Shown piece by piece: positions 1 to 40,393 of a stretch of 40,393 bases of DNA (within the stretch, counting starts at the first letter, position 1; each line of letters opens with the position of its first letter). Position numbers and translations under genes: made by a program. Source of the DNA: Syntrophomonadaceae bacterium (GTDB lineage: Bacteria; Bacillota; Syntrophomonadia; Syntrophomonadales; Syntrophomonadaceae); NCBI GenBank assembly GCA_012522955.1, contig JAAYJK010000062.1, positions 1-40,393 on the forward strand, given 5' to 3'. The notes below the pieces were generated by a model. It searched no databases, was not told the origin of the DNA, and saw only the letters and a list, made by a program, of their open reading frames with translations.

Positions 1-198
1 AAGTAGCGTCATCTATTTTTTCCTGGTCGGGTAGTTTCAATCCACGCACCCGCGAGAGGTGCGACCAATATGCAGTGGTCAGGATCGGCGAGATACAGTG
101 TTTCAATCCACGCACCCGCGAGAGGTGCGACGATAAGAGCATGCCCAGCATCATGGTCAAGATTCCGTTTCAATCCACGCACCCGCGAGAGGTGCGAC
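1..198 (-). CRISPR. Type I-C CRISPR array, leader-proximal end (partial)
   Basis: Three identical 32-base repeats lie at 34-65, 100-131 and 167-198, separated by spacers of 34 bases (66-99) and 35 bases (132-166). Bases 1-33 are part of a third spacer cut by the window edge. On the minus strand each repeat begins GTCGCACC and ends ATTGAAAC, with an internal CTCGCGGG stretch, which is the usual form of type I-C repeats. This places the leader at higher coordinates, between the array and cas2, so the spacer at 132-166 should be the most recently acquired. The array continues beyond the left edge and its length is unknown. Confidence 0.97.
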
Positions 199-364
199 GC
201 CATTATCTAAAGCAACGATTTGCTGGGCGTTCATGGAATCAATTCCGCGAACTCCATAAAATCTTTGTAACTCTAAAGTTAAATAAATTCCATAATCTAA
301 CTGAAGAACCACTGTCCTTCATACGCGAATCTCTTAGGAAATTATTAAACGCTTGATGTTCGCG
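199..364 (-). promoter_or_regulatory. CRISPR leader region
   Basis: This 166-base AT-rich stretch separates the cas2 stop codon from the first repeat, where the leader of a type I-C array is expected. It should contain the array promoter and the integration signals read by Cas1-Cas2. No ORF in it looks real. I could not assign a confident -35/-10 pair. Confidence 0.7.
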
Positions 365-655
365 CTAAATAACCATAGGGCCTTCGGGGTCGTAGCCTTC
401 TTTTGCTCCATAGTGCTCTACCCTCCTTTTCCAATTGGAGCCAAGCATATAGTAACGCAAACTATCTTGGTTAGGATTTATTATAGCCGCAAGTTCATTT
501 TTTAGTTTGACAAACTGGGCAGGTTCCAGTAGGCATTCAAAAACTGAGTTCTGAACTCTTTGTCCATAATCAACACATTTTTTCGCAACCTTCCTCAAGC
601 GTTTTTGCCCATCGTAGTCTGACGTACTCACATCATATGTAATCAATACCATCAT
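365..655 (-). CDS. cas2: CRISPR-associated endonuclease Cas2 (type I-C)
   Basis: This 96-residue protein matches Cas2 in length and fold signature. It starts with a hydrophobic first strand followed by Asp8 in MMVLITYDVS, then the conserved RVQNSVFEC segment near residues 33-41 and RYYMLG near 67-72. Cas2 dimers bridge two Cas1 dimers in the spacer-integration complex. The gene starts 12 bases after cas1, preceded by a GGGGAT-type ribosome binding site, and is the last gene before the leader. The second Met (650-652) is an equally possible start. Confidence 0.95.
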   Translation of the reverse strand: MMVLITYDVSTSDYDGQKRLRKVAKKCVDYGQRVQNSVFECLLEPAQFVKLKNELAAIINPNQDSLRYYMLGSNWKRRVEHYGAKEGYDPEGPMVI

Positions 656-667
656 TTTAATTATCCC

Positions 668-1696
668 CTACTTCCAAATAAATGCTGGATATCCATCCAG
701 GTCTCCCCTCAAAAATCTTGCCAAAAGCAATGCTTGGGTGTAAGGTAGTAAGCCGATGGGGATTTTCTCTTCAAGATAGGGATGAATTATTTCTTCCTGC
801 TTACGCTTTTGCCATGCTGTCAACAGCGTTTTTCTTGCATCTGAAGTAACATATACTGCACCGTTTTCTTTCACGGTAAAATCTCCTTGAGAAATCTGTT
901 TCCTATTGATTAGTGATAAAACCATTCTATCGGCTAGATAAGGACGCAATTCTTCCATTAAATCCAATGCAAGGCTGGGACGCCCAGGCCTGTCCCTATG
1001 AAGATAACCCACCGATGGGTCTAATCCCACACTTTCCAAAGCTGATCGACATTCATGAACTAGAAGAGTATAAAAAAAAGATAGCAAGGTATTAAACCGA
1101 TCCATAGGGGGACGACGACTTCTGCCATTCATAAAGAAATCATCTTTTTGCTCCAAAATCAGATGGTCTATTTCAGAGAAGTATTTTTGAGCAGATTCCC
1201 CTTCTAAACCACGGATATCATTTAGACTTTTACTTTCATATACTTTCTTTGCTGAGTTAGCCATTAAAGAAATACTCCGGTCAATATCTTCTCCTACACG
1301 TTCAGGATGATCTCGTCGGCCTCTCTGCAAAACGGCTCTGCAATTCATTATCTTTGCTGCGACAAAATATTTGGCTAACAACGGTAGATCATTCTCCTCA
1401 TCTGCTAAACGGTATTGCTTTCGTCTAAGTAACACATTCCCAGTTTGGGGTCCTTCAATGCGAGCCAAAAACTTACCATATAGATTCATAAAACTGACTG
1501 TTACTCCTCTTTCCGCACACAAACCCAGTAACGAAGGACTGGCTCCAGGATATCCAAAGTATACGATTGCCTCAATATTATGGACTGGCACCCTGAAAAG
1601 AATTTCTTCATCCATACGTATAATAATATTTTCCCCATCCCGGGCCAGATATGAGTCTGGTGTCGTTACATAAAGCGTATTTAATAAACGCCTCAA
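668..1696 (-). CDS. cas1: CRISPR-associated endonuclease Cas1 (type I-C)
   Basis: Cas1 integrase of 342 residues, a normal length for type I-C. The active-site residues are visible: Glu165 in RGLEGESA, His233 at the end of GLDPSVGYLH and Asp245 in SLALDLMEE. It inserts spacers together with Cas2. The start is TTG, chosen because GGGGGGAGG lies five bases upstream and because the N-terminus MRRLLNTLYV matches the family. It follows cas4 after an unusual 149-base gap, while the other cas genes are nearly contiguous. Confidence 0.96.
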   Translation of the reverse strand: MRRLLNTLYVTTPDSYLARDGENIIIRMDEEILFRVPVHNIEAIVYFGYPGASPSLLGLCAERGVTVSFMNLYGKFLARIEGPQTGNVLLRRKQYRLADEENDLPLLAKYFVAAKIMNCRAVLQRGRRDHPERVGEDIDRSISLMANSAKKVYESKSLNDIRGLEGESAQKYFSEIDHLILEQKDDFFMNGRSRRPPMDRFNTLLSFFYTLLVHECRSALESVGLDPSVGYLHRDRPGRPSLALDLMEELRPYLADRMVLSLINRKQISQGDFTVKENGAVYVTSDARKTLLTAWQKRKQEEIIHPYLEEKIPIGLLPYTQALLLARFLRGDLDGYPAFIWK

Positions 1697-1845
1697 TGAT
1701 TCCTCCCCCCTTTACATTACTGTTATGGTCTGACTCCACTCAGAGGATTGGTCCAACTCACAGAATATTCATGAACTTGCCAAAGAACTTTTTATTTAAT
1801 TGTCAAAGAACTTTAATGCATATTATTCTCTGAAGCCCTCTTCTC
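1697..1845 (-). repeat. cas4-cas1 spacer with a direct repeat
   Basis: The gap between cas4 and cas1 contains two copies of TTGYCAAAGAACTTT (plus-strand sense), at 1777-1791 and 1800-1814. They differ at one base and are 23 bases apart, about two helical turns. A TTGACA-like hexamer falls in one copy on the minus strand, but I see no well-spaced -10 box. Possible roles are a protein-binding site or a separate promoter for cas1-cas2; neither is shown by the sequence. Confidence 0.5.
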
Positions 1846-2523
1846 CTAAACTTTCAGGTTAATTGTTTTATCCCAATAATCTCTTACACTTTTTTTATTT
1901 CTTATACTAGGCAGACATATATTCTGCATAGAGCAATTTTTGCAGACTGACGTTTTCATTGCTGGTGAAGGAGTAATTCCTTGCTGATATAAACGCTGCA
2001 TCCGTTCAGATAGTTCCTGTACTTTGTTGCGCAAAGGCTCTTTAAACTGTACGGTTTCCCGTCGCCGGATTTCACCATAATAAAGATCGCCTTCAAATAG
2101 CCTGCATTCAAGCATTTCTTCCAAACACATAGCCTGTGCACACAACTGGATTCTATCAAAATCACCTCTTTTGGGCCTTCCCCTTTTGTATTCTACCGGT
2201 CGCGGCAGGTAGTATCCTTTCCTTTTAGCCAGTTTAACCCCAATCTCCTCGGGTTGTTTAATAAATTCGACCATATCAGCTTCGCCGTATAAACCAAGTG
2301 CAAATGACCTTAACACCATTGCTCGAACGTTGATTATACCAGGCTTATGAGCCTTATAATCAGGATCATGGACCCTTTCATGTAATACTCGTCCCTCAGC
2401 CGTTCTTTGGTCTTCTTCCCATTGTTTTTCAATATGAATTAAGGCCCACTGACGCTCACAAAATGCTATGTGCTGCAAACCGGAAATTGCTAAAAGTTCA
2501 TCTTCCGAATATATTTTTCCCAT
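1846..2523 (-). CDS. cas4: CRISPR-associated exonuclease Cas4
   Basis: Cas4 family nuclease of 225 residues that trims and selects prespacers for Cas1-Cas2. Four cysteines fit the 4Fe-4S cluster: Cys22 in the N-terminal FCERQW motif and Cys194, Cys197 and Cys203 near the C-terminus. The RecB-like nuclease residues are seen as GEAD (80-83) and VEYKRG (110-115). I start it at the ATG at 2523, four bases after the cas7 stop. A TTG at 2538 would overlap cas7 and has no ribosome binding site. Confidence 0.94.
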   Translation of the reverse strand: MGKIYSEDELLAISGLQHIAFCERQWALIHIEKQWEEDQRTAEGRVLHERVHDPDYKAHKPGIINVRAMVLRSFALGLYGEADMVEFIKQPEEIGVKLAKRKGYYLPRPVEYKRGRPKRGDFDRIQLCAQAMCLEEMLECRLFEGDLYYGEIRRRETVQFKEPLRNKVQELSERMQRLYQQGITPSPAMKTSVCKNCSMQNICLPSIRNKKSVRDYWDKTINLKV

Positions 2524-2527
2524 AGTA

Positions 2528-3439
2528 TTATTTCTCAATTAGTTCTACGCCCGACGGAATCTCCTCTCGTGCAACTGTAATCTCATAATCACTGAAATTC
2601 CTTGGCGGCTTGTTCTTATCGATCCTTTTTACCTTAATAGCATCAAATAGTTTCTGCACTGGAGCATTTCCCATCTTGGATGAGTGCTTAAAAATAAATA
2701 TTTTTCTTGTTCCCATTAAACCACGGGCCGCTGAACGATCATGTTCAAACATATTTTCAAGGGCTTCCCAGAGCAGTTCCAAATCATCGGTAGAAAAGCC
2801 AGTCTGATTGGCAAGGGGAGCTGACACAAAGCCATGAGCACGATACAGACCGTAAGGAACAGTAAATTTGCGCCCCATGGTCCGATTATCGCCCCCCTGT
2901 TTTTCAGCTTCTGCTTCAGTAGTAACTGCCATCCTAGTAATACTATGTTCCAAGGATACAATGGGGTCTACCGAACGAGCAAAGGTTAACTGTACGGGTC
3001 CTCGAACCTGACCTGCATTAGCACCTGTGGACAACACCGCCCCGAAGGTTCTTATATCAAAAAAGTTTTGACATAAAAACTGCCTGGCTCGGTCAACCTC
3101 CTTTCCTTGTCCTTGTCCCTTTTTATTCCGTTTACTTCCGTCTGATGAATCAGCCGGAGGCTCATCCAACTTTATATCCAGGCTTTTATAAGCTTGTTCG
3201 ATGGTATTATTTAAAACCGCTTTTTCTCTGACGAATATTGCATTGGGAATCTGTTCATTCATTTTTAGCCCAACATAGTTTCTTATTTTTCGCTTTAAAC
3301 AAACATCCGTTACCAAACCATGACCTGTTTCAGCATCAATACGGGGCAAATTGCCTGCATCTGGATCGCCATTCGGGTTACCGTCTTTCACTTCAAACAA
3401 AATTACGAAATCATAACGTTTTTGAATATCTGTACTCAT
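2528..3439 (-). CDS. cas7: Type I-C Cascade backbone protein Cas7 (Csd2)
   Basis: This 303-residue protein has the Cas7/Csd2 signature at its N-terminus: a first strand followed by [16 protein letters not shown], then the [15 protein letters not shown] helix. Csd2 polymerises along the crRNA spacer to form the Cascade backbone. The ATG at 3439 follows a GAGAGGAAG site and lies four bases after the cas8c stop. A Lys/Gly/Gln-rich segment near residues 104-112 is probably a flexible loop. The gene looks intact. Confidence 0.95.
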
Positions 3440-3443
3440 TTTG

Positions 3444-3824
3444 TTACACTTCCTCTCTTAATTGTTTGGGATCAGCTTTCGGTTCAAAAAACGACTGGCG
3501 TTGATGGTAATAACCAATAGCAAAACGCCCTTGCTCGTGTAAATCAAGGTGGGCTGGGAAATCCATGAGATTCCCCATGATTTCTCCCAATAACCTTTCG
3601 AAGTATATGGTTCTGCCTTTGCTCTCCATCTTGGCAAGATGATGATTTTTTAGTCGAAGCAAATTGGTAAATACTGTTACCGGATTCGAACAGGCAGCTC
3701 CGTAGAAACGCTCTCTGATTGTTGCATTGATACCCGGATTTGCTTCTTCTTGGATTTTCTCAAGCGTAGCAAATAATCTGCCTAATTGATAACCAGTTGA
3801 TGGTTGGTTTATATCTAATTGCAT
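3444..3824 (-). CDS. cas11c: Cas11c small subunit from an internal start in cas8c
   Basis: Inside cas8c, in the same frame, codon 463 is an ATG (3822-3824) preceded by a perfect AAGGAGG with a five-base gap. This is a stronger initiation signal than that of several genes in the operon. Translation from it gives 126 residues starting [13 protein letters not shown]. It is rich in predicted helix, which is the size and position expected for Cas11c. It is established for type I-C, I-B and I-D systems that the small subunit is made by internal initiation within the large-subunit gene. That this locus does so is inferred from the motif, not demonstrated. Confidence 0.85.
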
Positions 3825-5210
3825 ATTAACCTCCTTATGTGAATCATTAGGATAAAACCGATAATAACGGTTTAAATAGGCTTTTATTAAAGCGGCTCGT
3901 ACTGGTTTTACCCGGTTTTCTGTATCGCTGCGGATCCGGCGCAGGCAAGCTTGAAGTAATGTGGAAGGATATGGTGTTCCGTTAAGAATTGAGCGCATAA
4001 AATCGCCAGCTAAATTAGGGGGTATGTTTTCACTTTTATCCTGGGTAGCAATATTGACTAGTATGCGCCATACAGAATAGTATTCAGGCTCTTTCAAAGG
4101 CTTTACAATAGCAAAATCTTCAAAATATTGCCTTATGCGTTCTGCAAATTCCGAGATCTTTCCTACTTGCCAGAAACGAACCGAAATACGTGCTGAATTA
4201 GGTGCCAGGCCAAGAATGTAGAAACGGTCATTTCCATCATCATTAAAATAGGCACCGCTGTTAACTGATTCAAACAATACCTTAACTCTTTCTACACCCA
4301 TATCAGGGTTATCTTTTTCTGGCTCTTTGAAGAAATAGGCAAAGTCTGATTCAAAAGATGATTTCTTCTCAGACCAGAAAACGGTAGAAGCATCGCCAAT
4401 ATGAATACATTGTTTTGATGACTCCAATAAAGCATTTAACGCTTTGGAATACTGAGAAGCCACCTGCTTACTAACAGGAGCATTTAAACTTTGAGCTTTA
4501 TCATATGAGTTAAATGCATCCTTATTAAAGCTTACAATACATGCTCCTGAAGTCTGCGCTCCCCATACTCCCTTGGTTACTGGATGTGTTAATTCAATAG
4601 GAACTTTTTCAACTCCTGTAACTAAACAGGTTCCAAGAGTAATATCCGGGCCGTTATTTTGTTCAACTACTCGCTCAAGTGCACTAACAACAGATTCTGA
4701 ATAAAATACTAAGCTTAACCCAGTTTGTGGTACATGAAAACTAAGTTTTACATTTCCTGCTCTCAACGTTTCACCATATTCAATATCATTTAGGGCTGAA
4801 TCAAAGTGGGTTCGATTTTCCAGCCCTTTTTCTAAAAACTTGCGAACTGCCATAATCCCCTTATCTTGTGTGTTACCGATCCATTTATCAATGGCTTCAA
4901 TCATGCTTCGAAGTCGGATGTTTCCCTTGTCACCTAGTCCAAAAACAAAGGAAGCATTGTCCCACAACAAATTTGCATCTTTACCGCTATTAGCGTGTTT
5001 CAATGCTTGTTTGCCAATGTTCGGTAAATCCAAAACACGAGGCACCAACTTTTTTCCATCAAGTTCTCTCATATCAGAAATACTTAGAATACTACCCTGC
5101 AAGTCAAGGCCTATTATAAAATCAATTCCTCCTTTTATCCAGCCATCTTGAGCCATCTCACCTTCTGCAGCCTTCCGGTCGTAATACTCTTTCAATGCTT
5201 GTAATATCAT
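3444..5210 (-). CDS. cas8c: Type I-C Cascade large subunit Cas8c (Csd1)
   Basis: This 588-residue protein is a Csd1/Cas8c large subunit, the PAM-recognition part of the I-C surveillance complex. The N-terminus [13 protein letters not shown] and the [11 protein letters not shown] segment are family-like, and the length is normal (about 560-620). Its ATG overlaps the cas5 stop by four bases, suggesting coupled translation. The last 126 codons are also predicted to be translated separately as Cas11c (see the entry ending at 3824). Confidence 0.94.
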
Positions 5211-5950
5211 CCCCTGACTTCCACCTCCCTCCGATCAGTATTTATTACTCCATTGATCATTTGAGCCCGGAAAAACAATGGAGCTGGATTGTTGATATTA
5301 TGTTCGAAGTCCATATCATACAACATAAAACCTAGATCTCTAGTTTCCGCAACGGTTTGCACAGGTTGTTCCATTGGATTTTTGATAAGTTGAAAATGGC
5401 AGGCAAATTCACGACATCCCAGATAGGGTCGATGAAAACATTGCCCTTTCCTAGCACGACGTTCAAATATAGCCGCATACTTGCCTTCATTTTCATCCAT
5501 CCTGCTGATTTGGGCTTGTTCCTGGTCATCTGCCCATAATTCTGGCAAGGCTGAACGGTTTGCTTTTCTCTGAGGCAGTGGAATGAAGTCAAAATAAGCG
5601 TGAATCCGATATCTAACATCCCGTAATAACAAACCGGCTCGTTGTTGCCGCTCATCTTCGATAAATATGCCCATAGGAGCGCCAAGGACACCTGCCATCT
5701 GCTTGGCTGTAGGAGCAGATATGATCTTGCCAACCTCGTTGCGGCGAACCGATATCCATTTAATTGGATTCATAACTTCTATTTTGGTCACATTCCATCG
5801 TATGGCAGGTTTCCAAAGAATTGCTTCAAAAATAGCCCGTGCAGCGGAGGGGGTAATTACATCATAACTCACCCGCTCCACCTTCATTTCTGGACGAGTG
5901 AAACATGCATAATCGCCCCAGACTTCCAAACACCATTTGGACAATTCCAT
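5207..5950 (-). CDS. cas5: Type I-C Cas5 (Cas5d), crRNA-processing endoribonuclease
   Basis: Cas5d of about 247 residues. The VWGDYACFTRPEMKVERVSY motif near the N-terminus, followed by the TPSAARAIFEAI helix, identifies it. In type I-C, Cas5d cuts the repeat RNA in place of Cas6 and stays on the 5' handle. The start is ambiguous. AAAGGAG at 5954-5960 is immediately followed by two ATGs (5953 and 5950), and a TTG at 5944 has more normal spacing. The longer reading from 5986 begins inside cas3 and has no binding site. The gene sits about ten bases after cas3. Confidence 0.93.
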   Translation of the reverse strand: MELSKWCLEVWGDYACFTRPEMKVERVSYDVITPSAARAIFEAILWKPAIRWNVTKIEVMNPIKWISVRRNEVGKIISAPTAKQMAGVLGAPMGIFIEDERQQRAGLLLRDVRYRIHAYFDFIPLPQRKANRSALPELWADDQEQAQISRMDENEGKYAAIFERRARKGQCFHRPYLGCREFACHFQLIKNPMEQPVQTVAETRDLGFMLYDMDFEHNINNPAPLFFRAQMINGVINTDRREVEVRG

Positions 5951-5960
5951 CATCTCCTTT

Positions 5961-8192
5961 CTATAGAATAAATTTCTCAGGATCAAAAACCACCTCTACC
6001 ATAAGACCAGTTTCCGAGTAATCAACCCGTGAACTGAGAGCAAAAATGCCAGGACTTATTTCAAGGATTGAACCTCTCTTAAGCAGTTGATTAAATTCGT
6101 TGCTGTAGATGTTAACTGTGTATCTTTGCAGTTTGCGCAGCAGCCAGCGATCTGGTCCCTTTAATTTCAACAAATGTACTAATTCTTCCCCATCTCCATA
6201 TGGAACGAGGATTGCCTGAGTATTTTCATCAATAAGGCGAAATTTCTCTGCCGCAGTTCGAAAAAAAATACTGCATTCCTTTAAGTCATTTTCAGGATTA
6301 AGCAAAGATAAGATATTCTCTCGATCCAAAGAATTCGCCTTCCAATATAGTTCGGAGAAATACTTGTTAAACAAGTCGTGACTCAAAGGATCTTTGTTGT
6401 TCATTGATAAAATATTGATTGTAGTCTCTGCGGCCTTGCGCAGTATGCCCATAGGTGCCTTCCGAGGTGGGATGAAAACCACTACTTTTCCCAGATCAGC
6501 TAATTTGCCCTCCCTGTTGCATCTTCCTGCCGCCTGGGCAAGGGAATCCAACCCCGCAAAAGCTCTATAAACTACCGGGAAGTCCAAATCCACTCCCGCC
6601 TCGACTAGCTGAGTGCTTATTACCCGGACCGACTCTTCGCTTTTTAATTTCTGCTTAATGCTTGCAATTACTTCGCTTCTATGTTGTCCGCACATTAAGG
6701 CTGACAGATGAAATGTCCCCTTTGGCATCATACTATGTAATTCGCGACAGCTTTTTCGATCAGACACTACACATAAAACCTGATTATAATTTTTTAATTC
6801 TTCAGCTATATCGTCCCATTTCGAAGGAGTGACCAGGTCAGGGGGCATTTCAACCTGGTATCTTTGTAATGATCGGTACAGCATATCAACTTCCTGTTCA
6901 TTCCCTACTATTTCCTTTATATTTTTCAAGCCCAAAAACGCTTGGCCATCAACCTTGCGCTCTTTAAATGCTGGCTGAGTAGCAGTAGAAATCACAAAAC
7001 TCACCTGATAATGATCAACTAACAATTGCATGGTTTCTAAAATCGGAGCCAAAAAATCAACTGGAACCAATTGTGCTTCGTCCAAAACAACTACAGACCT
7101 GGCAATGTTATGAATTTTTCGGCAGCGGCTAGATTTGGCTGCAAATAAGGATTCAAAAAACTGGACTGAAGTTGTTACAATTATGGGAGCATCCCAGTTT
7201 TCTGTGGCCAACCTTGATTTTGGCGTACTATTTTCCTCCTCCAGATTGGAATGATGTTCTACGACCTGTTCATGGCCTACTGTGGATCGAAATACATCTG
7301 CATTTTGTTCAATAATACTGGTATATGGGATTACATATATAATGCGGTCTAGATTATGGTTTACTGCGTGTTCAAGCGCAAAGGCTAGACTGGATAGTGT
7401 TTTACCACCACCGGTAGGGACTGTTAAGGAGAACATCCCCTGATCGTTAACTGCCATTTCAGTGCACCTTGCTCGAATATTTCTTCTAATTTGGTTTACC
7501 TTTGTATTTTCAGCTTTTTGATCAAAATTCTTAATGTAGCTATTAAACCGAGCAAGCAGTTCTGGCATTGAATAATATTTGCCCCGATAATTAGACTTAT
7601 CTTCATCCATATATAATTCCGTATCTAAAAAATCAGCATCTACCAGAGTCGAATACAACATCCTTATCCATAGAGATAAGTCTAATCCCCTGCTGAATTT
7701 CCAGGGAGGCATTCCCGGCTTTGAAGAACTCACTATTTCGATTATTGATTTATGAATATCATCGATGTGATTTAATTGGGCCTCTTGATATTGAAGCGAG
7801 GATTTTCCTGATCCTTCAGCAGCTGACCAATCGGGCAGTCCTGCATGATGTCCGGCAATACAATAAGCCAAGAGTCGCCCAACTCCCTTACCATACAATT
7901 TTTCCACTAGTTTAGCCCCATAAATTGCATGAGGGATCTTTCCTTTTTTACCTTCTAAGTGGGCTTCTTCGTCATACCCACTAACATTTTCCAGGTATTT
8001 TTGCCATACCTCCCTTCCCTTACCAACATCATGAGCTAATCCAACCGTTCTACCCCACTCTCCGGAATGAAATTTTGCAGCATTAAACTCTGCAATCCTG
8101 GCAGTATTTTCTAAATGTTTCGTCAGACCGTGAGGCAATGCCCAGGTACCGTCATTATTCTTGCGCACATGTGCAATGTATTCTTGACTCAT
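5961..8192 (-). CDS. cas3: CRISPR-associated helicase-nuclease Cas3 (HD fused)
   Basis: This 743-residue protein is a full-length Cas3 with the HD nuclease at the N-terminus and a superfamily 2 helicase after it. It nicks and degrades target DNA recruited by Cascade. The HD motif is His54-Asp55 in GLAHDVGKG, with His115-His116 as further metal ligands. Walker A is TGGGKT (260-265), the DExx box reads DEAQ (371-374), and motif VI is QAAGRCNREG (553-562). The ATG is preceded by AGAGGGA. It is the first gene of the cas operon and shows no disruption. Confidence 0.96.
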   Translation of the reverse strand: MSQEYIAHVRKNNDGTWALPHGLTKHLENTARIAEFNAAKFHSGEWGRTVGLAHDVGKGREVWQKYLENVSGYDEEAHLEGKKGKIPHAIYGAKLVEKLYGKGVGRLLAYCIAGHHAGLPDWSAAEGSGKSSLQYQEAQLNHIDDIHKSIIEIVSSSKPGMPPWKFSRGLDLSLWIRMLYSTLVDADFLDTELYMDEDKSNYRGKYYSMPELLARFNSYIKNFDQKAENTKVNQIRRNIRARCTEMAVNDQGMFSLTVPTGGGKTLSSLAFALEHAVNHNLDRIIYVIPYTSIIEQNADVFRSTVGHEQVVEHHSNLEEENSTPKSRLATENWDAPIIVTTSVQFFESLFAAKSSRCRKIHNIARSVVVLDEAQLVPVDFLAPILETMQLLVDHYQVSFVISTATQPAFKERKVDGQAFLGLKNIKEIVGNEQEVDMLYRSLQRYQVEMPPDLVTPSKWDDIAEELKNYNQVLCVVSDRKSCRELHSMMPKGTFHLSALMCGQHRSEVIASIKQKLKSEESVRVISTQLVEAGVDLDFPVVYRAFAGLDSLAQAAGRCNREGKLADLGKVVVFIPPRKAPMGILRKAAETTINILSMNNKDPLSHDLFNKYFSELYWKANSLDRENILSLLNPENDLKECSIFFRTAAEKFRLIDENTQAILVPYGDGEELVHLLKLKGPDRWLLRKLQRYTVNIYSNEFNQLLKRGSILEISPGIFALSSRVDYSETGLMVEVVFDPEKFIL

Positions 8193-8741
8193 TAGTTGTC
8201 CCTCTTTAGCTTTCTGCTAATTATTCGGATTACTTGTTCTAGCTCATTTTGTATCTGAGTCCCATGGCGTAAAAAAGGTCATTATAATACTTGATTGCTT
8301 TTATAGGTTAGTAAATAGTAACCCGAGTCAACCTACTGATCCTCCAGTTTATATCCTAGCAATCACCCCTAAATCAAGTACCAAATTATAAACCTGCCGT
8401 TCAGCTTCTAGTATTACACTAATCCTCATAATTCTCTTAATCCTTCCTTAATTTTCCACACAGTTTAATTTTACTCCATTTTTAATTGTGTGCAACCAGC
8501 TTACCTTTGGTGATATCGGTTTGCCCCTTAACACATCATGTATATGCAGTTTTTCGGCCATTTCAACGTTATATCTTTAAACATTAATTCTGCTGGATTT
8601 GCCAAAACAATCACTGGTAGATGTGTTACAACCTTAGGATCAAAGTCGGGTGCCTCATTTACAAAGACCAATTTTACCCATACAAAACAACAGCCGCTCA
8701 CGCGGCTGCCATATCACAGGTCAGTTTTCAACACTTTTTAT
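8193..8741. other. Intergenic region upstream of the cas operon
   Basis: No convincing gene lies in these 549 bases. A perfect minus-strand TATAAT at 8281-8286, about 90 bases before cas3, is the best -10 candidate for the cas operon, but the matching -35 position is poor. Near it lies a nine-base inverted repeat: TACTTGATT at 8288-8296 and AATCAAGTA at 8372-8380. The right end holds the terminator of the next gene. The plus-strand reading frame from 8538 runs into the antisense of that gene and is not considered real. Confidence 0.5.
8691..8708 (-). terminator. Terminator of the anti-sigma-like gene
   Basis: A seven-base stem, CAGCCGC (8691-8697) pairing with GCGGCTG (8702-8708), has a four-base loop and is followed on the minus strand by TTGTTTTG. 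It starts 34 bases after the stop codon at 8742. Confidence 0.8.
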
Positions 8742-9755
8742 CTACATCCTGGTCATCTCAAACTCCTCTACTTTCCCGTTCCACTCCACCTTAACCTGGT
8801 AGCAATCCGGGATATATGCTCCGCTTCCTTCATCATTGATTTTGACTTCTGTTCCATTAAGCTGGGTCTTAGTACCACCTCTGCTCAGGGTGTTGCTACT
8901 ATATTTATAACTCAAATCCTTTATCTCCTCTTCATCTCCTATATAGCGCAGAAAACCTTTCGTAAGCGCATAAGAATCCAAGCCAGTCACATCATTCTCG
9001 TTTTGAAACCAGTATTGAAAATACTGTATAGTGATTTCTCCCTGCCAGTGCTCTGACTGTCCTTTAAGGGTAACGGTTTCCCCCTGATTGAGGTCCAGGA
9101 ATACAGTATCAGTAAAGGCTTTCATTCGAGATTGGAGAGTTGGTAGGATGGCCGTGTATTCTTCCAGGGTTTCCGGCATTACTGCCTGGTAAAATAACAT
9201 GAGATTGCGGGCTGGTCGATACACCGGAGAGGGGTAGTATTTTGCTATGTTATTCTCACCAAGCCTTCGTTTATCCACTGAATCAAATACATAAACCAGG
9301 ATACTGTCTTCACTCTTATCTACCTGGTACTCAATGGGTAACACCCCATTGACGGCCAGATCGTCGTCAGTGCTGGCAAGCTTGGGGCTCAACTCCAGTC
9401 CATTGGCCTTAAGAGCCCTGACCGCGTCCCTGGCCTCCAGCAGTTCATTATCCGGCATAATTCCCATCCCATAGCTAATTATTCCTACTCCTATCATTAG
9501 CAGCAAGACTGACGCAATGGTTAAGAATTGTTTGTTTCTCTGTTTTTGATGTGGGTGCTCATTCAGTGGGACACAGTTTTCTTCTGCCTCTGCTGGGTTG
9601 ACTATAGCATAGTGTTCAGTACTATTCTTCATTACTTGTCTGCAGTCTGGGCAGTGAGTAAGGTGTTCCTCTACCTTCAAGTGATTTTCATCTGTTAATT
9701 CCTGTTTGATATATAAGGGTATCAAATCTCTTATTTCTTGACAGCCTTGAATCAT
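8742..9755 (-). CDS. Zinc-finger anti-sigma factor-like membrane protein (orphan)
   Basis: This 337-residue protein has an N-terminal zf-HC2 domain with the H-x3-C-x2-C motif (His31, Cys35, Cys38), typical of anti-sigma factors. One membrane helix follows at about residues 77-97, then a large extracytoplasmic domain that I do not recognise. Such proteins usually hold an ECF sigma factor until an envelope signal releases it. No sigma gene is adjacent, so its partner is unknown. It lies alone between cas3 and cas6 with its own promoter and terminator. A regulatory role is inferred; it could also be a zinc-finger membrane protein with another task. Confidence 0.75.
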   Translation of the reverse strand: MIQGCQEIRDLIPLYIKQELTDENHLKVEEHLTHCPDCRQVMKNSTEHYAIVNPAEAEENCVPLNEHPHQKQRNKQFLTIASVLLLMIGVGIISYGMGIMPDNELLEARDAVRALKANGLELSPKLASTDDDLAVNGVLPIEYQVDKSEDSILVYVFDSVDKRRLGENNIAKYYPSPVYRPARNLMLFYQAVMPETLEEYTAILPTLQSRMKAFTDTVFLDLNQGETVTLKGQSEHWQGEITIQYFQYWFQNENDVTGLDSYALTKGFLRYIGDEEEIKDLSYKYSSNTLSRGGTKTQLNGTEVKINDEGSGAYIPDCYQVKVEWNGKVEEFEMTRM

Positions 9756-9840
9756 TCTCCCATCTCCCTCCCTAAAACTGCCGATTTGTTGGCTCTAATT
9801 CTTAAATGGTTAACAAATTGCATATTTGGTATATTTTTCT

Positions 9841-9849
9841 ATTATATCA
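9841..9849 (-). promoter_or_regulatory. Extended -10 promoter of the anti-sigma-like gene
   Basis: On the minus strand the sequence reads TGATATAAT, an extended -10 (TGn plus TATAAT), about 85 bases before the ATG at 9755. No recognisable -35 lies 17 bases upstream, which is common for extended -10 promoters. It does not look like an ECF-type promoter. Confidence 0.5.
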
Positions 9850-9913
9850 CAAAAAGAAGTCAGGGGGGACATGTGTTAGGTCGGATAACAGCCTGCGTAA
9901 TTCACTGCTGTCA

Positions 9914-9933
9914 TTACAAAACAAGTTTTGTAA
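9914..9933. repeat. Perfect 20-base palindrome, candidate operator
   Basis: TTACAAAAC (9914-9922) and GTTTTGTAA (9925-9933) form a perfect inverted repeat around AA. It lies about 65-90 bases upstream of the extended -10 of the anti-sigma-like gene. Its symmetry and position suggest a dimeric regulator site. It lacks a U-rich tail or GC-rich stem, so it is not a normal terminator. Confidence 0.5.
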
Positions 9934-9993
9934 ATGAGATATAACTGAACTAGTAATTCCTGAGCAATCTGGTGCCACCTTTCCCACGCAACA

Positions 9994-10020
9994 GAAAATA
10001 CCGCCGTTTTACCGGCGGTA
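9994..10020 (-). terminator. Terminator downstream of cas6
   Basis: An eight-base GC-rich stem, TACCGCCG (9999-10006) with CGGCGGTA (10013-10020), has a six-base loop and is followed on the minus strand by TTTTC. It is about 130 bases beyond the cas6 stop and is the only candidate terminator for that gene. Confidence 0.7.
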
Positions 10021-10151
10021 CACTTGTCTGGGCATGACTTAGTATATAAAGTTAGTGTATGGCATAAGCAAGCATTAGGAATTATGTAATAGCCTCATTA
10101 TTAGACTACACTTACACTATATACCTAAATATAGCTGAGCAGTATACTGAT

Positions 10152-10907
10152 CTATACCGCTTCTTGCTTTACTATTTCCCAGCATCCGAATCCCTGGTTG
10201 TTTTTAAAGCCCAGACCTGCTTCATAAGCTACTTTGATCAATTCGGGGCAACCTTTCAACCAGTATATTCCGGCATATCCTTTCACTACCGTTCCTCTGT
10301 AGTTTAGAATCTTTTCGAATTTCTTCTCCTGGCTGCCATTGGGAATAATCTTGATTTCTTTGTTATCGGGCCGATAACCATGTACCACTTCATATTTGCT
10401 CAAGAGATTATTCCTGGCGATTTCCGTGAACTGGTTCTGCCAAGGGGAATAATAATTGGTGTATTTCTTTTCTTCGCGTATGCTGGTAGTACATCCAACC
10501 AGAGGTGACAGCATTTTGATCTGCACTTTTTTTCCGAATTTAACCGCTTCGTGCATATCAATACGTTCAATTTCAACTTCATTATGTCCTAAGAAAATTA
10601 GTTCGGATTTTAGCAGTTTATCAGCCAAGTCCAAAATAAATTCATCCACGGCAGAAGATATGATGAGTTTAGCTGGGGGAAACAGGGTTATTTTCCCGGT
10701 TTCCTTGCTGAATTTAAATTTCCCCATCAAGCGGGAAAATGTAAAAAGGTTGAACTTTCCGTTAGATGCGCCTTTGATGTCCTGGTGTAAAAATTGACTG
10801 TAGTCTCGATCGAGTTGATTCTTATACATGAAGCCCTGTAGGATGTGATTATATTGTACTGGCAACACAATCTCACGGTCAGAATTAAACACTACGCTGA
10901 TTCGCAT
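10152..10907 (-). CDS. cas6: Solitary CRISPR-associated endoribonuclease Cas6
   Basis: This 251-residue protein shows the Cas6 C-terminal glycine-rich loop GLGFKNNQGFG at residues 231-241. The N-terminal pattern LPVQYNHILQGFMY is followed by FLHQ; His41 is a candidate catalytic residue. Cas6 cuts repeat RNA in type I-A/B, I-D and type III systems. The gene is isolated, about 2 kb upstream of the type I-C operon and separated from it by the anti-sigma-like gene. Since I-C uses Cas5d for processing, this enzyme probably serves an array elsewhere in the genome, or is a remnant. It appears intact. Confidence 0.9.
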   Translation of the reverse strand: MRISVVFNSDREIVLPVQYNHILQGFMYKNQLDRDYSQFLHQDIKGASNGKFNLFTFSRLMGKFKFSKETGKITLFPPAKLIISSAVDEFILDLADKLLKSELIFLGHNEVEIERIDMHEAVKFGKKVQIKMLSPLVGCTTSIREEKKYTNYYSPWQNQFTEIARNNLLSKYEVVHGYRPDNKEIKIIPNGSQEKKFEKILNYRGTVVKGYAGIYWLKGCPELIKVAYEAGLGFKNNQGFGCWEIVKQEAV

Positions 10908-11169
10908 ATTCTATAAATCCCTTCCACTTATTGCCTTCATCAAGTGTTACCTTTATTCTACTACCCTGGAATGCCTATAGATAGCATATTTTAGCGTCAA
11001 ATTCTATCATTTTATGCAATATTGCAGCAGATATAGACCTCTTGGATGTTTTGCCAATAACTTTATTCTCATTCCTACGTCCATAATCCATTGCCCTTTG
11101 GGGATTTACTCCCTATAGACCAGGCATTAGGCTATTGTCCACTTTTGTCAGAAAAGATTTTTGCTATCT

Positions 11170-11931
11170 CTAGTCTCCGCTGATAATGTCCCCCAAAATT
11201 CCGCCCAGACCTCTGGTTTCTCCACCGCTGTTGCCGGCCTTAAAGCCAGATGCCGAGGAAATACGATCCGCCAACCTGGATAGGGGCAGGCTCTGCAAAT
11301 ATACCACTCCCGGTCCGGTAAGAGTAGCCAGGAAAAGTCCTTCCCCTCCGAACAGAGCGTTCTTAAAGCCACCCACGAATTGTATGTCGTACTTTATGGT
11401 GGCTTCCATACCAGCCAGACATCCGGTATCCAGCCGAATGGTTTCTCCGGCGCCCAGTTCTTTCTTGATTATCATACCTCCAGCATGAATAAAGGCCATT
11501 CCATCACCTTTTAATCTCTGTAGAATGAATCCTTCCCCTCCAAATAGTCCGGCTCCTAACTTACGGGTAAATGCAATTTCTATATCAATTCCGTTGGCTG
11601 AACAAAGGAAAGAATCTTTTTGCGCAATAAACTGACCTCTATGGGCTCCCAAATCGATAGGTATTACTTTTCCCGGATAGGGCGCTCCGAATGCAACCCG
11701 CTGTTTTACCCGTCCGTTGTTGAGAAAGGTAGTTATGAAGAAACTCTCCCCGGTTATAGCCCGTTTAAAGCCTTTGAACAGACCTCCGCCTGTTCCGGTT
11801 TGCATTACGATGCCCTGTTCCATGTACATCATGGCTCCAGCTTCTGCTCTGACCCCTTCTCCCGGATCTAATTCGATTTCTACCATTTGCAGATCGTCCC
11901 CAAATATTTGATAGTCAATAACATCGGCCAT
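11170..11931 (-). CDS. AIM24 / TIGR00266 family protein
   Basis: This 253-residue protein belongs to the AIM24 (TIGR00266) family, recognised by the AEAGAMMYMEQGI segment near residues 30-42, GGGLFKGFKRAITGES near 48-63 and repeated glycine-rich beta segments with LFGGEG (about 124 and 193). It has no signal peptide or membrane helix and should be a cytosolic beta-rich protein. The bacterial function is not established. It is alone on the minus strand, downstream of the terpene synthase gene and beyond that gene's terminator. Confidence 0.88.
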   Translation of the reverse strand: MADVIDYQIFGDDLQMVEIELDPGEGVRAEAGAMMYMEQGIVMQTGTGGGLFKGFKRAITGESFFITTFLNNGRVKQRVAFGAPYPGKVIPIDLGAHRGQFIAQKDSFLCSANGIDIEIAFTRKLGAGLFGGEGFILQRLKGDGMAFIHAGGMIIKKELGAGETIRLDTGCLAGMEATIKYDIQFVGGFKNALFGGEGLFLATLTGPGVVYLQSLPLSRLADRISSASGFKAGNSGGETRGLGGILGDIISGD

Positions 11932-12002
11932 TTTCTATCTCCTTTCGTTCTTTATGACTATAATAAATACCTGTTACTAAATCTAATATTACATGCCAAG
12001 AT

Positions 12003-12031
12003 AAAAAATTCCTGCCGATTAAGAGCAGGAA
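12003..12031 (-). terminator. Terminator of the gatD-polyprenyl-terpene unit
   Basis: TTCCTGC (12009-12015) pairs with GCAGGAA (12025-12031) around a nine-base loop. On the minus strand the stem is followed by a run of Ts matching the A run at 12003-12008. It lies 34 bases after the stop of the DUF2600 gene. Confidence 0.9.
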
Positions 12032-12065
12032 CTGTAAAGTTTAATCGTCTGTGATCCCATGTTAT

Positions 12066-13166
12066 CTATAAAAACTTCCGGACTACTTTACATAGCTGAT
12101 AAGTCCGAAAGGCAGGGGGGCCAGATTCGGCCAGGAGTTCACTAGCGCTTTGCTGGAAAGCTTGCTGCTTTACTTTGGGGTCGGATAAATACAGGGCCAA
12201 GAGACCTTCTACTATAGTTTTGGCCAAGGCACTGTTGGACAGCTTACTGGCACAGCGGTGAGATTGTCGCACTAATAATTTAAGCCGCTCCAAGATCTCC
12301 TCCCTATCCGTATAGTAGAATGTAAAGTTCAAATCTCCTCCCTCCAGGTCTTCCTGGCGGTCTATATAATAGTCGAGAAGTATGTGTAGGCTGCATATCC
12401 ATGGAAAATAGGCGTTTAAACTGCTTTTCACCTCCTCTGCTGACAAATCTTCGGAAGCTGCAAGTGCCATTAAGGCAAATAGAGCCAGGGTAGATCCACA
12501 GGCAGCGGCAAATTCCTGCCAATAAAGGTCAGGATAGGATTTAGCTTCGCTCATAATCCATTCTTTAAGCTGCTCTTCCCTGATATCTGTCATCAAATGC
12601 TTATAGACCTGCAGATTTGAGTATAAGTTCACCAGCTGAAGGCTCTCTTTTTCTACTAAAGACCAGGAGGGCATTTGCTGCACCCAATGCTGACATTCCT
12701 CTACCAATTGCTGCAAATATCCTCCGTCGTTTTTATAGGGATAATACTGGTAGTAGTCCTCATGTGCTTTTCCGGGACTTAGGGCCACTATCAAGGCCCT
12801 GTGCAGTTGTTGAAAGGCTCTGCCCTCTGTGCATCCAGCCCGGTCACAGAGGTTGTCCAGGTAATCGCAAATAGTCTGATAGGCTACAATCAGGGCTGTT
12901 AACTCCTCCCGCCTGGAGTCCGCAGCCAAAGCAAATACGGCCCCTCCCTGACAGTGAAAGTCCTTATGCTTTATACTTAACAAAGCCTGAAGTCTTAGTT
13001 CACTGCTCTGGCACTGCCGGGCTGCTTGTTTCCAGCGACCCAAGTGTTTCTTGACCAGAGGCAGTATGTAAAATATATAGCGAGCCATAATACTGCTCTG
13101 TCCTTTAATCGACCGCCGGCTGCATGAGCTGGAGATATCAGCCAGAGTGCTATTGGGTATTTCCAC
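12066..13166 (-). CDS. DUF2600 family, tetraprenyl-beta-curcumene synthase-like (YtpB)
   Basis: This 366-residue protein resembles the DUF2600 family, whose characterised member, Bacillus YtpB, cyclises heptaprenyl diphosphate to a C35 terpene. The Asp-rich metal-binding motif is DYLDNLCDR at residues 101-109. A second acidic helix, LHILLDYYIDRQEDLEGGD, comes later. The gene follows a long-chain polyprenyl diphosphate synthase, which could supply the substrate, and their ends overlap by 17 bases. The GTG at 13166 has a GGGTGGTGG site. An ATG at 13088 would give 340 residues. The substrate is inferred from family and context. Confidence 0.85.
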   Translation of the reverse strand: MEIPNSTLADISSSCSRRSIKGQSSIMARYIFYILPLVKKHLGRWKQAARQCQSSELRLQALLSIKHKDFHCQGGAVFALAADSRREELTALIVAYQTICDYLDNLCDRAGCTEGRAFQQLHRALIVALSPGKAHEDYYQYYPYKNDGGYLQQLVEECQHWVQQMPSWSLVEKESLQLVNLYSNLQVYKHLMTDIREEQLKEWIMSEAKSYPDLYWQEFAAACGSTLALFALMALAASEDLSAEEVKSSLNAYFPWICSLHILLDYYIDRQEDLEGGDLNFTFYYTDREEILERLKLLVRQSHRCASKLSNSALAKTIVEGLLALYLSDPKVKQQAFQQSASELLAESGPPAFRTYQLCKVVRKFL

Positions 13167-14139
13167 TTGTTGACCACCACCCTTGCCCCGTATTGGCTTC
13201 TGGCAGGCATCCGTAACAAGTATCCATCAGCCTGCAGGCCAGGTCCTGCAAGGCCTGTCGCTCTGGACTAACGGGCAATAGATTGATACTCTCCAGGGCT
13301 CGCTGTAAAAATTGCCGGGACTTGAGCATACATTGCTCCAAGGCCCCGCTTTCCCAGAGCATGCTAACTATCAACGGCAGTTTATCCTTGCTGCTTTTTC
13401 CTGCTTCTATCAGATTTCTTAATTTCATTCCCCACTCCCAGTCTTTTAAGGCCAGGATAATCGGCAGGGTTATGTTTCCCTGGGTCAAGTCATTTCCAGA
13501 TGGTTTTCCTAGTTGCTTGGCTTCTGCTGTAAAATCCAGCACATCGTCCATTATTTGGTAAGCATAACCCAGGTTTAATCCAAAGTCATACAGTAGCTGA
13601 ACCTGTGAGGATGGAGTCTCTGCCGTCAAGGCCCCTACTCTGCAGGCAGAGGCAAAAAGGCAGGCAGTCTTGCGGTAGGTCTTGTCGTAGTACTCCTCTT
13701 CACAAATGTCCAAATCGCTGTTCAGAGCCATTTGTTTTATCTCTCCGGTACACATTAGCTGTATGGTAGAGGTAATGCTGTCCATAACCTCATCCAAACC
13801 ATGTTGGTTGATCAAATTAAAAGCGGCCGCAAACAGATAGTCGCCGGTGATCACACTGGCTTGATTGCCCCAGCGGATGTTTACGCTTTCACGTCCCCGC
13901 CTGACATGGGCCTCATCAATGACATCATCGTGGAGCAGCGAAGCCAGGTGAATCAGTTCAACCGCTACCGATATATCTATTACTTGTTTAGGTTCATGGG
14001 GATGTAGTTGGGCGGACCTATATACTAGACGGGGTCTTAGCATTTTTCCGCTGCTCTGCAGCAGATAGTCTATGATCAAGTTTAGTCCGGAATAATTGCT
14101 GTGCAGCACCTCTATCATACGGTTCTGGATTATTTCCAT
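13150..14139 (-). CDS. Long-chain polyprenyl diphosphate synthase (HepT-like)
   Basis: A trans-isoprenyl diphosphate synthase of at least 329 residues. It has the GKMLRPRLV substrate loop at 31-39 and both Asp-rich motifs, DDVID (71-75) and DDVLD (198-202). It extends farnesyl diphosphate by isopentenyl units; chain length cannot be read with certainty. The YtpB-like gene next door suggests heptaprenyl, and menaquinone side chains are an alternative. The ATG at 14139 has no ribosome binding site. The frame stays open upstream, where AAGGGGTGGT (about 14185-14194) precedes ATT, ATC and CTG codons, so the true N-terminus may be 12-15 residues longer. Confidence 0.88.
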   Translation of the reverse strand: MEIIQNRMIEVLHSNYSGLNLIIDYLLQSSGKMLRPRLVYRSAQLHPHEPKQVIDISVAVELIHLASLLHDDVIDEAHVRRGRESVNIRWGNQASVITGDYLFAAAFNLINQHGLDEVMDSITSTIQLMCTGEIKQMALNSDLDICEEEYYDKTYRKTACLFASACRVGALTAETPSSQVQLLYDFGLNLGYAYQIMDDVLDFTAEAKQLGKPSGNDLTQGNITLPIILALKDWEWGMKLRNLIEAGKSSKDKLPLIVSMLWESGALEQCMLKSRQFLQRALESINLLPVSPERQALQDLACRLMDTCYGCLPEANTGQGWWSTSGNTQ

Positions 14140-14269
14140 GGGAAAAGAATCAATCCCAGGCTTAGCTTTACTCAGCTTGATAATACCACCCCTTAATGCC
14201 AGCTTATGGTATAGTATTACCCCGTGCTTAGAAAAACATTCCCATACTAAAAGGTTGGAGTGTTGAGTA

Positions 14270-14998
14270 CTATATGAGACGATTCTTCATCTGTTCATGA
14301 GCGGTTAATTCTATGTCATCATCCAGCCTGGAGCCAAATTCTATCCCTCGTCTCTGAGCCATGGTTTTAAGGAAGAAGTCTGCTACTCCCGGATTTTTCG
14401 GCAAGAGGGGACCATGCAAGTAAGTTCCTATCAGATGGTGATATTTAATGCCTTCCTTTTGGTCTTCTCCATTATTTCCATAACCTCGCAAGACTTCCCC
14501 AAAGGGCTGTAAAGAATTATCCTCAAAATAGGTTCTACCTCCATGGTTTTCAAATCCTACCACCGTCATTTCTTGCCCTCCCAGACAGGCTTTAATCAGT
14601 ACGTTTCCTATCAAACGATTCTTGGTGGCTCGGGTAGTAAAGTCGAAGAATTTTAGTCCCTCCATCAGATGTCCATCCAGATCCAGATAGGAGCTTCCCA
14701 GCAGTTGATAAGCTCCGCATATACATAGAACTGGCATACCTTCCTCTATGGCTACCATAAAGCTATCTGAACGCTTTACCAGATCTTGATATACCAAACC
14801 CTGCTCCCGGTCTGAACCTCCACCCATGAATATCATATCCAGGCTTGAATAATCCAGGTTATCTCCCAGCCGGATATTTTTGATCCGGCAGTCATGTCCA
14901 TGCCATACCATTCTCTGCTGCAGGCAGAGCAAATTGCCTCTATCTCCATAAAGGTTGAGCAGGTCCGGATATAGGTGGGCTATGGTAAAAACAGCCAT
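14270..14998 (-). CDS. gatD: Lipid II isoglutaminyl synthase, glutaminase subunit GatD
   Basis: This 242-residue class I-type glutamine amidotransferase is related to CobB/CobQ. The nucleophile is Cys94 in LCICGAYQLLG and the catalytic His is His194 in GTYLHGPLLPKNP. It releases ammonia from glutamine and passes it to MurT, which amidates the D-Glu of lipid II. In known genomes murT and gatD are adjacent. Here the lipoprotein gene and a frameshifted membrane-protein gene lie between them. An AAGGGG site precedes the ATG, and the gene starts 16 bases after the broken gene. Confidence 0.93.
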   Translation of the reverse strand: MAVFTIAHLYPDLLNLYGDRGNLLCLQQRMVWHGHDCRIKNIRLGDNLDYSSLDMIFMGGGSDREQGLVYQDLVKRSDSFMVAIEEGMPVLCICGAYQLLGSSYLDLDGHLMEGLKFFDFTTRATKNRLIGNVLIKACLGGQEMTVVGFENHGGRTYFEDNSLQPFGEVLRGYGNNGEDQKEGIKYHHLIGTYLHGPLLPKNPGVADFFLKTMAQRRGIEFGSRLDDDIELTAHEQMKNRLI

Positions 14999-15014
14999 AT
15001 TTTAAAACCCCTTC

Positions 15015-15285
15015 TTATTTATCAAAAGAATTATGTAGCTTGTCTACCTGCTGCAATATAAATAGAGCCAAAGCGGAACTGGCCAAGGCTATAAGCTCCG
15101 CCCATGCTATACTACGCCCCTGGTCAGCAACAGACGGAAACAGCAGACAAGTGATTAGTGCCGCCAGCATTATACCGGCACTGAGGAGCATCGGCAGCAG
15201 TTTTACGATTCTCCTTGCTCAGTCTAAAGAAATAGGTCAATAACATCGGCAGAATAACTATCAGAGTAGTATTTTCCCAGAACAT
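15015..15285 (-). pseudogene. Small membrane protein gene with a one-base frameshift
   Basis: An ATG at 15285 has a perfect AAGGAGGT seven bases upstream. Its frame gives a hydrophobic start (MFWENTTLIVILPMLLTYFF) and then a hydrophilic tail ending after 53 residues. Skipping one A of the run at 15201-15204 joins it to a second frame of 62 codons. That frame encodes two more likely membrane helices (LLPMLLSAGIMLAALITCLL and a helix ending LALFILQQ) and stops at 15015, just before gatD. The corrected protein has 89 residues. It may be a pseudogene, a homopolymer sequencing error, or a frameshift site. I do not recognise the family. Confidence 0.75.
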
Positions 15286-15317
15286 AAGTTTACCTCCTTG
15301 GTACTTTTCCCGGGTGA

Positions 15318-15767
15318 CTAATCCAGATCTGCTCCCTTTACTTGTATAATCTGCTCGGTGCCTAAGCTGAAGCCAGTAATAATAGGTTCCATTGCTATAA
15401 TATCCTGTTTGTTCAGATCCCCGGCCTCAAAGATGAATTCTCCCTGCACCTTGATAGACCCTCCAGCTTTAACCTTTTCCTTAACCTCTATCCTAGTATC
15501 TCCACTAGATATTCGGCCCTTAATATCAGCTGTTATTAATGGTTCTACAAAAGAAATATAACTATCCTGCTTGGAATCATTGCATAATTGGATAGTATAG
15601 GACATTTTTTGCTCATCAAAACGCTCTGGATCTACAGCTCCCATGGACGATACCATACTGCCCAACTGCAGACCCTTACACTCTGTTGTGTGTTGTGCAC
15701 AGCCGCTAATGAAAATTATTGCAATTAACATTAGTACTGCCACATTTTTTATTCCATTTTGTCGCAT
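15318..15767 (-). CDS. Predicted lipoprotein in the murT-gatD cluster
   Basis: This 149-residue protein has a short positively charged N-terminus, a hydrophobic stretch and a lipobox ISGC, with Cys23 as the predicted lipidated residue. The mature part is mostly beta-strand-like, with a KEKVKAGGSIKVQGEF segment that recalls small extracellular beta-sandwich domains. I do not recognise the family. It starts 17 bases after the murT stop and is probably in the same transcript, which suggests an envelope role. No function can be assigned. Confidence 0.8.
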   Translation of the reverse strand: MRQNGIKNVAVLMLIAIIFISGCAQHTTECKGLQLGSMVSSMGAVDPERFDEQKMSYTIQLCNDSKQDSYISFVEPLITADIKGRISSGDTRIEVKEKVKAGGSIKVQGEFIFEAGDLNKQDIIAMEPIITGFSLGTEQIIQVKGADLD

Positions 15768-15784
15768 AGCTCCCCTCCTATAAT

Positions 15785-17167
15785 CTATGCCTGCATTTGC
15801 TGGACTCCAACGGTTTTCTCCGCCTCATCCTGCTGCTGCATTTTCTTCAGTATCTTCTGGCAGTCAAATAAGGCCGTATAAGTGGAAAGTATGTAGCTCA
15901 CCTCTCCTGGCCCTGCCGTAGCTGCCCTTATTCCCTCTTCCAGAGAGCTTTTTATACTAATCAATCGGGAATCTATCCCGCTGTATTTGATTCGAACTGC
16001 CATATCTCCACTTCTTTGGCCGGAACATACTACCTTTACTATCTGGGCCTTGTCCTGAGCCAGGACTTCCACATCCGCATCCCAAATCCAGGATATATCC
16101 CGGCCATCAGCCGCATTGTCGTTTAATGCCACAAAGAGATTTTTGGACTGCTGATCATATAGCAGGGTGGATAGGGTTTGGTTGAGACCAGTAGGGTTTT
16201 TTACCAATATCAATACCGTCCGCTTACCGTTTATGATAAAGTTTTCCATCCGCCCCGCCCGAGGCTGGTAGCCGGCTATAGCCTTTTGAATAACGCCATC
16301 CTCTATGCCTACCAATCGGGCTGCGGAAACTGCGGCCAGAATATTATAGGCATTATAAAAGCCTTGATAGGGGCTTTCAATAGCAAGATCGTTGACTTTC
16401 ATCTCAATAAAAGGAGTCATCTTCAGCCCCCGCCCGGTAAAATTCAAATGGGGGTTATGATTCTGACAGCGGGGACAGTTGAATTGCCCTAGTTGAGCAT
16501 AATGGTATCTGCTATATTCAAGTTCTTCCCCACAAAAAACACAATACCTGCCTTCCCGGCTTTCTTCGCTTTCCATGCTGTCATATACAGTGTCTTCGAA
16601 GCCGTAATACCAGCAGTGCAGACCGGTGTCGTGTTGGAAATGGGTTATAAGGGGATCATCCCCATTTAAAACCAGCTCAATATCAGTGTTGCGAACACCA
16701 TCTTTGATCAGATTAATGGTATGATCCAGTTCCCCATAGCGGTCCAGCTGATCCCGAAAGAAATTGGTGATAATCACTACTCGGGGCCGAGCTTCGTGTA
16801 TCAACAAAGGAACATAAGCTTCATCAACTTCCAATAAAGCATAATCGAATTTATTTCGACCCAGGATATCGGAAGCTTTAATAAAAGCAGTGGTAATTCC
16901 GGTAAGCATATTGGCCCCGGCCGAATTATGGACCAGAGAATAGCCTTTTTCTTTTAGTATGGCTGCTATCATATTGCTGGTAGTAGTTTTGCCGTTAGTA
17001 CCAGTTACAATGAAAATCTCTTCATCAATGTTGGCAGCCAGTGCTTTTAATATCCCGGGATATATTTTGCGAGCCACCCGGCCTGGAAAATCGGTTCCTT
17101 GATTTCCTAAACGGCGACTTAATAATATTACTATTTTACCGACCATTATGGCCAAAATTTTTCTCAA
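15785..17167 (-). CDS. murT: Lipid II isoglutaminyl synthase, Mur ligase subunit MurT
   Basis: This 460-residue Mur-ligase homologue has the ATP-binding loop GTNGKTT at 56-62. An inserted zinc ribbon follows (Cys209, Cys212, Cys231, Cys234), characteristic of MurT. The C-terminal DUF1727 domain begins around LVKNPTGLNQTL and includes DNAADGRDISW. With GatD it amidates the second-position D-glutamate of the peptidoglycan stem. A TTG start fits a GGGAAGGG site eight bases upstream; the ATG at 17146 is an alternative. It is the first gene of the murT-lipoprotein-membrane protein-gatD run. Confidence 0.94.
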   Translation of the reverse strand: MRKILAIMVGKIVILLSRRLGNQGTDFPGRVARKIYPGILKALAANIDEEIFIVTGTNGKTTTSNMIAAILKEKGYSLVHNSAGANMLTGITTAFIKASDILGRNKFDYALLEVDEAYVPLLIHEARPRVVIITNFFRDQLDRYGELDHTINLIKDGVRNTDIELVLNGDDPLITHFQHDTGLHCWYYGFEDTVYDSMESEESREGRYCVFCGEELEYSRYHYAQLGQFNCPRCQNHNPHLNFTGRGLKMTPFIEMKVNDLAIESPYQGFYNAYNILAAVSAARLVGIEDGVIQKAIAGYQPRAGRMENFIINGKRTVLILVKNPTGLNQTLSTLLYDQQSKNLFVALNDNAADGRDISWIWDADVEVLAQDKAQIVKVVCSGQRSGDMAVRIKYSGIDSRLISIKSSLEEGIRAATAGPGEVSYILSTYTALFDCQKILKKMQQQDEAEKTVGVQQMQA

Positions 17168-17267
17168 TCTATTACCCTTCCCATATGCTTAATAGTACTT
17201 GCCATGGCTCACCTCTTAGCTACTAACTAATTTACCACAGATACCTTATTAAATAAAACAGCACGAG

Positions 17268-17293
17268 AAAAAACGGCCTCTTCCATCAGGCCG
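17268..17293 (-). terminator. Terminator of the glycosyltransferase gene
   Basis: CGGCCT (17274-17279) pairs with AGGCCG (17288-17293), and on the minus strand six Ts follow, matching the A run at 17268-17273. It lies just after the stop at 17312 and separates the glycosyltransferase from murT. Confidence 0.9.
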
Positions 17294-17311
17294 CCTGCTG
17301 TAAGCCTTACT

Positions 17312-18508
17312 CTATGGTGCAATACGAGCAATAAATTCCTGTATTTTGGTACGACGGCGAGGAGTATTGAGCAAGAGATCGTTATATACTTGTTCCATTG
17401 TCAGGGCCATATTGGCTGAGGAAAGGCTTCGGGCTTTCTTGCCGGCATTTTCTTTATAGTAATTATATAGTTTGGGGTCCGATAATAAACCGATAACCGC
17501 CTGGGCGAATTCTTCTTGGTTATATTCAGTCAGAATACCATTTACGCCGTGGTCTACCATCTCCTGCACTCCAGAGGCTCTCACTGCTACCACCGGAAGT
17601 CCGGCAGCCATAGCCTCGATCAAAACTAAACCCTGGGTTTCGGTCATAGAAGAGAACACAAATAAATCTGATGAGTAGTAAATATCAACCAGGTTGTCAA
17701 AAGGCTGGGCACCGGTAAATATTACGTCCCTCTCCAGATTTAGGCCCAAGTTCAAGGCCAGATTTTTCAATTCTTCTTCCATGGGACCCTGAGCTGTAAG
17801 AACCAGACTGGTATGGGACATTCTCTTTTTAATCAAATTGAATGTCTCAATCAGATACTGCAAGTTCTTTTCCTTGGTCAAACGGCCTACAAAGAGTAGG
17901 ATTTTGTTTTCCTGGGGAATATTGTAATTATTACGCAACCAGTTCTGCCCACGGCCTTGGAATTTGTGCAAAGGTACCCCGGTAGGGATTACCGTAATCG
18001 GAGTATTAATCTCATAACTGTGCAACAAACGGCCTACCTCGTGGCTGGGCACTATGATGTGATCACACTGGTTACAGAAGTTATTGCTAAAACGCAAGGC
18101 CATTTCCTTTACCAGTTCCTGGGCTACCGGTACATAATGGGCATACTGATCATATAGAGTATGATAGGTAAAGAGCAGGGGCACATGCTGACGGTTGGCC
18201 CAGTGCATGCCCACCCAGCCCATTGTGAAAGGTGAATGGACATGAATAATATCCAGATCCAGTTTTTTCAACAACATATGCATGCCGGGATAAACTGGTA
18301 CGGCGAGAGCAAAATCAGGATTGGTAGGTGAACTCATGGAAAAATACCTGAAGACTCCAGTTTCATCGTCCTCGTAATTGGGATAACTGGGTGCAAAAAT
18401 GTATATTTCATGTCCTAGTTTGCTTAATTCTTCTTTGAAAGTAGATATAGATGTCACTACTCCACTAGTATAGGGCTTATAACTGTCTGTAAATATTCCG
18501 ACCTTCAT
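17312..18508 (-). CDS. GT4 family glycosyltransferase, diacylglycerol glucosyltransferase-like
   Basis: This 398-residue GT-B fold enzyme has two Rossmann-like halves. The N-terminal half opens MKVGIFTDSYKPYTSGVV. The C-terminal half has the GRLTKEKN nucleotide-sugar loop (208-215) and the E-x7-E motif (Glu290 and Glu298). The N-terminal pattern and the HSPFTMG and TYHTLYDQY segments resemble bacterial enzymes that put glucose on diacylglycerol, but GT4 substrate prediction is unreliable. There is no signal peptide; such enzymes sit at the inner membrane face. It is a single gene with its own terminator. Confidence 0.88.
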   Translation of the reverse strand: MKVGIFTDSYKPYTSGVVTSISTFKEELSKLGHEIYIFAPSYPNYEDDETGVFRYFSMSSPTNPDFALAVPVYPGMHMLLKKLDLDIIHVHSPFTMGWVGMHWANRQHVPLLFTYHTLYDQYAHYVPVAQELVKEMALRFSNNFCNQCDHIIVPSHEVGRLLHSYEINTPITVIPTGVPLHKFQGRGQNWLRNNYNIPQENKILLFVGRLTKEKNLQYLIETFNLIKKRMSHTSLVLTAQGPMEEELKNLALNLGLNLERDVIFTGAQPFDNLVDIYYSSDLFVFSSMTETQGLVLIEAMAAGLPVVAVRASGVQEMVDHGVNGILTEYNQEEFAQAVIGLLSDPKLYNYYKENAGKKARSLSSANMALTMEQVYNDLLLNTPRRRTKIQEFIARIAP

Positions 18509-18664
18509 AAAAGGTGAGCCTCCTTGCTAAACATAAAATTTATATAGTATGACCCCAATAATACGATGCCAAGTTCCGCCTATCCATCCAGGAAGCAAGA
18601 ACAGATATAGAGAACTCTTTCCTCTCATACTAATATACACCAATTCTATTGCGAAAGTTGCACA

Positions 18665-19006
18665 TTAATGCAGGATATTGTTTTGATCCTCTTGACATTT
18701 ATGGCACAAAGAGGCGTTTATTTGCCGTTGCAAGCGTTCCTCTTCAATAGCCCCTCCACAGGCATCGCATAAGCCGTATTTCCCATCCGCCACTTTTTGC
18801 AGGGCTTCATTTACTCGGGATAACTCTATTTCCAGCAGTTCGATTATTTCTTGATTTTTTTCTCTGTCATAGAGTTCCCATGCCATATCAGCGTGAGGCT
18901 GAAATACCGACAGTTCTGCTCCCGCCTCCATAAGCAATTCTCTTTTTTCCCTTATCATCTTTTCAATTTCTTGCTTGCGCATTTGCAGACTGGCTCCATA
19001 AAACAT
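18665..19006 (-). CDS. DksA/TraR C4-type zinc-finger protein
   Basis: This 113-residue protein has a helical N-terminal half (a coiled-coil hairpin at about 9-70) and a C-terminal C4 zinc finger with Cys80, Cys83, Cys101 and Cys104 (GLCDACGG and LCHKCQ). This is the DksA/TraR layout, similar to the YteA/YocK-type proteins of spore formers. DksA binds RNA polymerase, but many short clostridial homologues are untested. A GAGGTG site precedes the ATG. It is 39 bases downstream of the DUF5665 gene and possibly cotranscribed. Confidence 0.85.
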   Translation of the reverse strand: MFYGASLQMRKQEIEKMIREKRELLMEAGAELSVFQPHADMAWELYDREKNQEIIELLEIELSRVNEALQKVADGKYGLCDACGGAIEEERLQRQINASLCHKCQEDQNNILH

Positions 19007-19045
19007 TTGTTAACACCTCATTTTTAAGTATTAACAAACCCTACC

Positions 19046-19396
19046 CTATTTCATTTGCATTTGGTTCTGAACAATCTGAACTATTTCAGCTATAAAATCT
19101 CCTATCAATGGAATATTAAGCATTATAATGCCCTGTAAAACATAGATGACTATACCAGCCAGAACGGTAAAACCTATGGCCATCCCAAAACCTCGATAGA
19201 TGCCAGCCCAGAAGTTGCTAAAAAAAAGCCGGCGAGGATTGTGCAACATTTCCATGTATTCTGAAATCCCTAGCTTTTCCATGTTGTAGGCTATCTCATC
19301 TATCTTTAGCTGTAAATAGCTCAGCTGCTCATGTATAGGCTGATCTACTTGAGGCTGCCCGGTATCGAAATTTTCCTTCTTATCTTCCTGCTTCAC
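19046..19396 (-). CDS. DUF5665 family membrane protein
   Basis: This 116-residue protein has a charged N-terminus, a helix at about 24-50 (EQLSYLQLKIDEIAYNMEKL), the segment HNPRRLFFSNFWAGIYRG at 52-69 and one long hydrophobic helix at about 70-95. It matches the DUF5665 pattern as I remember it. Function is unknown. It lies between the PFL gene and the DksA-like gene on the same strand. Confidence 0.75.
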   Translation of the reverse strand: MKQEDKKENFDTGQPQVDQPIHEQLSYLQLKIDEIAYNMEKLGISEYMEMLHNPRRLFFSNFWAGIYRGFGMAIGFTVLAGIVIYVLQGIIMLNIPLIGDFIAEIVQIVQNQMQMK

Positions 19397-19465
19397 ATTC
19401 TCCCCACCTAATATTTATTATTCCATATATATGAAATTACATACCAGCTTAGGTCAACTCCCGAG

Positions 19466-20833
19466 TTAATTATTCAGTGCTTGCAGGGGGGCAGGAATTC
19501 TTCCCTTCCGCTTGATAAAAAGGGTGGAATGGTTGGGATTGACAGGCATTATAGGAGCACGACCCAGCAATCCTCCAAACTCCACATAATCGCCTACCTT
19601 TTTGCCGGGAGCCGGAATGATCCTTACCGCAGTGGTTTTACGGTTAATCATGCCAATGGCAGCTTCGTCGGCAATTATGGCCGATAAAGTCTCAGCCGGA
19701 GTGTCTCCGGGTACCGCAATCATATCTAATCCCACTGAACATACGCAGGTCATAGCCTCCAATTTATCCAGGGTCAAAGCTCCGGCTTCTGCTGCCGCGA
19801 TCATGCCCGCATCCTCGCTAACCGGTATGAAAGCACCGGAAAGCCCGCCCACATAAGAGGAAGCCATAGCTCCTCCCTTTTTCACCGCATCATTAAGTAA
19901 AGCTAGGGCAGCGGTAGTTCCGTGGGTGCCTACTTGTTCCAAGCCCATAGCTTCCAGTATCTCAGCCACACTATCCCCTACTGCGGGAGTTGGTGCTAAA
20001 GATAAATCAACTATGCCAAAGGGTACTCCCAAGCGGCTGGAAGCTACCCTTCCTACCAATTCCCCGCTGCGAGTGATTTTGAAGGCAGTATTTTTAATCC
20101 GGTTGGCCAATTCTCCCAGCTCGCAGTCTGGGTTGTTTTTCACTACATTGCTCACTACTCCGGGACCGCTGATGCCTATGTTTAGCACTGATTCCGGCTC
20201 TCCCGGTCCGTGAAAGGCTCCAGCCATAAAGGGATTATCATTAACCGCATTGCAGAACACCACCAGTTTGGCACAGCCCAGGCCATCCTTATCGGCGGTT
20301 AATGCAGCGGTTTTTTTAATTATTTGCCCCATATCATAAACGGCATCCATATTAATGCCCGCCTTAGTTGTTCCCACATTAACCGAAGAACATACGTGTT
20401 GTGTGGCCGCCAAAGTCTCAGGAATAGCCTGTATCAGCTCCCATGCTCCCCGGGTATAGCCCTTGTGTACCAGGGCGGTAAATCCCCCCAGGAAGTTAAC
20501 TCCTACTTCACGGGCAGCCTGATCCAGACACTGTCCCACTCGTATTATTTGTTCTTTGGTAAAGCCATCTACCAACATAGCGATGGGAGTAACTGAAATT
20601 CGCTTGTTAATAATGGGAATTCCAAAATCCCGCTCGATTCCTTCCCCCACCTTAACCAAATCCCTAGCCCAAAGGCATATTTTATCATAGATAGCCCGGC
20701 CGGTCTTGTCGGCGTCGTCAGTTCTGCAGTCCAGGATATTGATGCCCATAGTAATGGTCCGGATGTCAAGCTTCTCAACCTCAACCATTCGCCAGGTCTC
20801 CAGGATTTCTTCATTACTTATATTAAATGGCAC
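19466..20833 (-). CDS. PFL family protein (UPF0210, DUF711)
   Basis: This 455-residue protein is a UPF0210 (DUF711) member, a family named for similarity to the pyruvate formate-lyase fold and without an assigned reaction. Family-like segments are [10 protein letters not shown] near residue 27, [10 protein letters not shown] near 135, [18 protein letters not shown] near 208 and ISGPGVV near 239. It commonly follows an ACT-domain (UPF0237) gene, as here. The GTG start has GGAGG seven bases upstream. A hairpin-bearing gap of 124 bases separates it from the ACT gene. Confidence 0.92.
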
Positions 20834-20855
20834 TCTCCAACCTCCTCTATACTCA

Positions 20856-20897
20856 GGGACATTCCTTCAAACAAGCACTTAAAGGAAGGTGTGTCCC
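20856..20897. repeat. Imperfect hairpin between the ACT and PFL genes
   Basis: GGGACATTCCTT (20856-20867) pairs with AAGGAA (20882-20887) and TGTCCC (20892-20897), leaving a four-base bulge GGTG. A partial further TGTCC follows. It has no U tail in either direction, so it is more likely a repeat-derived or RNA-stability hairpin than a terminator. Confidence 0.5.
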
Positions 20898-20957
20898 CTG
20901 TCCTTAGCTTGAGAATTGCACTCTCACATCCCACCACTGTCTTTGAGTCCCTGTTCC

Positions 20958-21239
20958 TTATATCCTGTGCATATACCTGAATATATCCTCATGCTGTATA
21001 TTAACTTGCAAGCCCATTTCTTTTCCCTTGAGAGCCAATTGCTCCTTTAACTGGGCAAATTCCGCCAAACTCTGGGAAACATCAACCACCATTACCATGG
21101 TAAAAAACTCCTGCAATATGGTTTGACTGATGTCTAGAATATTGACATTGTTTTGGGCCAGCACACCGGAAATACCATATATGATACCAACCCTGTCATT
21201 TCCCAGCACCGTGATAATCGCTCTTTTACTTATTTCCAC
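20958..21239 (-). CDS. ACT domain protein (UPF0237)
   Basis: This 93-residue protein is a single ACT domain followed by a short tail. The N-terminus has the VLGNDRVGIIYGISGVLAQ pattern of UPF0237 proteins. ACT domains bind amino acids or other small molecules; the ligand is unknown. The GTG start has AGGAGGT seven bases upstream, and the gene begins 12 bases after ileS. It is therefore probably transcribed from the isoleucine T-box leader along with ileS. Confidence 0.92.
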   Translation of the reverse strand: MEISKRAIITVLGNDRVGIIYGISGVLAQNNVNILDISQTILQEFFTMVMVVDVSQSLAEFAQLKEQLALKGKEMGLQVNIQHEDIFRYMHRI

Positions 21240-21251
21240 CTGCCATACCTC

Positions 21252-24035
21252 CTATGGGTTCAAACGGGATAACACCTGGCTGCATCGAGCACATAGAGTG
21301 GGATGAGCGGTATCACTTCCCACCGAAGGTTCAATAATCCAGCAGCGCTCGCATTTATCACCCTCAGCCGGCTGCACTCTTACCCAGATACCACTTACCT
21401 CTTCCAGGGCCAAGGCATCCTGGCTGCGCTCAGTTGCTGATTTAATATCCACCCGAGATACTATAAATATCTTCTCCAAATCTTCTACTCTCTGGAGCAA
21501 TTGGGCCTTATCCTCATCAGCATAAATGGTAATCCAGGCTCCCAGAGAGTGACCGATTACTTTCTTGACCCGGGCCTCCTCCAAGGCTTTGGTTACTACT
21601 TCCCTGACTACCAGCACCCGGTCTATTGTATTTTCTACTTCTTCGTTGGCATATTCATCCTTGCCTCGAGGCCATTCCAAAAGCTGAACACTAATGGGAT
21701 CAGCTGTTTTTTTAAGATGGCTCCAGATTTCTTCACTGGTAAAGGCCAGAATAGGAGTCACAATAATAACAACCGCATTGATAAGCTCATAAAGTACGCT
21801 TTGAGCTGCTTTTCGCTCAGCATCATCCGGATGTGAACAATACAATTTATCTTTTAATACATCAAAGTAGATACTGCTCAGATCGATAGTACAGAAGTTA
21901 TGCACCGAGTGAAAAACCACATGGAACTCATACTCATCATAAGCCCGGCTAACCTTACGAACCAGTTTATCCAGTTTGGCCAGAGCCCATTTATCCAGAT
22001 CAGTCAGATTGTTGTAAGCTACTTTATCGCTGGCGGGATCAAAATCGAATAAATTACCCAGGATAAAGCGGCAGGTGTTTCTGATCTTTCGGTAGGCTTC
22101 AGCACTTTGCTTAATAATATTCTGGGATACCGCAATATCGGTGCGGTAATCAGCTGATGATACCCATAGCCTGAGTATATCTGCTCCCATCTGTTGGATC
22201 ATTTTCAATGGGTCAACCACATTGCCCAGAGATTTAGACATCTTGCGGCCATGTTCATCCACCACAAATCCGTGGGTTAATACTTGTCTGTAGGGCGGAA
22301 CTCCTCTTACCGCTACCGAGGTGGATAATGAGGAGTTGAACCAACCCCGATGCTGGTCACTGCCTTCCAGGTACATGTCAGCGGGCCAGCGCTGGTCATC
22401 TCTAGTTTCCAGTACTGCCATATGGCTGGAACCCGAGTCAAACCATACATCCATTATATCTGTTTCTTTACGGAATTTGCCGCCTGAACAATGAGGACAC
22501 TGGTAATCGGCTGGAAGCAGCTGCTCAGCCTCCTCTTTAAACCAGATATCAGCCCCATGCTGGGCAAAAAGATCAGCTATCCGATTGATAGTATCATCGT
22601 TGATAACTGCTTCCCCGCAGGATTGGCAATAGAATATGGGAATGGGAACCCCCCAGGTTCTTTGACGGGAAATACACCAGTCTCCCCGGTCCCGGACCAT
22701 GTTGTAAATCCGTTCCCGTCCCCAGGCTGGAATCCACTTGACCTGATCAATGCCCTTTAGGGCATCTTCTCTAAAACCATCGATAGAGGCAAACCACTGT
22801 TCAGTAGCCCGGTAGATTATGGGCTTCTTACAGCGCCAGCAGTAGGGGTATTGATGGTTTACACTGGAAGCATAAACCAAAAGACCCAATTGTTCCAACT
22901 GTGCTATCACATTTTTATTGGCATCATGTACAAAAAGACCCTGAAACATGCCGGCTTCACTGGTAAATCTACCTCTGTCATCTACCGGAGAGATGACTTC
23001 CAGACCATATTCTTTACCTACGCAAAAGTCATCTTCACCATGTCCGGGGGCAGTATGAACGCACCCGGTACCTGCTTCCAGAGTTACGTGCTCACCTAAA
23101 ACCAGCAGGGAATCCCGGTCAAAGAAGGGATGCTGACACACTACTCTTTCCAGCTCCGAGCCCTTGAATTCCTGCAGAATAGTGTATTTATCCCATCCTA
23201 CTTGGGCAGCCACATTTTCCAGCAGTTCCTTGGCCACCAGGTATTTTTCATTATCGACCTGCAACAAAAGATATTCATAATCAGGATGTAGGCTTATACC
23301 TGTATTAGCCGGCAGAGTCCAAGGAGTAGTAGTCCAGATGATAACAAAAGCATCTTCCGGTAAAATTCCCCGGCCGTCTTTGAGCGGAAATTTAACATAA
23401 ATCGAAGGAGAAGTTTTGTCACCATATTCTACCTCGGCTTCCGCTAAGGCCGTTTCACAATCGGAGCACCAGTAAACGGGTTTTAATCCTTTATATATAT
23501 AGCCCTTTTTAGCCATTTCTCCGAATACTCTAACCTGTACCGACTCAAAGCTGGGATGCAAGGTTAGATAGGGCTGGGCCCAGTTGCCCCGTACCCCTAA
23601 ACGCTTAAATTCCTCGCGCTGAATATCTACATATTTCAGGGCATATTGCTGGCAGTGCTTTCTGAATTCCAGCACGTTGGTTTTATGCCGGTCAATACCC
23701 AAAGCCTTTATGGCCTGCTGTTCAATAGGCAGACCATGAGTATCCCAGCCCGGAACATAAGGGGCATCAAAACCAGTCATAGACCGATACTTGATAATAA
23801 TATCCTTTAAAACCTTGTTTAAGGTATGACCCAGGTGAATATCACCATTGGCATAAGGAGGGCCATCATGGAGAATAAATCTATCCCGGCCAGTATTTTT
23901 CTCCTGTACCTTTTCATATATTTCGTTTTCTTCCCAGAACTGCAATATTTCAGGTTCCTTATTAGGAAGGTTTGCTCTCATGGGAAAATTAGTCTGAGGC
24001 AAATTCAATGTTGCATCATATTTACCCTTAGCCAT
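21252..24035 (-). CDS. ileS: Isoleucyl-tRNA synthetase
   Basis: This 927-residue class I synthetase charges tRNA-Ile. The HIGH motif is HLGH (67-70), after PYANGDI, and KMSKS is at 598-602. The editing domain with TTTPWTLPANT lies near 235-245. Zinc ligands are CERCW and CARC near the C-terminus. The length and architecture are those of the ordinary bacterial enzyme. A GAGGTGG site precedes the ATG. The gene follows an isoleucine T-box and is continuous with the ACT-domain gene. Confidence 0.98.
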   Translation of the reverse strand: MAKGKYDATLNLPQTNFPMRANLPNKEPEILQFWEENEIYEKVQEKNTGRDRFILHDGPPYANGDIHLGHTLNKVLKDIIIKYRSMTGFDAPYVPGWDTHGLPIEQQAIKALGIDRHKTNVLEFRKHCQQYALKYVDIQREEFKRLGVRGNWAQPYLTLHPSFESVQVRVFGEMAKKGYIYKGLKPVYWCSDCETALAEAEVEYGDKTSPSIYVKFPLKDGRGILPEDAFVIIWTTTPWTLPANTGISLHPDYEYLLLQVDNEKYLVAKELLENVAAQVGWDKYTILQEFKGSELERVVCQHPFFDRDSLLVLGEHVTLEAGTGCVHTAPGHGEDDFCVGKEYGLEVISPVDDRGRFTSEAGMFQGLFVHDANKNVIAQLEQLGLLVYASSVNHQYPYCWRCKKPIIYRATEQWFASIDGFREDALKGIDQVKWIPAWGRERIYNMVRDRGDWCISRQRTWGVPIPIFYCQSCGEAVINDDTINRIADLFAQHGADIWFKEEAEQLLPADYQCPHCSGGKFRKETDIMDVWFDSGSSHMAVLETRDDQRWPADMYLEGSDQHRGWFNSSLSTSVAVRGVPPYRQVLTHGFVVDEHGRKMSKSLGNVVDPLKMIQQMGADILRLWVSSADYRTDIAVSQNIIKQSAEAYRKIRNTCRFILGNLFDFDPASDKVAYNNLTDLDKWALAKLDKLVRKVSRAYDEYEFHVVFHSVHNFCTIDLSSIYFDVLKDKLYCSHPDDAERKAAQSVLYELINAVVIIVTPILAFTSEEIWSHLKKTADPISVQLLEWPRGKDEYANEEVENTIDRVLVVREVVTKALEEARVKKVIGHSLGAWITIYADEDKAQLLQRVEDLEKIFIVSRVDIKSATERSQDALALEEVSGIWVRVQPAEGDKCERCWIIEPSVGSDTAHPTLCARCSQVLSRLNP

Positions 24036-24071
24036 CTTTTAACCACCTCACCAGTATATTTGTATATAAAT

Positions 24072-24302
24072 AAAAAACTTTCCATCCCCAAGGGACGAAA
24101 AGCACTTTCCGCGGTACCACCCTTATAGCACCTGTTGAAACAGGCACCACTCCAGACTCTTAACGCGAGCAACGTTCAAGCTTTATCACTTAACCCTTCA
24201 GCTTGACAACTCCCGGGTGATCTTCAACTAAAACTCGCTGTCGGGCTTACACCATCCCCGACTCGCTGATGGCGATTGTTTTGGTTTACTGTCCCGTTCA
24301 TA
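24072..24302 (-). promoter_or_regulatory. Isoleucine-specific T-box leader
   Basis: The minus strand from about 24302 has a stem I region, the T-box consensus AGGGTGGTACCGCGG (24109-24123), and then a terminator. The terminator pairs CTTTTCGTCCC with GGGGATGGAAAG and ends in six Ts (24072-24102). The likely specifier is ATC at 24219-24221, in the context GAAGATCACC, which codes for Ile and fits the downstream ileS. Uncharged tRNA-Ile should stabilise the antiterminator and allow readthrough. Upstream, 24303-24480 shows no gene and no strong promoter that I can assign. Confidence 0.94.
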
Positions 24303-24480
24303 GTAATTAAATGTAAAATTTATGGCTTTAAAAATATTTATTATTGTAGCACATAGACTAGCTCCAGTACAACTCCTCCCCCTAATTATTGCCCTTATTT
24401 CTCCATTCTAATCACTCAGGGCGTTGTTGGAGCTAGCTGCCGTCACCTGCCTGCTAGCGACCAATAAACCATTGATGCCC

Positions 24481-24574
24481 GTAGGGGCGATCTGCGGTCG
24501 CCCGCGCCTGGGACCGTTAATTAATACACGTTTTCGTTATTAGGCCCGGGCGGGCGGTCAAAGACCGCCCCTAC
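24481..24574. repeat. Hairpin-ended repeat, copy 1 (MITE- or REP-like)
   Basis: This 94-base element begins GTAGGGGCG and ends CGCCCCTAC, so its ends are inverted repeats. Each end also folds on itself: GGGCGA (24485-24490) with TCGCCC (24498-24503), and GGGCGGTC with GACCGCCC around AAA at the right. It lies between the ileS leader and nth. Copy 2, longer and in the opposite orientation, is at 30464-30641. No transposase is visible. Confidence 0.7.
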
Positions 24575-24655
24575 AATCCTTCGCCGGCAATCCCAAAATT
24601 TCCGCTGTAAACCCGTAGATGTGCTCGCCCCGCCATTGACCCTGGATAGGGTATA

Positions 24656-25288
24656 TCATGGCAACTCATAATCAATTTTGGGGCACAAAGGATCCAGTAC
24701 ACACTGCCCGCATTGTGGCGTACGGGCCTTGCAGACCCGGCGCCCATGCCATATAAAGAGATGATGGCTCTTGCTCCACATTTCCTGTGGTATCAAGGCT
24801 TTTAATTCCTTTTCAGTTTCATCAGGGTTTTTGGAACTAACCAAACCCAATCTATTGGCTACCCGGTGCACATGAGTATCCACTCCCAGACCAGGCAGGC
24901 CAAAGCCTACGGCCAGAACTACATTGGCGGTTTTTCTTCCTACTCCCGGCAGTTTAATTAATTCATCCATCTCAGCCGGAACTTCTCCCCCGTATTCCTG
25001 AATAAGCTTTTTGGACATAGCCTGAATATTTTTAGCCTTGCTCTTATACAGACCTACAGCTTTAACGAGCTCTTCCAGGGATTCCAAATCCAAATCAGCA
25101 AATTCCTGAGGGGTAGTGTGCCTTTGGAATAAACCCGCAGTTACCCGGTTAACCTGAGCATCAGTGGTCTGGGCAGACAATATCACTGCTACCAGCAATT
25201 CAAATCTGGAATTGAACTCCAGCATGGTGCCGGCCTCGGGATATTCTTGCAATAATAAATCCAGTATCTGCTTGATTCGCTTGTTCAA
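24656..25288 (-). CDS. nth: Endonuclease III
   Basis: This 210-residue DNA glycosylase/AP lyase removes oxidised pyrimidines. The helix-hairpin-helix is LPGVGRKTANVVL, which includes the catalytic Lys, and the catalytic Asp is in GLGVDTHVHRV. The C-terminal 4Fe-4S loop has the cysteine pattern C-x6-C-x2-C-x5-C in CKARTPQCGQCVLDPLC. It is normal in length and apparently a single gene. Confidence 0.97.
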   Translation of the reverse strand: MNKRIKQILDLLLQEYPEAGTMLEFNSRFELLVAVILSAQTTDAQVNRVTAGLFQRHTTPQEFADLDLESLEELVKAVGLYKSKAKNIQAMSKKLIQEYGGEVPAEMDELIKLPGVGRKTANVVLAVGFGLPGLGVDTHVHRVANRLGLVSSKNPDETEKELKALIPQEMWSKSHHLFIWHGRRVCKARTPQCGQCVLDPLCPKIDYELP

Positions 25289-25376
25289 TATTATACCCTC
25301 CTGCCACGACCCGGGGATAAACCAACAGGTGTGTGGTCTCGTAACTTCCCCATTTCTGCTGTTCGCAACCTGTTTA

Positions 25377-25413
25377 AAGGCTCAATTATCTTTCAAAATG
25401 ATAATTGAGCCTT
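25377..25413 (-). terminator. Long hairpin after the amino acid transporter operon
   Basis: AAGGCTCAATTATC (25377-25390) and GATAATTGAGCCTT (25400-25413) form a perfect 14-base stem with a nine-base loop. The minus-strand tail is only TTTAAAC, so the U run is short. It lies 50 bases after the stop of the ATPase gene and is the likely operon end. Confidence 0.75.
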
Positions 25414-25462
25414 GTTGTGTTCAAAAATATCTTTCCCCCTCTACGAACCTTCCTTTTTACAC

Positions 25463-26185
25463 TTACAGTACTTTGCTTAAGAACGCTTGGGTACGAGGAT
25501 TTTGGGGATTATCAAAAATCTGGGTTGGGGTTCCTTGTTCCATTAGTATTCCTTCATCCATAAAGAATACCCGGTGTCCCACTTCTCTGGCAAATCCCAT
25601 TTCATGAGTCACTACAATCATGGTCATTCCCTCAAGGGCCAGATCTTTCATTACCTCCAGTACTTCCCCTACCATTTCCGGGTCCAGTGAAGAGGTGGGT
25701 TCATCAAAGAGCATCACTTTGGGATGCATAGCCAAGGCCCTTGCTATAGCAACTCGCTGTTTCTGTCCCCCGGACAGCTGGGATGGGTATACGTTATCCT
25801 TATCTCCCAAGCCTACTTTTCTCAGCAAACCGATGGCAATATCTTCTGCCTCTTCTCGGTTCATTTTCTTGATTTGTATGGGGGCCAAAGTTACATTTTG
25901 CAAGGTGGTCTTGTGGGGAAAGAGGTTGAATAATTGGAATACCATGCCCATTTCCTGTCTTATTCGATTAATATCGGCATTAGGGGCGGTAACTTCTTCT
26001 CCGTCAATCAGTATCTGCCCCTGCTGAGCTTCTTCCAAACGGTTAATACAACGCAGGAAAGTGCTTTTTCCCGATCCACTGGGGCCAATAACACAAACCA
26101 CTTCTTTCTGATGGATATGACAGTCTATTCCCTTTAATACTTCCAACTTGTCGAAGCTTTTATGGAGGTTTTTTACCACTATCAT
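25463..26185 (-). CDS. Polar amino acid ABC transporter, ATP-binding protein (GlnQ-like)
   Basis: This 240-residue ABC ATPase has Walker [10 protein letters not shown] (34-42), the signature [15 protein letters not shown], Walker [13 protein letters not shown] and the H-loop VVTHEM. It belongs to the polar amino acid uptake family. Its ATG shares one base with the permease stop (TAATG), implying coupled translation. The substrate cannot be read from the ATPase. Confidence 0.95.
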
Positions 26186-26898
26186 TAATTAGCCAACCTC
26201 CTTTCTGTCCAATCACCCAACATCGATATAGCTTTTGTCATTATAAAATAGAATACACACACGGCTCCCCATACCCATACTGCCTGGTAGGTGCTGGCAT
26301 ATAACATTTTACCGGTATGAGTTAACTCATGAGCTGATATGGCCGAAACCAGCGAGGTGTCTTTAAGCAGCATAACAAACTCATTGATTAACGGTGGAAC
26401 TACAATCTTGAAAGCCTGGGGCAGTATGATAAAACGCATGGACTGAGTAGGGGTCATGCCTAATGAACGGGCAGCTTCCATCTGTCCTTTATCCACTGCT
26501 TGAATACCGGCTCTTACTATTTCAGCTACATAAGCTCCGCTATTCAAGCCGCAAGCTATTATGGCAGCCTGTACCGGGGTAGCATCAAATATTAGAGGTA
26601 TTACTCCAAAATATAGCAGTAATATCTGTACAAACAGAGGGGTTCCGCGGAAGAAATCGATATAGGTTACGGAGATGAAACTAATTATTTTTACTTTGCT
26701 CATTCTGCCCAAAGCAGCGATCATCCCTATTATCATCCCAATGAACAGCGAAAATAACGTTATTTCCAACGTTAAAACTGCTCCCATAGTAAAATTACCC
26801 AGATTGTTGACAACCACCTGAAAACCATAAATTTCATTGAGTTTGTCCATAATCATTGTGCCAAAAAACCATTCCGTGTTAGTAAAACCAAAATCCAT
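26185..26898 (-). CDS. Polar amino acid ABC transporter, permease
   Basis: This 237-residue membrane protein has about five helices and the permease EAA-type loop in [24 protein letters not shown]. It matches HisM/GlnP-type permeases. As the only permease gene it should work as a homodimer. It lies between the binding-protein gene upstream, with a hairpin in the gap, and the ATPase gene downstream. Confidence 0.94.
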
Positions 26899-26931
26899 AT
26901 TTCAGGTGTTCCTCCCTGTTACAATTGAAAT

Positions 26932-26959
26932 GAAAGCGCGAGTTAAGACCCGCGCTTTC
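26932..26959 (-). terminator. Intra-operon hairpin between the binding protein and permease genes
   Basis: GAAAGCGCG (26932-26940) pairs with CGCGCTTTC (26951-26959), nine perfect pairs with a ten-base loop. The minus-strand tail (ATTTC) is only weakly U-rich. It probably attenuates transcription or protects the 3' end of the binding-protein message, so that more binding protein than permease is made. Confidence 0.6.
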
Positions 26960-26999
26960 TTGTCTTATCATCAATCACTTATTTAGAAGACTTTAAAGC

Positions 27000-27791
27000 T
27001 TATTCGAACCACTTGGCAGAAATTTCGTCATAGGTTCCGTTTTCCCTAATCTTGGCCAGACCTTCATTTATGAGATCTAAGGTGGCAGTATCTCCCTTTT
27101 GTACAGGTATTCCATAGTGGTCATCAGCCAGGAATATTTCTCCAACTGTCTTCACGGTGTCAGAAGCTTCGGTCTTAACATAGTAGTCGGTAACCGGGAA
27201 GTCATTTATAACTGCAACAACTCCGCCTTTTTGCAGTTCCATAAAAGCTTCTCCCACATGATCATAGGTTTTCACTTCAGTTGCCGGATCCTTTTCTTGA
27301 ATAGACAGACAGGCATCGGCTCCGGTTGTACCAATTTGGGCACCTAGTGGTTTACCTTCCAGGTCTTCCAGCGTAGAAATGCCTTCAGTATCTTTATCTA
27401 CAGCAATTATTAATCCTGAATCGTAATATGGTCCGGCAAAGTCTACTACTTTTTGGCGATCTTCGGTTATCGACATGGCTGAAATGGCACAGTCAATCTG
27501 ACCGTTCTCCAAAGCAGGAATCAATGCGGTAAACTCCATACTCCTAATCTCAACCTCAACGCCCATAGCCTCACCAATAGCCTTGATAATATCCATATCG
27601 AATCCTATGTAATCTCCGGTTTTTTCATCGACCATTTCGAAAGGTGCATAGGCGGTTTCAGATCCAACCACCAGCTTGGTAATTGCTGGCTCCTGCCCAG
27701 CCGGTTCCTTTTCCTCTCCCCCACATCCTGCTACTGCCAAGATGCTTATGCTAAGCATAACAATCAGCAGCATACTCCAATACTTTTTCAA
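27000..27791 (-). CDS. Polar amino acid ABC transporter, substrate-binding lipoprotein
   Basis: The protein has 263 residues from the chosen TTG start, with signal peptide MKKYWSMLLI and lipobox AVAGC giving Cys23 as the lipid anchor. The rest is a type II periplasmic-binding fold of the family-3 amino acid binding proteins (AYAPFEM, GFDMDIIKAIGEAMG, and AISAMSITEDRQKVVDFAGPY-like elements). The AAAGGAG site overlaps the GTG at 27800 but is seven to eight bases from the TTG at 27791, so I prefer the latter. It is the first gene of the transporter operon. Confidence 0.93.
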   Translation of the reverse strand: MKKYWSMLLIVMLSISILAVAGCGGEEKEPAGQEPAITKLVVGSETAYAPFEMVDEKTGDYIGFDMDIIKAIGEAMGVEVEIRSMEFTALIPALENGQIDCAISAMSITEDRQKVVDFAGPYYDSGLIIAVDKDTEGISTLEDLEGKPLGAQIGTTGADACLSIQEKDPATEVKTYDHVGEAFMELQKGGVVAVINDFPVTDYYVKTEASDTVKTVGEIFLADDHYGIPVQKGDTATLDLINEGLAKIRENGTYDEISAKWFE

Positions 27792-27835
27792 TACTCTCAC
27801 TCCTTTTTCTTATCCACGTAATTTAACTACACTTC

Positions 27836-27864
27836 ATTATACATTCATATCCAATCCTCGACAA
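27836..27864 (-). promoter_or_regulatory. Promoter of the amino acid transporter operon
   Basis: On the minus strand there is a perfect TATAAT (27836-27841), a 17-base spacer and TTGTCG (27859-27864, four of six matches to the -35 consensus). It is about 45 bases upstream of the binding-protein start. Confidence 0.75.
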
Positions 27865-28181
27865 CAATAAAAGCATACAGTCGATTATTTTGCTATTATT
27901 AGAATATGGATTTTATGGGATTTGCGTTTATATTTTCGTTTACTTCCATATTATTCAGTTGAGACCAGATGAATATAGATAACATATTTATACAGATTTT
28001 TTGGATAAAGTTGGACTTTAGTCGGATTAAATTAGCCTGATTTTTGGTTCTAAGAACTATTAGGAAAATTAATGGGCCGCAGGAAGATTAGCTTTAGGCT
28101 ATTGATTTGTGCTGCCAATATGATAATGTAAAAGGGTTAGACTTTGGCAGCAGGCCATATGATTAATGGAGTTTTTTTATT
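27865..28181. other. Divergent intergenic region with an inverted repeat
   Basis: No gene is seen in this AT-rich stretch. Close to the plus-strand EamA gene, TGCTGCCAA (28110-28118) and TTGGCAGCA (28144-28152) form a perfect nine-base inverted repeat with 25 bases between. A weak promoter (TTGATT at 28102-28107 and TAATGT at 28124-28129, 16-base spacing) overlaps its left arm. This could be an operator for the transporter gene. Confidence 0.45.
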
Positions 28182-29051
28182 ATGCTTAATAATATTAGCA
28201 AACGAACACAAGCGGAATTATCCATGCTGATGGTATCCTTTGTCTGGGGTACTACTTTCTTAATGACCAAAAACGCTCTGGACGATATTGGTCCTTTTCT
28301 TTTTCTGGGCATAAGGTTCATTTCCGCCTTTGTTCTCCTGGCCCTGCTCTCACGAAAAAACATCTTGCAGATAACCGCGCCGGCCCTGAAGAGCGGGGCT
28401 ATTATCGGATTATTCCTGCTCATAGGATATGCCTTCCAGACCGTGGGGCTTAAATATACCTCCTCTTCCAATGCTGGATTTATCACTGGACTAAGCGTGG
28501 TTTTAGTACCGATTATCTATTCCCTAATCAACCGGCGCCTGATGGGCTTATCCATAATAATAAATGTGATTATTGCTGCCACTGGTCTTTTTTTAATATC
28601 GGTCCAACCTGGTGCTTTCCATTTAGGCCGGGGAGATCTGCTGGTTTTAGTTTGTGCTCTGGGCTTTGCCCTGCATATTATCGCAGTAGACCGCTATTCC
28701 CACCGCCATAACCCGGTAGCCATTACCGGAGTGCAAATTCTCTTGGTGGGGGTAGTATGTTTATTTATTGGCCTGCTTTTTGAACCCTGGCCCCAAAGTT
28801 TTCCTCCCAGTGTTATTAGTGCTATATTGCTTACTGCAGTTTTTGCAACCACCATGGCCTTTTTGCTGCAAAATACCATGCAAAAATACAGTACTCCTAC
28901 TCGCTTCGCGGTTATTCTAACCATGGAACCGGTCTTTGCTGGAATGACCGGCTACCTGTGGGGCGGGGATATCCTAACCCTGCGTATTGTCCTGGGCATG
29001 GCCTTGATACTGGCAGCCATGCTTTTGTCCATACTGGGCAAAAAATCCTAA
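28182..29051 (+). CDS. EamA/DMT family transporter
   Basis: This 289-residue protein has about ten membrane helices in two EamA repeats, with the first-repeat motif SFVWGTTFLMTK near residues 18-29 and the end-of-repeat pattern SSNAGFITGLSVVLVPI near 95-111. The family exports or imports small metabolites such as amino acids and nucleotide precursors; the substrate is unknown. GGAG lies eleven bases before the ATG. It is divergent from the amino acid importer operon, so an amino acid exporter is an idea but not supported further. Confidence 0.9.
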   Translation: MLNNISKRTQAELSMLMVSFVWGTTFLMTKNALDDIGPFLFLGIRFISAFVLLALLSRKNILQITAPALKSGAIIGLFLLIGYAFQTVGLKYTSSSNAGFITGLSVVLVPIIYSLINRRLMGLSIIINVIIAATGLFLISVQPGAFHLGRGDLLVLVCALGFALHIIAVDRYSHRHNPVAITGVQILLVGVVCLFIGLLFEPWPQSFPPSVISAILLTAVFATTMAFLLQNTMQKYSTPTRFAVILTMEPVFAGMTGYLWGGDILTLRIVLGMALILAAMLLSILGKKS

Positions 29052-29184
29052 TTCCACTAATCTCGTTATTTATTAATAATTCCAGCTCAGGCTCTGCTTT
29101 GAACCGGCCTCATCCCCCTGCTCATCCGATTGTTCTCCATTAATGTAGCTCCTCATTCATCGGGTTTTGACAGTGTATTTCCGG

Positions 29185-29213
29185 TAGACAGTTTTCGTTC
29201 ATATTGGTAAAAT
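29185..29213 (+). promoter_or_regulatory. Promoter of the LCP gene
   Basis: TAGACA (29185-29190), a 17-base spacer and TAAAAT (29208-29213) each match the sigma-A consensus at five of six positions. It ends 34 bases before the LCP gene start. Confidence 0.7.
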
Positions 29214-29247
29214 AAGCTGGATCAATATAATTAATTGAGAAGAGGTC

Positions 29248-30459
29248 ATGATAGTGCATAAAAGCAAGCACATCAGCAAAAAGGGCATGGTCTTTTTAGT
29301 GCTGATGGTGTATTTAGTTACTTTTGCCATGGGAACTATGTTAGGTAAAGGCTTTCAGAATGGATTTATGGTTTCATCTGTGGAGGGTTTGGTAGCATCT
29401 GGCCGTTTAAATATTCTTTTTATGGGCATTGATGCCCGATCTAATGAAGAGAACTCCCGCAGCGATACCATAATTGTAGCAAGTATTGACAAAAAAACCA
29501 AAAAGGCGGTTATGGTTTGGATTCCTCGCGATACCAGGGTAGAGGTATCACCCGGCCATTATGACAAAATTAACAGTGTCAACTATGTACAGGGACCGGA
29601 AGCCGCCTGCCAGGTGGTAGGTGAACTGCTGGATATTAAAATTAAACATTATGTGCTAACCAATTTTGATGGTTTTGCGGAAATAGTTGATATACTGGGG
29701 GGCGTACATATAGATGTGGAAAGCAATATGTACCACCCGGATCCTGATCCTCGTTTGCGTATCAATCTCTCCCAAGGAATGCAGCTTTTAAGCGGAGAGG
29801 ATGCCTTAAGGTATGTAAGGTACCGGGGAGGGCCAACTGCGGATATTGGTCGTACTCAACGCCAGGGAAAATTCATAAAGGCCTTGGCAGATGAAATGAT
29901 AAAAACCAGCACTATTGTTAAATTACCCCAGTTGCTGCCTAAATTAATGGAGAACGTCCATACTAATTTACCGGTTAAAGAAATGGGTACTCTGGCTAAT
30001 ATAGCTCGCCATTTTTCAACCGACAGTATTATAACTCAAACATTGCCTGGTTACTCATACACTGACCCAAGCAACGGAGCCTCATACTGGCAGGCTGATG
30101 AGGAAAAAACTGCGGGAATGATTGAGGCTTTGTTCACTGGTGAATCCTTTGAAGTTATGAAGGATCCCCCTAGCCTGACCAATGTATCCAGTACCCCGGT
30201 AAGATATCAGTCGGTTGCTTCAACCCCTGCCACTCAGAATAATAGTGCAAATACTGATACTCCAGCCAACCCTCCCAATGAAGAAGGGAACTCCTCTGCT
30301 CCTGAAGAGTTAGTTGATTCAGACCCGGTAACGGAAGAAGACCATCAGAGGGAAAATGAGCAACCTGAAAAGGAAATTGAAGAAGAACAGGAAGATGATG
30401 GTGAGGATACTGAAAGCAATCCATCAGAGAACCTTCCCAAGGAAGGCAACTCCATTTAG
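29248..30459 (+). CDS. LytR-CpsA-Psr (LCP) family protein
   Basis: This 403-residue protein has a short cytoplasmic N-terminus, a membrane helix at about 14-34 and an extracellular LCP domain (about 50-290). LCP enzymes transfer glycopolymers from lipid carriers to peptidoglycan. Conserved residues are visible in FMGIDAR and SDTIIVASID, WIPRDTRV, GGVHIDVE and LRYVRYR followed by DIGRTQRQ. The C-terminal 100 residues are disordered and very acidic, rich in Glu, Asp, Pro and Ser. Besides the ATG, a GTG at 29254 has better spacing from AAGAGG. Confidence 0.93.
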   Translation: MIVHKSKHISKKGMVFLVLMVYLVTFAMGTMLGKGFQNGFMVSSVEGLVASGRLNILFMGIDARSNEENSRSDTIIVASIDKKTKKAVMVWIPRDTRVEVSPGHYDKINSVNYVQGPEAACQVVGELLDIKIKHYVLTNFDGFAEIVDILGGVHIDVESNMYHPDPDPRLRINLSQGMQLLSGEDALRYVRYRGGPTADIGRTQRQGKFIKALADEMIKTSTIVKLPQLLPKLMENVHTNLPVKEMGTLANIARHFSTDSIITQTLPGYSYTDPSNGASYWQADEEKTAGMIEALFTGESFEVMKDPPSLTNVSSTPVRYQSVASTPATQNNSANTDTPANPPNEEGNSSAPEELVDSDPVTEEDHQRENEQPEKEIEEEQEDDGEDTESNPSENLPKEGNSI

Positions 30460-30463
30460 ATAT

Positions 30464-30641
30464 GTAGAGGCGGTCTTTGACCACCCGCCCGGATAGCTCA
30501 AAGTTTTCATACTCGCTTGTGTTTGCTAATCATGGTAGTTGACAAGCTGGTGCCTGGCACGAAAGTTGATAAGTTCACACGAAAATGAATTATTCACCGA
30601 AAAGTTGGTAATCATTGCGGGCGACCACAGGTCGCCCCTAC
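30464..30641. repeat. Hairpin-ended repeat, copy 2 (inverted relative to copy 1)
   Basis: This 178-base element begins GTAGAGGCGGTCTTTGACC and ends GGTCGCCCCTAC. Its left end matches the reverse complement of the right end of the element at 24481-24574, and its right end matches the other end. The interior is longer and includes a copy of GGTGCCTGGCAC (30549-30560), which recurs at 30678-30689 just outside. It starts five bases after the LCP stop and may double as a terminator for that gene. Confidence 0.65.
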
Positions 30642-30665
30642 AGACTCGTACGGTTAATATGGATT

Positions 30666-30965
30666 TCATGATAAGTTGGTGCCTGGCACCCAAGCCGCGA
30701 TATCCTTTGGCTCAACGCCTATGATTTCCAGCAATTTATGACGGGAGCTATCTCCCTTGAGCAGGGAGATATTTTTTTTGGGCACCTTAAAGCAGGTGGA
30801 CAGAAAGGCTATTAGGGCCTGATTGGCTTCTCCATCCACTGGAGGAGCGGTAAGCTTGATCTTCAAAACCCCTTCCTTCTCTCCGACTATCTGGTTTTTG
30901 GAGGAGCGGGGCTGAACCTTGACTTCCAGCCTAACTCCCCCGGGGATCTCAGTTATATTAAGCAT
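30666..30965 (-). CDS. YggU / UPF0235 (DUF167) family protein
   Basis: This protein of about 99 residues has the UPF0235 pattern: EVKVQPRSSKNQI, LKIKLTAPPVDGEANQALIAFLS and KKNISLLKGDSSRHKLLEI. Function is unknown. I start at the ATG at 30965, since GGGGTGA lies eight bases upstream; the GTG at 30977 is possible. The start overlaps the divIVA stop by eight bases. The last residues (WVPGTNLS) and the stop codon are encoded by the palindromic repeat GGTGCCTGGCACC, so the original C-terminus may have been replaced. Confidence 0.88.
   Translation of the reverse strand: MLNITEIPGGVRLEVKVQPRSSKNQIVGEKEGVLKIKLTAPPVDGEANQALIAFLSTCFKVPKKNISLLKGDSSRHKLLEIIGVEPKDIAAWVPGTNLS
30678..30690. repeat. 13-base palindromic repeat at the yggU 3' end
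   Basis: GGTGCC (30678-30683), T, GGCACC (30685-30690) is a perfect palindrome. A copy lacking the last base is at 30549-30560. The bases before both are similar (GACAAGCT and GATAAGTT), so the shared unit is about 20 bases. Confidence 0.6.
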
Positions 30966-31464
30966 TCGGTTTTTCACCCCAATTAGCCTGAGCCAGTTTC
31001 TCCAATAACTCCTTCATGTCTGGAGCATAAAAGAATTCTGAAAGTTGGTCAATTTTCTTCTGGTTCTTTTCCAGCATATCGTTCTGCCCGCTGACCTGGG
31101 CCTTCATTTCCGAATTAAAGACGCTCATGCGTTTGATAATGTCTTGGTAAACCATCAATAAATCAGCTATCTGTTTCTTAGCGCTATCCAGAATTACCTG
31201 GGCTTCAAGTCTGGCATTATTCTGATAGTCCTGGGCGGTTTGCTGAGCTAGAATCAAGCTGTTGGTCATATTTTCTTCCATACTGCGATATTTTTTTAGC
31301 TCATATTCAAGTCTTTGTATTTCCTCTTTTAAAAGAGAATTTTCACTATACAGGTTTTCATAATCAACTGCAAGCTGATTCAAATATTGCTTGACTTCTT
31401 CTTCTTTGCAGCCGCGAAATCCCCGGCTGAATTGCTGCTTCCTAATTTCCATGGCAGTAATCAC
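30958..31464 (-). CDS. divIVA: DivIVA domain protein
   Basis: This 168-residue protein has the DivIVA N-terminal domain, shown by IRKQQFSRGFRGCKEEEVKQYL near residues 7-28, and then a coiled coil (about 35-75) and a second helical part. DivIVA binds curved membrane at poles and division sites; clostridial versions also guide septation or sporulation. The GTG start has AAAGGAGGG six bases upstream. The usual RGY/RGF-type motif reads FRGC here. It is downstream of the U32 gene in a division-related run of genes. Confidence 0.88.
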   Translation of the reverse strand: MITAMEIRKQQFSRGFRGCKEEEVKQYLNQLAVDYENLYSENSLLKEEIQRLEYELKKYRSMEENMTNSLILAQQTAQDYQNNARLEAQVILDSAKKQIADLLMVYQDIIKRMSVFNSEMKAQVSGQNDMLEKNQKKIDQLSEFFYAPDMKELLEKLAQANWGEKPNA

Positions 31465-31493
31465 TTAAAACCCTCCTTTATATAATCAAAAGC

Positions 31494-33410
31494 TCAGAGT
31501 GAACTATCTTTTTTGACCAAGGTGGGTGAAGAGCTTAACCCCCCCGGAAATCTGTCCAAGAGACGCAGGTAATTGTTTTCCTGCTTCCATAATCCTTGTT
31601 TCATTTCTTGCACCGCCTCAGCATATACTTCTACTACTTCCCTTAAGAGATGAGCATGGTAATACTGGCCATCAATTCGAATATGCTTTAGACCGGCGGA
31701 ATTTATCTGAGGTAAATAGGGCAAGAGACAAATTTCATGGGGATAGTAGATATAATTCCGGCACTGCAAGTCAGCCCGTACCTGATAATACTGTCCATTA
31801 GGATCTTTAAGAGCATACTGCCCGGCACTGCAAAAAGCTCTGCATTCCTCTTCAGCCTCATGGTTCCCCCTTATAACACAATAGTCACTTATTATACCAC
31901 ACAAGGGTCCCTGCACAGTAATCTCAATCTCATAAGGAGATTGGCCCAGGCATTTTAGTTGAGTAAATGGCAATTCCTGGGAAGCGCTTATTCTTTCCAA
32001 GCCCTGAGCGGCATAAAAGCCAGCCGTCAGGTGGTTGGTAACATTCAGCCCATATCCGCCCCAAATTCTATACCCCAATTGCCTTAATATTTCAATTGAT
32101 CCCAGGTCGTTGGCTATTACAGCGTAAACACCATCTTGATCGACCTCCTGCAAGAGGCCCCTAAATGCAAGAACATCAGTATTATTCAGTATCCGGGGAG
32201 ATTCCAGAACGGGCTTTAAGCCAAATTTAGCTCCTGCCTCCAGGGCCTTATTGATACTAGCTCCGTCCCACCGACTTTGGTGGCAGCGCATGGGTTCACA
32301 TCCTAGGATAAAGGCATTTACTCCACTTTCAGCCAGGGCTGGCAAAGCATCCAGTTGACCAATCTTGACCGTGATCTCCTCAATACTTCTATCTGGCTGA
32401 AGGGGATATGATAGATAATCTTCTGGTGTTTGCTGGTGGATAGGCATAGAGCGAGTAATAAAAAGGGGTTCCCTTTCCCCGCTGGCTCCTATTGAATCGG
32501 AAGCAGGTTTACCAAACAGACTGCCCGGACAAAAATCCCGGATTCTTTTTTGCTCCAAAACCCGGAGCCCTTCAAGATCTATTTGATAGGCATCGGGGTC
32601 CTCTATTATCCGGTCCAAGGCCTGGCGATAAATACTGATTAAATGACTCAGGTATTCAGCGCTGCGCATACGCCCTTCTATTTTAAATGAACTTACCCCG
32701 GCCTTAAACAATTCTAACAAATAAGGATAAAGGCATAGATCCTTATTGGCCAGCAGATGGCCCTGGCCTATGATTTGTTCGCCCTCATTTAGCGCGTAGT
32801 CCCAACGGCAGGGTTTGATGCAAAGGCCCCGGTTGCTACTCTCCCCGGCTAGAAAACTGCTCATATAGCATTGCCCGGCATGAGAGATGCACAGATCCCC
32901 ATGGGCAAAATATTCTATTCCTATGTCGCTGGCTTCTCTAATGGCTTTTATCTCATCCAGGGAGGTGTTTTTGGAGAGTATGACTCTGGCAAATCCATGT
33001 TGCTCCAGATTTTTAACCGCGGGTAGATTTAGTATTCCGACCTGTACGCTGGCATGCAGTGGGATATTTAATTCCAGTTGCTTACAGATTTGAGCTGTAG
33101 CCATATCCTGGATAATCAGAGCATCCACTCCGATGGCAGCCAAAAAGGATATATAATCTTTAAGTCCATCTAAATCATCATCATAATAAAGGTTGTTTAA
33201 GGTTACATAGAGCCTTTTTCCTTTAGCATGGAGATAATCAAGGGCTGAGTCAAATTCATCCTGGCTAAAGTTCATATCTGACCTTAGGCTACGCATATTG
33301 AACCTTTTGCCTCCTGCATATACTGCATCTGCCCCGGCTTCAGCTACAGCCTGTAATACTTCCCAATTACCGGCCGGGGCTAGCAGTTCTAACTGATGTT
33401 TTTCCTTCAT
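31494..33410 (-). CDS. U32 family peptidase-like protein
   Basis: This 638-residue protein belongs to MEROPS family U32. The signature is seen in EYFAHGDLC (166-174) followed by GQCYMSS (179-185), plus Cys197 and Cys201. The N-terminal barrel begins ELLAPAGNWEVLQAVAEAGADAVYAGG. Characterised members such as RlhA and TrhP hydroxylate RNA rather than cut protein, so peptidase activity should not be assumed. The C-terminal half contains further cysteines (AEEECRAFC). It starts 15 bases after yggT. Confidence 0.93.
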   Translation of the reverse strand: MKEKHQLELLAPAGNWEVLQAVAEAGADAVYAGGKRFNMRSLRSDMNFSQDEFDSALDYLHAKGKRLYVTLNNLYYDDDLDGLKDYISFLAAIGVDALIIQDMATAQICKQLELNIPLHASVQVGILNLPAVKNLEQHGFARVILSKNTSLDEIKAIREASDIGIEYFAHGDLCISHAGQCYMSSFLAGESSNRGLCIKPCRWDYALNEGEQIIGQGHLLANKDLCLYPYLLELFKAGVSSFKIEGRMRSAEYLSHLISIYRQALDRIIEDPDAYQIDLEGLRVLEQKRIRDFCPGSLFGKPASDSIGASGEREPLFITRSMPIHQQTPEDYLSYPLQPDRSIEEITVKIGQLDALPALAESGVNAFILGCEPMRCHQSRWDGASINKALEAGAKFGLKPVLESPRILNNTDVLAFRGLLQEVDQDGVYAVIANDLGSIEILRQLGYRIWGGYGLNVTNHLTAGFYAAQGLERISASQELPFTQLKCLGQSPYEIEITVQGPLCGIISDYCVIRGNHEAEEECRAFCSAGQYALKDPNGQYYQVRADLQCRNYIYYPHEICLLPYLPQINSAGLKHIRIDGQYYHAHLLREVVEVYAEAVQEMKQGLWKQENNYLRLLDRFPGGLSSSPTLVKKDSSL

Positions 33411-33425
33411 AATTGGCTCCTTTAA

Positions 33426-33695
33426 TTAGAAAATAAAGAAAATTAGTTGAATAATTAGTTTACTGCCTAGGCTCAGAGCCAAAACAGCCAATATGGGTGA
33501 AAAATCAATCCCGTAGCCAGCAGGTAACAGACGCCGGAATGGAGCCATAACGGGTTCGGTAACATCGTATACAAATTTGATAATGGGATTATAAGGATCA
33601 TGCCGGATAAAGGATAAAATACAGCGACCTATTATTAAATAAATCAGAACCTGAAAAGCAATACTCACTATTTGTGCTAATTGATATGCAAACAA
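33426..33695 (-). CDS. YggT family membrane protein
   Basis: This 89-residue protein has two hydrophobic segments with the YggT signature SFIRHDPYNPIIKFVYDVTEPVMAPFRRLLP-like region in the middle. The Bacillus counterpart is YlmG, next to sepF, as here. A TTG start with AGGAGGG upstream is used. The role is uncertain; links to division and membrane organisation have been proposed for the family. Confidence 0.92.
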   Translation of the reverse strand: MFAYQLAQIVSIAFQVLIYLIIGRCILSFIRHDPYNPIIKFVYDVTEPVMAPFRRLLPAGYGIDFSPILAVLALSLGSKLIIQLIFFIF

Positions 33696-33709
33696 CTGTG
33701 TTTTCCCTC

Positions 33710-34522
33710 CTATTTAACCTGACCCAGTTCAATAGACTTGAGATAGGCTTGTTCTACCGCATCGAAGAAAGCCTGTCGCAGTCCAGCCGCTTCCAGTTGT
33801 CTGACTCCAGCAATACTTGTACCAGCCGGAGAGCAGACCTGCTCACGCAAATGGGCTGGATGCTCCTGACTCTGGATTATCATATCAATACTTCCCCGAA
33901 AGGTATCTAATACCAATTTTTTAGCCAGGGCCGCATCCAAACCGATATTAATCCCAGCATTGATAAAAGCCTCCAGGACCAGATAGGCATAGGCGGGACC
34001 ACTACCTGAAACTGCGGTAACTGCATCCATGTACTTTTCATCTAGAATAAGGGCTTCGCCCATACTGGTAAGTAAACCACGAACGGTTTCCAGCTCCTGG
34101 GGCCTGGCCTGGCTGCCAGCGGCTACTGCACAAACCCCGCTCCCGATCAGACAGGGAGTATTGGGCATAACCCGCACCACCGACAGGCCAGATTTAAGAG
34201 CTCTCTCCAGGTCAGCGGTTTTGATGCCGGCGGCTATGGAAATCAACAGGGTTCCATCCCTCCAACTGCCCTCCAACCCTTCCAATACCTGCCATACCTG
34301 CTGGGGTTTAACTGCCAACACCACCAGGTCGGATTTCTCCACCAGTTCCCGGCTAGGGGCAGCTATAGCAGCAAAATCCTGAGCAAATAGCTCCATGCGC
34401 AGGGGGTCAATATCGTTACAATAGATGGCAAACGACTTTCCCCTCTGCTCTCTCTTTATACCCTGTAACAAGGCATAGGCCATTTTGCCACAGCCAATGA
34501 TGCCCAGGGTGGAATTTTGCAC
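33710..34522 (-). CDS. proC: Pyrroline-5-carboxylate reductase
   Basis: This 270-residue enzyme catalyses the last step of proline synthesis with NAD(P)H. The Rossmann loop is GIIGCGKMAYALL at the N-terminus. Other family motifs are VMPNTPCLIGSG, VSGSGPAYAYLVLEAF and SPAGTSIAGVRQLE. Its ATG shares one base with the sepF stop. ProC sits in division clusters of many Gram-positive bacteria, so the placement is not unusual. Confidence 0.97.
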   Translation of the reverse strand: MQNSTLGIIGCGKMAYALLQGIKREQRGKSFAIYCNDIDPLRMELFAQDFAAIAAPSRELVEKSDLVVLAVKPQQVWQVLEGLEGSWRDGTLLISIAAGIKTADLERALKSGLSVVRVMPNTPCLIGSGVCAVAAGSQARPQELETVRGLLTSMGEALILDEKYMDAVTAVSGSGPAYAYLVLEAFINAGINIGLDAALAKKLVLDTFRGSIDMIIQSQEHPAHLREQVCSPAGTSIAGVRQLEAAGLRQAFFDAVEQAYLKSIELGQVK

Positions 34523-34959
34523 TATTGTTCACCCCCCCCAAAGGGTTTAGCAAATTTATTTCTCATCAATAAAGTGCGAGCATCTTTTGAAATCTCAACA
34601 TTACTGGGAGCAAACATGAATACATGTCTTCCTAATTGCTGACTGTTGCCTTCCAAGGCATATGTAGCCCCACTAATAAAGTCGAATACTTTACGGGTGA
34701 GTTCTTCCGAGGTATTTTCAAAGTTAATAATGACTTGCTTTCGGTTTTTTAAATGATCCGTAAGTAATTCCACTTCCTCGAAACTCTGAGGTTCACAAAC
34801 AATCACTCGTAAGTTTTTATTAGCATGAATACTGACTACGTTAGCAGCTCCCCTTTGCTGATCCTGGTTAGAACCAACAGGCATTTCAATTATCTCTTCA
34901 GTCACTTCATCTTCCTCCGCTATGCCCAACCAAACTAGAAAATTATGCATTTTACCCAT
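34522..34959 (-). CDS. sepF: Cell division protein SepF
   Basis: This 145-residue protein has an N-terminal amphipathic segment (MGKMHNFLVWLGIAEEDE), a variable linker and the SepF domain (about 50-130) with FEEVELLTDHLKNRKQVIINF and the dimer-interface region FDFISGATYALEG. SepF anchors FtsZ to the membrane and shapes septation. It sits between yggS and proC, five bases after yggS. Confidence 0.96.
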   Translation of the reverse strand: MGKMHNFLVWLGIAEEDEVTEEIIEMPVGSNQDQQRGAANVVSIHANKNLRVIVCEPQSFEEVELLTDHLKNRKQVIINFENTSEELTRKVFDFISGATYALEGNSQQLGRHVFMFAPSNVEISKDARTLLMRNKFAKPFGGGEQ

Positions 34960-34964
34960 GATGC

Positions 34965-35669
34965 CTATCCCTCCACTCTGTCTTTAATCCTAAAAAGAGC
35001 TGTACCAATCCTAACTATACTGGCGCCCTCTTCAATGGCCACTTCAAAATCGTCCGACATCCCCATTGATAGATGTTTTAATTCAACGTTAGTATAGCTT
35101 TTTTTACTTAACTGCTGTTTCATATCGGATAATTCTCTGAATATAGGCCGGCTTAGTTCTGCCTGCCCAGTTAAAGGTGCCATAGTCATAAAGCCGTAAA
35201 TGCGCAAAGATTTAAACTGACCTGCCGATTCCAGCAGAGCTTTTACCTCAGAGGCCGGGAACCCAGCTTTTTGCTTTTCTCCCGATATGTTAACTTCAAT
35301 TAGAACTGGTACTTCTAATCCAGCCTGTTGCCCTCTTTTCTCTAGGTCCTCGGCCAATTTCCACCGATCCAGAGAATGGATAAGCTTAACCTGCCCCACC
35401 ACGTCCTTGATCTTGTTACTCTGTAGGCGACCTATCATGTGCCAAGAAGCTTCAGGCAACCCCGCCATTTTTTGCTGCAGTTCTTGGACTCGGTTTTCCC
35501 CAAAATTCCTGAGGCCCAGCTCATAAGCCATTCTTACCTTATCCAAGTCTACTGTTTTACTCACTGCCACCAAGGTAATGTCAGTAGCCTGCCTCCCGCT
35601 CCTGGCTGCGGCTTTTTCTATCCTGCTTTGAATCTCCTGGATATTTTCCTTTAAACCCACCTGTATCAC
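34965..35669 (-). CDS. yggS: YggS family pyridoxal phosphate homeostasis protein
   Basis: This 234-residue PLP-binding barrel protein is of the YggS/PLPBP (YlmE) family. The PLP lysine is Lys38 in LVAVSKTV. Family motifs are LRNFGENRVQEL, HMIGRLQSNK, LSMGMSDDFEVAIEEG and VRIGTALF. It buffers free PLP and affects amino acid metabolism; no catalytic activity is known. It is the first gene of the sepF-proC-yggT run. Confidence 0.96.
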   Translation of the reverse strand: MIQVGLKENIQEIQSRIEKAAARSGRQATDITLVAVSKTVDLDKVRMAYELGLRNFGENRVQELQQKMAGLPEASWHMIGRLQSNKIKDVVGQVKLIHSLDRWKLAEDLEKRGQQAGLEVPVLIEVNISGEKQKAGFPASEVKALLESAGQFKSLRIYGFMTMAPLTGQAELSRPIFRELSDMKQQLSKKSYTNVELKHLSMGMSDDFEVAIEEGASIVRIGTALFRIKDRVEG

Positions 35670-35712
35670 CTTTTCATCTGCTTAGTTCTATGTTTCTTCA
35701 AATATACCTCTA

Positions 35713-35742
35713 TTTAAAGCATTTTAAATACTTCTTTGTCAA
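35713..35742 (-). promoter_or_regulatory. Possible promoter of the yggS-sepF operon
   Basis: On the minus strand there is a perfect TTGACA (35737-35742), then TTTAAA (35713-35718) after 18 bases. The -10 is weak. An eight-base inverted repeat, TATATGAG (35749-35756) with CTCATATA (35764-35771), lies just upstream and overlaps the stop of the kinase gene; it lacks a U tail. Confidence 0.4.
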
Positions 35743-35764
35743 ATTTTTTATATGAGCAAAACTC

Positions 35765-36817
35765 TCATATAACTAAAAAAGATATTCCAAAAGTAGAACC
35801 CTTGCCAATTTCGCTGTTAACAAACACCTCTCCTCCATGGGATTCCACAATATGTTTTACTATAGACAAACCTAAACCGGTACCGCCTTGACTTCTGGAT
35901 CTGGCCTTATCAACCCTATAAAACCTCTCAAAAACTCGGGCCAAGCTCTCCTGGGGTATACCCATTCCGGTATCGGTAAAGGTGGTAACTACCCTGCTTT
36001 CTATGCGTTGGGATCTGATTATAATTTTACCGCCTCGCGGCGTATATTTCACTGCATTATCCAAGAGATTGATCAAAACTTGGTTAAGTAAATCCTCATC
36101 AGCTTTAATATAGGGCAAAGACCGGGAATATATAAATTCCACTTGCAGGTTTTTCTCACTTATCTGTAGACCCAGAATATTCATCACATTGCGCATGGAC
36201 CTGGCAATACAAACCGGTTCCAAGCGGGATATTTCCTCATTGGATTCTAATGACGATAGGGTTAGTAAATCATCAATTAATCGTTTTAAACGGTCACTTT
36301 CTGCGTCAATTATGGTCAAAAACCTTCTGCAGATGGCACTGTTCTCCATAGCTCCATCCAGCAGGGTCTCTACAAATCCTTTAATGGAGGTTAAAGGAGT
36401 TCTCAGTTCATGTGATACATTGCCTACAAACTCGGATCTAATCTGAGCGAAATCTCTTACTTCAGTTACATCATAAAATATTATTACTGCTCCTTGAACG
36501 AAACCGGAGTTATCTTTGATCGGTGCACCATGAACCCGGTATAGTTGTCGGGTAGTAAAAGTTATTTCCTGGAATATTTCCTTGCCCTTATTCAATATTT
36601 CATAGACTAAATTGATTATATCTCGATTACCGCTTATATCTTGTAGAGGACGGTACAACAATTCATTTTCTAGTTGCATGAAAATGTTTTCTGCCGCGCG
36701 ATTAACCCTTATTATATAGGAGTTTTTGTCCAGGACCAAAACTCCTTCTACCATGGTGGACAGAATAATGTCCATGGTTAAATGTTTAGATAAAGAATAG
36801 TCATTTTCCAGATGCAT
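35765..36817 (-). CDS. PhoR-like sensor histidine kinase without membrane segments
   Basis: This 350-residue kinase starts directly with a PAS domain (about 14-120, VEGVLVLDKNSYIIRVNRAAE). The HisKA phosphorylation motif FVGNVSHELRTPLTSIKG follows, then the ATPase boxes INLLDNAVKYTP, DTGMGIP and GTGLGLSIVKHI. PhoR-type kinases usually have membrane helices and an outer sensor part. None is visible here, and the response-regulator gene ends 15 bases upstream, so the protein appears complete and cytoplasmic. It probably phosphorylates the regulator encoded next to it. Confidence 0.94.
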   Translation of the reverse strand: MHLENDYSLSKHLTMDIILSTMVEGVLVLDKNSYIIRVNRAAENIFMQLENELLYRPLQDISGNRDIINLVYEILNKGKEIFQEITFTTRQLYRVHGAPIKDNSGFVQGAVIIFYDVTEVRDFAQIRSEFVGNVSHELRTPLTSIKGFVETLLDGAMENSAICRRFLTIIDAESDRLKRLIDDLLTLSSLESNEEISRLEPVCIARSMRNVMNILGLQISEKNLQVEFIYSRSLPYIKADEDLLNQVLINLLDNAVKYTPRGGKIIIRSQRIESRVVTTFTDTGMGIPQESLARVFERFYRVDKARSRSQGGTGLGLSIVKHIVESHGGEVFVNSEIGKGSTFGISFLVI

Positions 36818-36832
36818 TATGTCCTCCAGTTG

Positions 36833-37540
36833 CTATTCTTCTGCAAATCTATAGCCTACTCCTCGTACGGTTTCGATATAATCCGGGTAGCTGAAATCAT
36901 CGCTTAACTTTTGCCGCAAGTGACGTATATGTACATCCACGGTGCGAGTATCCCCAGAGTATTCATAACCCCAGACTTTTTCCAACAATTCTTCCCTAGT
37001 AAATACTTTACCTGGATTGACCAGCATCAAAGTCAGCAATTCAAACTCCTTGGGGGTTAATTCCAGCTTTTTTTCTCCCAAAAAAACCTCATATTTTTCC
37101 GGTACTACAATTAGTTCTTTAAAAACGTGGATCTTATGTCCCACTGCCTTTTCAGCCCTTAGAATCCTCAAGGCCCGCAAACGTGCATTTACCCTAGCTA
37201 TCATTTCTCTAGGACTGAAAGGCTTCTTAATATAATCATCTGCTCCCATTTCCAAGCCCAATATGGTGTCCAACTCTTCCCCTTTGGCGGTCAACATAAT
37301 GATGGGTATAGCCTTATAGGCCTGATCCTGTTTAATTAGCCGGCAGACTTCCAATCCATCCATACGGGGAAGCATAATATCAAGTATTATGAGATCCGGT
37401 TCCTCTGCTCGCACCATATCCAGGGCTTTTAAACCATCATGGGCTACCACAACCTCATAACCTTCTTTTTCCAGATTGAATTTTACCAATTCCACTATAT
37501 ACGCCTCGTCGTCAACCACTAGAATCTTAGTATTAGACAC
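36833..37540 (-). CDS. OmpR/PhoB-family response regulator
   Basis: A two-domain regulator of about 235 residues. The receiver domain has the acidic pair in ILVVDDEA, the phosphorylated Asp in LIILDIMLP and the conserved Lys in YIKKPFSP. The winged-helix domain runs from KLELTPKEFELL to VRGVGYRF. It resembles PhoP/PhoB regulators. I prefer the GTG at 37540, which has GGAGTGA five bases upstream. The reading from 37567 would overlap pgeF by 14 bases. Target genes cannot be seen. Confidence 0.94.
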   Translation of the reverse strand: MSNTKILVVDDEAYIVELVKFNLEKEGYEVVVAHDGLKALDMVRAEEPDLIILDIMLPRMDGLEVCRLIKQDQAYKAIPIIMLTAKGEELDTILGLEMGADDYIKKPFSPREMIARVNARLRALRILRAEKAVGHKIHVFKELIVVPEKYEVFLGEKKLELTPKEFELLTLMLVNPGKVFTREELLEKVWGYEYSGDTRTVDVHIRHLRQKLSDDFSYPDYIETVRGVGYRFAEE

Positions 37541-37553
37541 TATATTCACTCCG

Positions 37554-38363
37554 TTACTGTAGGCCAATGACAGCCATCATTCTTCCTGTTTTCCCATTTT
37601 CCCGGCGATAGGAAAAGAAGCTGTCCTTATTACAGGAGGTACACAATCCACATTCCATAATCTTATTAGGATCAATTCCAGCCTGGTCCAATATTTTACG
37701 GTTAGTGAGACTTAAATCCCAAGAAATTTCTCTATTTCTGTCTATTATACCATCAAATTCGGGAAAGGCTGCAGTAACTTTTTTCGCTAAATCAGCTTGG
37801 ATTTGGAAACAGCAAGGACCGATTCCGGGACCAATGAAAACTTCCAGGTTTTCTGCCTTACTGCCATATACATGTACCATAGTATTCACGGTGTTACTTA
37901 CTATCCTGCCCATAGTCCCTTTCCACCCACTATGAGCTAATCCTACCACTCTCTTTTGAGGATCGAAAAAGAAGACCGGCTGGCAATCTGCATAAAAAGT
38001 GGCCAGGATTATACCCGTCTGGTCAGTGATCATGGCATCTATGCCAGAAATCGAAGTATTATAGTCCTTAGCCCCCAAGCCAGACATTTCAGAACTGACG
38101 CAGACTACCTGGCTTCCGTGTACTTGCTGGCAACACACCATCTGCTCCAGTCCCAAGCCCCATAAATCAATGAAACGCTGCCGGTTGGCCCATACCAATT
38201 CGGCCTGGTCTCCCACATGCAAACCCATGTTTAAAGATTGGAAGGGGGATGGACTTACTCCTCCATTTCGGGAGGAGAAGGCCATAATAACTCCCTGTTC
38301 CCTCCAGTGGGGAATGGTAATATAGTCTATTTCCTGTTCTTTTTGCCAGATCCATTTATCCAA
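37554..38363 (-). CDS. pgeF: Peptidoglycan editing factor PgeF (YlmD family)
   Basis: This 269-residue protein is of the DUF152/multicopper polyphenol oxidase-like family. The three conserved metal-site residues are His82 in QVHGSQVV, Cys127 in ATFYADCQPV and His144 in GLAHSGWKGT. Also visible are GPGIGPCCFQI and SYRRENGKTGRM. The family includes YfiH/PgeF, which corrects misincorporated serine in peptidoglycan stems, and enzymes with purine nucleoside phosphorylase activity. It is normally next to yggS and sepF; here the two-component system lies between. Confidence 0.93.
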   Translation of the reverse strand: MDKWIWQKEQEIDYITIPHWREQGVIMAFSSRNGGVSPSPFQSLNMGLHVGDQAELVWANRQRFIDLWGLGLEQMVCCQQVHGSQVVCVSSEMSGLGAKDYNTSISGIDAMITDQTGIILATFYADCQPVFFFDPQKRVVGLAHSGWKGTMGRIVSNTVNTMVHVYGSKAENLEVFIGPGIGPCCFQIQADLAKKVTAAFPEFDGIIDRNREISWDLSLTNRKILDQAGIDPNKIMECGLCTSCNKDSFFSYRRENGKTGRMMAVIGLQ

Positions 38364-38414
38364 TTGTCCCTCATCCCTTTTTAGCTTAAAATAGGCTATA
38401 GGAGGTGAACAGCC

Positions 38415-38705
38415 ATGAACTGTCCGTCCTGTAAAGAATATCTGGAAGCTTCTCGTTGTCCATCCTGTGGTTATGACCTCAACAGGGGGCCTTGGATATG
38501 TATAAAAAATAGTTATCCCCCTGATGATTTAATCCTGGTCAGCCTGCTCAGGTCTCATGGAATTCCAGTAAAAACCAGGAGCCGGGAAGTATCCCAAATA
38601 CCAGTAGGTATTGGTCCCCTAGCTGAAACCAATATATATGTACCAGAAATAATTGCCGGGGAAGCTTCAGCTCTGATTGATATCCCTGATTCCGAAATGG
38701 ACTAA
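38415..38705 (+). CDS. Small zinc-ribbon protein with a DUF2007-like domain
   Basis: This 96-residue protein starts with a four-cysteine zinc ribbon (Cys3, Cys6, Cys15, Cys18 in NCPSCK and RCPSCG). A DUF2007-like (putative signal-transducing) domain follows, seen as YPPDDLILVSLLRSHGIPVKT-like sequence and a final ALIDIPDSEMD strand-helix. AGGAGGTG lies seven bases before the ATG. It is divergent from pgeF and 15 bases upstream of the next gene, so the two are likely cotranscribed. Function is unknown. Confidence 0.78.
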   Translation: MNCPSCKEYLEASRCPSCGYDLNRGPWICIKNSYPPDDLILVSLLRSHGIPVKTRSREVSQIPVGIGPLAETNIYVPEIIAGEASALIDIPDSEMD

Positions 38706-38720
38706 AAAGTTGGTGTAATA

Positions 38721-39551
38721 ATGCTTACAGTCAGCCAAATAGCGAAAAGATTTAATATAAGCAACCGCCAGGTTCATATTCTGGTGGAAAATGGATATCT
38801 AAATGTGAGCCAGCTCTATCGAAATAACAAGCAGGGCATTGCTTACCTGTTTGCGGAAGAAGAGATAGCCAAATTAGATATTTATTCCCTTTTAGCCGAA
38901 TTGCAGGGTAATCCTGGTCACAGACGCCGACCTGCATCCCCTTATAAACAGCTTATGGGAACGGTGCGCCGTTACGACCATTTTATGGACAGTATTCAAT
39001 GCCATCCGCAAAGGGACTTTTTACAGTGTTGCTTCTATCTATTTCACCTTAACCACTATGCAAAAACTTATCCTAAAGACAGCACTTACCTTTATCGCCT
39101 CAAAAACCAGGTACTGAAGAAAATGTATCAGGATAATCCTGGCTTACTATCAGCTGCTTACCTTACCGGTCCTGACCGCTATCGGGTATGGCTCTGCGAT
39201 GATTGTAAGGAGGCCGCTCAAATGTCAGGTCTGTCTTATGCGGCATATATTAAAAATGAATACTTTTGCCCCAAATGCTCTTTACAGGCGGTGGATAAAG
39301 AATACTATTCACTGATAGAATTCCGGGTACGTTTGGGGGATTTCAAGTTTACTTTTCATTTACCCTTGGCCCTGGCTGAACGCTGGATAGAGAAGCTGTC
39401 CGACCTTCCTCAATGGGATCGAAAGACCGGGAACTATAGTGACCGAATGTATATGTATGGCCGTCCAGTGAGTCCGGTGGAGGAAAAAGTCTTTCCCATT
39501 AATATGATCATAGGCAAATTGGAAAGCTACCTTAAAACCGAGCAATGCTAA
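38721..39551 (+). CDS. Helix-turn-helix protein with an internal zinc ribbon (unknown)
   Basis: I do not recognise this 276-residue protein. The N-terminus (LTVSQIAKRFNISNRQVHILVENGYL) is a good helix-turn-helix of the MerR/excisionase kind, and the following GIAYLFAEEEIAKL resembles the wing of that family. A helical middle part (about 75-150) leads to a CxxC-x20-CxxC zinc ribbon (Cys159, Cys162, Cys183, Cys186) and a C-terminal domain of mixed strands. It is paired with the small zinc-ribbon gene upstream and converges with nrdR. A DNA-binding role is inferred. Confidence 0.75.
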   Translation: MLTVSQIAKRFNISNRQVHILVENGYLNVSQLYRNNKQGIAYLFAEEEIAKLDIYSLLAELQGNPGHRRRPASPYKQLMGTVRRYDHFMDSIQCHPQRDFLQCCFYLFHLNHYAKTYPKDSTYLYRLKNQVLKKMYQDNPGLLSAAYLTGPDRYRVWLCDDCKEAAQMSGLSYAAYIKNEYFCPKCSLQAVDKEYYSLIEFRVRLGDFKFTFHLPLALAERWIEKLSDLPQWDRKTGNYSDRMYMYGRPVSPVEEKVFPINMIIGKLESYLKTEQC

Positions 39552-39563
39552 ACTGGGTTTTCA

Positions 39564-40028
39564 TCAATCCTGTTCGGGCTGGCTTTTCAATTGTTCAATA
39601 GTTTGAATAAAACTGTTAACATCTGCAAACTGGCGGTATACCGATGCAAACCTGATATAAGCTACATCATCGGTTTCCTTTAGTTTATCCATTACCTTTT
39701 CCCCAATAATCCTGCTGCTCACTTCCCGATCAAATTCATCCCGCAAATGGCGCTCAATTTCAGCCACCATGTTCTCGATCTTTTCCATGCTGACCGGTCT
39801 TTTTTCACAAGCTCGGGTTATCCCATTCAGTAGTTTTTCCCGACTGAATTGTTCCCGAGTTCCTCCTCGTTTAATTACCATTAGAGGTTTTTCTTCCAGG
39901 CGTTCGTAAGTGGTAAAGCGTCTATGGCACATGATGCATTCCCTGCGCCTGCGAATAGATGAACCATCTTCACTGGCCCTGGAATCGACAACACGGCTCT
40001 CCATCTCGTTGCAATAAGGACATCGCAT
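39564..40028 (-). CDS. nrdR: Transcriptional repressor NrdR
   Basis: This 154-residue protein is a standard NrdR. The zinc ribbon has Cys3, Cys6, Cys31 and Cys34 with [17 protein letters not shown]. An ATP-cone domain follows from about residue 49 ([20 protein letters not shown]). NrdR senses ATP/dATP and represses ribonucleotide reductase genes. None of those genes is in this window. Confidence 0.98.
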
Positions 40029-40120
40029 AATATCACCCTATCTTGCTACTGCCTCTAATCAGCTCAACTATGCCCTTATTATGACTAATAGCTCTTTATA
40101 TTGCAAGGTTTAATGCAATT

Positions 40121-40393
40121 CTAATAACGCTCATTATCCAGATAATCCCGCCTAAATTCTTCCAGATTGCTGGCCGCAGGAACTTCCACCAGAATCACAT
40201 CCCGGCCAATTCTGACTATTTTATGCCAGGGCACCGTGATTTCCTCTCTCCTGGCAAAGAAATTGAACCGGCGGGCCTGACCAGGCATTATAAGGGATAA
40301 TACCCGGCCGCTCTCCAGGTCCAGATCTATGTCCATAATGTTGCCCAGTTTTTTGCCATCCAAGACATTAATTACGTCACGATTTCTCAAGTC
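40121..40393 (-). CDS. YlmC/YmxH-family PRC-barrel protein (5'-truncated)
   Basis: The visible 90 codons read DLRNRDVINVLDGKKLGNI and onward, a PRC-barrel domain of the YlmC/YmxH family, which includes sporulation-linked proteins. Codons stay open to the window edge (GAC, TTG), and homologues have several residues before this point. I take the gene to be cut by the right edge rather than to start at the TTG at 40390. Like pgeF, sepF and yggT it has a counterpart in the Bacillus ylm cluster. Confidence 0.85.
   Translation of the reverse strand, partial: DLRNRDVINVLDGKKLGNIMDIDLDLESGRVLSLIMPGQARRFNFFARREEITVPWHKIVRIGRDVILVEVPAASNLEEFRRDYLDNERY

Follow-up and report, generated by a model that had tools for sequence, protein, structure and literature searches.

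Between murT and gatD, the Syntrophomonadaceae genome analyzed here carries a genuine small membrane-protein gene whose reading frame is broken at a single position, and the reading we lean towards is a recent inactivation, i.e., a fresh pseudogene created by one frame break. Ordinary recent decay or a one-spot assembly error is most likely to account for the break, rather than a special decoding signal. The window, i.e., the whole stretch of 40,393 nucleotides that was analyzed, is contig C11 of a 2.53 Mb draft genome in 137 contigs.

The gene lies on the minus strand at 15015 to 15285; an earlier sequence-only reading had given these coordinates correctly, without the strand. As that reading had claimed, a strong ribosome binding site opens the reading frame: the ATG at 15285 is preceded by AAGGAGGT. 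The frame starting there reaches a stop at 15124 after 53 codons (unshifted frame, 15124 to 15285), and the final 25 residues of this frame bear no resemblance to the homologue described below. The coding frame changes at an AAAA run at 15201 to 15204, corresponding to TTTT on the plus strand. Read through this run, the gene yields an 89-residue product with three hydrophobic helices, and the joined frame contains no further stop before 15015, where the +1-frame ORF ends 16 bases short of the gatD start at 14998. Using codon log-odds trained on 27 genes of the window, we found that the part upstream of the AAAA run scores +6.7 bits in its own frame (-36.2 and -7.3 bits in the other two) and the part downstream +17.8 bits in the +1 frame (-56.3 and -34.8 bits in the others). 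This two-frame coding signal exceeds chance. The sequence-only reading had described both parts as hydrophobic, and hydropathy analysis resolved three hydrophobic stretches in the joined protein, the first upstream of the run and the second and third in the downstream-frame ORF, which comprises 58 residues from an internal ATG (15015 to 15191). The break thus falls between hydrophobic stretches 1 and 2.

The surrounding genes are arranged on the same strand in the order murT, lipoprotein gene, broken gene, gatD, polyprenyl synthetase gene and a gene for a DUF2600 protein. The murT gene (15785 to 17167; Pfam MurT_C, 7.6e-36, and Mur_ligase_M) and gatD (14270 to 14998; Pfam GATase_3, 1.4e-36) encode the subunits of lipid II isoglutaminyl synthase; the NCBIfam MurT and GatD models match strongly, yet below their equivalog cut-offs. 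Directly upstream of the broken gene, positions 15318 to 15767 encode the lipoprotein of 149 residues, for which neither Pfam nor NCBIfam returned a match. The placement between the lipoprotein gene and gatD and the end of the joined product just before gatD had both been described correctly from the sequence alone.

Comparison of the 89-residue protein with related genomes, which the sequence-only reading had proposed as a check, was carried out within the genus on four other genomes (G013, G014, G015, and G016). In G014, a MAG of the same genus (Syntrophomonas sp. BM5_bin.8, JAENZN010000021.1), the slot contains murT, the lipoprotein gene, an intact gene for a 90-residue membrane protein and gatD, so that a related protein is present in the same gene order. 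Over 90 alignment columns, the G014 homologue and the joined product share 34% identity (pairwise BLASTP E 3e-19), and the homologue likewise has three hydrophobic stretches. Because a genome of the same genus carries this intact homologue in the same slot, we conclude that the small membrane-protein gene is real. Residues 1-27 and 29-89 of the joined product each match the G014 homologue better than 1000 of 1000 shuffles, whereas 269 of 1000 shuffles match it as well as the unshifted 25-residue tail does. Together with the switch in codon log-odds, this confirms that the frame is regained past the AAAA run, as had been proposed, and the comparison places the break inside the conserved part of the gene. 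When the joined protein is aligned to the relatives, it is one residue short at the break site; given this one-residue gap, the relatives fit one base gained as well as two bases lost. Compared as DNA, the 3' end of the window gene aligns at chance with G014 (279 of 500 shuffles as good) and with G016 (219 of 500), and its homology therefore rests on the protein comparison.

The same comparison bears on the notion that the two overlapping ORFs of 53 and 58 residues are translated separately and assemble into one membrane unit. The downstream ORF does have a start codon of its own, the ATG at 15191, and encodes both the second and the third hydrophobic stretch. However, an AAGGAG lies 19 bases before this ATG and no nearer Shine-Dalgarno sequence was seen, the 25 residues that end the first ORF do not look like the family, and the G014 homologue is not split. 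We therefore regard a split gene as the least credible way to explain the locus.

The other members of the genus differ in what they carry between murT and gatD. In G015, which is listed as 100% complete, the lipoprotein gene is followed by gatD with no membrane-protein gene between them. A decayed 3' relic suspected there by eye was rejected, since its best local alignments are at chance level, being equalled by 469 of 500 shuffles for G014 and by 331 of 500 for G016. The slot is not covered in G013, the nearest species (MurT 91%), whose contig stops 96 bases past the murT match, and no GatD was found in this genome at E <= 1e-20. The G016 slot contains a diverged 87-residue ORF whose first half is family-like (E 4e-5 to 1e-4 over 26-30 residues) and whose second half shows a weak likeness, with 14 and 32 of 1000 shuffles as good. 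Both relatives that carry the gene, G014 and G016, lack the break and have one frame through the loop.

The slot in G016 (L034, 560-1060) is rearranged, with a stranded 3' tail following the 87-residue ORF before gatD. This tail aligns to the 3' end of the G014 gene over 96 bases without a gap (score 40, shuffle mean 9.9, 0 of 500 shuffles as good). Compared as protein, it was equalled by 0 of 1000 shuffles against G014, by 41 of 1000 against the window product and by 393 of 1000 against the ORF of G016 itself. The tail may be either a tandem copy reduced to its end or a tail stranded by an insertion. Taken together, the murT-gatD run of this one genus contains an accessory slot in which the small membrane protein is carried, rearranged or missing, and the enzymes that flank it, MurT and GatD, stay intact.

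These observations are consistent with recent inactivation, in which a single small indel in the AAAA run or next to it would have broken the membrane-protein frame in this genome. Ribosomes starting at the normal ribosome binding site would yield a protein of 53 residues that contains the first helix alone, which makes a fresh pseudogene the most likely reading. The break would be recent because both the start codon and the ribosome binding site are preserved and no additional stop interrupts the joined frame. Loss of the gene is tolerated, since elsewhere in the genus the gene is missing or its slot rearranged; of the three informative relatives, two have an empty or a rearranged slot, which makes genuine decay easy to believe. 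We infer that the break is present in the living genome and that its product is non-functional. On the other hand, the gene carries a single lesion, as would be expected from an error.

Alternatively, the break may stem from a consensus or assembly error in the A run, in which case the living organism would have an intact gene of about 90 residues; we judge this a serious but less probable possibility. The lesion is a single one at a homopolymer in a gene that is otherwise intact with ribosome binding site, start and stop, and the genome is a draft in 137 contigs. The expectation from the literature also leans to error: according to Antonov et al. (2013, PMC3711429), BLASTp-validated singleton frameshifts in the genomes they studied are expected to stem from sequencing error, not from true indels. 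However, the A run is only four bases long, the gene is dispensable in the genus so that true decay is easy, and the alignment with G013 over about 28.1 kb of coding sequence shows no unbalanced indel except two near gene ends. In the window, 25 of 26 genes show no net frame change relative to G013 (21,363 of their 21,951 coding bases aligned), and 6,747 bases of ORFs on contig C1 contain one unbalanced gap, near the 5' end of an ORF. As the coding sequence aligned with G013 is nearly free of unbalanced indels, the assembly shows no general homopolymer problem. We also performed an ORF-level census, which took those ORFs of the relatives that have a match of 45% identity or more. One window frame covered at least 85% of the length in 57 of 68 ORFs from G013, 30 of 33 from G014, 22 of 24 from G015, and 24 of 30 from G016; the remainder, as far as inspected, appear to be antisense or end ORFs, and the base-by-base comparison was relied on in place of this census. 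The comparisons with relatives covered the window from 9990 onwards, beyond the CRISPR region (1 to 9989), with positions 9990 to 15000 entering this census only.

The one window gene with a net frame change against G013 is affected at 34992, where the two differ by an unbalanced single base beside a run of five A on the plus strand. This difference lies near the 3' end of the gene at 34965 to 35669 and changes its last codons.

The sequence-only reading had offered three options, namely recent inactivation, a sequencing error in a homopolymer and a real +1 frameshift site. While G014 supports a real gene and its gene order, the evidence did not support a real +1 site. In a programmed +1 shift, tRNA-Lys would slip from AAA to the overlapping AAA, aided by pairing of an AAGGAG with the 16S rRNA, and the full protein would be made. 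Such an AAGGAG is present at 15211 to 15216 on the minus strand, six bases upstream of the AAAA run, where it encodes Lys-Glu; re-pairing of tRNA-Lys on AAAA would be perfect, and both frames are coding according to the codon log-odds. However, the site is not conserved, as both relatives with the gene read this region in one frame: the G014 loop lacks any stretch of four or more A, and in G016 seven consecutive A lie two to four codons before the site and are read unshifted. Furthermore, the codon after AAA is ACU, a sense codon and not a stop, and the RNA fold of 15215 to 15110 is no better than that of shuffles (z 0.14 in a pseudoknot-free prediction). The AGGAG is base-paired in the predicted local fold. 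Among 27 ordinary genes of the window, a Shine-Dalgarno-like word occurs within 18 nt upstream at 5 of 118 in-frame AAA|A sites. The AAGGAG before the AAAA run is probably incidental, and a programmed shift is very unlikely. Slightly more doubtful still is a Shine-Dalgarno-assisted +1 frameshift on A-AAA that works without a stop codon, arose in this species only, rescues an otherwise broken gene and controls how much of the small membrane protein is produced next to the lipid II amidation enzymes.

To describe the distribution of the gene beyond the genus, we searched family and order genomes. Of the 54 family genomes, 49 have a MurT match at E <= 1e-20. Across 30 MurT loci (L032-L061), nine of which had their murT-gatD slots examined in full, GatD was found in 29, the lipoprotein in four and a match to the membrane-protein query P0001 in two, i.e., the window and G014. 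At E <= 1, P0001 matched 24 of the 54 family genomes, the window's own included; its best non-self match was G014 (1.3e-12), and all others, at E 0.0038 or weaker, were set aside as membrane-composition noise. Among the 63 order genomes, five were matched by alignment A1 at E <= 0.01. The matches in G000, G014, and G016 arise by construction, as these are rows of the alignment, and those in G019 and G020 were discounted because they have E 0.005 and lie inside frames of more than 400 residues. When genome contigs were scanned with P0001, none of 73 pattern matches was confirmed. A GatD scan of the contigs returned 18 loci, 17 of which extend upstream of gatD (all except L083), and among them the lipoprotein and the membrane protein occur together only in L071, the same record as G014. 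Thus, no credible copy of the membrane protein was found outside the genus among the 63 order genomes or in the contig scans, and the gene looks genus-restricted and dispensable from these sequence comparisons.

The lipoprotein gene shows a somewhat wider distribution. It is located between murT and gatD also in G014, G015, and G016 and was found in five of 63 order genomes at E <= 0.001. In G009 (L104), one of these five, which belongs to another genus, a diverged lipoprotein match with an open frame lies between murT and gatD (HMMER E 2.2e-15, 28% identity; not reported by tblastn), and the membrane-protein gene is absent from this slot. The presence of a diverged lipoprotein gene there in another genus suggests that the lipoprotein may be older in the murT-gatD slot than the membrane protein.

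The joined protein had no Pfam family at cut-off (best E 0.033) and no NCBIfam family at cut-off (best E 0.0024, 16.6 bits vs a cut-off of 231.35). A PHROGs search likewise gave no convincing E-value, the best among three homologues being 0.16. AlphaFold, run from three sequences, predicted three helices with low confidence (mean pLDDT 67.4), and this model is too weak for a fold search. Guessing from the position of the gene, its product might be an accessory membrane partner near lipid II amidation that is not required genus-wide. In annotations, this ORF should be marked as carrying a frame break instead of being entered as two separate genes.

Elsewhere in the window, positions 1 to 10907 contain a CRISPR locus with three 33-nt repeats at 34 to 199 (within the searched stretch 1 to 700), near genes matching Cas1, Csd1 (I-C type), and Cas3. 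A Cas6-like gene is located at 10152 to 10907, beyond a zf-HC2 gene. As I-C systems typically lack Cas6, this gene may be part of another system. In addition, a T-box leader (24088 to 24310, minus strand, 130 bits) lies upstream of a 927-residue ORF at 21252 to 24035, a candidate isoleucyl-tRNA synthetase as judged by eye.

Programmed +1 frameshifting of the prfB type combines an upstream Shine-Dalgarno-like word with a stop codon at the site. The broken gene resembles it in having such a word upstream and in the +1 direction but differs in that it has no stop at the site, another spacing and a site that is not conserved. The broken gene poses no challenge to known biology. As in the known murT-gatD lipid II amidation genes (PMC3267633, PMC3266927), murT and gatD are close to each other on one strand; a difference is that a lipoprotein gene and a membrane-protein gene stand between them here, neither of which scored above the cut-off of any family searched. 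Finally, the gene resembles recent pseudogenes and singleton frameshift genes of bacteria (Antonov et al., 2013, PMC3711429), with which it shares one isolated break, an open frame in a relative and a break position that is not conserved.
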